Assembly (NCBI GenBank): GCA_964017145.1 | Contig: OZ024842.1 | Coordinates: forward strand, 558,001-622,000 | Source: Agrocybe praecox | Taxonomy: Eukaryota; Basidiomycota; Agaricomycetes; Agaricales; Agrocybaceae | Length of the DNA stretch: 64,000 bases | Direction: 5' to 3' | In this document: positions 1-64,000 of the stretch, piece by piece | Position numbering within the stretch: the stretch's first letter is position 1 | Layout of the letters: each line of letters begins with the position of its first letter | Notes under the pieces: generated by a model | Seen by the model: only the letters and a program-made list of their open reading frames with translations | The model's database searches: none | What the model was told of the DNA's origin: nothing | Translations under genes and position numbers: made by a program

Positions 1-182
1 CGGACAGTATGTAGAACGTCATGGAATGGAGCAGGGAGCAATGAGCATGTTTGTGATGTCGAATTCGACTTCAGGGCGATGAACGACCATGCGAGCAACT
101 TGATCACAGAAGTCCAAACGGGGAGCACATTGAACAGGACAACAGGTTGCACTCGTAAGATTTGACAACAAGCTTGTGCTCC
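1..182. other. 3' flank of NLR1, cut by the window edge
   Basis: This stretch matches the downstream flanks of the other three NLR genes (about 26760-27135, 40080-40400, 50330-50712). In NLR3 the flank holds a 76-codon frame on the minus strand; here it is cut off by the window end. It is either 3' untranslated sequence or a decayed small ORF. Confidence 0.5.
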
Positions 183-3100
183 TTAATCCTCGGCGCTTTC
201 CTCGGCGCTTTCCTCGTCGCTTTCCGCCATTGGTACAACGCATACTATAAGGCTCGTTATTGGGGCAAAGGAATACAAGTCGATCGGATGGTGTAAATTA
301 CCTTCCAACCAGGTACTGAGTACATTTTCCTCATCAAATTCATGTTTCTAGCGATACAAGTCAGAAACTATATTAGCCACACTATGGGAAAAAATACCTT
401 GAGATAATAGACAACACCACCAGCAAACTGCGGATGTACCAGCAGTTTCTGCCCTATAACCGTATTGAGATAATGGAGAGTTTTCAGGCAGGCAAATATT
501 TTGAGGCTACGGTTTGCATGAACAAATAATTTTTTCAAATAGGGAAAGAAAAAATCCAAATAAAACATGTATTTGGTGTTGGGGTGGTAAACCTCAGATG
601 ACAGGTCTTGCAGAAGAGATTCCAATACGCAAGTTGAAAGTATTTCCTCCATGCCATTAGGAAGACCGTAGGGAGATTCGGACATCCTGTTGATTAAAGC
701 AAAGTAAAATCCTTTCGCGTCGCGATTTAATCGGAAGAGGGACTCTTGAAAATCTCGAGCATGAATCCCATATGGAGGAATCCCATCATTGGACTCGAGG
801 GATTCAAGTTGTTGGTAGGGTAGTGAAAGGATATAAGCAAGATGCTCCTCATCGGAGCTCGGGATATCTGGATAGTAGCAAGTAGAAATTGCCGGAACTA
901 AGTGAGTTTCGTAGATCCGCACCAGACATTCCAATAATTGAGTCCGCGCCTGCAATGATTTAACTGACACTGAGAGAACTGAAGCCAACTCCTCGTTACT
1001 CTGAGAAATACCGCTAATTCAAGAAATATTCTCGATTGAAAATGCTACTCACCAATTGTCGATGTATCCACTCGACAAGTATCTGACATATCTCGAGATC
1101 TAGCAGAGCCCAATCGATATTGTGGAGAGCATCGATAAAAGACAGTACACTTTGGAGGTTCATTGGATCCTGGTTGTATTTGATATCAGAGATTTCGAGC
1201 GTCATGCGAAGAAAGTTTCTATAATTGACATTGAGCGTAATCATGAACCGTAGCATATAGCGCGCAGACATAAAAAAATACTAACTTATCGGGTTCCCAT
1301 AATCCAGAAATCGACTCTGCAGAGGGCGACGACATGTCATCTGAAGTGTCCGATTGGTAGATATAATCTTCGTCATCGTCAGATCCTACTGTGGCACCCA
1401 AGTGTAAGCTTGGCACTTCGGTCTCCTTCGGTGAAACTAACTGCTCATACATGTCCCTTTCATCGGTCACAGAATCAGACAGTACCGTAGGGCAATGTAT
1501 AGCTAGTACCTCCTGAACGTAGTTTATCAACATGCTTTGACAAGTACTCAAACATGCGTCATAAAAACGCAGATGCAGAGGTCCACTTTTTGTCTCGTCC
1601 AAGAGATACGGAAAGAGCCATTCTGTGATATGAATTGTAGTGTGACAGTATAATCTGCCTTCGTACGAAGATGATACTTTGCGATGCGTGCGTAGAAGGC
1701 ACTGATATTCATCGACAAATTGAGCTGCGGATGCAGTTTGGCCTTGGAAAAAGTAGTCTCTGAATTTCCTTAAGCTTGAATTTCCGATGAATACGAATTC
1801 GCAAATTCCTGGATGTTGCAGAAACACATGGACGGGGAGGAAGGAGAGGCATTCAAAACAAAGTTCATAAATGGCGTGGCACAGATCACCGATGGATATA
1901 GTTCGATCTACCTCCTGTTTTTGAAAGAAAGAAAGTCGACAAGGTTAGTACGAATCGAGTTGGAGAATGTGCAGAACTCACTTCCAGGGGCCGTTTAGAA
2001 AAACCTTCTGCGGACAATGCAACACTGTCTAAATGTTGAAGTACGTATGCATGATGGAAGGAGACATGAAGTCCTCTCATACGAAAACTATCGATTCCTT
2101 TTTTCAACTCTATAAAGAACTGGGCTGCGAAATCGTCATCCAGAGCATTTGTCCATGTCACAAAGAAGGTCCAGGTTTTATGACTCAAAGTCACGACGTG
2201 ATCGCTGGACAAGTGACCAGCCTTACTCAGTCAAAAAAACCATTAAATATTGCAAGGACTTACTTCGTATGCTGTTGAGCGATATCCAAGCTTCCAAGAA
2301 GACGATTCAGGTAGAAATCATATACATGCTTGCCAAGTTTGTCGGGGTCCACAGAAAATTCTCTAGACCGGCTGGGGTCTAGAAGAAAGTCTTCAAATGA
2401 CAGGTGTGAGAATGATATTTCGGGTTCGTATGGCCCAAAATATTCAGTAATATCGGGTTCCTTGTCCACTGGAGTTTTTAAATTGACCAGAGAAGCAATC
2501 GCTCGCAAAACTAGCTTGATTTCAGTTGCAGGAACGTCGAAGAGCTCTTCTATAACTTTGGGGCTTGCGTTGACGAGTATCCCGCTCAGAACACGGAGCA
2601 GCATTTCCCGACGTGGATATAACGACAGAACCTTGGTGTATAATCTATCGAGGTCAGAAAATGCTTCTGAACATAACGGTCCAGGTTCGGAGATTATCTC
2701 CAATTGTTGAACTGGATCAGAGAAATCTGAATAATTTCCAACAAATTTGAGGACAGTGGCCGCATAGATAAATTGGCCAGAAGAGTTGCGCACAAAATAT
2801 TCTAAAATATAATCTGAAGGCCATGGACGCGGAACACCTTGCATGATATCTTGATTTTCGTCATAGATTTTTGCGAAACCATCGAATAGATATTTTCTGA
2901 TGTCATTCGAGGCATTGCGAGACTCGCTGAGATCTAAGCGTTTTGTGAACTCCAAAAGAGGGGCGCGATCAAAGGAATCACGAATCCAGAATTCAGGCCG
3001 ACTCGCGATGAGAATTCGGAACGGCAAGTTCGACAGTTTCATCGAGTTTCCGATGAGGGAAAGAATGTCACGCTGAACTTTCGAGGTTTCGCATTCGTCA

Positions 3101-3748
3101 AGGCCGTCGATGATGACTGTGGGGGTATGCGTTGGAAGGGAGGGTAGATGAGATGAAGGTTCAACTATGAGTGAATGTAGCTGAGTGGATATAGTCTTGG
3201 AAGGTAATGTGACATCGTCGGTCATTGCTTTATCCACAAGGGACCTCATACCAGGGATGTTGATCGCAATCTGATATGCCAGAGTTGAGAACAGGAATTT
3301 AGCAAAACCACGTTTCTCGTCTCCCTTTAGAAAGAAAAATGACCCCGCGTATCGTTCACGGTGCAGTTGTCGCAGAAGCTCCGCAATCTTCTGCATAATG
3401 GCTGACTTTCCTGCACCAGCAGGTCCATAAAGCCATAGGACATTTGTTGGTGGATTCGGGTCGTTGATCCATTCTATGATTTGCTCTAAAATCTCTTCGC
3501 GTGTCCCTGGATGACACGTGCCTTGGGGATACCGTTCTGCGGCATCATACATCGCTGAATCGGCTATTGATCGACTTAAGCTTGATAACCCTGTTAGAAA
3601 AAAAGAGTTGTTTGACTGCATTCTAACAGAGTGGAAACTACTTGCCTGGCTCGATCAATCCAGGACTTTGGTGGGCAATAAAGGTCCCACCAGTAACTAA
3701 AAGGTTACCCCCTGGTGCAAACATTGCTTGTCCTTGGAAATCTGACAT
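183..3748 (-). CDS. NACHT NLR-like receptor 1 (NLR1), 8 exons
   Basis: Predicted STAND/NACHT NTPase of the basidiomycete NLR-like group, 1052 residues. My exons, in transcript order: 3646-3748, 2264-3590, 1982-2204, 1286-1914, 1053-1218, 398-1000, 302-347, 183-244; all phases agree. Exon 1 holds only an N-terminal motif (GGNLLVTGGTFIAHQ). Next comes the CHPGTREEI linker, Walker A GPAGAGKS (residues 90-97), Walker B VIIDGLDEC (193-201), sensor SRPE (about 231), then a winged-helix-like stretch ending near SFSHLSFEDFL. The C-terminal half is helical with no WD40 or ankyrin repeats that I can see. The last exon encodes an acidic Glu/Asp/Ser/Ala tail. Intron 1 (3591-3645) uses a GC donor (CAG/GCAAGT); the ordinary GT nearby breaks the frame. 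The third acceptor was chosen because TCCAG (2205-2209) keeps the frame in all four paralogues. Role in non-self recognition or cell death is inferred from the family. Confidence 0.85.
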
Positions 3749-4080
3749 TTTCTCGATGTGTCCTTCGGTTCTGAGGCTTGGGAGTATGGTCCAGAGATTG
3801 CGAAAAGCACTGCATTAGATGTGGGTTCAAATTCGCACGATTATCAGGGGTCACGGGCCTGGCCTACAAAAATATCTATAGGACATGTCCGTTGGCAGTA
3901 ACTGAACGAAAGTAAACGCACCCGAGAGAATCGAAGAACCGGTCGGTACGGTTATCCGTTGCACAAGACGTTGTCGCTGTAAATAATCTCACAGTAAGTC
4001 CTTCGATGATCCTAACACAGTTTGCAAGTGTCCGAAAAATGAACCCTATTTCGACAGTCTCGAACGAAATTTGTGATGCG
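3749..4080. other. NLR1 upstream region / probable promoter
   Basis: No coding exon is recognised. The region is conserved upstream of NLR1, NLR2 and NLR4 (for example GATTATCAGGGGTCACGGGC near 3839), and less well upstream of NLR3. It probably holds the NLR promoter and 5' leader. On its right it joins abruptly to a truncated copy of the beta gene. Confidence 0.45.
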
Positions 4081-4339
4081 CATCCATGACGCATACCCGC
4101 TTTAGGTGGGTGGACCGGGTGGTGCATGGGCATCATAAAGCCAGAAACATGGTGCTCTGGGGCATTGTTACCGCCAACGTTGATACTGTCGGTACTGACA
4201 ATAATCCTAATAGGTGTAGCTGCTACCTGAGCGGTAAATCAGGAAGAAAGAAAACCTTCAGACATCCATTCTTTTGTTTAAAAAAATTACATGTACTCAC
4301 CTATCCCCGCTGCGGCAACAACAGCTGCTACTGTCGCAT
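4081..4339 (-). pseudogene. beta pseudogene 1: truncated secreted/membrane protein
   Basis: Amino-terminal remnant of the gene seen more fully at 44199-45131. Exon 1 should encode a signal peptide beginning MRFSTVAAVV; here a 7-base deletion just after ATGCGA brings a stop after three codons. The exon 2 acceptor is also damaged. Exon 2 (VAATPIRIIVSTD... to MRHGCA) then runs into unrelated NLR-upstream sequence near 4080, so the His-rich and transmembrane parts are missing. The promoter module lies to the right (4440-4600). The function of the parent gene is unknown. Confidence 0.65.
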
Positions 4340-4439
4340 GATGTCTCTGTTCTACTGGGTCTTTGCTGTTCATTGGATCCTTGGTGTGTTCTATGAACAT
4401 TTTGTGAGCTTTGAGGTCTTTGAATAGAGAAGAATGACT

Positions 4440-4600
4440 CACAAGATTCTGCGTACGTTGTGGTTTTTAATTAAGGAGCAGCCGCCTGCTCCGCAGTGCA
4501 TGCATGAGGTCTATGCTCAATCATCGCAATCAACTCCTTTCCTTCCTTTTTTTCATTTCGCGCTTCTCCCGCCAACTCCGTCCTATAGACCGATGATCAC
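4440..4600. promoter_or_regulatory. beta promoter module, copy 1
   Basis: Contains the repeated core TGCGTACGTTGTGGTTT followed by AATTAAGGAGCAGCCGCC, then a pyrimidine run and ATTTCGCGCTTCTCCCGCCA. The same module precedes each beta copy and also stands alone at 12351, 37861 and near 60595. TTTCGCGC resembles an E2F/MBF-type site; that reading is inference. Confidence 0.5.
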
Positions 4601-5400
4601 CATCGCCGGTGTGCGCGTGCGTGCGAGTTTAGGAAAGCGGACAGACGAGAGAGCAAAGGAACTAGAAAGAAAGAGGATGAGGACGAGAAAACAAAGTAGG
4701 AGACAAATCAACTTGCAATGCAAACTTGAAAGGAGGCGACAGAGACAGGAAGGATTCAAGAAACAAAAAAAAGCAGGAAGGGTCCAAGAAACAAAGGAAA
4801 GGAAAACACCACCGACCCGACTATGCTCATCGCACATAGAATGAGACCAGTGTTATCATACAATGCGAGAGTGAACGAGTTTAGGACGAGGAAAGACAAG
4901 CAAGAAAGTAACGATACCAATGGGCGAAAGAAAAAGAAAAAGGATCGTGGTTCAAACGTTCGAATTCGAACGATCCGAGGGAGAACACGAAAGAGAAGAG
5001 AATGGAAGAAGAATGAATGGACGGAACGAAGGAGAAAAAGAGAGGCCACTCCGACTATGGATAGTCCATCTGATAGAACTAGTAGCAATGAGCAAGTAGC
5101 GGGACTAGTTATATATCATGGTACAACACGACCTTTATTCATAGGCTCAACAGAGGAGGAAACAACAGTGACAGAGGAGATGAAGATACGGAAATGGATT
5201 GAGGAAACTGACGCATACAAAAAATGCATACAGGTAATCAATCTCAAATGACTACAGAGCAACTACCGAGAGAATTCTATCGCCAACCCGGCGGACATCA
5301 CACCATCACCAATAGGAATTAGAAAGTGGAAATAACAAGAAGGACAGAAAAGATCGGAGGAAAAGGAGATATTGAAGTCGGAACGAGGAAATGAAAAAAT
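4600..5400. other. purine-rich low-complexity stretch, no gene recognised
   Basis: About 4640-5060 is strongly A/G-rich on the plus strand. It gives Lys/Arg/Glu-rich open frames on plus and Leu/Ser/Phe-rich ones on minus, as expected of strand-biased composition rather than of a gene. I see no convincing splice sites and no protein family. A short TATATATC-like stretch lies at about 5110. Confidence 0.4.
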
Positions 5401-6260
5401 AAATAGAAATAATAATAAATGAGATCAAGAATGATAGAGGGAACTTGGAATCAAAAAAGAAATCAAGGAAGGAAAGAAATTAACACCAACTACGTAGTAC
5501 GTCCACCGTCGCACATCACACGCACGTTCGGAATCCAACGGCGACAGAAAGGAAAGAAGAAATAGATCGACGAGAATGACGAAAAAAAAAACGAGACGTA
5601 TTCCACCAACGGCCCAGCATACCCTCTTGCAGTCCTCCAATGTGAAATGCCGAAGGTAAGGAAAGGTGCCGATCGGCCGACGTTGGAAGCAGGCTGCTGC
5701 CTTGGTCGTCGTCGTTGCTGTCGTTATGCTTGTCATAGCGCTAACGCTGGTATCGTTGGTCTTATCAGAGATCGACCCCTTGGAAGACGAGTTTTTCTTA
5801 TGCTTGGAGGTCGCGTTCTTGTTGCAGGTAGAAGAAATAGGGCTAGCAGGCGTGTTCGCACCAGACCCACTACCGCCGCCTTTCTTGGTCGTCGTCCTGA
5901 TAGACTGGATGGAAGATGCTGATAACGTCGCCGCCCCTAATTCGCGGTCAAATGCACCCCAACAACTGCAAAGTCTCGCTTCGCGTCAGCCAATATCATG
6001 AGCTGTGGTATGACTTTGACGAGGGTGGATACAAGAGGGGTGCTCGTCCCACTTCCACTGCTCATGCACATGGCAGAAGCGGCACCGACGTCCTCGCCCC
6101 TGCCACGTTCTGTCGAAAGGCCACCAGTCGAGAGTCCATGCGATTCCCACCTCTCTTGACATTTTCCGTCGCGCCAGCGCGGTACCTGAGACTTTTGAGG
6201 AGAAGTTTGTTCGAGCTGAAAAAAGACGCCCAGCCAGAGGTGTTGCTGATGACGGAGGAG
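5400..6260 (-). pseudogene. hypothetical Ser/Thr/Gly-rich gene with a frameshift (H2)
   Basis: On the minus strand a coherent frame reads through about 6230-5960, including GTSTPLVSTLVKVIPQL and ILADAKRDFAVVGVH. It then stops near 5940. A different frame continues with FDRELGAATLSASSIQ, a Gly/Ser/Thr/Lys-rich stretch and many ACN threonine codons to about 5640, where RPIGTFPYLRHF follows. One missing base near 5945 would explain the switch, so this is a frameshifted gene, a sequence error or an unrecognised intron. I do not recognise the product. Confidence 0.35.
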
Positions 6261-6295
6261 GTGATAGTGTTTATCGCAGGTTCTCCGAGCTGTGG

Positions 6296-7530
6296 TTAAG
6301 GGCGATGTTGAACTTGCTCCTCGTCGTCCTTCGTACTCTCCTCCAATTCCACCTCTGGTTTAGCTGCATTCATATTTCCATCCACCACCTGCTCTGTTCG
6401 CTTCTCTCCAACTTGTTCGACACTCAGTTGCGTCTGGGCGTCCGAAGACTGTTGTGCATCGTATATTTTCGTGGTCGTCGTGGTACATGAATAGTACCAA
6501 AACCATGGACTCAACCAGGCCGACGTGACATTATCCGTACTCGAATTCGAGCTCATCAATATGCCCCCATTCGGCTCCTGGACCCCTTCCGAGTCCGTCT
6601 GGACACCCTCTACGTCTCTCGATGCAGGTGCATCAGCCGCACCAGGCTCCGATTCTTCGTCTGCATTAACCGCCTCAACTGCAGCAAAAACTTCTCGAAG
6701 TTCCTTCTTGATAGTCTCTGCTCCTTCCACCGAATCTCTTCCCTCATCACCTTGCCCAGTTGCCTCCATCTTCGAGCCCGCCGCACGACCTGCCGAGTCC
6801 GAAGATCCCGCTGAACCAGAGGTCCACCCAACGTAGTCCCACCGCGAAGAAGAATTGTTGATCTTGGTTTCGGAAAGTTTCGATGTGGTAGACGAAGCTG
6901 CAGCAGTCGTTGTCGTTTGAGAAGGTGAGGGCGAAATAAAGTTTACTACGAATGGCGAGGTTTTGTCTGCAATTAGGGATAATACATGTTATTTCCAGAT
7001 TTTTCGAGTGAAACAAGATGCTTACCTGGCTCCGCACTCAAGCCAACGAAGCCCACCTGTTCAGATAATCTTTCAGCTCCTGCAGCTACTGGGTGCAATG
7101 TCCATAATGTATAAGCTACAAGCCATTAGGAGGAATGAGCAAATACGACTCGTACCTTATCCCGACATCGACTGACTTTCCTCGCTCGTGTTCGCGACAC
7201 TCGAAATTTCGTCTTTCTGTGGTGCGGGTTCTAGTATCAAAGCTGCAAAAAAAATTAAAGGATGATGTTTAGCACCAAGTCTGACGAGGAACAAAGGAGT
7301 ATACAAATGAATCATACTCACTTTCGCCGCCCATTGCAACTGACAAAGGTAGCGAGATCTTCGTCCGTTCCGAAAGAGGTAAAGAGAGCGTAAACTTGCT
7401 CGACGATGGGCTCAGCGCTACAGAGTGGCCGAGAGGAGGGCTCTTCGTTGCCGACGATGTTGAACTGGCGGCGTATGCGGCAACGATGGACTCGTGGACG
7501 ATTGATTGGAATAGTCGTCAGTTACTGCGA
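6296..7530 (-). CDS. hypothetical Ser/Thr- and acidic-rich protein (H1), partial model
   Basis: The last exon (about 6296-6975) is one long frame: a Ser/Thr-rich start, RWDYVGWTSGSAG, a Glu/Asp-rich middle, then SAWLSPWFWYYS and an acidic end with stop at 6296-6298. Upstream exons join in frame across short introns: ...VAMGGE / TLILEPAPQKDEISS / TYTLWTLHPVAAGAERLSEQ / DKTSPFVVNF. Donors are GTGAGT near 7322, GTCAGT near 7165 and GTAAGC near 7023. The 5' end is unclear; Ser/Ala-rich sequence up to about 7760 may belong to it but needs further introns. I do not recognise the family, and the Trp/aromatic patch is the only distinctive motif. Confidence 0.45.
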
Positions 7531-8440
7531 ATGATGCCGCCTGCTGCGCGAGTGTAGCGCTCTCGTTTCGGTGGGAGATTGGGATAGCAGGGTCGGTCAC
7601 GTATATTATCTGTCAACGTTAACGTCAACCCTGTACGGTCCGAAGAAGTGCTCGCGCTAGGTGTCGTAGAAATGGCTGCTGCAGTAGTGACTGCACTTGA
7701 AAGGGGGAGATCCAAGTTCAGGTTCTGGAAAGACCATGGACAAGCCAGCCGCAACAGGAGCAAAACCCTTCAGCGGTGAGGTCAAATTCCATGTCGGTTG
7801 GCGGTCGTACGTCGTGGAAACTTCAATACTGCGCATACATAGATGGTGGAGACGTTGAGGAGCGTCTACTCCTGCTGGACGTTGGAATTAAGGAAGTCAG
7901 ATAAGTGAGATAATAGATAGAGGAAGAGGAAAGTGCGGACGTCCTAATTACAGACACCTTCGTCATCGCCGGGAAACCACCTCCGTTCGATCCGATACAG
8001 CCGGGGGCGTGTTCGCGCGAGGAAAATAGCGTTCAAAATCCAACGCGCAACATATGCATAAACCACCACCTGCTGCAAACCTGCTGACTGACTTACTACA
8101 GGCTACAACTCTCCAACGCATTTTCGCGTCCTTTCCGATAATCAAGACAAGCGCCGGATTTTTTCTAGAGCCACTACTACTTCATGGATTGGGCCACACA
8201 CAACTTCGCCACTGTATAATCACGCGTATACAACTTGAGTTGTGGAAAAGATAGATTAGGAGTACTACGTACGAAGGAGGTAAGTAAGTAAACTTATACA
8301 GAATATCTACCCGATGTCGTCCAAATCCACGAATTCCCTCTCATCCACCAGCTGGAGGCAAAGTCCCTACCAAATCTAACATCTGTGGCTCGAACCCTCG
8401 CTCCTCAACAAGCCCAGTCTTAGGCTTGTCATTATCACAG
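7530..8440. other. possible 5' exons of H1 and flanking sequence, unresolved
   Basis: Short Ser/Thr/Ala-rich minus-strand frames (for example LSSAVTTAAAISTTPSASTS near 7680) look coding in composition but do not join into a clean model. At about 7960-8150 there are further open minus-strand pieces without a recognisable domain. Nothing else is supportable. Confidence 0.3.
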
Positions 8441-8449
8441 TTAATATTA

Positions 8450-9670
8450 ATAAAACCATCATCGCGATCAACCCCCTTTTTTCATTTCGCGCTTCTCCCG
8501 CCAACTCCATCCTACCAATCATCCTTGAATAGCCCTCGCCCTCTTTCCACCATCATCAACGAGAGCCGTACGACTTATCACTGACGAGGATGTTCGTCGT
8601 TGGTTCAGCGGCGAGCGACAAAGACGAGGAGGGATAATACTCACACTATCGCCCAATTCTTGCTCGTTTTTCCAACTGCAAGATTCATAAGGAACCCGCG
8701 TCTTCACAACTACTGTTGCGACCAACGTGCTGGGTGGGAAAAGGTGTGTTTGGTACTTTCAAGACCGAGACCACTCCAAAACTCACCTCGATATGCTCTA
8801 GTATCAACGTTTTAACGTTTAACCCCAAATCCTCCCATTCAACCACGGCTATGCGCAAAGAGTGTCAGTCGGCGCGTAAAACGAAAGCCTACGACTTACT
8901 GATGACGAAAGGAGGAGGAGGAGGAGTCGTTTGTGAAACACCAACGCAAACGTTCTGGAGTGTCGTGAGACAGGCGATGCTGGATGGAAAGGGTGTGTTC
9001 GCACCCGAAACAGCCAACCTTTCCATAGAGGGATTCAGTCGACGATTACATCGAGAAGCTGCAACTCACCCGTCGTCAACGCGGACTGCATTTGAGGTAT
9101 CCTATCCCGACGTTCGCTCGTAGTTTCCAGCCATCGGATTCTGCACACAGACATTCAGTCGCAGAAAATCAGATGAGAGGCGCAAGACTCACCAATGACG
9201 AAAATGCTCGTCGTTGTCGACGTCTGCGGGGAACACCTATCCACGGAAGTCAGCAGGAAGCAACGAAGACAGCGAGGGATAAACTCACTGACATGACCTT
9301 TCCGTGAAGGGAATCAGTCTATGATCACAACGAGAGGCTGCAACTCACCGGCACCCGTCGTCAATGCGGATCCCATTCGAGGTATCACATCCCGGTGTTT
9401 GCTCGTCGTTTTCACCATCGGATTCTGCACATGAACATTCAGTCACAGCAAATCGGACGAGAGGTGCACGACTCACGAATGACGAGAATGTTCGTCGTTG
9501 TCCACGTCTGCGGGGAAGACCTATCCACGGAGGTCAGCGGGAAGCGATGAAGACAACGAGTGATAAACTCACCGTCATGTGAGAGAGAGAGAATATGGAG
9601 AGAGGAGAGAGCGAATGGGAGTGCCGGTGATGGAGATATCCAGCTCAGCACCCCCCTTCTTATATACATT
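8450..9670 (-). pseudogene. family M, copy 1: multi-exon gene with an internally duplicated exon block
   Basis: On the minus strand a TATA box (TATATAAG at 9659-9666) lies about 80 bases before an ATG at 9578 followed directly by a GTGAGT donor. Short exons with proper donors follow: one reading VFPADVDNDEH or, in another frame, TTTNILVI; one reading ESDGENDEQTPGCDTSN; then a second copy of both. The second ESDG-type exon near 9130 has an extra base and is out of frame. Further exons include FPSSIACLT-like sequence near 8990 and VVEWEDLGLNVKTLILEHIE near 8800. The product is unrecognised. Related copies lie near 31.1, 38.0, 39.4 and 60.6 kb. Confidence 0.45.
9659..9666 (-). promoter_or_regulatory. 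TATA box of family M copy 1
   Basis: TATATAAG on the minus strand, about 80 bases upstream of the candidate start codon at 9578. The same box and spacing recur at 32030-32037 in copy 2. Confidence 0.55.
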
Positions 9671-10487
9671 TTTGTCATACTATGTACGTACCCGATCCAA
9701 ATCCAATACACTACTCCGGTTACGCCCATTCTTTGTCGGAGTCGAGTGCAAAAAATGAGCAATCCCTGATTGCGTACTAGTGCGACTTACGACATGCACC
9801 GTCGTGCTTGAGTATGATTTTCCCTATCCATCTCCTTATTTTGGGGTTCGGACGCTGATACTTTGCGTGAGATTCGCGCAAATTATCATACAACATGCGT
9901 CGTTTTCAAAGAGTATGTTCACAAGCTCGTAGTACTTCGACTTTCTTGTTCTTTGAATTTCACCTCTATCTAACTTATGGTACAATAAATTATGCTTGTA
10001 TATATACACACAAACGTCGAGAGTTCAAACACATTTCACTCTATTCGTTATCATCCAAAATACATACACTGAGGACCGTAGCTCACCCCAATGACGGCAC
10101 CCAGGCATAAATCAAGAAAAATAGCAGGAAACGAGGGGAAACGACGGAAATGAAAGTTAAGCGCCTTGCCACCGTCTCTCGATGGAACTTTCAATGCGCT
10201 ACTTGCTTGTTTCGAGCCGAAAATTCTGACGTTATCGAGCTAGGTGACAGCGTAGAATCCTCGGCTAAGTAAAATGAGTAGGAAAAAGGGTGCGTTTTTT
10301 TCTCTTGTTGGTTTCGGGGATTGCTGAGGGTATCGGTTGGCATTCAGTAGCATGTTCATTCGTCTGGGAAATGGTTTCGAACATCGTATCAATGGGTGTA
10401 GGTACAAATCTATAAATACCCCCATATCTAGCTGTGAAATTGCGAGAACATCTTGTTTTCGTTATTTCGGCCGTGGGTGCATCAAAA
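9670..10487. other. intergenic sequence, duplicated at about 32040-32766
   Basis: Conserved with the second copy over its length but without a convincing exon model. A minus-strand frame near 10090-10200 (compare FRRFPSFPAIFLDLCLG in the 32.4 kb copy) is open in both copies and ends at a possible donor. It could be an exon of a lost gene. Confidence 0.35.
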
Positions 10488-11123
10488 CAAGCGCCCGTGA
10501 GTCTATCGCACGATTGCGCTTCCACCATGGACCAAACCTAACCTCAAATTTCTTTCACACTACCTTCCAGCACATGCCAACCAAAAAGGGCGATTGAAAC
10601 TCTACGATACAAAAGATGTCTACCTAGAAACTACGGAAATCGCATTATTCCGCCATCTCACACCGATTTACGTCTTCCTTCCAAATTTTGGGCTCTATTT
10701 CACTCTAGTTTGCTTCTAGGTGACGTTTTTTGATGGAATCACGTACAAATAGAATCGCACTAAGCAGAAAAAAGGAGTTCTTTTTTGGCAGAGAGCGGCG
10801 GAAGGGAGGATGGGTAAGATGGTCGGTCGGATGTTGTCCACTTCTCGGACGACATTTCAACGTTTCGTCGTGCTGGAGCTTGAGTAACGTATACTAAAGT
10901 GAGTATGGGACGACATATTCGTTAGTCAAATTGACATGTGTACGTGTTCTTCCTTTATTCCAGTGTAGTGTAGATTAGGATTGAACGGTTGGATTCACGG
11001 TGATTTACATGTCAAGCTTGGTTTATTTTTGGATTTTGCAGACCTATTGATTTACTTCTTTATGTTCATACCCACTAGTACACGCATTTAGCAGTAGAGT
11101 ACAAATTCCGTGACTAATCGAAA
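10488..11123 (+). repeat. tandem unit U, copy 1a
   Basis: About 636-base unit beginning CAAGCGCCCGTGAGTCTA. Near its middle GAATCACGTACAAATAG replaces the TATAAATAG box of the sister units. A run with GCGGCGGAAGGGAGG and GTATACT then a GTGAGTA donor-like site follows. The next unit follows directly. I see no ORF of note downstream of the box. Confidence 0.6.
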
Positions 11124-11740
11124 CAAGCGCCCGTGAGTCTACCAAGAAATTGGGCTTCCAGTGCTCACCAAATATGATATCAAACACCTCTCAACGCAAG
11201 CCTACATGTAATAGTAATAAAAACGCAGAAATACAAAATGTCTTGACCAAGAAACGACCCCGGAAATCGCAATATTTCGCCTCCCCGCACCTACATATGT
11301 ATGTCTTCCTTTCAAATTGCGAACTCCATTTCATTCTAGTTCGCGGCTAAGTGACGTGGCTCGATCGAATCACGTATAAATAGAATTATTAATAGCACTA
11401 TATGCAAAAGAGAGTGGTTATCTCGCAGATAGCGGCGGAAGGGAGGGAGGGTATGAGGGTCGAGCGCTCACTTCTCGGGTCGGATATTTGCTTCTCGGAC
11501 GACGTTTCGGCGGCTGGTCGTGCCGTGGCTTGGAGAACGTATACTGTGAGTAATGTACGTTCTTCTATGAATGGGAATTAACATATGTACCTGTTTTTAA
11601 TGCAGATTTATATGATATCCTTGCTTTATTTTGATTCTTCGCGTATCTTTTGAATGGTATGGATAGTATAATGTATATGTATTAATACATTTAGAATGCG
11701 CACTAGGAAAACTTGAAGCTCTTTTCAATTTTGTTGAGAT
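11124..11740 (+). repeat. tandem unit U, copy 1b
   Basis: Second tandem copy, again starting CAAGCGCCCGTGAGTCTA, with a clear TATAAATAG box near 11376 and the GCGGCGGAAGGGAGG stretch near 11430. Copies 1a and 1b are diverged; the pair is repeated at 32767-34000. Confidence 0.6.
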
Positions 11741-12350
11741 AAGGTTGACGTAGGAAGCAAAAGTGAAGCAAAAAACGCACCTTGGAAAGGTCGCATCCCC
11801 ATCAATCCTCGAGATCGGGAGCTCGCAAACACGAAGAATAAATAGATATCTGGTTGCGAGATTTCGTAACTACTCAGGTTTGAATTTGACGAGCGCGACG
11901 TGGCAATGTTCGCGACTGTATAGTATTCAGTTGAAAGCACAAGGGCGAGTAATATTTCTATTATGTCACCCTTATGTACATTTAGCGCGAAGCGAGTAAC
12001 GCATTTTCTACACAATTCAGGGTGTGGGAAGTTTCGAGTTTGGACTATTTGTACGTCGCTCGCCAAGTTGAACAAGACTTGGTCCACGTTTCACTTTTCC
12101 TTTAGCACGCCACCTACGTTCTACGTCGTCTTCATGCATGTCCGCTTATTGTTTTGCACGGCATCGCTCCCTGTGTAATTCTACGCACACCTACGGTATG
12201 TTTGTCACGGTGTGTTTTGACAATTTGATTTGATTTGGGCGTGAATCTGAGGTTGTTCTTCCAGACTCGAATTTCGTGAGGTCGAGGGAACCAGGACTAT
12301 CTATGAGATGATAGAACGTGTAGGAGAGAGAGGCGCATGAATAAAGAGGG
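11740..12350. other. tail of the duplicated U region, no gene recognised
   Basis: Matches about 34010-34350 (for example AAACGCACCTT then GAAAGGTCGCATC in both). Sequence after about 12090 is not shared. No coding exon is supported. Confidence 0.35.
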
Positions 12351-12430
12351 AAGACTCACAAGAATCTGCGTACGTTGTGGTTTGTAATTAAGGAGCAGCC
12401 GCCCGCTCCGCAGTGGCATGCATGACGTCT
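12351..12430. promoter_or_regulatory. stand-alone copy of the beta promoter module
   Basis: TGCGTACGTTGTGGTTTGTA, AATTAAGGAGCAGCCGCC, then GCATGACGTCTA, without a beta gene next to it. The TGACGTC core resembles a CRE/ATF-type site. A footprint of a deleted beta copy, or a dispersed repeat. Confidence 0.5.
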
Positions 12431-12669
12431 ATAGTATGTTCAATGCTCAATGTTCAAGTTCAACCATCATCGCAATCTAAGATTGATTTAAAAATTAAGA
12501 TGTCATTCGAGGAAGGCTTTATACAAATTATAGAAGCGGAGACCTGATTCAGTCAAGTTCATATTCAAACATTCCTTCGTTATTTACATTGCAGAGACAA
12601 AGTACGCAAGCAGTTATATCCTCGGCGAAAAATGAAGCATGAGATTATCGTCAATCATCCATCAGATCT

Positions 12670-15600
12670 TCAGACTTCGCCGCTGGTTACTTGCCTGAGT
12701 AAGCGACTCGTCAGGAATTGAAGACGACAACGTCGTCCTTGTATCAAAGCCTTTACATGAGCTACCGAAATGACTTCTTGCACGGCCGACTTTATTGAAT
12801 CCTCGACAATAGCATCTTGTAGACTTGCGAGCATCAGAGGTTAAGAGCATCCTATGAGCGATGCGAAGGAGATTACTCACGAGGTATCCATTCTAGCCGC
12901 CAGTGATAATTTATAGGTGCCCAAGATTGTCATCATGTCTGCCTTTGACACACCGCCAGTGTCTCCAGTTTGTTGAGTACTTGTTAACAATGTTTGATAA
13001 TATATGTATTCATATTCTTGTCTACGCTTCTTGATAGCTTGATAGTCAATTTTATCAAGCGCACTGTTCAAGCGTTTCAAATCTATGACTCTTCCTGTTC
13101 TTGATTCAGATGTCGATGTCGCAAGTATTGATTGGATATTATGCTCGCGGGGATAGATATTACATTCCAACACCTCAGTTAATCCCTAAAATATTGGAGA
13201 ATCAGCATCCACGTTTCCTGCAGCAGGGAAATGTGATTGTAACGAACGTGTAAAAACTTGCCAATTTGAGGAAAGTCCAAGTATCCCTGTTTAGCATTTA
13301 GCTGCCATAGCTGGTTAAAATTCCTCTTTTCCTGGGGTGAACATTGTGCGAATATTTTAGTAGTCCCAAAGCTCTTTGGAAGAAACACTATTTTACGGGG
13401 TGTCTTAGAGGTATCGGCCTCGATTGGCGTAGGTGTGAATGAGGGAAATGGCGGATTCTCGAGCTGTTGTATGGTTTGTTAGCAGTATTAGAGTTTGCCA
13501 TACTGATGTTGAGCACTATGGTATGCACACTCACCAGGCCAAAGGAAAGACTTCTAAGTTCCTCTACTTGGGGCGAGGATGTACTTATTACGCTCGAGCG
13601 ACTGAGAAAATCTCGGGCTAAATTTCTGGCTTCCTCTGTTCCAACAGTAGCAACGACCTTGAAAAGAAGAGAGACAATAGACTCTAAAAATTTCTTCGTG
13701 GACTGAGGTGCATTTTGGTATCGTGCATCACATCCGTCGGCCGTTATTCTGGCTCCATCGACGAGGAGTCTTTGCACTTCTGCGGGTGCAAAATGCGCAA
13801 CTACACCTTCTTCAATATAGGCCAAGGTGGATAAGATAGAATTCAGAGCGTCCTCTGTGATGCTACTGTCTACAAGGATGCCATGAAGAAACGCAACAAA
13901 CACTGCAGTACGACCACGAATTAAAAACAACTTCGCAATCACTGGGATTCTGGAATGACTGGAATTGGTGTAAGCCCAAGATATTTCGAAATTAATCCCG
14001 CCGAAGGTTGCGTCTTCAATTTTGAGACGGGTGATTTGCTGCTGAAGCTGACCTGGGTAGTGTTCGAGAGCCGGAAATGAATCTCCAATACGCATCTTCA
14101 ATGATAGTAGTATCGCCAAGAGAACTTCCTGTCGAGAGTCATTTGGATACTGAAGCAATAATGACCCGACCATATTGAGTGTGTGAAGCATATTTTGTCC
14201 GCGAAAATATAGGTCCTTATCAGAGCCATGACGTATATTCTTTGGTGCCCAGAGAGCGCAGATCATGTCTGATTGTAGAGAAACGGCAAGACGAGACGCA
14301 CAGCAATTTGCGTACTGCATTAACGACCCGTGATTCATCGCTCTGATAAATCCAATCGAGCTGTAAACCTTTGGATCCCAATTATACCAAGGGGCCAATG
14401 AAACAAGGGACATCCAACCTATTAAGGAGGCAGAACCGCGCTGAGAAGTGGAGGAAATGTCCCCTGTTGTGTCAAGAAGCTTATTTTCAGGGGTGTTGAA
14501 ATAGCTCTCCAATGCAATTGAAAGGAGTTCAGGATTCGAATAAGAGTTTGGATTCATTTTCGTTGCCGCGGTGGTCTTTCGAATCCACTCAGCAACGTCT
14601 GGCAAAATTGTTCTAGGATAATCTTCTGGAAGACTGCCCAAGAGCTGTGAAATTTGCCGCGCCCGAACAGGTGTCAATGATTTGTCAGCTTTCAAGAAGT
14701 TCTGTAAATCGTCGTAAATCGTGCCTGAGAGTTGGCCAAACATGACCTCTGCTTCTCTTGCAACCTCCCATGTGTGGTCGTTTTTGAGTGCGTTGAGTAC
14801 TCCAATTAATTCCTTTGCCCCAAAAAGTCCAATTGTTCCATCCGAGTCGGAGTATGTTGTGTGAGGAAGTATTGACACAATTGCAACAGAGCATCCTCTT
14901 GCGCGTTTGATACGTAGGCTCTCTTCAATAAAGTCGGACTTCGTAAGGGTTTTGAGTAATCCTGTTATTCGATTCAGGAAGGAAACCTGGTCGTCGAGTA
15001 TGATTCCACGAATGATGCGTCCGGCATCTTGATCGGAAGCCAAATAGTCTGGAAGTGCCTGAATAAAGGCCTCCAGGTCTTTGTCGTCAATTATGGACTG
15101 GACGGTCCAAGATATAGCAGCCTGATCGCGGGAGAAGGTGTTCAACATTGCGAGGCTCTCTGGGACCTTATGCATTTCCGTCCGAGCCTGTGCACCCCGT
15201 TGGTTTGAGGATCGAACACTAGAGATTAACCACCAGCATGCTGTGGAGAGGGGTGATCGATACGGAGAATTGTGTATAATCAATGGACCTATTGTCACAG
15301 CCATGTATAAACAAGCAAACAGGGATGTAAGCACTAGAATGATAGTGCCTATTGCCGCGTGAATCGTGAAAAGGAATAGGCTAAGACCAGCAAGGAATAA
15401 GAGCACAGAGGCATGTAATAGGGCTGGAACTCCGTTGACTACTGCATTGACATGATATTCCGTGACTCCAGTGTAAAGATAAGAGCGAATGCGCGCCCTT
15501 GTCAGAAGAGATGATTGACGTCGCACCGCCTGTAGGTAGTATCGAGCCCATTGCTCGACCAATGTTGCGCTGAGCGCCGTAATTATGCTCAGCACCAGAC

Positions 15601-16176
15601 TAATAAACCAAAGTATATTGACGATAACCATTGATGAGGATAGTTTGAATTCTGTTGGCGGAGTAAATGTGATGATTTGTTCCACTTGGGAATTGGAGGT
15701 TGCAAGCTGTTTGTATATCTGTATGAGAATCGCATCCGTGCTGAGGTTTGGATCAGGAGTGAGCTGTTGGTAGCTCTGAATGATAAATGCTGTTATTACC
15801 CCAGCAAAAAGACCAGCCTAAATCGTCTCTTATAGTCAGATCATAATTGAACGTCGAACTTCGTTACACTCACAAAGATCAGAAGCCCATCCATATCACC
15901 TTTCCATCGTTCAACAAGATCCTTGTCGAATTTTTCGGCCTCTGCAACATATATAGACCACAGCTTAGTCGACGGGTCGTCGATAGTATCACTAGGACCA
16001 GTTTCTGAGTGGTCTTGGTTGATATAGCGTTGTCTCTCAGGTACGTGGTGGGTGTTGAATGAACCCCCACTGATTATTACATTTTGAGCCTATTGACAGA
16101 GTATAGCCATCAGATCAAAAGCACACACAGAAAAATAACTCACATCTGAAAAAAACGTGGAGATGGGGTGACTCAT
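12670..16176 (-). CDS. DUF6535-type multi-pass membrane protein with an NLR-like N-terminal motif
   Basis: Six-exon model with consistent phases, 1068 residues: 16144-16176, 15874-16089, 13535-15817, 13248-13463, 12881-13185, 12670-12823. The N terminus reads MSHPISTFFSD then AQNVIISGGSFNTHHVP; the second piece aligns without gaps with the exon 1 motif of the neighbouring NLRs. After EKFDKDLVERWKGDMDGLLIF come four hydrophobic segments: AGLFAGVITAFII (about residue 84), a segment from SMVIVNILWFISLVLSII, and two around LLHASVLLFLAGLSLFLF and IGTIILVLTSLFACLYM. This is the basidiomycete DUF6535 pattern as I know it; its function is not established. A long, mostly helical soluble region follows. 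Weakest choices: the GTTCGT donor at 13247 and the last acceptor near 12824. No frame damage is seen, unlike most neighbours. Confidence 0.75.
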
Positions 16177-16645
16177 CGCTCTTGAGTACTTGAGTCTTAA
16201 AGTTACAGTATTACTTTAAATTTCTTCTTTTTTCTTCTTTTGCGGTGGAACGTTTACAGCTGTTTGGCATCAACTTCCGTCGATGCTGCCCAGCCCGTTA
16301 GTTTTAGCTAGGGTTAAAGGAACTTTCATCTGTTGAAGAAATGGTCCCTCTGTCATCTGCGTCCAGTACGCCTCGCGCGTTCGATTTTCAAGCCAAAGGG
16401 ATGGGAATTCTACCAAACACTTTCACAGCACCATATTTCTGTCTCAACGACGGTACAGTAAAATTCGTGATGCAGTCCTCGGACTCTGTATGGAATCATC
16501 ATCCCGTTCTCAACGGTAGCAAATGACAGAAAGCCCCAGCTTATCACCTTGTTCAGAAATTCCGAGATAGCTCGCTTCGCCGGCGCTCGCGTTTCTGGGT
16601 ACCAGACTTCAATCTGGTTCGTTCCTATTGATCAGTTTGCACTTT
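16177..16645. other. gap between the DUF6535 gene and the SQS1-like pseudogene
   Basis: Probable DUF6535 promoter on its left part. A 61-codon plus-strand frame at 16341-16526 has no recognisable domain and I do not call it a gene. Confidence 0.35.
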
Positions 16646-16687
16646 ATAAGATAGAATTCAGAGCGTCCTCTGTGATTCTACTGTCTA
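16646..16687 (-). pseudogene. 42-base DUF6535 fragment
   Basis: ATAAGATAGAATTCAGAGCG and the following bases repeat 13831-13872 of the DUF6535 gene in the same orientation with one mismatch. The corresponding coding piece is ITEDALNSILSTL. It abuts the broken 3' end of the SQS1-like pseudogene, so a second DUF6535 copy or a rearrangement once reached here. Confidence 0.6.
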
Positions 16688-19600
16688 TTTGGCGCAGCCT
16701 GTAGGGACCAGAAAATCAGCAGGCTGAAAGAGAGAAAAGGTGAAAGAAATATGATCACGAACTTTGCCTACTTCCTCCTTCCTCACAATCTTTGCGACCT
16801 TCCGTTCATCAACGCCGAGGCCAGCCCTGGTCGTCTTCGTCAATGATGTGTACCTGGCGTCGCCTTTCCCTTCGCTGATACTCTTCAAGTTAAACGCGAT
16901 GGCCATCTCGTGGACATTCTTCTTTGTTTCCTTGTTTGTAGGAGGAAGAGACATCGTATTTGGCCCATCCACATCAGAAATGAAGCGCCTAATTTGTTGG
17001 ACGAGGGTGACCACATGTCGATGATGGGGTTGGGCAATACCATAATGGTAGGGTCAAGCGCAGTGGCAGACAACATGGCCTTGCGTCCCTTCTTGCCCCC
17101 TTTTTCTTCGACAAGGGGTCGGCAGTGGCTTTCAAACGAGCACGTTCCCTTTCTTTCTTGTGTGCAGCCTTCGCGACACGGTCTTTGTCCCACTGCGCTT
17201 GCAACTCGGCAGGCAACCCTTTCCTTTTATCATTCTTTTTCTCTGGATGACATGATGCGAATTAAGAAATGAGAATGCAGAGTAAGGAACGAAAACGTAC
17301 TGGCAGGGGCAAAGCCAAAGCCATCGTCATCCATATCGAATGATCCATTCTGGATAGATCGGAATAGGGCTCTCATCTCCTTCCTATTTCTGCCTTTCAG
17401 TATGTCTTCATTGGCACCAAGGATATCCTAAGACAGGTCGCATAGGTCGACCGATCAGGATGAATAACTTACATGTATTTCTTGAATGAAGTCTTCGTCT
17501 TGCTCTGCCCATGTCATATTATGACTGAGGAAATCGTTGCGATCTTCGTCATCACTCTCTTCTTCGTCCATGTTATCCATGGATGTATATTGCGTCTTCT
17601 TTTCTTTGCATTTGTTTCGCAACCTCTCCAGGCGAGCTTGGAAGCCCGTCCTCGGGGGTCATATCTTCGTCGAAGTCAGAGTCTTCTTCCGAGTCGTCGC
17701 TGTCTAATTCACCCTTCAAATAGTCATCAAACTCGAGGGATTCCGAGATGAGCATAGCCTCCTCAGCAGCAAGGATGTTTTCCTCTGATTCATCTTCGCT
17801 TGAATCGTCGTCACTTGTACCCAGTTCTCCTTCGCCCTCCCTCCTGATCATTTCCTCAATCATAGCATCGTTCATAGTCATATGCTGTCCAGCGTTCTTT
17901 CCGAGCACACCACCAACAAAACTCTGCATAGCCGCCATATCAGGCTGTGAATCAGGATCAACGTTCATTCCATGGCCATCATCTTCAACGTCCCGTGCTT
18001 TCCTTTTCCTTTTCCCTTGCTTCTCTGGTCCAGCAATGCTTGAAGGGCTTCATCAACCTCGTCAACTGTCAACTTCACCAAGGTCGTCGTCATCTGAATT
18101 GCCCCAATCCAAATCACTATCGCCTTTCCTTCTTTCGTGTTTCCTGGGATCCGGACGATGAAGTAGAGCTTCTTTTCGCATAGCTCCGAATGAACCAAAC
18201 GACCCTTTACTTCTGCATTTCCTTTTCTTGACTGTTACGACCCTCTTTCGCTGCCATGCTTTCGCCTGGCGCGGTGTAGAACCTGGCGGTACGACCAATC
18301 TGACCGGTTTGGAGGGCGTAGCAATGGTTGTTGCTTCCGAGAAAGAGAAAGATACGGAAGCGAACGATGGCGGTGGATTGGCAGGCACTGGTTGTGTTAC
18401 TGATGACGACGATGTCGCAAGAAGAGCAGCAGAAGGTGTGTAAGGCACAAAATGGGATGTATCAGCGTCCTCTGAGGCTGCTGGTTGTTGTTCTTGAACT
18501 TCCTCGGCATGAGTCTCTGATTTGCGGGGATGAGGTGCAACGTAGACGATAAAATCGTCCGCTTCTTGGTTTCGTAGTGCAGAAGGCGGCATCGCTTGAG
18601 ATGGGATCGGTTCTGCGGGTACAGGTGTCGGTTCGACATCGATAATAAACAATGGTGATGTTAAAGATGGCATTAATTCTCCTGGTGGAGGTGTAGATTG
18701 CATATTGATGGTTACTGGTTGCAAACTGTGAGGACTAATTTGTTCAGACATGAGCGTTGGCTGGACGCCAATAGTGAGTACCGGCTGTCTTTGCATTATC
18801 AGGGACAGTGAGGAAATCATCTGTTCCATCTGTCGTTGGAACGGACATTGGAATGTCCTCCGAAGCTGGCGTCTCGTCCACGTCGGTTGTTGACATGGGT
18901 AGATGCAGCCGGCGTAGAATCTACGTAAAACCCCATAAATCGTTGTTCTTCTATAATCCGTCTATTTCATTGAAGTCGACTTCCTCTATTTCTTCTCGTT
19001 CTTCGTCGTCCTCAGATTCAGATTCTATGTGCGGAACATTACCGGCGACCGCTAAATACGCGGAAGACGCGCTCAGCGGTAGGAACGTGACTTTGCTCAG
19101 TTTCATCTGTTATAGTGTCGTTTTTTTTTTAGAAAAAAAGAAAGAAAGAAAGAAAAAGACAAACAAAAACAAAGCCACGTACCGACTTCTTCTACCCCCG
19201 GTTTCAGAAGCTCCTCGTTTTCTTCTTAGAATAATACTTTGGACAGTACTGATGGCACAAACTTGATTGGACGAAGAAAAGGTCTCTCAAGATAAAGACG
19301 ACCAGAGAGTGTCTGGTATTCCTCCTCGCCCTGGACCTCTTGGTGACGATCCGATTCCAAAATCTCTTCCTCTTCCTCTACTACCAGAGTCAAACTGCCC
19401 TCTGCCGCATCCTCTCGGGGAGTCATAGCCTCCTCGTCCACATCCTCGTCCACATCCATGATTCGGTGTTACAGTTCCAGAAACTGGTCCGGATGAAGAT
19501 CCTCCACGACACCCTCCTTTTCTACCTCTGGTACTATTCTGTGCTACAATCACTATGAATCATCGTGCTTAGGCGTTCGCCGGGAGACGTACCGTCGGCA

Positions 19601-19752
19601 AACGTATGAATCGAGAAGTTAAGTTCGTCTTCTATGTAGGCAAATCCTGGGGTTCCCCTTCTCCACCTTCTCCACGACCGCCACGACCGCCTCCACGCCC
19701 TCTACATATTTCCTCGTTGGGAACCGTGACTTCGTCCGTTTCCTCGAACCAT
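16688..19752 (-). pseudogene. SQS1-like R3H/G-patch protein pseudogene
   Basis: Recognised from an RGG-rich start (MVRGNGRSHGSQRGN, then RGRG-rich pieces to about 19290), acidic Ser/Asp/Glu middle regions (17650-18130), the stretch PAELQAQWDKDRVAKAAHKK (about 17210) and an R3H-like region with TLVQQIRRFISDV and TLTKTTRAGLGVDERKVAKI. The parent is a splicing-related protein binding the DEAH helicase Prp43 in yeast. Damage: a stop after GRGN near 19703, a missing base at about 17104 (KKKG, compare the GGKKG fragment at 44 kb), a frame change near 17015, and loss of everything after VRKEEVG, including the expected C-terminal G-patch. Its 5' end abuts beta copy 2. Confidence 0.7.
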
Positions 19753-19774
19753 TTTGTTCACTTCTGCCAAACCA

Positions 19775-20359
19775 ATTCCGCAGCCTGTCATTTAAAATGT
19801 GAGCGGGTATTATAGTTGATATGTTGAGATACGTACCAAGAACGAAGGCTACGGCCCTTCCCTCCCAGCGACCCAAGTTCATCAACGACTGGTATAGACG
19901 AACGACGAAAGGTGGGAGACTGTGGCGGAATCGCTGTTGTCCATGATGAGGGTGAGGGTGGTGATGGTGATGGTGAGCGAAGTGAGCAATTGGCGCATCC
20001 TGGGTGCCGTATGGCTGTGGCAGGTTGGGCAGTGGACTACCAACGAATGGAAGAATCTGAACCATTCCCTCAGGAAGTTCACCTTGCTTGAAGTGAAGAG
20101 GAGACATCATCTTGCTGTGGGTATGGTGAGCTTCTGGGATGAGAGGCCATCCCAATGCATTGCGGAAGGCGTTGGAAATTTTAATGCCTTGTTTTGATAC
20201 GGTCGGTACTGAAAAATAATCCTAATAGGTGTAGCTGCTACCTAGGCTGTAAATCGGAAAGAAAGAAAGAGATCAGAGATCCATTCTTTTGAGGAAAAAA
20301 AAGATGTGCTCACCTATCCCTGCTGCGGTAACAACAGCTGCTACTGTCGAAAATCGCAT
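19775..20359 (-). pseudogene. beta pseudogene 2: His-rich membrane protein relic fused to the SQS1 5' end
   Basis: Signal peptide exon (MRFSTVAAVVTAAGI, start at 20359) is followed by an exon 2 with TAG straight after its acceptor. An internal deletion removes the VGGNN...MRHGCA part. The next stretch is preserved: SNAFRNALGWPLI, HFKQGELPEGMVQ, TQDAPIAHFAHHHHHH, SLPPFVVRLYQSLMNLGRWE. After an intron the frame GCGIG runs into SQS1-like sequence, losing the transmembrane end. So this copy is truncated at both exon 2 and the C terminus. Confidence 0.65.
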
Positions 20360-20439
20360 GATGTCTCTGTTTTACTGGGTCTTTGCTATTCATTGGATTC
20401 TTGGAGTGTTCTATGAACGTTTTGTGAGCTCTAAGGTCT

Positions 20440-21600
20440 TTGAATAGAGAGCAATGATTCTGCGTACGTTGTGGTTTATAATTAAGGAGCAGAGTGCATC
20501 CATGACGTCGACGCTAAACCATCATCGCGATCAACCCCTTTCCTTCCCTTTTTTTTCTTCTTCATTTCGCGCTTCCGATCCCGCCAGCTCCATCCTACCA
20601 ATGATCCTTAGGGTTTTCGGGCACCATGGTGTGATAAAGCGAAATTGAAGTCGAAGTCGAAGGGACACAGAAAGGGATCGCATGGAGAGATATATAAACA
20701 ACGCGGATAAACACAAATATGTCAGGAGTGTGCCGACATAAACTTGGAATGGCACGAGCGAGCGACGCCTACACGCTCAGAAATGACTAGAGACGGAGCG
20801 AGAGTGAGAATGGGATGAAGAAAGCACCACCAACGCATAGTAAAAGAGACCACTCACCCAAACCGCAGGGAGAAATGACGCCGATGAACTACGAATGTTC
20901 AAAACACCACTGACTGAAGTGTATGTTTATGGAAACGAAGAAAATGTATCAAAAAGCGATGAATAGGACTTCCGACTCATACGACGAACAGACCGGGTGA
21001 ACGATCCGACGGAGTGACACGGGTTTTGATCCGGGCCCTAACCCAACACCATGGTTTACTTACGTTCAAGGTATCCGACCATAAGTCTCTTTCTTTCTTT
21101 TTCTTTGACTCTTTTCTTCGATCTGAACCCCACGCGTGAACGGGGTAGTCACTGGAGAAGATTTATGAAAGGATTGTAGGACTCCCATTAAATGAAATAA
21201 CACAACGACGGAAATGGAGCATATTATTATTGATGGGGGATAGAGGACAAAGAGGTGGAAGAAGGGAGTAAAAAAGGGACGGAATAATAATGCTTTGTTT
21301 TTGTGCAAGTCCATATCTGGTTCATCTCTATCACTTCCGACGGCTCACCTCGCCTGCAGCACCCCAATATTTTTCTTCAAGTTATTCTCACTTACTGGCG
21401 GCGGCGGCGGCGACGACACAGGACGACGACACACGTACCATGCCATGCCAACGCCGCCAACACAGATCCCACCAGGGCCTTCGGGTTCATCCTATAGATT
21501 CCAACAATAACGCACCACCGTTTCTCTTTCTCAGAACCAGCGGGATCACTAACGAAGCCAGCCAGTGACTGCACATCCCAACTTGAAACAATCCAACGGG
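20440..21600. other. beta promoter module and kinase upstream region, duplicated at 45226-46480
   Basis: 20456-20600 is the promoter module. The rest matches 45400-46480 closely. It holds a plus-strand Gly/Thr-rich piece near 21390-21510 with QIPPGPSGSSYRFQQ, perhaps the first exon or leader of the kinase gene to its right. A GGC repeat at about 21400 differs in length between copies. Confidence 0.4.
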
Positions 21601-21619
21601 AGCTCTAACGCAGCGGCAC

Positions 21620-24028
21620 TTGCCTAGGTACCCATACTTGACGTTCACGCACACCCAGCTGCCTTAATCTACGTGGCTCCTCATCCGCGCGAAACCATCC
21701 CCAAATTTGAGCCGTATTTGTTCCTGCAGACCAGTTTGGAAGGGTCAAACTTGGTCTGCATAGTCAGTAGGGAGAGGAGGTCGTGGTGAAGTTTATCAGG
21801 AGGGGTAACGTGGACAGTATCGTTAGGATGAGGTTCTAAAGGTGTGTTTTCTTGCTCCTATCTTTTCTTTTCTCGTGGAATGGGCCATCTTGCGTTCAAC
21901 GCTATCATTCACGTGTATTACTGTGAATAAATGTTTTTCATTGGCTCTGTTTTTCTATCCTCTCTGGACCTCCATTCTCGCGCTTTGTGGGGCTAGCATC
22001 TGTGGAAGAGGAGCCGCAGCATACGTCCGCTTCCTACCTTCAAGCAACCATTTCTTTTCCTTCTCTTTTCGTATACACCGACCTGCGATGTTTCTTAAAA
22101 TTATTTTACTGACAAATTCTCCATTCGTAGACGCTCAAATTGTCCAACTATATGACATCATCGAACCCGACAAATACATCGGTTTACTCATGGAACACGC
22201 CTCTGGAGGCGATTTATTCGACCATATCCTTGCACATCGATACCTGCGCGACACATATGCCGCCAAATTCTTTTACCAACTTATCTCGGGTGTCTGGTAC
22301 ATCAACCAAAAAGAGAATCATGCATCGCGATTCGAAACTGGACCGACAGTCAGCCGAGCGCGTTTGGAAAGACGGTGGAAGATCTAGGGAAGCCAGAGCA
22401 TCACCAAGGAGCAGCGGCAATGCCAACGTTGCGCTGACACCTTCTGGGCCACAGAGCCATCATCCGGAGTCGGGGGGCGAGAGGTCGGCATCGTCCAATG
22501 TTGTTCCTCCAATTGTTACCACCGCCGTCGCTGGTCAGACCAACACCACTGTATCCACGCCCACCCGCAGCCGTTCAACCCAACCTAAACACATCTACGA
22601 GAGCTCGCCCTCGTCACCCGTTACTGGTGTAACCATCAACCACTCTGTATCGCTCCTCACTTCTCCACCCTCTGTCGTTCCCAAGCCGGCTGTTAACAAA
22701 CCTCAGCCAGCCACATCACAGAACAAGGAAAGTCCTGGCTAGAAATATTTCGCTAGCTCTGCTGCGCTGGGTCTGAACAAAGAAGATCTGTTCGCATTTT
22801 GTGTTGGAGCTGCTTCCAACTACCTCTCACCACCCGGTCAATCCAGCCCATGGAGCGTTTAGATATCCCATCCAAGTCGAATACTATTCGGAGTCGAAGG
22901 AACGAGGAAGGAGACAGCCGAACGGAGCTAGGAGGAAGGAGAAGGAGGATCATAAAAGTTCTACGAATGAGAAGGCCGTACCTGGCCTGCCTCCTTCAGC
23001 AGCAGCAGCAGCAGCACCGACGGCTTATCGTGCGCCTGCGGTTCCGAGTGCATTACCCCCAGCGCCAACATGAGGGTAATACTATCACCGTACCAGCTAC
23101 AGCAAAGAATGCCAACACCAGTTTACAACCACTGATGCCCACCGCCATGCCAATCCCACCGGGTGCAGCAGCAAGTTCGACATTTATGATTTCCAACGTG
23201 TTTACATTGTTGTTGAATCCTTCCAGCACCTCGTTTTCACCTACGAACTCGGCCACGTTCTCGTCTCCTTCGCAGGACTTTGGCGATGTGCCGATGAAGG
23301 CGAGCGAGAGGGATGGCAGGCAGGCGTTGACGAGGAAGACGAAGAATGTAATGCAGTGGTTCAGGATCAAGGCAAAGGGCAGGGCAGGGAAGCCTTGCTC
23401 CTTCTTACCCTGTTACGCCTAGCATGGAGGACATTCAGATGTCGATAAAGACAGTCCGCCTAACCAGACGCGGATACCTATTGCGAAGAAGTACAAGATG
23501 GGCTACTCTGCTTCGAGCAGCACCATCAACCAGCCTGGCGAGAAGGATGGCAAGGATCAGCAGCTTACACTTCCCTCTCCATCTGGTACGTTCTCAGCCC
23601 CGACGAGCGGAATGCTTCGTGGGCTGCCGATGAGGAGGCAATCGTCTCCAAGTTGCGTCGGGTGCTCCTCCTGAATTGGCAGCAAAGTCATCCCATGGTC
23701 CTTCAAACACACTGACATTCGATGACGAACACTCCGCCGTCGATGGCGAGCCACTGCCTTCGATCGGTGGGCTTGTAGCATCTGCCAGTATCGGTCCTAT
23801 CCACCTGTTATGTCACATGGACAGGGTGCATTCCTTTTCATCACTGCCTCTGGTTCTGGCGCGGTTGGACCAGCATATGGTGATCCATTGCAGGACGCTA
23901 GGGACGAAGTGCGGTTCAGCGTTGAGCTGACGAGGTTGGATAGGCTGAACAATACGTATAGCTTAGATATTGGAAGGTTGAAGAGAAATTCAAGGAGTTA
24001 TGGGTTTTTGTATGATACATTGAGGCGT
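21620..24028 (+). pseudogene. CAMK-like Ser/Thr kinase pseudogene, copy 1
   Basis: Relic of a kinase with IVQLYDIIEPDKYIGLLMEH, GGDLFDHILAHRYLRDTYAA and KFFYQLISGVWYI (22139-22300), the N-lobe and hinge of a CAMK/SNF1-like kinase. Just after HRDSKL, where the catalytic loop (HRDLKxEN) should follow, the sequence jumps into a Ser/Pro/Thr-rich linker, so the activation loop and C-lobe are gone. The HPNI region is frameshifted at the exon junction near 22130. The C-terminal end EVRFSVELTRLDRL and SYGFLYDTLR (about 23910-24027) is a KA1-like tail. Several stops lie at 23400-23800. Confidence 0.65.
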
Positions 24029-24750
24029 ACGTGATTTTTCTCTCTTTTCTTGTTTTCTTTTTTCTTTTTTCTTCTTCGTTCTTTTCGATCCGCGTTTTCT
24101 GCTGGTGTCAAGACTGGGCTCGTATATCAATACCTTGTGTCTTCTTAATTTCTTTTTCTCGTGTTCTTATTTTTTGTCAGGGTCATCGAACATACAAACT
24201 GATTATTTTATCCCTTTTACAGGCGTGTGGATATTTCGGCTGCTCGTGCCTAGATGGCGAACTTCTCATCCACCATCACCACCACCACCTCTTTATTGTC
24301 GTCGTCGTCATCTATGGACCTATGCCATCCATCCATGACCCAATAATTATGCCCAAACCATGCCTACATACACGCACACGCACATTCACATTCACACTCA
24401 CAAACTCCTTGCGTATGTGTATACGCACCTCACAATAATCGTCATACCTATCCCACCTTTATAATAAACACATAAACTTGCGTGCGCCGCCACATCACAT
24501 TCCATTCTAACTCGTTTGTAACATCGGACCGTCTGACTCCATGGGCATTCGACGATGGTGTCTGGGGGATTCGATCGAAGTGCTGGCTTGGAATTGGAAT
24601 TGGGATCGGCGAAGGTGATCTAGCACGTCCTGGTTGGAGGAGGGGGTGGGAGGAGGAGGGAAATAGGGATATAATCGTCGTCGCTAGGAGGGATAGGTGA
24701 TCCGGAGTGTTGGATAACTGGCGGTCGCAGTTGTATTTGAGGAAGATAGG
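24028..24750. other. kinase 3' flank, duplicated at 47600-48310
   Basis: About 95 percent alike between copies by eye. Contains CAC-rich and pyrimidine-rich runs but no supported exon. Confidence 0.4.
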
Positions 24751-25724
24751 CGAGGTTTTCCTTTTTGTCAAATTACTTTCTGCGACGCGCTTGATCTCAT
24801 TACTTTTCGAATCTTCGATATCGTGGGCCGAATTTCTGTTTTCCGATCTGTGTTTTTTATTTTATTTTTCTCTGTCCCTTCATTCTTCTGATGACTTCCT
24901 TGTGGACCTTGCTGTCCATTCTCTGTTTCTTTCCTTCTTTCAGAAATTATTGTGTCTGTACTTTGAAGGAAGAAAAAAGAATCGACACTTTGCATGATCA
25001 TAGAGGTGATAAAGGAAGGAAGTAGAGGGGACGAAAGGCGGATCACGATAGAAACACGATGACTTGGGTTGAAGGCGATCAATAAATAGAGGAGCCAAGC
25101 CATCCACACAACGGCAGACAGATGGGGGGCGCGAACAAAGAACACAAGTTTTCATGACAGACAGGGAGAGAGTCAGATCAGAGTGAAAGTGGAAGGGAAG
25201 GGAACACAAAGAAAAGCAAAGGTTTCAAGGGCGACAAAACGAACGAGGGGACAACTGTGACGGAAGGGATAGTAGTAAATGGGAGGAGATTGATTGAGGT
25301 GTTCGGAAGCGACAGCAAATACAAAGGAAAACAGCGACAGCTAACAACGCACTCTCAGGAGAGAAAAGATGGTGAAAGAGTGATGATTGATGATGGATGG
25401 ACACAGTAAAATTGATACTACGAGACGGGTGCAGGAAGAGGGGAAGAAGGAGGGAGAAAAGAGAGAAAGGCTAGAGGGGATGTGCGAAGTGAGGAAGCAA
25501 AGAGCCGGAAGGCTGGAAGACGGAGAGCGATGGGAGGCATGTGTGGAAGAAAAAATCGCAGAAGATAAATGGAGAAGGCATTCTGGTGCTTGACAGTGAG
25601 AAACAAAGTAGATGTCTTGGTACCGTGAAGGGGCTGATAACTGGAGACAGAACCCGAGGTGAGGAACGAACAGAGGCAATCCGACGCAAAGCAACAACAC
25701 CCGTACAGGCCTTGACGCGGACGG

Positions 25725-26210
25725 CCATAGTAGGACCAGGAGCAAGACTGATTCGGTTCTCCCATCGCTGTCAAGTGCTACCGGCATCCCCTTGCACACA
25801 ACACCAAAGAGGAGCACGACCGCGCCTGCTGCCCCCCGCTAACTTGTCGGCATTGAAAAATCCAGTAAGGAAGCAAGCTAGGACTGGAACTACGCCACCC
25901 TTTGAAGGCGGCGAAGACGGTGACGAGGAAGGCGAAGATGGGGATTTGAGGCTTATTACTCCACCACCTACACCGCCATTTACTGCCAGAGTGTTTTCTC
26001 TAGCTGGTGCAAACAACGAATACTGTCCTAGTCCTTACGAGACAAATTATCCCGATAACATCACTCCAAGAGGTGGCAAACTAGGTGGTCTTGGTGCAAC
26101 CAGGAGGCGAAAACATGCACCCATGCAACAAGATCAACAGAACGACGATGATTTCAACTCATCAAGCTCGTTGTCGAATTCTCATGGATCCTTCCCTCAT
26201 CAGGGTTATT
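25725..26210 (+). pseudogene. gene X C-terminal fragment, copy A
   Basis: Nucleotide-level match to 63310-63720 of the long gene X relic. It contains NPVRKQARTGTTPPFEGGED and an acidic GEDGDEEGEDGDLRLITP run, followed by Ser/Asn-rich sequence. An extra C near 25833 and other changes break the frame relative to the parent. No promoter or start belongs to it. Confidence 0.6.
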
Positions 26211-26229
26211 TTTTTCGCTACCTTTAACA

Positions 26230-26760
26230 ATGACATTGGTTGGATTAGCATTTAGATTTGCCACGAATTTTTTAAAACTTCCTCCACCTCTTATCGCTTT
26301 CTCCGGATCGCCTCAAGTTCCCGTTCTCTTTTCCCCTTTTAACGACGGCGACATTGGCCTCATCATTGCCTTTGCGTCGGTCGCAACCCCTTTGGCGGGC
26401 TCTTTCCACCGCTACTCTACATCAACGCACTCTTTAATCAAGCCTGACATTCAATTCGTATTGTTTCTCGCACACACCTGGTGACACCGTATCTTGGTCT
26501 CGGTAGCACACCATCCTTCCATACTGGGTTCATACATTTATCGCCCCGGTAGGAGTGTCGGTGGAGACGCTGCTTCACATTAAAATTCCTGCACAAAATT
26601 CGCCCCTAGGATTCGAATTATCTCGCCCATAACTATGTACATTCATACATTACTTTAGACGATAGAGCACGCTCGAGAGCGTGCTTAATTTCAGTACTTA
26701 CTAGCTATAGATAAATAATTAACCGTAACACAAGTGAAATAAAAAGAAATTGAATTGTTG
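26230..26760. other. non-coding stretch between the X fragment and the NLR2 flank
   Basis: No supported exon. An 84-codon plus-strand frame at 26230-26484 is present identically in the other copy, which only reflects the duplication. Confidence 0.4.
26666..26685. repeat. perfect 9-bp hairpin, copy A
   Basis: AGCACGCTC, two bases, GAGCGTGCT. Lies about 450 bases past the NLR2 stop, between the X fragment and the NLR flank. Identical copy at 50227-50246. Could be a terminator-like hairpin or the end of a lost element. Confidence 0.6.
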
Positions 26761-27135
26761 AAAAGTCATAGTAGTAGCCACCCCATTCTTTACATAGGTT
26801 TGTGGTAGCACGACCTTGAATTCTAAGAGGGTATATTCTTTGATTGATTCATGCTTTGTATTATAGAAATACCTAACAACTTGAGATCCACCCGTAAACT
26901 ACATCCAAAAATCCATCTTCATATCAGGGTGTTTCTGGCCTTGTAGTCGAAAAATTCTGTCGGACAGTATGTAGAAAGCCATGGAATGGAGCAGGGAGCA
27001 TATTTTTGATGTCGAATTCGATTTTGGGGCGGTGAACGACCATGTGAGCAACTTGATCCCAGAAGTCCAAACGGGGAGCACATTGAACAGGACAACGGGT
27101 TGCACTCGTAAGATTTGACAACAAACTCGTGCTCC

Positions 27136-30100
27136 TTAATCCTCGTCCCCTTCCTCGTTAATTTCGTTGTCCATTTCCTCGTCCCTTTCCTCGTCCCTTT
27201 TCGCCGTTGGTATAACGTATCCTATAAGGCTCGTTATTGGAGAAAAGGAATACAAATCGATCGAATGGCGTAAATTACCTTCCAACCAAGTACTGAGTAC
27301 ATTTTCCTCGTCAAATTTATGTTTCTAGCGGTACAAGTCAGAAACTATATTAGCCACACTATGGAAAAAAAAATACCTTGAGATAATAGACAATATCACT
27401 AGCAAGCGGAAGTACCGTCAGTCTCTTCCCTATAACCGTATTGAGATAATGGAGAGTTTTCAGGCAGGCAAATATTTTGAGGCTACGGTTTGCATGAACA
27501 AATAACCCTTTAAAATGGGGGGGCAGAGCATCCAAACGAACTTCATCATCCAAACGACTGTAGTAAACGTCGTCTGACAGGTTGTGCAGAAGAGATTCCA
27601 ATACACAAGTTGAAAGTTTTTTTTCCATGCCATTAGGAAGACTGTAGCGAGATTCAGACAATATTTTGATTAAAGCATAATGAAATCCCTTCATGTTGAG
27701 ACTCAACCCGTATAGTCGATAAACGCCTGAATTATGAATCCCATATGGAGGAATTTCATCATCGAACTCGAGGGGTTCAAGCTGTTGGTAGAGTGGTGAA
27801 AAGATATAAGCAAGATGCTCCTCATCGGAGCTCGGGATATCTGGATAGTAGCAAGTAGAAATTTCCGGAACTAAGTGAGTTTCGTAGTTCCACACCAGAC
27901 ATTTCAATAATTGAGTTTTTGCCTGTAGTGATTTAACTGACACCGAGAGAATTGAAGCCAAGTCCTCGTTGCTCTGAGAAATACCGCTATTTCAAGAAGT
28001 ATTCTCGATCGAAAATTCAAAATGTTACTCACCAATTGTCGATGTATCCACTCGACAAGTATCCGACATATCCCGAAATCTAGCACAATCCAATTGATAT
28101 TGTGGAGAGCATCGATAAAAGACAGTACACTTTGAAGATTCATTGGATCCTGGTTGTATTTGATATCAGCGTTTTCGAGCGTCGTGGAAAGAAAGTATCT
28201 ATAGTTGACATTGAGCGTAATCATGAACTGTAGCAAATAGCGCGCAGGCGTAATAAAAAAACTAACCTGTCTTTTTGCTGTGATTTTTCTGTGCCGCCCG
28301 AGTATAATGTCAGCGCTTTGGCCTCCTTCGGTGAAACCAACTCCTCATACACATCCATTTCCTCGGTCACAGAATCAGACTGTGCCGTGGAACGAACGCG
28401 AGCTAGTTTTGCCTGAACGTAGTTTATCAACATGCTTCCACAAGTACTCAAACATGCGTCACGAAAACGCAGATGCAGAGGTCCACGTTTTCTCTCGCCC
28501 AAGCCTAGATAGGGAGAGAGCGCTTCTGCGATATGAATTGTAGTTCGACAGTGTAATCCTACGCCTGAAGATAATACTCCGCGATGCGTGCGTAGAAAGC
28601 ACTGATATTCATCGATAAATTGAATTGCGGATGCAGTTTGGCCTTGGAAAAAGTCGTCTTTGAATTCGCTTAAGCTTGAATCTTCGTCCCATTCGAATAT
28701 GAACTTGCAAAGTCCTGGACGTAGCAGAAACACGTGGACAGGGAGGCCGGAGAGGCATTCAAAAGAAAGTTCCTGAATGGCGTTGCATACATCGGCGATG
28801 GGTATAGTTCGATCTTTCAGCTGGTACTAAAAGAAAGTCGACAAAGTCGGTACGAATCGAGTTGGGGAATGTGCAGAACTTACCTTCAGGCGCCGTTCGA
28901 TATTTCGTAAGATTAATGCCGCACTGTCTAAATGTTGAAGCACGTATGCATAATGGAAGGAGACATGAAGTCCTCTCATACGAAAACTATCGATTGCGTT
29001 TTTCAACTCTATGACGAACTGGGCCGCGAAATAGTCAGGCTGAAGAAGTGGCCAATCCTTAAGGAAGGACCAGGTGTTCAGACTCAAATCCAATATGTGA
29101 TCCCTGGACAAGTGATTAGCCTTACAGTCAAAAAATCCATTGAATATTGCAAGGTCTTACTTTGTTTGCTGTTGAGCGATATCCAAGCTTTTGAGAAGAC
29201 GATTGAGGTAGAAATCATATACATACTTGTGGACTTTCTTGAGATCCACAGAAAATTCTCTAGACCGGCTGCGGTCTTCAAGAAAGTCTTTAAATGACAG
29301 GTGCGAGAATGATATTTTGGTTTCATATAGCCCAAAATATTCTGCAATATTGGGATCCCATTCCGTTGGAGTTTTTAAATTGACTAGAGAGGTAATCGCG
29401 CGTAAAACCATCTTGATTTCAGTTGCAGGAACATCGAAGAGCTCTTCTATAACTTTGGCGTTTGCATTGATGAGTATCCCGCTCAGAACATGGAGCAGCA
29501 TTTCCCGACGTGGATATAACGACAGAATCATGGTGTATAATCTATCGAGGTCAGAAAATGCTTCTGAGCGTAAAGGTCCAGGTTGGGAGATTATCTCCAA
29601 TTGTTGAACTGGATCAGAAAAATTGGAATGATTCCCAACAAATTTGAGAACAGTGGCCGCATAGATAAATTGGCCAGAGGAGTTGTCCACAAAATATTCT
29701 AAATTATGAAGTGGAGGCCATGGACGCGGAACACCTTGCATGATATCTTGATTTTCGTCATAGATTTTTGCGAAGCCATCGAACAGATATTTTCTGATAT
29801 CATTCGAGGCATTGCGAGACTCGCTCAGATCCAACCGTTTTGTGGACTCCAAAAGAGGGGCGCGATCAAAAGAATCACGAATCCAGAATTCAGGGCGACT
29901 CGCAATGAGAATTCGGAACGGCAAGCTGGACAGTTTCATTGAGTTTCCGATGAGGGAAAGAATGTCACGCTGAACTTGAGAGGTTTCACATTCATCAAGG
30001 CCGTCGATGATGACTGTGGGGGTATGCGTTGGAAGGGAGGGTAGATGAAGTGAAGGTTCAACTATGAGCGAATGTAGCTGAGTGGATATAATTTTGGATG

Positions 30101-30646
30101 GTAATTTGTCGTCGTCGGTCATTGCTTTATTCACAAGGGACCTCATACCAGGGATGTTGACCGCAATCTGATATGCTAAAGTCGAGAACAGGAATTTAGC
30201 AAAACCACGTTTCTCGTCTCCCTTTAGAAAGAAAAACGACCCCGCGTATCGTTCACGGTACAGTTGTCGCAGAAGCTCCGCAATCTTCTGCATGATGGCT
30301 GACTTTCCTGCACCAGCAGGTCCATAAAGCCATAGGATATTTGTTGGTGGATTCGGGTCGTTGATCCATTCTATGATTTGCTCTAAAATCTCCTCGCGTG
30401 TCCCCGGATGACACGTGCCTTGGGGATACCGTTCTGCGGCATCATACATCGCCGAATCCGCTATTGATCGACTTAAGCTTGATAACCCTGTTAGAAAAAA
30501 AAGAGTTGTTAGACTGCACTCCAACAGAGTCGAAACTACTTGCCTGGCTCGACCAATCCAGGTTTTTGGTTGACAGTAAAGGTCCCACCAGTAACTAAAA
30601 GGTTGCCCCCTGGGGCAAACATTGCTTGTCCTTGAAAATCTGACAT
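27136..30646 (-). CDS. NACHT NLR-like receptor 2 (NLR2), 8 exons
   Basis: Paralogue of NLR1, 1034 residues. Exons: 30544-30646, 29161-30487, 28884-29103, 28267-28826, 28033-28198, 27377-27973, 27279-27324, 27136-27221; phases agree throughout. N-terminal motif GGNLLVTGGTFTVNQ; Walker A GPAGAGKS, Walker B VIIDGLDEC and sensor SRPE are intact. Two bases lost near the exon 3 acceptor remove the upstream GAG/T choice, so only the TCCAG acceptor at 29104 gives an open frame. The acidic Asp/Glu insert seen in NLR1 and NLR4 exon 4 is absent. The acidic tail is the longest of the four (ends KRDEERDEE...GDED). The GC donor of intron 1 is conserved. The right flank of the gene carries only a beta promoter remnant. 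Confidence 0.85.
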
Positions 30647-31090
30647 TTTCTCAATGTGTCCTTTGGTTTTGAGGCTTGGATAAGGTCCAGAGATTGCGAA
30701 AAGCACTGCACTAGACGCGGATTCAAATTCACACGATTATCAGGGGTCACGGGCCTGGCCTACAAACATATCAATAGGATATGTCCGTTAGCAGTAAATG
30801 AACGAAGGTAAACGCACCCGAGAGAATCACGGAACCGGTCTGCACTGTTATCTGTTGCACAAGAAGTCGCCGCTGTGGATACATGATGTCTGAGTTCTAC
30901 TGGGTCTTTGCTGTTCATTAGAATCTTGGTGTGTCCTATGAACGTTTTTTGAGCTTTGAGGTCTTTGAATAGAGAAGAATGACTCACAAGATTCTGCGTA
31001 CGTTGTAGTTTGTGATTAAGGAGCAGCCGCCCGCTCCGCAGCATGCATGACGTCTACGCTCAACCATCATCGCAATCAACCCCTTTCCTT
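30647..31090. other. NLR2 upstream region joined to a beta 5' remnant (beta copy 3)
   Basis: 30650-30870 is the conserved NLR upstream region. From about 30880 it jumps straight to the beta start (ATGATGTCTGAGTTCTACTG, compare beta 1) and its promoter module (TGCGTACGTTGTAGTTTGTG near 30997). All beta exons are deleted, leaving only the 5' end. Confidence 0.5.
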
Positions 31091-32037
31091 CCTTTTTTCA
31101 TTTCGTGCTTCCGATCTCGTCAACTCCATCCTACCGATGATCCTTGAAGCTTTGAAGCTTGAACAGCCCTCGCCCTCTTGCCACAGTCATTGACAAGGTG
31201 TACGACTTATCACTGACGAGCATGTTCGTCGTCCGTTCAGCGGCTAACGACAACGACGACGAGGGATAATACTCACACCATCCCCCAATTCTAGGTCATT
31301 TGCCAACTGGGTCATTTGCCAACTGTAAGATTCATTAGGAGCGCATGTCCTCAGAATGACTGTTCCAATTCAGCAAGCGTTCTGGAACATCAACGTGCTG
31401 GGTGGAAAAAGGTGTGTTTGGTACTTTCAAGACAGAGACCATTCGCAAAATCACCTTGATATGCTCTAGCATCAACCATCAACACCAACACCACCGAATC
31501 GTCCTATTCAACCACGGCTATGCACAAAGAGTGCCAGTCGGCGCGTATAACGAAAGCCTACGACTTACCCATGACGAGAGTCGTCGTCGTTTGTGGCACA
31601 CCAACGCAAACATTCTGGAGTGCCGCGAGACAGGCGATGCTGGATGGAAAAGGTGTTTTCGCACCCGAAACAGCGAACCTTTCCATGGAGGGAATCTCAG
31701 TCGACGATTACATCGAGAAGCTGTAACTCATCCGTCGTCAACGCGGATCGCATTCGAGGTATCACACCCCGACATTCGCTCGTAGTTTCCACCATCGCAT
31801 TCTGCACACAGACGTTCAGTCGCAACAAATCAGACGAGAGCTGCACGACTCACGAATGACGAGAATGTTTGTCGTCGTCGTCGTCGTCTGCGGGGAAGGT
31901 CAGCGGGAAGCAAAGAAGACAGCAATGGATAAACTCACCGTCATGCGAGAGAGAGAGAATGTGGAGAGGAGAAAGGAGAGAGCGAATGGGAGTGCCGGTG
32001 ATGGAGATATCCAGCTCAGTCCCCCCCTTCTTATATA
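31090..32037 (-). pseudogene. family M, copy 2
   Basis: Same exon order as copy 1 but without its internal duplication. TATA box TATATAAG at 32030-32037, ATG at 31944 with GTGAGT directly after it, then an exon in which a GAC/GTC triplet run replaces DVDND-like sequence (31868-31885). The ESDG-type and FPSSIACLT-type exons are present near 31790 and 31650. Later pieces near 31300-31450 carry a small tandem duplication (GTCATTTGCCAACTG twice) and are disrupted. Product unknown. Confidence 0.4.
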
Positions 32038-32766
32038 CTTTTTTTTTCTTCTTCATACTATGTACGTACCCAATCCAAACCCAATACACTGTTTCGATTG
32101 CGCCTATCCTTTGTCGGAGTCGAGTGCAAAAAATGAACAAACCCTGATTGTGCACTAGTGCAACTTACGACTTGGGTTTGGTTTTCTCTCCTCATTTCGG
32201 GGTTCGGACGCTGATAGTGAGATTCGTGCAAATTATCATACGGCATGTGTTATTTATTCAAAAGGTAGGTGTATAGGTACTTCGACTTTCTTGTTCTTTG
32301 AATTTCACCTCCGATATCTAAAAGAAATTGTGATTCCATACACACAAACATCTGTAGCTCACCCCAATGACGGCACCCCAGGCACAAATCAAGGAAAATG
32401 GCAGGAAACGAGGGGAAACGACGGAAATGACAGTTAAGCGCCTTGGCACTGTCTCTCGATGGAACTTCCAGTGAGCTACTTGCTTGTTTCGAGCCCAAAA
32501 TTCTGACGTTATTGAGCTAGGTGACAGCACGAAATCCTCGGCTAAGCAAAACGAGTAGGAAAAAGGGTGCTTTTTTCTGTTGAATTGGTGGTTTCGGGGA
32601 TTGATGATGGTATCGGTTGGCATTCAGTAGTATGTTCACCCGTCTGGACAATTATTTCGAGCAGGATATCAATGGGTTTAGGTACACATTTATAAATACC
32701 ATCATATCTAGCTGTAAAATTGCCAGATCATCTTGTTTTCGTTGTTTCGCCGCGGGTGCATCAAAA

Positions 32767-33398
32767 CAAGCGCCCGTGAGTCTATCGCACGATTGCGCTT
32801 CCACCGTGCACCAAACCTCACCTCAAATTTCTTTAACGCTACCTTCCAGCATATACCAGCGCATAATATTGATAGAAACGCTACAATACGAAAGATGTCT
32901 ACCTAGAAACGACGGAAATCGCATTATTTCGCCACCTCACACCGATATACGTCTTCCTTTCAAATTTTGGGCTCCATTTCACTCTATTTTGCTGATAGGT
33001 GACTTGTTTTGATGGAATCACGTATAAATAGCATCGGACTAAGCAGCAAAACGGGTGCTTTTTGGCAGAGAGCGGCGGAAGGGAGGGTGGATAAGAGGGT
33101 CGGATGTTGTCCACTTCTCGAGTGACGTTTCGGCGTTCCGTCGTGCTGCGTGCTGGCGCTTGGGTAATTTATACTCAGTTGAGTATGGGACGACATATCT
33201 GTGAGTCGAAATAACATATGTACGTGTCCTTTCTTCATTTCAGTGTAGATTAAGATTCAACGGTTAGATTCACGGTGACTTACATGTCAAGCTTCGCTTA
33301 TTTTGTATTTTTCAGAGCTCTTTTTGCTTGTTTATGTATATGCACATCAATACACGCGTGGAGCAGTGGAGTACAAATTCTGTGGCTATATATCGAAA
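32767..33398 (+). repeat. tandem unit U, copy 2a
   Basis: Counterpart of 10488-11123, starting CAAGCGCCCGTGAGTCTA, with a TATAAATAG box near 33024 and the GCGGCGGAAGGGAGG stretch near 33071. Confidence 0.6.
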
Positions 33399-34000
33399 CA
33401 AGCGCCCGTGAGTCTACCAAGAAATTGAACTTCAACTGCACATTAAATTTGATATAAAACACCTTTTAACCCAAGTATACATGTAAGAGTAATAGAAACG
33501 CAAAAATACAAAAGGTCTTGACCAAGAAACGGCCCCGAAAATCGCAATATTTCGCCTCCCCGCACCTATGTACGTCTTCCTTTCAAATTTCGAGCTCCAT
33601 TTCACTCTATTTCGCTGCTGAGTGACGTGATTTGATGGAATCACATATAAATAGAATAGCACTAGACGCAAAGGAGTGTGGTTTTCTCGCAGATAGCGGC
33701 AGAAGGGAGGGAGGGTATAACGGTCGGGGGTTCGCTTCTCCGGTCAAAAATATTTGCTTCTCAGACGACGTTTCGGGGGTTGGTCGTGCTGTGGTTTGGA
33801 TAACATATACTTTGAGTAATGTACGTGCTTCTATGAGTGTGAATTTACATATGTACCTGTTTTTAATGCATATTTACGGTGGTTTGCATGTCAGGCTTGC
33901 TTTATTTTGATTCTAAGCGTACCTTTTGAATGGTATGGATAGTATACTGTATATTTATCAGTACATTTAGAATTCACATTACTAGAGGACCATAAAGATG
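33399..34000 (+). repeat. tandem unit U, copy 2b
   Basis: Counterpart of 11124-11740. TATAAATAG box near 33647. The two-unit array therefore predates the segmental duplication, because 2b resembles 1b more than 2a. Confidence 0.55.
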
Positions 34001-34369
34001 TTGCGTTGAGATAAGCTCAACGTAGGAAGCAAATATGAAGCCAAAAACGCACCTTCGAAAGGTCGCATCTCCATCAATCTTCGAAATCGTGAGCTCACAA
34101 CCACAGAAAATTGTAGATATTTGGTTGCAAAATTTCGTAACTACTCAGGTTTGAATTTCATGAGCGCGACGTGGCAATGCGCGAAACTGTATAATATTCA
34201 GTTGAAAGCACCAGGGCGAACGGTAATATGTCACCTTTAGCGCGAAGTGAGTAACACGTTTCTACATAATTCAGGGTGCCATAGAAGCTTCGATTTCGGT
34301 CTATTTGTGCGTCGCTCGCCAGTAAGGCTCTGTCCACGTTAAAGATCATCCTCATTGAGTTACGAATGT

Positions 34370-34800
34370 ATTCAATTCATTAAGAGAAAATCTGGAGGGT
34401 AAGGTGTGGTGAAAAAGACAGTTGGGCAGTAGCAGACGGTTGAAACGTTGAAAATTGACCATTTCAGATTTGAATCTGAAGTTTAATCATACTACGTAAC
34501 CTGCTTGATATTCAACTTCCGCCCCAACTTTAAAAATAAAAAAAGCAATTTGCGAATTGGATGAATTTCACAACATGTGTAATTAATGTTTCCGTGCCCA
34601 TCTTTTTGCCGTAGAACCAATAGAATTATATTCGTTGCATCGACATGCATCGTTTTGAATTTATCCCACCAATTTGAACTTTGAAGAGATTTCGTCAGGC
34701 AAACACATGCTGAGCGAAGATGAAATCTGAGGCCTGAGGCCTGATCCTCTTCTCGTTTGGTACGAAACACAAATCAAGGGGATACACAGAGAGGATTTAC
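34370..34800. other. AT-rich gap, no gene recognised
   Basis: Unique sequence after the end of the U duplication. A 92-codon minus-strand frame (34492-34770) has no recognisable features. Confidence 0.35.
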
Positions 34801-35280
34801 GCGTTCACAAGCGACGGCGACAACACAGCACACAAGGGTTGACGATATCATTGATCGATGCGGCTTGACACCGACAGGGGGTACATAAGGGAACGGAGGC
34901 ATGTTGGTGGAGAGAGCAGTACAATACTAGTATCGATCGACGCGGATGGTGTGGCGGAGGATGGTGATGGAGGGAGTACTGAATCAGAGGGTATGTTATG
35001 TGTACTGTAAACATAAACGGAATGCGACGCGGAATTGAATCCAACAGATCGTCGTTTGGCTTGATTTTTCGACACAGTACAAGATTTATGTTCCCCGGGC
35101 AGCTTGAGAAGTGGGCTAAAAATTGGAACGGGACGCGGCGGAAGATTGAGTTCATCTTGTCGCCTTTCATATTTTCGATACCTGCTGATTTGAGAATGAG
35201 GATGCAAATTATTCTGTAAGTGAGGGGGCTTCGACTGCAAGCCTGGTACGGGGGTCGAGCAGGTACTCATGCACATGGTT
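34740..35280 (-). pseudogene. family Q, copy 1: unrecognised Pro/Ser-rich relic
   Basis: A 142-codon minus-strand frame at 34848-35276 (LNLPPRPVPIFSPLLKLP, then a Ser/Pro-rich end) with related but diverged sequence at 37680-37790 and 57270-57620. Shared anchors include GGTACGAAA, AAATCAAGG, GATCGACG and AATCAGAGGGTA. The reading frame is not conserved between the copies, so it may be a repeat rather than a gene. Confidence 0.3.
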
Positions 35281-35518
35281 GGGGTTTGGTTGCCCTAGTT
35301 GACATTGAATGTGCTTTATATACTACAGCACTATAGGAAGCTAAGATCGATATGACCTAGCGGGGTGAGCGATGAGATCCCTGTAGATACTGATCAAAGA
35401 CCAGCTCGTTCGAAACCGAATCACGCGGTTGCCGCGCACATGGAATCCCGTCTCTGCTAGGTGCTAGTCGAGCAGGAATCACATTACACTCTCGCCCTCC
35501 TGCATGAATTATACTTGC

Positions 35519-37500
35519 TTAATCGTCCGTGTCGACGTTTTGAGAGAGATCCATCTGGCCAAATCTACTCAATATTGACTCAGCTATAACTGCCTGTGAA
35601 GTCCTGGAATACGTACATTTCTGGGTCTTGGCAATTTTCGTAAAGAACTGGGCGAAGCTAATTTTGCTTGTCCTATGCAGCCTTCCAGCCATCTCTAGTT
35701 CTATATCGCACAGAGAAAAGAAAGATAACTCACTTTTCTTAGAGCTGCTAGATTTCAGGACTAGATGATCGGCAAAAGACCTGCGAGCAGCGTCCACCCG
35801 CGTGATCACTCCAGAGTCCTGAGGTTATCACGAGCACAATAGTAGTGAGCTCTGCAATGGTTGACGCTTCTCTCAGTCTCGCGCTGCCTAATTCCCAGAA
35901 GAAAAAATCGTCCGTTTAGCAGACAGAAAGCAGAAAGAAGAAAAAGCAATACGCGCACATCCGAGCTATAAATAAACAAGTGACACAGCCATCAACCAAG
36001 TTCGAAGAAACAAAACATGTCCCAGAGCAAGAGGGCTTTGATGCAGAGGCGCAAAGGCTGGCCCTACAACTACAGCATCTCGCAGCCTAATTCGTGCGAA
36101 GAAAATGAATGGGTTAACGAGAGGAAAAGCAGAAAAGAACAAAAAGAAAATACGCACATTCGGGTTATAAATGAATTTCGGAACGACACAGCCACCGATG
36201 GTGAAATACCCATTCTGCGTCCCACTCCAGCGTATCAAGAAAAAACCGCAAGCTTGAGTGAATAAATCCAGCATGGGTCAGCTGGGAGTCGCGGCAGTAT
36301 GCATGACTTGACTAGAGCCCCAGGTATATTAACCCTCCATGGCGGCGTCGAGCCTTAATCCTAAAAAAACGAAAGAAACAAAATGATCGGCAACAACTCT
36401 TGTGTAGAGGATGAGGTAGGGTGGCAAGATGCTATAAATGAATACACTGTGAGTTAAATAAATAAATGTTGACTTGAAAACGTACCTCACAGAGCCAGAA
36501 GATGCCAAATCATCGAGCTCGGAGTTTTAGCCCTCGGCCAAGGGCGAATGCGACGATAAAGAAAGGCTTCCGAATATATGTGTGTCATGACTAAGTCGCT
36601 AAGTAGCAGATGTTTGTACCAGTAAATCGGGTCTTGCTTCATTTGTAGGTTCTCGTCGATATGCAAGCCCGGGGTAGATGAACTGGATGAGGTGATAAGT
36701 GCATATTTCAAGGTTCGCCGGAGAAACAGTAACTGAAGAGTGCGGTGATGAGAGAAAGCACTAAAATCACAGAAAAAACGAAATCAGTAACAGTCTACTA
36801 TGCAAAGAGTTGACCAGACGCGTAAACCTCTGTGTCTACCGTCTGGCTTATGCGGGGCTTGTATATGCATGTAAGAACGATGAACACTCACATATCTACT
36901 GCGACACGATGGAGCGGCGCCCTACTCTCCTTCCAACCGACATACTCCTCGATGAGGCTACCACCGGCGGGTAAGCCTTAGCTCTGGGAGTGATATAATT
37001 GATGATGGACTCCTGGGATTGAATAAGAACCACGATGTTGCCGAGAACGAGAGGGTCGGGCTCGTGATGTGATTACAGAGTGCGAAGACGAGTGGTTCTA
37101 GTGCTACGCTATCAAAGAATGTATTAACATTGAATTGAGATGATGAACGCAAATACAGACCCATTCGAAGAGTACCATTGATCCTGAAGTTGTATGTGTT
37201 CCACAGGCAAGAGTTCCCATACCGGATGACACTTGCATTTGATCTCGACTTCCATCCTCAACGCATACATTGACTTTGACGAAATGAGTTATCGTGGAGA
37301 AAGAACTGAACTGGTATTGGAAGCAGGAGTCGGGTTCAAACAGCTCTGAAAGCCTACGAACCGGTTCTTTGCAACTGATAGAAAGTAAGCCTCTTAAATT
37401 CGACGAGATTGTTTCATAAAACTTACGCATGATAAATAAATAAAAGCCTTTGTGTCGTCCCAACGCTTCGACGCATGAATATGTTAATTTCTACTTGTTG
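35519..37500 (-). CDS. hypothetical multi-exon gene (H3), possibly decayed
   Basis: The 3' end is convincing. An exon ending ...LVLKSSSSKK joins through a GTGAGT intron (about 35685-35730) to LEMAGRLHRTSKISFAQF, then SQAVIAESILSRFGQM and a stop at 35519. Further left-to-right there are open pieces with donor sites: FFLIRWSGTQNGYFTIGG (about 36220), KQDPIYWYKHLLLSDLVMTH (about 36610), TLACGTHTTSGSMVLFEW (about 37190). I cannot join them into one frame. A short exon/intron block is tandemly duplicated (35880-36010 versus 36088-36200). No family recognised. Confidence 0.35.
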
Positions 37501-37860
37501 CATAACAAGCAGGCCCAAATCTTCGATCAACCGACAACGCGCAAACGGAAGAGTTGAACGCGACTGAGTTCCAACCACATCACAGCCAACACGTTCTATT
37601 CTTGTTCGGCGCGTAATTGGACGACGTATAGGAGAGGGTAAGAGTTCGAACGTTCAACGTTCAACGTTCAGTACTTCAGTCTACGCGTTCACGGGCGATG
37701 GACACAACACACACGGACTGATCGATCTCAATGGGCATGATACCGCCAGGGAATAAGTGGGAAAGTCGAGGGTACGCCGTTGTTTTGCTGTTCATTGTAT
37801 TCTTGGCGTGTTCTATGAACATCTTGTGAGCTTTGAATTTGAGCTCTTTGAATAGAGAGG
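37500..37860. other. intergenic, partly family Q
   Basis: Contains the repeat TTCAACGTTCAACGTTCA near 37650 and family Q sequence at 37680-37790. No exon is supported. Confidence 0.35.
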
Positions 37861-37930
37861 AATGATTCTGCGTACGTTGTTGTTAATAAGGAACAGCGGC
37901 CCGCTCGGCAGTGCATCCATGACGTCGACG
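37861..37930. promoter_or_regulatory. stand-alone copy of the beta promoter module
   Basis: TGCGTACGTTGTTGTTAATA, AGGAACAGCGGCCCGCTC, CATGACGTCGACGC. No beta gene follows to the left; instead it borders the 3' end of a family M copy. Confidence 0.5.
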
Positions 37931-37959
37931 CTCAACCGGTACCATCAACCCCTTTCTTT

Positions 37960-38700
37960 CCTTTTTTTTTCATTTCGCGCTTCTCCCGCCAACTCCATCC
38001 TACCGATCATCCTTGAACAGCCCTCGCCGTCTTGCCACAGTCATCGCCGAGGCGTATGATTTACCACTGACAAACATGTTCATCGTCCGTTCAGCGGCGA
38101 GCGACAACGACAACAAGGGATAATACTCACACTATCGCTCAATTCTGGCTCATTTTCCAACTACAAGATTCATAAGAAGCCCATGTCTTCACAACTACTG
38201 TTGCAAACAACATGCTGGGTGGGAAAAGGTGTGTTTGGCACTTTCAAGACCGAGACCACTCCAAAACTCACCTCGATATGCTCTAGCATCAACGTTTTAA
38301 TCCCAAATCCTCCCATTCAACCACGGCTATGCACAAAGAGTATCAGTCGGCGTGTACAACGAAAGCCTACGAATTACCGATGACGAGAGTTGTCGTTTGT
38401 GACACACCAACGCAAACGTTCTGGAGTGCCGTGAGACAGGCGATGCTGGATGGAAAAGTCGTTTCCGCACCCAAAACTGCGAACCCCTCTGCGGAAGGAA
38501 TCAGTTAACGATTAGAACGAGATGCTACCACTCACCCGTCGTCAACGTTAACGTTCAACGCGGATCGCATTCCAGGTATCACATCCCGGCGTTCCCTCGT
38601 CGTTTCCACCATCGGATTCTGCACACAGACATTCAGTCGCAGAAAATCAGACGAGAGGCGCACGACTCACCAATGCCTCTTGACATTTCCTTGCATCTTC
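37960..38700 (-). pseudogene. family M, copy 3
   Basis: Exons of the M type with a different first exon on the right, reading LEALLPDDWRGWKVEDARK (about 38690-38750), shared with copy 5. VVEWEDLGLK near 38320 is followed by a stop. The FPSSIACLT-like exon at about 38440 is altered. It diverges from the gene X amino end at 38905, so the interval 38760-38900 may be a two-way promoter. Confidence 0.4.
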
Positions 38701-38904
38701 CACCTTCCATCCACGCCAATCATCCGGCAATAGAGCTTCTAACATCGTCCTCCGAGGTGTCCCCCATCTCGATTGACCGAGATTTCGATTCTGTATTCCC
38801 CAGAATCAAGGTGCTGGGCCCCTTTACGGTATTCCGTTTTTACAATTGACGCCTCGAGGCGATGATTACGAGGGATAGATACATACATTTCTCCAAATTT
38901 TGAA

Positions 38905-39410
38905 ATGTCGGATTCTATCTCTCATCATCCTGAACTTTCACCACCACCAGTACCACCATCGTCATCTACGACCAAGGTGCAGCTCTCTGCTGAACAAGGT
39001 GCATCGGTTTTCTATTATCACATTTGTTCCTATGCTTACTCTCTTTCCGATGTTCAGCCTTGACGAGAGTGAGTGGGTTGGACGAACAAAAACGGGCACG
39101 GTACGGACATCGACATACGAACAGCCCAGGTTTGTTCAGTCCGAAGGTCAACTCTTCATTCGAACAGCAACAACAGCAACAAATTTCATCACCACCTTCT
39201 TCCTCTACTGCATCCTCATCTACCTCCTCGCTGTCCTTCTCTTCGTCATCATCCTTGAGTGAATCACAGCATCATCTTCCTCATACACACAACTCCTTTA
39301 GTAGCCTGAACGTTGAACACGCAAATTACACACACACCACCATCACCTCGTCCTCGCATATCGCGCACTCCACTATGCAGCTCGACCACTCCACAGCTTC
39401 ATCTACATAA
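38905..39410 (+). pseudogene. gene X amino-terminal fragment
   Basis: Starts MSDSISHHPELSPPPVPPSS, intron at about 38996-39058, then LTRVSGLDEQKRARYGH, a Gln run and a Ser-rich stretch. It matches 61503-61990 almost base for base, then ends near 39410 in a frameshifted tail and joins family M sequence at about 39440. It lacks all of the rest of X. Confidence 0.6.
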
Positions 39411-39439
39411 CTCTTATACATCGTCTCGCCCTAGCCCCT

Positions 39440-39960
39440 TATTTGTGTTTGGTACTTTCAAGACAGAGACCATTTGAAAACTCACCTCGATATGCTCTAG
39501 CATCAACACCAACCCCACCGAATCCTCATATTCAACCAGGACTATGCACAAGGAGTTTCAGTCGGCGCGTGCAACGAAAGCCTACTACTTACCAATGACG
39601 AGAGTTGTCGTCGTCGTTGCCGTCGTTTGTGGCACACCAACGCAGACGTTCTGGACTGCCGTAAGACAGGCGATGCTGGATGGAAAAGGTGTTTTTGCAC
39701 CCGAAACTGCGAACCTTTCCATGGAAGGATTCAGTTGACGATTAGAACCAGATGTCACAACTCTGTCGTCAATGCGGACTGCATTCGAGGTATCACATTC
39801 TATCACATTCCGGTATCACATTCCGGTGTTCACTCGTAGCTCCACCATCGCATTCTGCACACAGACACTCGGTCACAGAAAATCAGACGAGAGGCGCACG
39901 ACTCACGAATGACGAGAACGTTCATCGTCGTTGTCTGCGGGGAACGTGTTCGAGTGATAC
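39440..39960 (-). pseudogene. family M, copy 4 (middle exons only)
   Basis: Contains the exon FAVSGAKTPFPSSIACLTAV (39600-39740), the cleanest copy of this M exon, and an ESDG-type exon in which a short stretch (CTATCACATTCCGG) is repeated near 39800. Both ends are missing. Confidence 0.4.
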
Positions 39961-40400
39961 TGTATGATTCTATCTTTCTTAGGTTCTATTCTGGCTTTCG
40001 ATGAACTTGAATTGCGGGTTGACATGAGTAAAAATATTCTCCAAGTCATAGTAGCAGCGATCCTTTTTTTTTTATTTTTTATACATAAGTTTGCGGTAGC
40101 ACGACCTTGAATTCTAAGAGGGTATATTTTTCGATTGATTCATCCTGTGTATTACAAAATAGCCTAACCACTTGAGATCCATCCGTAAACAACCTCCAAA
40201 AATCCCTCTTCATATCAGGGTGTTTCTGGCCTTGTAGTTGAAAAATTCTGTCGCACAATATGTGAAAAGCCATGGAATGGAGCAGGGACCATGCTTGTGA
40301 TGTCGAATTCGATTTGGGGACGGTGAACGACCATGCGAGCAACTCGATCCCAGAAGTTCAAACAGGGAGCACATTGAACAGGACAACACGCTCGTGCTTC
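39960..40400. other. NLR3 3' flank with a small minus-strand frame
   Basis: Left part (39960-40070) shows nothing. 40079-40309 on minus is a 76-codon frame after an ATG (MAFHILCDRIFQLQGQKHP... ending VVLPQTYV). Copies 2 and 4 carry a stop or frameshift in the same frame, so it is either 3' untranslated sequence or a small ORF intact only here. Confidence 0.35.
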
Positions 40401-43400
40401 TTAATCCTCGTCACGTTCCACCGTTGGTACAGTGCATCCTATAAGGCTTGTTATTGGAGAAAAGGAATACAAATCGATCGGATGGCGTAAATTACCTTCC
40501 AACCAAGTACTGAGTACATTTTCCTCGTCAAAGTCATGTTTCTAGCGGTACAAGTCAGAAACTATATTAGCCACACCATGGGGAAAAAATACCTGGAGAT
40601 AATAGACGACACCACTAGCAAACTGCGAAAGTACCAGCAGTCTCTTCCCCATAACCGTATTGAGATAATGGAGAGTTTTCAGGCAGGCAAATATTTCAAG
40701 GCTACGGTTTGCATGAACAAATAATGTTTTCAAATAGGGAGAGAGATCATCAAAATAATTCCTGAATTTCCCGCTGGTATGGTAAACCTCGGATGACAAC
40801 TCGTACAGAAGAGATTCCAATACGCAAGTTGAAAGTATTTTTTCCATGCCATTAGGAAAACTGTAACGAGTTTCAGACATCGTTTTGATTAAGGCAAAAT
40901 AAAATTCTTTCGTGTGGTCATTCAATATGAAGCCGTATTGTTGATGATGTCGAGGATGAATCCGATATGGAGGAATTAAACGATTAGACCGGAGATATTC
41001 AAGCTGTTGGTAGGGGGGTAGTGAAAGGATATAAGCAAGATACTCCTCGTCGTCGGAGCTCGGAATATTTGGACAGTAGCAAGTAGAAATTGCCGGAACT
41101 AAGCGAGTTTCGTATATCCGCACGAGACAGTCCAATAATTGTGTTCTCGCCTGCAATGATTCAACCGACACCGAGAGAATTGAAGCCAAGTCCTCGTTGC
41201 ACTGGAAAATACCGCTGTTTAAAGAACTATTCTTGATTCAAAATTCAAAATGTTACTCACCAATTGTCGATGTATCCACTCGACAAGTAATTCACATATA
41301 CTAAAATCTAGCATAATCCTATCGATACTGTGGAGAGCATCGATAAAAGACAGTACACTTTGGAGGTTCATTGGATCCTGGTTGTATTTGATATGAGAGA
41401 TTTTGAGCGTCATGCGAACAAAGTCTCTATAGTTGACAATGATCGAAATCATGAACTGTAGCATATAGTGCGCAGGTATAATAAAAAAACTAACCTGTCC
41501 CTTTGCCGTGATTCTACTGTGCCACGCGAGTATAACGTCAGCGCTTTGGCCTCCTTCGGTGAAACCTGCTCATACACGTTCATTTCCTCGGTCACAGAAT
41601 TAGAGTGTGCTGTAGAACGAGCGCGAGCTAGTTTTGCCTGAACGTAGTTTATCAACATGCTTCCACAAGTACTCAAACATGCGTCACAAAAACGCAGATG
41701 CAGAGGTCCACTGTTTGTCTCGTCCAAGAGATACGGGGAGAGCACTTCTGCGATATGAATTATAGTTTGACAGTGTAGTATTCCTTCGTACGAAGACGAT
41801 ACTTGGCGATACGTGCGTAGAAAGCACTGATATTCATCGACAAATTGAGCTGCGGATGCAGTTTGGCATGGGAAAAAGTCGTCTCTGAAATCGCTTAAGC
41901 TTGAATTTCCGTCGAATATGAACCTGCAAAGTCCTGGACGTCGCAGAAACACATGGACGGGGAGGCCGGAGAGGCATTCAAAAGAAAGTTCCTGAATGGC
42001 GTAGCGTACATCATTGATGGGTATAGTTTGATCTATCCGCTGTTTTTGAAAACAAAGAAAGTCGACAAGGTTAGTACGAATTGAGTGGGGGAATGTGCAG
42101 AACTCACGTTCAGGCGCCGTTCAATATTCCGTAAGAACAATGCAACACTGTTTAAATGTTGAAGTACGTATCCATGATGGGAGGAGACATGAAGTCCTCT
42201 CATACGAAAACTATCGATTCCTTTTTTCAAGTCTATGACGAACTGGGCTCCGAAATCAGTACCCCGATCAGCTCTCCATTCCCCAAAGAAGGACCAGGTT
42301 TCATGACTCAAATTCAAGATGTGATCCCTGGACAAGGGATCAGCCCTACTCAAAGTCAAAAAAGCCATTAAATATTGCAAGGACTTACTTCGTATGCTGT
42401 TGAGCGATATCGAAGCTTTTGAGAAGACGATTGAGGTAGAAATCATATACATGCTTGTGAACTTTCTTCAGATCCACACAAAATTCTCTAGACCGGCTGG
42501 GGTCTTCGAGAAAGTCTTTGAATGACAGGTGCGAGAATGATATTTCGGGTTCATATGGCCTAAAATATTGAGCAATATCGGGATCCTCTTCCACTAGAGT
42601 TTTTAAATTGACCAGAGAGGTAATCGCTCGTAAAACTAGCTTGATTTCAGTTGGAGGAACGGCGAAGAGCTCTTCTATAACTTTGGCGTTTGCGTTGACG
42701 AGGATCCCGCTCAGAACACGGAGAAGCATTTCCCGACGTGGATATAACGACAGAATCGTGGTGTATAATGTATCGAGGTCAGAAAATGCTTCTGAGCGTA
42801 AAGGTCCAGGTTGAGAGATTATCTCCAATTGTTGAACTGGATCAGAAAAATCGGAATGATTTCCAACAAATTTGAGAACAGTGGCCGCATAGATAAATTG
42901 GCCAGAAGAGTTGTCCACAAAATATTCTAAAATATGATATGGAGGCCATGGACGGGGAACACCTTGCATAATATCTTGATTTTCGTCATAGATTTTTGCG
43001 AAGCCATCGAACAGATATTTTCTGATATCATTCGAGGCATTGCGAGACTCGCTGAGATCCAACCGTTTTGTGAACTCCAAAAGAGGGGCGCGATCAAAGG
43101 AATCACGAATCCAGAATTCAGGGCGACTCGCGATGAGAATTCGGAACGGCAGGTTGGACGTTTTCATCGAGTTTCCAATGAGGGAAAGAATGTCACGCTG
43201 AACTTTCGAGGTTTCGCATTCGTCAAGGCCATCAATGATGACTGCGGGCGTATGCGTTGGAAGCGAGGGTAGATGAAGTGAAGGCTCAACTATGAGTGAA
43301 CGTAGCTGAGTGGATATAGTTTTATATGGTAATGTGACATCGTCAGACATTGCTTTGTCCACAAGGGACCTCATACCAGGGATGTTGATCGCAATTTGAT

Positions 43401-43872
43401 ATGCCAAAGTCGAGAACAGAAGTTTAGCAAAACCACGTTTCTCGTTTCCCTTTAGAAAGAAAAACGACCCCGCGTATCGTTCACGGTACAGTTGTCGCAG
43501 ACGCTCTGCAATATTCTGCATAATGGCTGACTTTCCTGCACCAGCAGGTCCATAAAGCCATAGCACATTTGTTGATGGATTCGGGTCGTTGATCCATTCT
43601 ATGATTTGCTCTAAAATCTCCTCGCGTGTCCCTGGATGACACGTGCCTTGGGGGTACCGTTCCGCGGAATCATGAATTGCTGAAAGAGCTATTGATTGTC
43701 TCAAACTTGATAACCCTGCTAGAAAAAAGGGTTGTTGGACTGCACTCCAACAGAGTGGAAACTACTTGCCTGGCTCGATCAATCCTGGACTTTGGTTGGC
43801 AATAAAGGTCCCACCAGTAACTAAAAAGTTGCTCCCTGGGGGAAACATTGCTTGTCCTTGGAAATCTGTCAT
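40401..43872 (-). CDS. NACHT NLR-like receptor 3 (NLR3), 8 exons
   Basis: Paralogue, 1017 residues. Exons: 43770-43872, 42389-43715, 42108-42327, 41495-42039, 41261-41426, 40593-41201, 40496-40541, 40401-40438; all phases agree. N-terminal motif GSNFLVTGGTFIANQ, then ASLRQSIALSAIH, where its relatives have LSRSIADSAMY. Walker A GPAGAGKS, Walker B VIIDGLDEC and SRPE are intact. Exon 4 lacks the acidic insert. The tail is short (VERDED). Exon 6 is the longest of the four, with one more residue in the segment after PPYRIH. Left neighbour: family M fragment. Right neighbour: an inverted SQS1 fragment, then beta copy 4, so its upstream region was cut relative to NLR1/2/4. Confidence 0.85.
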
Positions 43873-43998
43873 TTTCTCGATGTGTCCTTCGGTTCTAAGG
43901 CTTGGATATCGTCCAGAGGTTGAAAAAAGCACTGCAGTAGACGTGGATTCAAATTCGCACGATTATCCGGGGTCAACCGGTCACGAGCCTGGCCTACA

Positions 43999-44062
43999 AA
44001 AATCCGACCTCTTGTCAAAGAAAAAGGGTGGCAAGAAGGGACGCAAGGCCATGCTTTCTACC
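43999..44062 (+). pseudogene. inverted SQS1-like fragment
   Basis: DLLSKKKGGKKGRKAMLST on the plus strand, matching the KKKG...KAMLS part of the pseudogene at about 17045-17110, which lies on minus. This copy retains the GGTGGC that the other lost, so it shows the ancestral frame. It sits at the junction between the NLR3 upstream region and beta copy 4. Confidence 0.6.
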
Positions 44063-44198
44063 TGAATGATGACAATAATTATAAATAAATATCATTGAAT
44101 CACCCAAAGGAGCGATGAAAAGCTCGTTTATAAGGACGATAGGCATTACAGGATAAGGCATATATGTTTGTAGAAAAACAGAGAATTGGACCAACTTT

Positions 44199-45131
44199 CT
44201 ACTTGGATTCAGCGGCAGCCTTGGGGACGTCGGCTTCGATGGCAATCTTCTCCTCGACTGGGTAAGAGTAAGTTAGGGATGTGGGGTGAACGGCATCGGC
44301 ATCAGTTTCGATGATGATGTGGTTATATTCGTACTCGTCTGCCCTCGAGCCTTTGACAGAACGATAGAAGACGACAGCGAGAACCCATAACATCCTAGGA
44401 AGGGCGCCAATTCCGCAGCCTGTTATTGGAGTTTAGCGAATATTATAGCTGATGTGTTGAGATACCCACCAAGAATGAAGGCTACGACCCTTCCCTCCCA
44501 GCGATCCAAGTTCATCAACTTCTGGTATAGACGAACGATGAAAGGTGGGAGACCATGGTGGGATCGATGTTTTCCATGATGAGGGTGAGGATGGTTGTGG
44601 TGATGGTGATGGTGATGGTGATGGGGAGCGAAGTGAGCGATTGGCGCATCCTGGGTGCCGTATGTCTGTGGCAGGTTGGGCAGAGAGTTACCGACGAATG
44701 AAGGAATCTGAACCGTTACTTCAGGAAGTTCGCCTTGCTTGAACTGAAGAGGCATCATCTTGCTGTGGCTATGGTGATCTTCTACGATGAGAGACCATCC
44801 CAACGTATTGCGGAAGGCGTTGGAAATTTCGATGCCTTTCTGCCCGAGTCTGTTCATACCGCTCCCTGCGCATGCATGACGCATACCCACTTTAGATGGG
44901 TGGACCGGGTGGTACATGGGCATCATAAAGCCAGAAACATGGTGCTCTAGGGTATTGTTACCACCAACGTTGATATGGTCGGTACTGACATGGACAAGGT
45001 GTAGCTGCTACCTGGGCTGTAGATCGGGAAGAAATAAAGATATCAGAGATCCATTCATTTGGGAAGAAGAAAAAGATGTACTCACCTATCCCCGCTGCGG
45101 TAACAACAGCTGCTACTGTCGAAAATCGCAT
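44199..45131 (-). pseudogene. beta copy 4: signal-peptide, His-rich single-pass protein, nearly complete
   Basis: Best-preserved beta copy. Exon 1 45086-45131 (MRFSTVAAVVTAAGI, signal peptide-like). Exon 2 follows a normal acceptor but lacks five bases after VAATP compared with copy 5, giving a frameshift near 45000. Downstream parts are open: MMPMYHPVHPSKVGMRH, SNAFRNTLGWSLIVED, HFA/PHHHHHH-rich loop, SLPPFIVRLYQKL-like, then after an intron a hydrophobic segment GCGIGALPRMLWVLAVVFYR and an acidic tail to a TAG at 44199. Predicted extracellular/luminal His-rich domain, one transmembrane helix and a cytosolic tail. Function unknown; one indel may be the only lesion. Confidence 0.6.
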
Positions 45132-45225
45132 GATGTCTCTGTTTTACTGGGTCTTTGCTGTTCATTGGATTCTTGGCGTGCTCTATGGACATTTTGTGAG
45201 CTTTGAGGTCTTTGCATAGAGGGGC

Positions 45226-46500
45226 ATGATTTTGCGTACATTGTGGTTTATAATTAAGGAGCAGCCGCTCGCTCCGCAGTGCATCCATGACGTCGACGCT
45301 CAAGCGCTCAAGCTCAAGCATCATCGCGATCAACCCCTTTCCTTCCTTTTTTTCATTTCGCGCTTCCGATCCCGCCAACTCCATCCTACCGATGATCCTT
45401 AGGGTTTTCGGGTACCATGCAGTGATAAAGCGAAATTGGAGTCAAAGTCGAAGAGACAAAGAAAGGGATCGTGTGGAGAGATATACAGGGATCAACAAAA
45501 ATATGTCAAGAGTGTGCCGACACAAAGGAATGGAACGAACGAGCGACGCCTACACGCTCAGAAATGACTAGAGACGGAGCGAGAGCAATGAGAATGGGGT
45601 GAAGAAAGCACAAATTGCATCATTAACGCACAGTACTCACCCAGACCGCAGAGAGAAATGACGCTGAAGAACTACGGATTTTCAAAACACCACTGACCGA
45701 AGATAGGAACACACTTAGAGTAGAGTATGTTTATGGAAACGAAGAAAACGCATCGAAATCACCAAAGAGCGATGAATAGGATTCATACGACGAACAGACC
45801 GAATGGTGAACGATCCGACGGAGTGACACGGGTTTTGATCCGAACCCTAACCCAACATACCATCGTTTACTCACGTTCAAGGTACTTATCCGTCGTCCGA
45901 CCATAAGTTTTCTCTCTTTCTTTCTTTTTCCTCGACTCTTTTTTTCGATCTGATCCCTACGCGTGAACGGGGTAGTCACTGGAGAAGATTTATGAAAGGA
46001 TTGTAGGACCCTCACCAAACGAAATAACACAAGGACGGAAATGGAGCATATTATTATTGAAATATTGATGGGCGATACAGGACAAAGGGGTCGAAGAAGG
46101 GAGTAAAAAAAGGATGGAATAATAATGCTTTGTTTTTGTGCAAGTACGTATCTGGTTCATCTCTATCACTTCCGACGGCTCACCTCGTCCGCAGTACCCC
46201 AATATTTTTCTTCAAGTTATTCTCACTTACTGGCGGCGGCGGCGACGACGACGACGCAGGACGACGACACACGTACCATGCCATGCCAACGCCCCCAACA
46301 CAGATCCCACCAGGGCCTTCGGGTTCATACTATAGATTCCAACAATAACGCACCACCGTTTCTCTTTCTCGAAACCAGCGGGATCACCAACGAAGCCAGC
46401 CAGTGACCGCACATCCCAACTTGAAACAATCTAGCGGGTACTCAAACACAGCGGTACTTGCCTAGGTACCCATACTGGACGTTCACGCTCACCCAGCTGC
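45226..46500. other. beta promoter module and kinase upstream region, second copy
   Basis: Duplicate of 20440-21640 with scattered substitutions and small indels. The promoter core here is TGCGTACATTGTGGTTTATA. No exon is supported except the possible kinase leader around 46220-46350. Confidence 0.4.
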
Positions 46501-46559
46501 CTTAATTTACGCGGCTGCTCATCCACGCCAAACCATCCCCAAATTTGAGCCGTATTTGT

Positions 46560-47600
46560 TTCTGCAGACTAGTTTGGAAGGGTCAAACTCGGTCTGCATG
46601 GTCAGTAGGGAGAGGAGGTCGTGGTGAAGTTGATCGGAAGGGGCAATGTGAACAGTATCTTTAGGATGAGCCAAATTGAGAGGGAAATCGAGGTTTTAAA
46701 GGTATGTTTTCTTACTCTTATCTTTTCCTTTCTTCATGTATGGCACATGGGCCTTGGGCCATCCTCTGGTGGCCACCGCTATACTCTCCTTTTTTTATTG
46801 CGAATAAATTTCTTTCAGTTCTTTTTATCGTTTCCATCATACTTCATTCCCGCGTTTTTTTGGCGCCAGCACTCGTGGACGAGGAACTGCAGCCTTTGTT
46901 TGCCCGCCGCCATAAAACAACTATTTCTTTTCTTTTCTTTTTCTATCTTACGCACCGACCTGCGTTGTTTCTTTGTAGATCATCTTACTGACTAATTTTC
47001 TCCCTCTATTCACAGACGATCAAATCGTCCGTCATCGAAACCTATAAATACATCGGTATATTCCTCGAATACACCTCTGGGGTCAAACTATTCGACTACA
47101 TCCTCGCGCATCGATACCTTCATAAAAGAGATGGAGCAAAACTATTCTCCCAACTCATTCCGTGTGTCTGGTACATCCACCATCGCGATTCGAAGCTGGA
47201 CCGACAGCCAGCCGAACAGGTTTGGAAAGGGGGTGGAAGATCTGGAGAAGCACGAGATGGAGCAGCATCAAGGGGCAGCAGCAACACGAACGTCACGCCG
47301 ACACCTTCTAGGGTGCAGAGCCATCGTCCAGAGGCGAGTAAGAGGTCGGCGTCGTCCAATATCGTTCCGCCGATTGTTACCACCGCCGTCGCTGGTCAGA
47401 CTAGTACCACTGAATCCACGCCCACCCGCAGCCGTTTGACCCAACCTGAACACATCTACGAAAGCTCGCCCTGGCGTAACCATTGACCCCTCTGTATCGC
47501 TCCTCACTTCTCGACCCTCTGTCGTTTCCAAGATATTGGAAGATTGAAGGGAAATTCAAGGGGTTATGGGTTTTTGTATGATACATTGAGGTGTACGTGA
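46560..47600 (+). pseudogene. CAMK-like kinase pseudogene, copy 2
   Basis: Keeps the nucleotide-loop region VKLIGRGNVNSIFRMSQIER and EIEVLK that copy 1 has lost (46620-46700), an intron, then YKYIGIFLEYTSG, LFDYILAHRYLHKRDGAKLF. Like copy 1 it jumps after HRDSKLD into the Ser/Pro linker, so the catalytic-loop deletion predates the duplication. A second deletion after ESSPW (about 47470) joins directly to the KA1-like end (about 47533), removing about 1.3 kb present in copy 1. Confidence 0.6.
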
Positions 47601-49285
47601 TCTTTTTCTCTTTTCTTGTTTTCTTTTCTCTTTGTTCTTCTTCGGACTTTTCGATCCGCGTTTTCTGCTGGTGTCGAGACTGGGCTCGTACATCAACACC
47701 TTGTGTCTTCTTAATTTATTTTTCTCGGGTTCTTACCTTTTGACCGGGCCATCGAATATACAAACTGATTATTTTATCCCTTTTACAGGCGTGTGGATCT
47801 TTCGGCTGCTCGTGCCTATATGGCGAACTTCTCATCCACCATCACCACCACCATCTCTTTATTGTCGTCGTCGTCATCTATGGACCTATGCCATCCATCC
47901 ATGACCCAATAATTATGCCCAAACGATGCCTACATACACGCACATTCACACTCATACTCACAAACTTCTTGCGTATGTGTATACGCACCTCACAATAATC
48001 GTCATACCTATCCCACCTTTATAATAAACACATAAACTTACGTGGGCCGCCGCATCACATTCCATTCTGACTCGTTTGTAACTTCGCACCGTCTGGCTCC
48101 ATGGGTATTCGACGATGGTGTCTGGGGGATTCGATCGAAGTGCTGGCTTGGAATTGGAATAGGGATCGGCGAAGGCGATCTAGCGCGTTCTGGTTGGAGG
48201 TGGTGGTGGAAGGAGGAGGGAAATAGGGATATAATCGTCGTCGCTAGGAGGGATAGGTGATCCGGGGTGTTGGATAACTGGCGGTCGCAGTTGTATTTGG
48301 GGAAGACAGGCGAGGTTTTCCTTTTTGTCAAATTACTTTCTGCGACGCGCTTGATCTCATTACTTTTCGAATCTTCGATATCGTGGGCCGAATTTCTGTT
48401 TTCCGATCTGTGTTTTTTTATTTTATTTTTCTCTGTCCCTTCATTCTTCTGATGACTTCCTTGTGGACCTTGCTGTCCATTCTCTGTTTCTTTCCTTCTT
48501 TCAGAAATTATTGTGTCTGTACTTTGAAGGAAGAAAAAAGAATCGACACTTTGCATGATCATAGAGGTGATAAAGGAAGGAAGTAGAGGGGACGAAAGGC
48601 GGATCACGATAGAAACACGATGACTTGGGTTGAAGGCGATCAATAAATAGAGGAGCCAAGCCATCCACACAACGGCAGACAGATGGGGGGCGCGAACAAA
48701 GAACACAAGTTTTCATGACAGACAGGGAGAGAGTCAGATCAGAGTGAAAGTGGAAGGGAAGGGAACACAAAGAAAAGCAAAGGTTTCAAGGGCGACAAAA
48801 CGAACGAGGGGACAACTGTGACGGAAGGGATAGTAGTAAATGGGAGGAGATTGATTGAGGTGTTCGGAAGCGACAGCAAATACAAAGGAAAACAGCGACA
48901 GCTAACAACGCACTCTCAGGAGAGAAAAGATGGTGAAAGAGTGATGATTGATGATGGATGGACACAGTAAAATTGATACTACGAGACGGGTGCAGGAAGA
49001 GGGGAAGAAGGAGGGAGAAAAGAGAGAAAGGCTAGAGGGGATGTGCGAAGTGAGGAAGCAAAGAGCCGGAAGGCTGGAAGACGGAGAGCGATGGGAGGCA
49101 TGTGTGGAAGAAAAAATCGCAGAAGATAAATGGAGAAGGCATTCTGGTGCTTGACAGTGAGAAACAAAGTAGATGTCTTGGTACCGTGAAGGGGCTGATA
49201 ACTGGAGACAGAACCCGAGGTGAGGAACGAACAGAGGCAATCCGACGCAAAGCAACAACACCCGTACAGGCCTTGACGCGGACGG

Positions 49286-49771
49286 CCATAGTAGGACCAG
49301 GAGCAAGACTGATTCGGTTCTCCCATCGCTGTCAAGTGCTACCGGCATCCCCTTGCACACAACACCAAAGAGGAGCACGACCGCGCCTGCTGCCCCCCGC
49401 TAACTTGTCGGCATTGAAAAATCCAGTAAGGAAGCAAGCTAGGACTGGAACTACGCCACCCTTTGAAGGCGGCGAAGACGGTGACGAGGAAGGCGAAGAT
49501 GGGGATTTGAGGCTTATTACTCCACCACCTACACCGCCATTTACTGCCAGAGTGTTTTCTCTAGCTGGTGCAAACAACGAATACTGTCCTAGTCCTTACG
49601 AGACAAATTATCCCGATAACATCACTCCAAGAGGTGGCAAACTAGGTGGTCTTGGTGCAACCAGGAGGCGAAAACATGCACCCATGCAACAAGATCAACA
49701 GAACGACGATGATTTCAACTCATCAAGCTCGTTGTCGAATTCTCATGGATCCTTCCCTCATCAGGGTTATT
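49286..49771 (+). pseudogene. gene X C-terminal fragment, copy B
   Basis: Identical, as far as I can see, to 25725-26210, carrying the same frame lesions relative to the 63.3 kb parent. It was therefore already broken when it was duplicated. Confidence 0.6.
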
Positions 49772-50226
49772 TTTTTCGCTACCTTTAACAATGACATTGG
49801 TTGGATTAGCATTTAGATTTGCCACGAATTTTTTAAAACTTCCTCCACCTCTTATCGCTTTCTCCGGATCGCCTCAAGTTCCCGTTCTCTTTTCCCCTTT
49901 TAACGACGGCGACATTGGCCTCATCATTGCCTTTGCGTCGGTCGCAACCCCTTTGGCGGGCTCTTTCCACCGCTACTCTACATCAACGCACTCTTTAATC
50001 AAGCCTGACATTCAATTCGTATTGTTTCTCGCACACACCTGGTGACACCGTATCTTGGTCTCGGTAGCACACCATCCTTCCATACTGGGTTCATACATTT
50101 ATCGCCCCGGTAGGAGTGTCGGTGGAGACGCTGCTTCACATTAAAATTCCTGCACAAAATTCGCCCCTAGGATTCGAATTATCTCGCCCATAACTATGTA
50201 CATTCATACATTACTTTAGACGATAG

Positions 50227-50246
50227 AGCACGCTCGAGAGCGTGCT
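50227..50246. repeat. perfect 9-bp hairpin, copy B
   Basis: Same sequence and position relative to its NLR gene as at 26666-26685. Confidence 0.6.
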
Positions 50247-50712
50247 TAATTTCAGTACTTACTAGCTATAGATAGATAATTAACCGTAACACAAGTGAAA
50301 TAAAAAGAAATTGAATTGTTGAAAATCCATAGTAGTAGCGACCCCATTCTTTACATAGATTTGCGGTAGCACGACCTCCATTTCTAAGAGGGTATATTCT
50401 TCGATTGATTCATCCTTTGTATTATAGAAATAGCCTAACCACTTGAGATCCACGCGTAAATAACCTCCAAAAATCCCTCATCGTATTAGGGTGTTTCTGG
50501 CCTTGTAGTGGAAAAAATTCTGCCGGACAGTATGTAGAAAGTCATGGAATGGTGCAGGGAGCATGCTTGTGATGTCGAATTTGATTTGGGGGCGAATAAA
50601 CGACCATACGAGCAACTTGATCCCAGAAGTCCAAACGGGGGGGTACAGTGAACAGGACAATGGGTTGCACTCGTAAGATTTAACAAGCTCGTGCTCCTTA
50701 ATCCTCGTCGCC

Positions 50713-53700
50713 TTACGCTATTGGTGCAGTGCATCCTATAAGGTTCGTTATTGGAGCAAAGGAATACAAATCGATCGAATGGCATAAATTACCTTTCAAC
50801 CAAGTACTGAGTATATTTTCCTCGTCAAATTGATGTTCCTAGCGGTACAAGTCAGAAAACTGTATTAGCCACACTATGGAAAAAAATACCTTGAGATAAT
50901 AGACAATATCACCAGCAAACCGCGAAGGTACTAGCAGTTTCTTTCCTATAACCGTATTAAGATAATGGAGAGTTTTCAGGCAGGCAAATATTTTAACGCT
51001 ATGGTTTGCATGAACGAATAATTTTCTCAAATAGGGGAAGAGATCATCCAAATAAATCCAGTACTCGGCGTTGGAGTGGTAAACCTCGGCTGACAGGTCT
51101 TGCAGAAGAGATTCTGCTACGCAAGTTGAAAGTGTTTTTTCCATGCCATTAGGAAGGCTGTAGCGACGTTCAAATAACATTTTGATTAAAGCGAATTGAA
51201 ATCCTTTCTTGAGGTCATTCAATATGGAGAGGTATTGTCGATGATATTGAGCATGAATCCCATATGGAGGAATTTTATCATTGGACTCGAGGGGTTCAAG
51301 CTGTTGGTAGGGTAGTGAAAGGATATAAGCAAGATGCTCCTCGTCGGAGCTCGCGATATCTGGATAGTAGCGGGTGGAGATTTCCGGAACTAAGTGAGTT
51401 TCGTAGATCCGCACCAGACATTCCAATAATTGAATTCTCGCCTGCCGTGATCCAACTGTCACCGAGAGAATTGAACCCAGGTCCTCGTTTCTCTGAGATA
51501 TACCGCTATTTCAAGAAGTATTCTCGATCGAAAATTCAAAATGTTACTCACCAATTGTCGATGTACCCATTCGACAAGTATCTCACATATCTCGACATCT
51601 AGCACAATCCAATCGATATTGTGGAGAGCATCGATAAAAGACAGTACACTTTGGAGGTTCATTGGATCCTGGTTGTATTTGATATCAGACATTTTGAGCG
51701 TCATGCGAAGAAAGTCTCTATAGTTGACATTGAGTGTAATCATGAATTGTAGCATATAGCGCACAGGCAAAATAAAAAAACTAACTTGTCGCTTTCCCGT
51801 AATTCAGAAATTGACTTTGCAGAGACCAACGAGATATCATCTGAAGGGTCTGATTGGTAGATGTAATCTTCGTCATCGTCAGATTCTACTGTGGCACCCA
51901 AGTGTAAACCCGGCGCTTCGGCCTCCATCGGTGAAACCAACTCCTCATCCACGTCCATTTCCTCGGTCACAGAATCGGACCGTGCCGTAGAATGAAAGTG
52001 AGCTAGGGCCTCCTGAGCGTAGTTTACCAACATGCTTCGACAAGTACTCAAGCATGCATCACAAAAACGCAGATACAGAGGTCCACTTTTTGTCTCGTCC
52101 AGGAGATACGGAGAGAGCCCTTCTGTGATATGAATTGTGGTTCGACAGTGCAATATTTCTCCGTACGATGATGTTTCGCGATACGTGCGTAGAAAGCACT
52201 GATATTCATCGACGAATTGAGCTGCAGATGCAGTTTGGCCTGGGAAAAAGTTGTTTCTGAATTCGCTTAAACTTGAATTTCCGTCGAATACAAACTTGCA
52301 AAGTCCTGGATGTTGCAGAAACACGTGGACGGGGAGGCCGGAGAGGCATTCAAAAGAAAGTTCCTGAATGGCGTGGCGTACATCATCGATCGGTATAATT
52401 GGATCTATCAGCGGTTGCTTTGGCTAAAAGAAAGTCGATAAGGTTAGTACTAATCGAGTTGTGGAATGTGCAGAACTCACCTTCAGGTGCCGTTCAATAC
52501 TTCGTAAGGACCGTGCAGCACTGTCCAAATGCTGAAGTACGTATGCATGATGGAAGGAGACATGAAGTCCTCTCATACGAAAAATATCGATTCCTTTTTT
52601 CAAGTCTATGACGAACTGGTCTGCGGAATCTTCATCCTGAGTATTTGACCATTTCTCAAAGAAGGACCAGGTGTAGAGACTCAAATCCAAGATGTGATCG
52701 CTGGACAAGTGATCAGCCTTACTCAAAATCAAAAAAGCCATTAAAAATTGCAAGGACTTACTTCGTATGCTGTTGAGAAATATCCAAGCTTCCGAGAAGA
52801 AGATTGAGGTAGAAATCATATACATGCTTGTAAACTGTCTTCAGATCCACAGAAAATTCTCTAGACCGCTTGAGGTCTTCAAGAAAGTCTTTAAATGACA
52901 GGTGCAAGAATGATATTTCGGTTTCGCATGCCCCAAAAAATTCTGCAATATCGGCATCCCATTCCACTGGAGTTTTTAAATTGACCAGAGAGGCAATCTC
53001 TCGTAAAACCATCTTGATTTCAGTTGCAGGAACGTCGAAGACCTCTTCTATGACTTTGGCGTTTGCGTTGACGAGTATCCCGCTCAGAACACGAAGCAGC
53101 ATTTCCCGACGTGGATATGACGACAGAATCATGCTGTATAATCTATCGAGGTCAGAAAATGCTTCTGAACGTGAAGGTCCAGGTTGGGAGATTATCTCCA
53201 ATTGTTGAACTGGATCAGAGACATCGGAATGATTTCCAACAAATTTGAGGACAGTGGCCGCATAGATAAATTGACCAGAGGAGTTGTCCACAAAATATTC
53301 TAAAATGTGATGTGGAGGCCATGGATGCGGAACACCTTGCATGATATCTTGATTTTCGTCATAGATTTTTGCGAAGCCATCGCAAAGATATTTTCTGATA
53401 TCATTCGAGGCATTGGGAGACTCGCTGAGATCCAACCGTTTTGTGGACTCTAAAAGAGGGGCGCGATCAAAGCAATCACGAATCCAGAATTCAGGACGAC
53501 TCGCGATCAGAATTCGGAATGGCAAGTTGGACAGTCTAATCGAGTTTCCGATGAGGGAAAGAATATCACGCTGAACTTTCGAGGTTTCGCATTCGTCAAG
53601 GCCGTCGATGATGATTGTGGGGGTATGCGTTGGAAGGGAGGGTAGATGAGATGAAGGTTCAATTATGAGCGACTGTAGCTGAGTGGATATATTTTTGGAT

Positions 53701-54236
53701 GGTAATGTGACGTCGTCTGACATTGCTTTATCCACAAGGGACCTCATATCAGGGATGTTGATCGCAATCTGATATGCCAAAGTCGAGAACAGGAATTTAG
53801 CAAAACCGCGTTTCTCGTCTCCCTTTAGAAAGAAAAACGACCCTGCGTATCGTTTACGATGTAGTTGTCGCAGAAGCTCTGCAATAGTCTGCATAATGGC
53901 TGACTTTCCTGCACCAGCAGGTCCATAAAGCCATAGGACATTTGTTGGTGGATTCGGGTCGTTGATCCATTCTATGATTTGCTCTAAAATCTCCTCGCGT
54001 GTCCCTGGATGACACGTGCCTTGGGAATACCGTTCTGCGGAATCATACATCGCTGAATCCGCTATTGATCGACTTAAGCTTGATAACCCTGTTAGAAAAA
54101 AAGAGTTGTTAGAGTGAACTCCAACAGAGTGGAAACTACTCTACTTGCCTGAGTCGATCGGTGCGATCGGTGCAGGACTTTGGTTGTTGACAAACATCCC
54201 GCCGGTAATTACAACATTGCTCACTGAGGGAAACAT
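50713..54236 (-). CDS. NACHT NLR-like receptor 4 (NLR4), 8 exons
   Basis: Paralogue, 1036 residues. Exons: 54149-54236, 52762-54088, 52481-52700, 51786-52423, 51552-51717, 50890-51492, 50793-50838, 50713-50735; phases agree. The start used by the other three (at the position of 54260) is AGG here, so translation should begin at the internal ATG eight codons later. The motif survives: MFPSVSNVVITGGMFVNNQS. Walker A GPAGAGKS, Walker B IIIDGLDEC and SRPE are intact. Exon 4 has the acidic insert (ESDDDEDYIYQSD) as in NLR1. An early TAA removes the acidic tail (ends CTAPIA). The GC donor of intron 1 is conserved although the sequence around it has changed. A truncated beta copy lies upstream. Confidence 0.83.
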
Positions 54237-54259
54237 CGGGTGTCCTCGGAAATCTGTCC

Positions 54260-54580
54260 TTTTCTCAATGTGTCCTTCGGTTCTGACGCTTGGGAGTATG
54301 GTCCAGAGATTGCGAAAGGCACTGCAGTAGACATGAGTTCAAATTCGCACGATTATCAGGGGTCACGGGCCTGGCCTACAAAAATATCAATAAGATATTT
54401 TCGTTAGCAGTAAATGTAAACGCACCCGAGAGAATCGAAGAACAGGTCTGTACAGTTATCCGTTGCCCAAGACGTTGCCGCTGTAAATAATTTCACAGTA
54501 AGTCCTTCCATGATCCTAACACAGTTTGCAAGCATCCGAAAAAATGAACCCTATTTCGACAGTCTCGAACGAAATTTGCG
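54260..54580. other. NLR4 upstream region
   Basis: Matches the upstream region of NLR1 closely (same GGGGTCACGGGCCTGGCC stretch). It joins the beta remnant at the corresponding place, so NLR1 and NLR4 share the same fusion. Confidence 0.45.
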
Positions 54581-54584
54581 ATGC

Positions 54585-54850
54585 ACATCCATGGCGCATA
54601 CGCGCTTTAGGTGGGTGGACCAGGTGGTGCATGGGCATCATAAAGCCAGAAACATGGTGCTCTGGGGTATTGTTACCGCCAACGTTGACACGGTCGGTAC
54701 TGACAATAATCCTAATATGTGTAGCTGCTACCTGGGCTGTAAATCGGGTAGAAAGAAAGCCTTCAGAGATCCATTCTTTTGTTTAAAAAATTAGATGTAC
54801 TCACCTATCCCCGCTGCGGCAACAACAGCTGCTACTGTCGAAAATCGCAT
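54585..54850 (-). pseudogene. beta pseudogene 5: intact N-terminal exons, truncated
   Basis: Start at 54850 (MRFSTVAAVV), normal GTGAGT donor, acceptor TTTACAG and exon 2 AQVAATHIRIIVSTDRVNVG to MRHGCA are all in frame. It then fuses to NLR-upstream sequence at about 54585, as in copy 1. A fragment rather than a working gene; it gives the ancestral reading of the damaged exon 2 in the others. Confidence 0.6.
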
Positions 54851-55139
54851 GATGTCTCTGTTTTACTGGGTCTTTGCTGTTCATTGGATCCTTGGTGTGT
54901 TCTATGAACGTTTTGTGAGCTTTGAGGTCTTTGAATGGAGAAGAATGACTCAAAAGATTCTGCGTACGTTGTGGTTTGTAATTAAGGAGCAGCCGCCCGC
55001 TCCGCAGTGCATGCATGACGTCTACGCCCCACGTCATGCATCATGGGTCGGGCCTAGTACAAAAATATCAATTTATGTACGTCTGCATCGAGTTTTTTCT
55101 TTCATGCAACTTCATCGATTGTTTTCCCAGCCTCTTGTC

Positions 55140-56870
55140 AGAGCCACTTCTGCGCATGGACTCGAGCCGTCGATATGCGACTCTCCGAACCGGATGACAT
55201 TGGACAGAGAACGTTTGATGCAGCGTGGATGGAGAGATCTCAGTGGGATCGCGTCCTCCTATACAACAGTAAGCCTCTTGAATGTGATGTCATCGTTTCT
55301 AGAAACTCTTACGCGCGTGGTTGCGTGCCATCAGCCTCTCTATCTCAGTGCCAACTCCAACCTTCCCCCATCCTCGTGCACCCATGTTGTCGCCTACACC
55401 GTGTTTGCTCTGCCGTTTGGGACCACCTCTTGGGATCCATGTCCGTTCGTCGGTCAAACGGAAAAGCCTACAAATCGTGTAAACATCATTTTCGAGTCGT
55501 GCAGAACTGCGGACACTCACCCCTGAGCCACAGCAGTCGTGTGGACGCGTCAATCAAGCTCGTAGTCTCAAAGGAAAGAGCGCCGATGGTGTAAGTCTTG
55601 CTTTCAACTTCTCGACATCTCAAACCGCTTACCCTCATATTTAGAGCCATCTCAGTCCGTAAACCAGCATCGATCAAGCGGTTCTATCATCGACGTCTGC
55701 AGGAATATACGCTGGCGACGACATCAATTGGAAAATCTGGAAATGGGTAATCAGGTAAGTGCCATTATCAAGTTTGACTCAATTTCACAAAACTTACCAT
55801 TGTGCAGGGATCGTCATCACTACTATGGCGTCTCGATAAACGTAATCCAAGCTCGTAGAAGTGATTCTGGCGTTGGCGGGTGCAGCAAGATGAGGAGAGA
55901 GAACTTTGGTTCTAAGGGTGGAGAGCCTGGACGCTGATAAACAGGTCAGTATTGTTTTCAACCTCTGTAAAACCTCCAAGCACTTACCATTATCCTCCGA
56001 TCATATCAAAGGAGTCGTGTGGGCCTGGTAGGAATTCATGTAAGTGTCCTGCTCGCGTTTTTTGATAGTTCGGAAACACTTACCATTGTGTCAGCCCATG
56101 GATCGAGTTCGTTCGAGGGATTCTGTGGTTGACGTGTGTTGGGTGAGGCGGCGAGGGCTTCAATTGCAAGGGTACTGTATAACCTAGAGGTAAGTGTCTA
56201 TTTCGGTCTCTGCACAGTTTCTGACTTACCAGCCTGTAGTCCGTCGAACTAGGGGATTCCTATGTCGCGTGTAAGTGCTCACTTTGTGTTCGTCGTAATT
56301 CATAAATATTTACCATAGTGTTTAGACTGAACAGACCCGTCAGCCCACAAACAAGATGAGGGATTCCGTCGTTGACGTGCGCAGCAAGATGACGCGGCGA
56401 GGGCTTCACTAAGCGTGGTGCAGAGCCTAGAGATGGATGCACATGTGAGTATCGTTTTTCAAGCTCTGCGGAACTTGCAAACACTAACCAGCTAATCTCC
56501 AAGCAGTCGATTCCACCGTGTGGGCCATGGAACGAGCTCCATCGAATGTAAGTTTTATTTTTGTATTCGTCATAGGCCATAATCACTTACCAGCGTATCT
56601 CCAACAGTTGAATCCAGCGGGAATCCAGCTCGTTAAGCTCCGTTGTCGTCGAAATGAAGAGACGAGAAGAAAATGAGATTGAGCAAACTAAGACGGACGA
56701 AAGTAAGTATTTGTTGACATATGTCGAGAAAAGAACACCCACCACAGCGTGTACTCGTACGCTGCATTGTCTGTTACGAGCTGCACTTTGAATCCGCCGA
56801 AACAAAGTGATCAGCAGACGAGGAGCTGATTCTCGCCGCCTGCAAGGTATGTGTGTGTTGAGCTCATATT
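55140..56870 (+). other. intron-dense locus with tandemly repeated exon pairs
   Basis: At least eight plus-strand introns of 50-65 bases, each with GTAAGT-type donor, CTTAC or CTAAC branch site and AG acceptor: donors near 55592, 55747, 55946, 56041, 56192, 56271, 56446, 56549, 56702. Exons alternate between about 30-40 and 85-120 bases. Two long exons share GAGGGATTC, GTTGACGTG and GGCGAGGGCTTC, spaced about 240 bases, so an exon-intron-exon unit was duplicated. The first exon has a 139-codon frame (55175-55594), but splicing leads to a stop in the next exon. Either a non-coding transcript or a decayed gene; no family recognised. Confidence 0.45.
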
Positions 56871-57620
56871 GAGCGGAGGAGAGATGAGAAGAGGAGAGGA
56901 GAGAAGACAAGCTCCGATGAGTTGTTGTTCTATCCAGTCAAAGTAGCTAGTCTTATATACGTTTTTCAACCCCCATGTATTTGGTACACCAGTGAAATCA
57001 AAGTTTTTGATGTGAACCTATGTTAGGTGAAATGAGCCCCGAATCAAGATCTCGCGAATGTTGCGCGAATGTATTCTTTTACGGCTCTGGTATCACACTG
57101 CTTGCTATTTCAATGTAAATATATGATAGTTACTCAATCTTTGCATATATCACTAACAGATTGGTTTGAATGACATGAAAATCGAATTTATTATGAAACG
57201 TTTCTGAAAATTGGTGGTCGATGGATTAGGGTGATCAAGGTGGATGCGAAGCCATATATTTTCCATCGATGCTTCTCGTGTGGTACGAAAGTTAAATCAA
57301 GGAGATATAGAGAGAAAGAGCGAGAATTACGCGATTTAGGTGGGACTCGGAGAAGGGTGGCATATTGGCGGAGAGAGCAGGAGGGTGCAATACAGCACTA
57401 TTGATCGACGGGCATGAGAGAAATCAGAGGGTACGTCATTTCGAGGCAGAAGAGGGTGATGAACATGGGACTGGACGAGGGGAGATAGATGCGTCTGAAA
57501 CAGGTAGATAGAGGACCGATAGAGACCAATGAATGCGATATTTGAGGCGAACGAGCGACAGGCATGAGACATTGTATTGGCGACCAGGCTAATCAGGAGT
57601 TGCCAGCAGGGGAAGTGACA
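56870..57620. other. gap with family Q copy 3
   Basis: 56950-57260 is AT-rich and shows nothing. 57270-57620 resembles family Q at 34740-35000. Confidence 0.3.
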
Positions 57621-58619
57621 AAGCAACAGAATGGACACGGAAGAAAAACAGGCTGATGGAGAGTGTGCAGGTGGACCGTCTTGGGGGAGGAAGAAAAGAC
57701 GAACGGGGGGGTCAAATATTGTCATTCGAGAGGATATATTACGTCAACCTCATTCCTGTCTCTCTTCACTTGGTTCTAGAAGTATATTTCTGCAAGAGAT
57801 TTATGGGAGTCGACGTAATGAACAGCAACAATCACTTGACCCTGGATGGTGGAGGATGTTGGGAAAGATGCGCGTTTTTCGCAATGGGCCATGGCAGCAC
57901 CGGTTTGGAAAGAAAAATGGATTTGCGAGTAATAGGCGGTTCTTGTTCATCTTGAAGTACAGCGGCCAAGCCTCAGTCTCTCGAGTAATTTCTCTTAAAT
58001 CTGGAAGAACTAGCACCCGCTGCATACAACCGACGGAAATGTATCCCGGTTATGCTGTAAGAATCCCGCAAAACTCCTTCCTGGCCCTCGAATATAGCGA
58101 AGCTGAGTTTGTGATCCTTTACTGGCACAGGGAGGTCGTCTCCGTATGAAAATTTGCCGCAGGGAGAAAACCAAGGAGATGCGGATAACCAAAGAGGATA
58201 ACGAACAGCCCAGAGTCCCAAATCCACACCGTGTTCAACGTGGAACTGCCACCCGCGGCTTGGAGACGTCGACCCTAAGGGCCTTCGATAGAAATGGAAT
58301 GAAAGTGAGGTCGTAGAACAAGTACGGATATTTGCGGAAAGCGTACTCTCCGTACACTAGGCAGCATTGTTTCCCAACCTCAACTTGGAAGAGGGATCTA
58401 TCACTCGACATTTTCTGTAATTGCCCTTTACTCTGACTGAACACCTAACCCGTCCAAAAAGCATATCTCTCGCACATGAGGCGTCGAAAAAAAAAAGTTC
58501 TCAGCGTTGGCTCTTGCCAAGAGCTTGAGAGACCACATATAGGATTGATTGTTCTTTGTTGAAGTTTGAACAGAGTGCAACAGCATAAACTTAGCTTCAA
58601 GCAAGATCACTCCCACGTA
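57620..58619. other. unresolved open frames on both strands
   Basis: A 172-codon plus-strand frame at 57631-58149 competes with minus-strand frames that read more like protein, such as GKQCCLVYGEYAFRKYPYLF (58235-58444) and LSFAIFEGQEGVLRDSYSIT (57973-58227). Neither strand gives a joined model or a known domain. Possibly a decayed minus-strand gene. Confidence 0.25.
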
Positions 58620-60081
58620 CGGTGGCCCGGAACCGCCAGGTTGTCTTCAGTTTTTAGTTTCTGGATTTTGATCGTTGGATTTTGATGAGTATGTAATACT
58701 CTTCTTGCCGTCGGCTAACTACCTTATGTCATCCCGTTGATCATCATCGTAGGTAACGTTTAGAGCTCATTGGCCCTCATATCCTTAGATATTATGTATT
58801 ATAGCTCTCGCCTTTCATTCCCAGTGCTGAGTGCTGAGCTTCAATACTCTGTTGAACGCCCTGAGCATATGCGTATGCCCGAGTGTGCACCCGTGGGAAG
58901 CCATCGGTGATATCGGCGAGACTTGGTAATTTTCATAAACGAGGAACATAAAAGATGTGGTTTTGGTTATTCCTCTCTTGAGTATAAGTCCTTTATGTCC
59001 TAAAAAATTCAAACACTTGGCCTGATGTCAGTATACTATACTTCTACTCGATTAAATATTGTTTACTAGGGAATAAATATTATTTTGGCTCAGCAGTAAC
59101 CAGTGAGCAAGGATTCTGGCGATAACATTACAGTCAAAGCTGCTACATACCTTTGTCAAATTTTTTTAGATGGATTGCGGTAGTGCAACAATATTATAAA
59201 GGGAATTGAGCATACAGGAAGCTTGCAGTGGTTCGTCATATTCTAGAGGTACAAGGTTGGTTTTGTCGCTAATCATCGTTCAGAGAAGATACAGCGCATT
59301 GTTCTAGCTTTTAAAAACTAATCAGAATTTTAATCAATCGTTCTACTGTGGCTAACTGGTCCCATTATATCAATAATAGTACCCAATGGGTGTCGGATAG
59401 TATCCACAATAGTGCTCTGAGTAGAGGCATGGCGGGAATTGGAGGGCCGTAGCTTATATCGTGGTGGAGCAGGGCTTGATTTTTGAACAAACACACTGTA
59501 AAAGACCTGAAAAAATTTAAGTTCTAGTGTGGGTACGACCTCGGGAGCCCATATTATCCTATACGAGAATTTCGACACCAGTAGGTAGACTACTAATATT
59601 TTTAGGGCTTAATAAAATCGTGTCATACGATAAAACTTTATGCTTTTTTGTCCATGCAATTTCCGAGTCAGTTATTTGTCAGTTAAGCCTGGACATTATT
59701 CATATCAGGAGCCGCCTTCTACCAATGACTGTACTATATACCATTATCAAACAGATCCGAGGGGATAGTATATCAATATTTCTACTTAGCACGCATAGGT
59801 AGTTTATTAGACCACAAATGAACAAATTATAGACTGATACTCCCGTAAATATTATAATATCATACATTTAACTGCTTGTATAAGGACACTGTTGCCCTTT
59901 TCCCCTTCAACGGCTTGAAACGAAGGTCAGAAGAAACCGTGGGAATGTGGAAAAGATGGACCGGCACCTCGGCATGAACATGACACGAGCCGGGAACACT
60001 GCCTTGCTCTCACGTCAGCACATCAAAACATCAAAATCAGAAACTGAAAACTGAAAACAACCTGGCGGTTCCGGGCCACCG
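58620..60081. mobile_element. non-autonomous DNA transposon with terminal inverted repeats
   Basis: Left end CGGTGGCCCGGAACCGCCAG and right end its exact reverse complement. The inverted match extends about 50 bases with a few mismatches (through TTTCAGTTT and TTTCTGATTTTGAT-like sequence). Flanking TA on both sides (58618-58619 and 60082-60083) fits a TA target duplication, though GTAC is also duplicated. The 1462-base interior is AT-rich with no transposase-like frame. A TA target would suggest Tc1/mariner-like mobilisation; that assignment is inference. Confidence 0.75.
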
Positions 60082-60083
60082 TA

Positions 60084-60540
60084 CCACGCGTCCTGTAAAT
60101 GACGTGATCTCGATCCTCGAGAATGAGTCGTCAGGTCATGATAAACTTCTCCACCGACAACAACATTGATGCCATATTACAACGAAAGAATTCTGCAGCA
60201 AGTACCCGGAAGAAAATAAGACCTGTGAGAGCATGAAGAGGAGTCGTCTATGAGGACCAGGAGCTTGCAAGCTGCATGGACCTATCAATAACGAACGAGA
60301 GTTTGTCTTCAACTTCCGCTGTTTTGCGCAACAATTCCAGGAATGAGACTTGACAGAGTCGTATCGGGAGATCTATTCTCAGGTCAACGACGTCTCATCT
60401 CACACACATTTGTTATTTCTGTCTGCAACAATCAACTTTTACGCTTCCATCATCTTCGGCCTATCTCACAACTCCTCGACAAGTGCCAAAATGTTTCCTA
60501 TAGTGCGCGTCACAGCGCGTCACTTTCCCCCTTGCCCTCC
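60084..60540. other. gap right of the transposon, no gene recognised
   Basis: Only short open frames are seen. From about 60530 the sequence enters the repeated module with CATGACGTCGACGCTCAACG. Confidence 0.35.
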
Positions 60541-61400
60541 ATGACGTCGACGCTCAACGTTCAACGTACGCAACCATCATCGCGATCAACTTTTTTTTCA
60601 TTTCGCGCTTCTCCCGCCAACTCCATCCTACCGATCATCCTTGAGCTTGAACAGCCCTCTCCCTCTTTCCACCATCATCGACGAGAGCCGTACGACTTAC
60701 CACTGACGAGGATGTTCGTCATCCGTTCAGCGGCGAGCAACAAAGACGAGGAGGATAATACTCACACCATCGCCCAATTCTACGTCGTTTGTCCAACTGC
60801 AAGATTCATAAGGAGCCCACGTCTTCAGAACTACTGTTGCGGGAATAGGTGTGTTTGGTACTTTCAAGACCGAGACCATTCCAAAACTCACCTCGATATG
60901 CTCTAGCTTCAACGTTTCAATCCCAAAACCTCCCATTCAACCACGGCTGTGCGCAAAGAGTGTCAGTCGGCGCGTACAACGAAAGCCTACGACTTACAGA
61001 TGACGAGAGGAGTCGTCGTTGCTGTCGTTTGTGATACACCAACGACGGCGTTCTGGAACGCCGTGAGACAGACGATGCTGGATGGAAGGGGTATGTTCGC
61101 GCCCGGAACTGCGAACCTTTCCACGGAGAGAATCAGTCGACGATTACATCGAGAAGCTGCAACTCACCCATCGTCAACGCGGACTGCATTTGAGGTATCC
61201 CATCCCGACGTTTGCTCGTAGTTTCCACCATCGGATTCTGCACACAGACATTCAGTCGCAGAAAATCAGACGGGAGGCGCACGACTCACCAATGCCTCTT
61301 GACATTTCCTTGCATCTTTCACCTTCCATCCACGCCAATCATCCGGCAATAGAGCTTCTAACATCGTCCTCCGAAGTGTCCCCCCATCTCGATTGACCCA
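60540..61400 (-). pseudogene. family M, copy 5
   Basis: Exon pieces as in copy 3: LPDDWRGWKVEDARK-type first exon near 61350, then ESDGGNYEQTSGWDTSNAV (61170-61240), VPGANIPLPSSIVCLTAF (about 61100), then a stop within the VVEWE-type exon (GLKR then TGA near 60925). A 28-base deletion near 60840 removes part of an intron. It diverges from gene X at 61503, as copy 3 does at 38905. Confidence 0.42.
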
Positions 61401-61502
61401 GATTCAAGGTGCTGGCCCCCTTTACAGTATTCCGTTTTTACAATTGACGCCTCGAGGCGGTGATTACGAGGGATAGATACATACATTTATCCATATTTTG
61501 AA

Positions 61503-63960
61503 ATGTCGGATTCTATCTCTCATCATCCTGAACTTTCACCACCACCAGTACCACCATCGTCATCTACGACCAAGGTGCAGATCTCTGCTGAACAAGGTGC
61601 ATCGGTTTTTCTATTATCACATTTGTTCCTATGCTTACTCTCTTTCCGATGTTTAGCCTTAACGAGAGTGAGTGGGTTGGACGAACAAAAACGGGCACGG
61701 TATGGACATCGAGATACGAACAGCCCAGGTTTGTTCAGTCCGAAGGTCAACTCTTCATCCGAACAGCAACAACAGCAACAAATTTCATCACCGCCTTCTT
61801 CCTCTACTGCATCTTCATCTACCTCCTCGCTGTCCTTCTCTTCGTCATCATCCTTGAGTGAATCACAGCATCATCTTCCTCATACACACAACTCCTTTAG
61901 TAGCCTGAACACGCAAATTACATACACACCACCATCACGTCGTCCTCGCACGCCGCGCACTCCACTACGCAGCTCGACCACTCCACAGCTTCATCTACAT
62001 AACTCTCATACATCGCCTCGCCCTGGCCCCCCTTTCCAGCGCCTACTTGAGCCATTCGCCAAGTCTGTTAGTGCACTTACGTCCTCACCCACTGAGGCAT
62101 TCACATGTACCTACCTCCGGTACTGCCAATGCTAACAACACAAACACGATTTTTCACCTGATGCGCCTCTAACCTCTTCGCCCACCCCACTCTCCCCTCC
62201 GCTGAGTACCTTCTCATCATCGCCTAATCCCAATAATGCCGCCACGGGTGTACCACTGTCTGTGGCCGCTGCTATTGCTGGTACGCAGAAAGGGAGGAAA
62301 AGAAGGCCGTTGAATACCCCGTTGGTGTGTGCCAAACAGCAGGAGGAAGAGCTGACAAGAGGGTCGTTCTTATTTCGCATCGCTATGAGCAACCCTAGGT
62401 CAATGTCTCCTGGTGCATCGTCTCTTTCCGGTTCTGCGTCTGGGTCACGGTCAAGGGAGGTCGAGCAAAGATCCGGACGGTCAACGTCGAAGTCAAATGA
62501 TTCAAGGAGTACTTATGGAGGCGACGCTGATATGGACATGGAGTAGAGGGCCGTTCTGCCCTCAACACCATTGCAGAGAAATGGATGGGGAAGGCCGAGC
62601 GAGCAACAAGAACAGCAGTACCAACCGACGTACTCAAGGTCTCGTTCAGCCTACGCAGAGTCTGCATCTAGCCCAAGGAGCACATTCCATTCTCCATCGC
62701 CGTTAAGAAGGCAACCGCAGAGACAATCGTCCTCACAGCGCCAACAACGACCATCACCTCTTCCTCTTTCCAATAACGTAAATTCCACCCCTGATCACAT
62801 TGCTGCGCCCGACACACCCAATTCAGCAAGTCTGCAAAGACATCACACGGTTCATTCTTTGCCTTCGTATCGACGAAATGGAGGTGGAGTTGGAGGCGCT
62901 ACGACCCCTGATACAACCCCCAGCAAGCAAACGGCGGGTTTGAGAGCCGGAAGTCGTCCACCGCCTATGGATCTGTACAACCACCACCAGCAATTAAATT
63001 CTCCTCGACGTCTCCAGCAGCAGCAAGTGCAAACTTATCATCAATCTTAAGGTCTTAACCCTACGTCACCTGGAGAGCCACTTGTCATGACGCCACATGA
63101 ACAAGTGCTAAGAGCAAGGTTGGCGAGAGTTTTGGAGGCTGGTAAAGTCGTCGAGAGAGAGGAGAGGGAAAGGAGGAGGAGCAAGAGTCGAGGTGGGACA
63201 GTGAATGAGGTTAGAGATGAGGAAGGTGGTTGGCCTTGGAGGGAAAGAGAACAGAGAAGAAGAGTCATGGATATCGATTCTACTGGTTCGCCAAGGATAT
63301 CCCATGAGGGCCATAGTAGGACCAGGAGCAAGACTGATTCGGTTCTCCCATCGCTGTCAAGTGCTACTGGCATACCCTTGCCCACAACACTAAAGAGGAG
63401 CACGACCACGCCTGCTGCCCCCGCTAACTTATCAGCATCGAAAATTCCAGTAAGGAAGCAAGCTAGGATTGGAACTACGCCATCTCTCGAAGGCGGCGAA
63501 GACGGTGACGAGGAAGGCGAAGATGGGGATTTGAGGCTCATTACCCCATCACCTACAAGTCAAGTTATCCCGCTAACGTCACTCCAAGAGGTGGAAAACT
63601 AGGTGGTCTTGGTGCAACCAAGAGGCCAAAACATGCACCCGTGCAACAAGATCAGCAGAATGACGATGATTCCAACTCATCATGCTCGTCGTCGAATTCT
63701 TCCTTCATCAGGATCAACGCTGAGGGTGACAGCACCGTTCTTCCTCATCTGCGTCGTCTCATGACGATAATGATATTAATACACCCCCATCTCCCACACT
63801 GTTCTCCCACCGGCCACAATTTAATGCTTGAAAGGCTTCCGCTAGGTGCAGAGCCATCGAAGGCTATGTGAGCTTTGCCAGCATTGAGGGCTTGGGCGAG
63901 CCTCCTGCGGACCCTTTGTCGCCTAATGACCAAGTCTCTGATGACAGAAATTATTATCCA
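61503..63960 (+). pseudogene. gene X: long Ser/Pro/Gln-rich protein, broken
   Basis: Most complete copy of X. Exon 1 MSDSISHHPELSPPP..., intron about 61596-61658, then LTRVSGLDEQKRARYGHRD, Gln and Ser runs and TPPSRRPRTPRTPLRSS to about 62080. The frame then shifts (about 62090-62160). It continues SPTPLSPPLSTFSSSPN, VPLSVAAAIAGTQKGRKRRP, then DMDME and an in-frame TAG at 62545; RAVLPSTPLQRNGWGRPSEQ; Pro/Ser/Gln-rich sequence to TAA at 63048; then VMTPHEQVLRARLARVLEAG and an acidic GEDGDEEGEDGD run. Composition suggests a nuclear regulatory protein; I do not assign a family. Two stops and a frameshift mark it as a pseudogene. Confidence 0.6.
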
Positions 63961-64000
63961 TGGGCGCATTAGGTGGGTGGACGAAGAGGTTGCTTGACGT

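Follow-up and report, generated by a model that had tools for sequence, protein, structure and literature searches.

The question raised by this locus is whether a predicted membrane protein, encoded among NLR genes, carries the N-terminal motif of these NLRs and may act as their partner. The window analyzed here (64,000 nucleotides; C3:558,001-622,000 of a 59-Mb genome) covers a portion of a tandem NPHP3_N/NACHT NLR array, and the four NLRs inside the window are encoded on the same strand (Table 1). All four carry a NACHT domain, and self-comparison of the window DNA indicated that the array units are 82-89% alike. A 3.2-kb repeat (window 23965-27152 and 47531-50714) is conserved at 96.9% identity, which is closer than the surrounding NLR units. 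The closest named relatives of the NLRs are found in Galerina, Psilocybe, Phlegmacium, and Hebeloma. When the 5' ends of 14 NLRs from C3:502-738 kb were examined (4 from the window, 10 fetched), each of them carried the motif [ILVMF].GG.F. NLR4 has AGG where the other copies have the start ATG, and its translation may begin at MFPSVS. Between NLR1 and NLR2 lies the gene of a DUF6535 protein, which is called DUF6535-A in this paper.

Table 1. Coordinates of the NLRs, of the DUF6535-A gene and of the motif carriers of the GDVGIIT family (window positions unless a contig is given)
Feature	Position	Strand	Remarks
NLR1 (NPHP3_N/NACHT), N-terminal and nucleotide-binding part	2260..3748	-	start 3748, intron 3645..3591, motif core 3706..3680
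NLR2 (NPHP3_N/NACHT)	29157..30646	-	motif core 30604..30578
NLR3 (NPHP3_N/NACHT)	42385..43872	-	motif core 43830..43804
NLR4 (NPHP3_N/NACHT)	52758..54236	-	motif core 54218..54192
DUF6535-A exon 1 (MSHPISTFFSD)	16144..16176	-	ATG at 16176; provides the F of the motif
DUF6535-A intron 1, GT-AG	16090..16143	-	acceptor two codons ahead of the motif core
DUF6535-A exon 2 (AQNVIISGGSF...)	15874..16089	-	motif, linker, beginning of the DUF6535 domain
DUF6535-A motif core NVIISGGSF	16057..16083	-	residues 14-22 of the spliced protein
DUF6535-A intron 2	15818..15873	-	
DUF6535-A exon 3, 809 aa	13388..15817	-	DUF6535 domain, hydrophobic helices, then helical solenoid; 3' end provisional
GDVGIIT motif carriers	L054 (C3:2,860,500); C11:2,604,463, 2,634,865, 2,637,715, 2,642,871		

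Gene structure and N-terminal motif of DUF6535-A

The gene model of DUF6535-A was derived from the sequence alone, and its predicted exon 1, GT-AG intron and exon 2 reproduce the reading of the original prediction. That reading had placed the 3' end at 12670, and we found that the frame of exon 3 closes at 13388. Exon 3 matched the DUF6535 profile (PF20153) at profile positions 30-177 with an E-value of 5e-41 (140.9 bits vs. a curated cut-off of 23.9), and the first positions of the profile are encoded in exon 2. This was the sole profile match of exon 3 at E-values up to 1, and neither a HeLo, HeLo-like or MLKL-like domain nor any other domain was found in this search. A single Met, located within the domain, is present in the exon 2 frame, which is closed by a stop codon directly ahead of the exon. 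These two features suggest that, barring a later acceptor, the motif is translated. In the spliced protein, the whole motif occupies residues 9-22, which is an N-terminal position. Among the window matches, no further copy was detected downstream in the DUF6535-A frame, and a C-terminal location of the motif was not observed. A 42-bp copy of DUF6535-A coding DNA (13831-13872) is present upstream of the gene (window 16646-16687, 97.6% identity).

Hydropathy analysis of the membrane part of exon 3 yielded three hydrophobic stretches. The third of them is long enough for two crossings, and thus about four membrane helices are predicted. When this part was modelled alone, six helices were obtained at a pLDDT of 84.7. 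The model of a Lentinula DUF6535 homologue (mean pLDDT 82.7) consists of a disordered N-terminus, long N-terminal helices and a helical solenoid, and no clearly related solved structure was found.

The motif shared by DUF6535-A and the NLRs has the form F-x4-N-x2-[IV]-x-G-G-x-F. A gapless likeness between the DUF6535 N-terminus and the first exons of the NLRs had been claimed before, and our alignments bear this out: FSDAQNVIISGGSFNTHHVP of DUF6535-A is identical to NLR1 at 7 and to NLR4 at 8 of 20 positions. For quantification of this similarity, a position matrix was built from 27 NLR motifs and 431 segments of 1.3 kb served as null. DUF6535-A scored 22.6 bits unspliced and 27.2 bits spliced, and the latter value is in the range of the NLR motifs under leave-one-out conditions (19.5-59.9 bits). 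The top score of the null segments was 6.9 bits, and this difference excludes chance as explanation for the DUF6535-A motif. Taken together, the matrix score and the sequence-derived gene model place the same motif on a separate protein. A protein database search with the N-terminal 46 residues returned one candidate and no hit.

Distribution of the motif in the genome and in the DUF6535 family

We searched the 59 Mb as DNA on both strands with the strict pattern N-x-hydrophobic-[ILVM]-x-G-G-x-F and obtained 149 places (lists of 55 and 94), compared with 28 for the reversed control pattern. From the latter number, an expectation of about 7e-5 strict matches follows for the 300 bp ahead of any one gene. 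The matches were compared with 272 NLR places, a lower bound obtained by joining NACHT, NPHP3_N and one-protein searches. It can be seen that 96 of the 149 matches have an NLR place on the same strand at most 1.4 kb downstream, and none was found on the control side. By coordinates, a further two matches lie before DUF6535 genes and five before members of a family that we call GDVGIIT, and 46 are unassigned. Conversely, 96 of the 272 NLR places are marked by the strict pattern, and variants such as that of L039 escape it. When 20 motif places, which were picked by eye and are thus a non-random sample, were read as sequence, 17 of them were NLRs, L055 was a likely cut-off NLR, L054 belonged to the GDVGIIT family and L053 was a non-NLR locus. 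Two of these 17 NLRs (L065, L066) are among the 46 matches left over by coordinates. These data indicate that the motif is an NLR module genome-wide.

Three observations concern individual places. L055 (C3:3,042,618) combines an NLR-like first exon and the motif, and no NACHT frame was found in the 1.3 kb read; it is probably a cut-off NLR. At L053 (C3:188,124), the sequence FFTRVPNVVITGGQFVAVSGNH with its SGN ending is located upstream of a non-NLR reading frame. Identical 27-base matches encoding NSIIAGGYF are present at C4:3,958,605, C9:622,097, C9:2,605,485, and C10:2,412,976 with no listed NLR downstream, and these four places perhaps represent a repeat element.

In other species, the N-terminal motif was observed in 14 of 28 NCBI-named NLR relatives (loose expression, counted by eye), and several of the motif-less rows are partial models. 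Among all NLR relatives listed, 22 of 120 matched the loose expression, one of them (P0150) away from the N-terminus; 92 of these 120 rows are metagenome ORFs, which possibly lack first exons. The motif is typical of NLRs in this genome and in related Agaricales.

For the DUF6535 family, we counted 31 places (35 search rows, from which four second pieces of listed genes were dropped by hand). The strict motif was present at most 1.5 kb from the listed coordinate at two of these places, DUF6535-A and a paralogue, DUF6535-B (C3:519,332, L022), both of which are located inside the C3 NLR array. DUF6535-B involves NSVITGGIF at the corresponding place, just past a probable intron, and in both genes an acceptor-like site directly precedes the motif. 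When the 31 upstream segments were scanned with the matrix, DUF6535-A stood alone. DUF6535-B scored 1.9 bits, a value that 29 of the 431 null segments reach, and it thus appears to carry the motif more weakly than DUF6535-A. Another DUF6535 place (L026) scored 6.9 bits, and this match, which spans a stop codon and equals the best null segment, was left uncounted.

DUF6535-A and DUF6535-B are mutually nearest and share 67% of the residues over exon 3. Next by score follows L019 (34% over 329 residues), and values of 37-42% were obtained for some others over shorter stretches. The dN/dS ratio of A vs. B was 0.33, and purifying selection acts on both genes. The motif residues N, I, G, G, and F are kept in the two proteins, and the linker that connects motif and domain could be aligned only by opening large gaps, in a comparison that uses a DUF6535-B exon with a guessed splice. 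Among the 120 listed DUF6535 homologues (125 were found), the first 150 residues contained no motif ahead of the domain, and three loose matches were all located within the domain; some of these homologue models have their start within the domain, and short first exons can escape automatic annotation. The absence of the motif from the listed homologues suggests that the clade of A and B likely acquired it in this lineage. Since the two copies possibly go back to one event, the association amounts to one clade in one genome.

The GDVGIIT family, named for its sequence GVSIGDVGIIT..., carries the motif in 5 of 33 members, as NIVI[TN]GGQF or NVVINGGQF about 215 bp upstream. Two scanned pieces of L054 gave no Pfam match. 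GDVGIIT is a second non-NLR family with a clade-limited gain of the motif and another candidate partner. Its members do not cluster near NLRs (3, 6, and 10 of 32 within 15, 25, and 60 kb; p 0.20-0.62). Concerning conventional effector domains, the MLKL_N profile (PF22215) identified 7 places, and comparison of coordinates revealed none with a listed motif match in the preceding 1.4 kb. The HeLo profile (PF14479) gave no match in this genome, but it was also silent in control genomes, so that absence is not shown.

The original prediction paired DUF6535-A with the NLRs of its own cluster. This private relation did not hold, because the motif is found ahead of no fewer than 96 NLRs and of five GDVGIIT genes and because the DUF6535-A motif appears to fit remote NLR families no worse than the NLRs of its own array. 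By BLOSUM sum, the best five of 32 loci compared with DUF6535-A were NLRs other than those of the local array. With a matrix of remote NLRs (17 rows) DUF6535-A scored 29.1 bits vs. 12.5 bits with a matrix of the local array (10 rows), values that are a rough guide only because the matrix depths are unequal and that leave out rows L039 and L055. On these grounds, a private receptor/effector pair was rejected.

Genomic neighbourhood and comparison with known systems

A test for neighbourhood of motif-matched DUF6535 and NLR genes beyond chance had also been proposed. Here, we found that 5, 7, and 13 of the 31 DUF6535 places are located within 15, 25, and 60 kb of an NLR. Uniform placement gave p-values of 0.20, 0.12, and 0.02 for these distances and rotation gave 0.26, 0.20, and 0.05, calculated with an NLR list of 272 places that is a lower bound and with estimated extents of C9, C11, C12, and C13. 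An excess of neighbours is thus not clearly visible, and these placement tests do not support DUF6535 as a general NLR neighbour. Inside the array, the two motif-bearing copies have an NLR domain at a distance of 7 and 12 kb (12 kb in the case of DUF6535-A).

For comparison with known systems, we used published work on such motifs and on DUF6535 (PMC9815663, PMC12261475, PMC12881547, PMC4344463, PMC5485727, PMC12387923). Wojciechowski et al. (2022; PMC9815663) describe the agaricomycete NLR motif group NLR05/08/22/29/44. Its 689 sequences make it the largest group of amyloid-like NLR motifs on record for basidiomycetes. Compared by the features named in the text of that paper, the motif described here probably belongs to this group. 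It shares with it a very N-terminal position, short length and occurrence on NACHT-bearing agaricomycete NLRs that are present in many copies per genome. The three hydrophobic residues and the C-terminal G[DN] of the published description agree with the NLR relatives from Hebeloma, Galerina, and Crassisporium, whereas most window motifs do not involve G[DN]. For this group, the published table gives zero neighbours and zero effectors, and the underlying scans covered C-termini. The same paper mentions that in Fibularhizoctonia the C-termini of BaMLKL proteins have a pattern in common with NLRs, some of which carry NLR22, that HeLo proteins bearing HET-s motifs are encoded next to NLRs of this group in Gymnopus, and that a BaMLKL is fused to NLR05 in Laccaria. 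According to these reports, the group is not wholly without partners, but the links are tentative. In contrast to them, the motif described here is located N-terminally on a DUF6535 protein.

In the Podospora NWD2/HET-S system, an NLR with a short N-terminal motif is likewise accompanied by a protein from the same region that bears the motif, and HET-S acts on membranes. However, HET-S carries its motif C-terminally, behind the HeLo domain, and its gene is located 0.6 kb from nwd2 (PMC4344463, PMC5485727). The N-terminal HET-S motif assumed in the original prediction was therefore wrong, and the layout of DUF6535-A differs from the cited model. Here, the motif is N-terminal, the protein is a DUF6535 protein, 12 kb separate the gene from the nearest NLR domain and many NLRs are involved. 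For the PP motif, a single class connects NLRs to more than one type of effector, and an effector may act for several NLRs (PMC5485727); that system uses a different motif and its effectors have known cell-death domains. Such motifs are described for NLR N-termini and effector C-termini (PMC12261475), and the papers compared favour HeLo or MLKL-like effectors. In PMC12387923, a DUF6535 gene is listed in an expression table. Our literature search, which mostly covered papers available without subscription, found no report on DUF6535 as NLR partner. Within its own family, DUF6535-A is a clear PF20153 member, and it differs from the 120 listed homologues by the motif before the domain.

Possible roles of the DUF6535-A motif

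The reading that we favour, tentatively and at slightly less than an even chance, is that the DUF6535-A clade gained a homotypic NLR motif and that its products are recruited or activated by motif-bearing NLRs. Among the 31 DUF6535 places, the motif is present on the two array copies only, which is consistent with a membrane protein having been recruited to an NLR pathway. The clade-limited gain of the motif in GDVGIIT is in line with this reading. The weak matrix score of DUF6535-B, the DUF6535 genes not being clearly near NLRs, the good fit of the DUF6535-A motif to remote NLRs and its N-terminal position speak against it. Ligand-bound NLRs would oligomerise and thereby gather their N-terminal motifs. 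The motif cluster would then bind or template its counterpart, which the membrane-resident DUF6535 protein bears on a flexible N-terminal tail. Clustering of the helical membrane domain might alter membrane permeability or otherwise trigger a response. This scheme would require direct contact between NLR and DUF6535 protein, and amyloid-like assembly and membrane execution are suggested by analogy to the ascomycete systems. Many NLRs could share DUF6535-A as partner, an arrangement that PMC5485727 allows for one effector and several NLRs. The receptor/effector pairing originally proposed is partly supported: the motif is real, typical of NLRs and present at 2 of 31 DUF6535 places. The private pair and the N-terminal HET-S model had to be given up, and a general linkage to NLRs is not supported.

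A different role is conceivable, though we consider it unlikely. The motif may serve Agaricales proteins in general as an N-terminal module for self-assembly or targeting, with which DUF6535-A clusters or places itself and does not act as NLR effector; the protein could then be a scaffold, a guarded target or an independent sensor. Such a module would explain why 5 of 33 GDVGIIT members and the non-NLR locus L053 carry the motif, and it is consistent with the lack of any local NLR motif preferred by DUF6535-A and with DUF6535 genes in general not being NLR neighbours. However, 96 of the 149 strict matches precede NLRs when about 28 are expected by chance, so that few carriers are non-NLR genes, though 46 matches are unassigned. 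Moreover, the motif is confined within the DUF6535 family to two copies inside an NLR array.

We regard it as improbable that array recombination captured a motif-encoding stretch, which was then kept as a passenger with no signalling role. The array is repetitive (units 82-89% alike, one 3.2-kb repeat at 97%) and one clade is affected, which speaks for such an event. In contrast, among the matches listed, the 5' region of DUF6535-A resembled neither the 30 motif loci compared nor any other part of the window at the DNA level (best E 0.057), and its sole strong DNA match, L022, is coding DNA of the paralogue and does not cover the motif. An intron separates the motif from its leading F and the window NLRs do not have this intron. 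In addition, the key motif residues are kept in A and B when the linker has diverged. Recent exon capture from an NLR was rejected, since no such DNA similarity was present among the matches listed (best E 0.057).

Accidental resemblance of a beta-prone N-terminus to the motif, or a wrong gene model, is very improbable: the model is derived from sequence, the motif is short and DUF6535-B is weak by matrix, but 27.2 bits compare with a null maximum of 6.9, exon 2 offers no alternative start and an acceptor-like site precedes the motif in both paralogues.

If NLRs recruit DUF6535-A, as we tentatively prefer, an N-terminal motif on a membrane protein provides a concrete candidate partner for an NLR motif group with no tabulated effector. 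The DUF6535-A case suggests that the scans for effectors, which were carried out on C-termini, should be repeated on N-termini. DUF6535 is a large family, and partnership with NLRs would be its first functional hypothesis.
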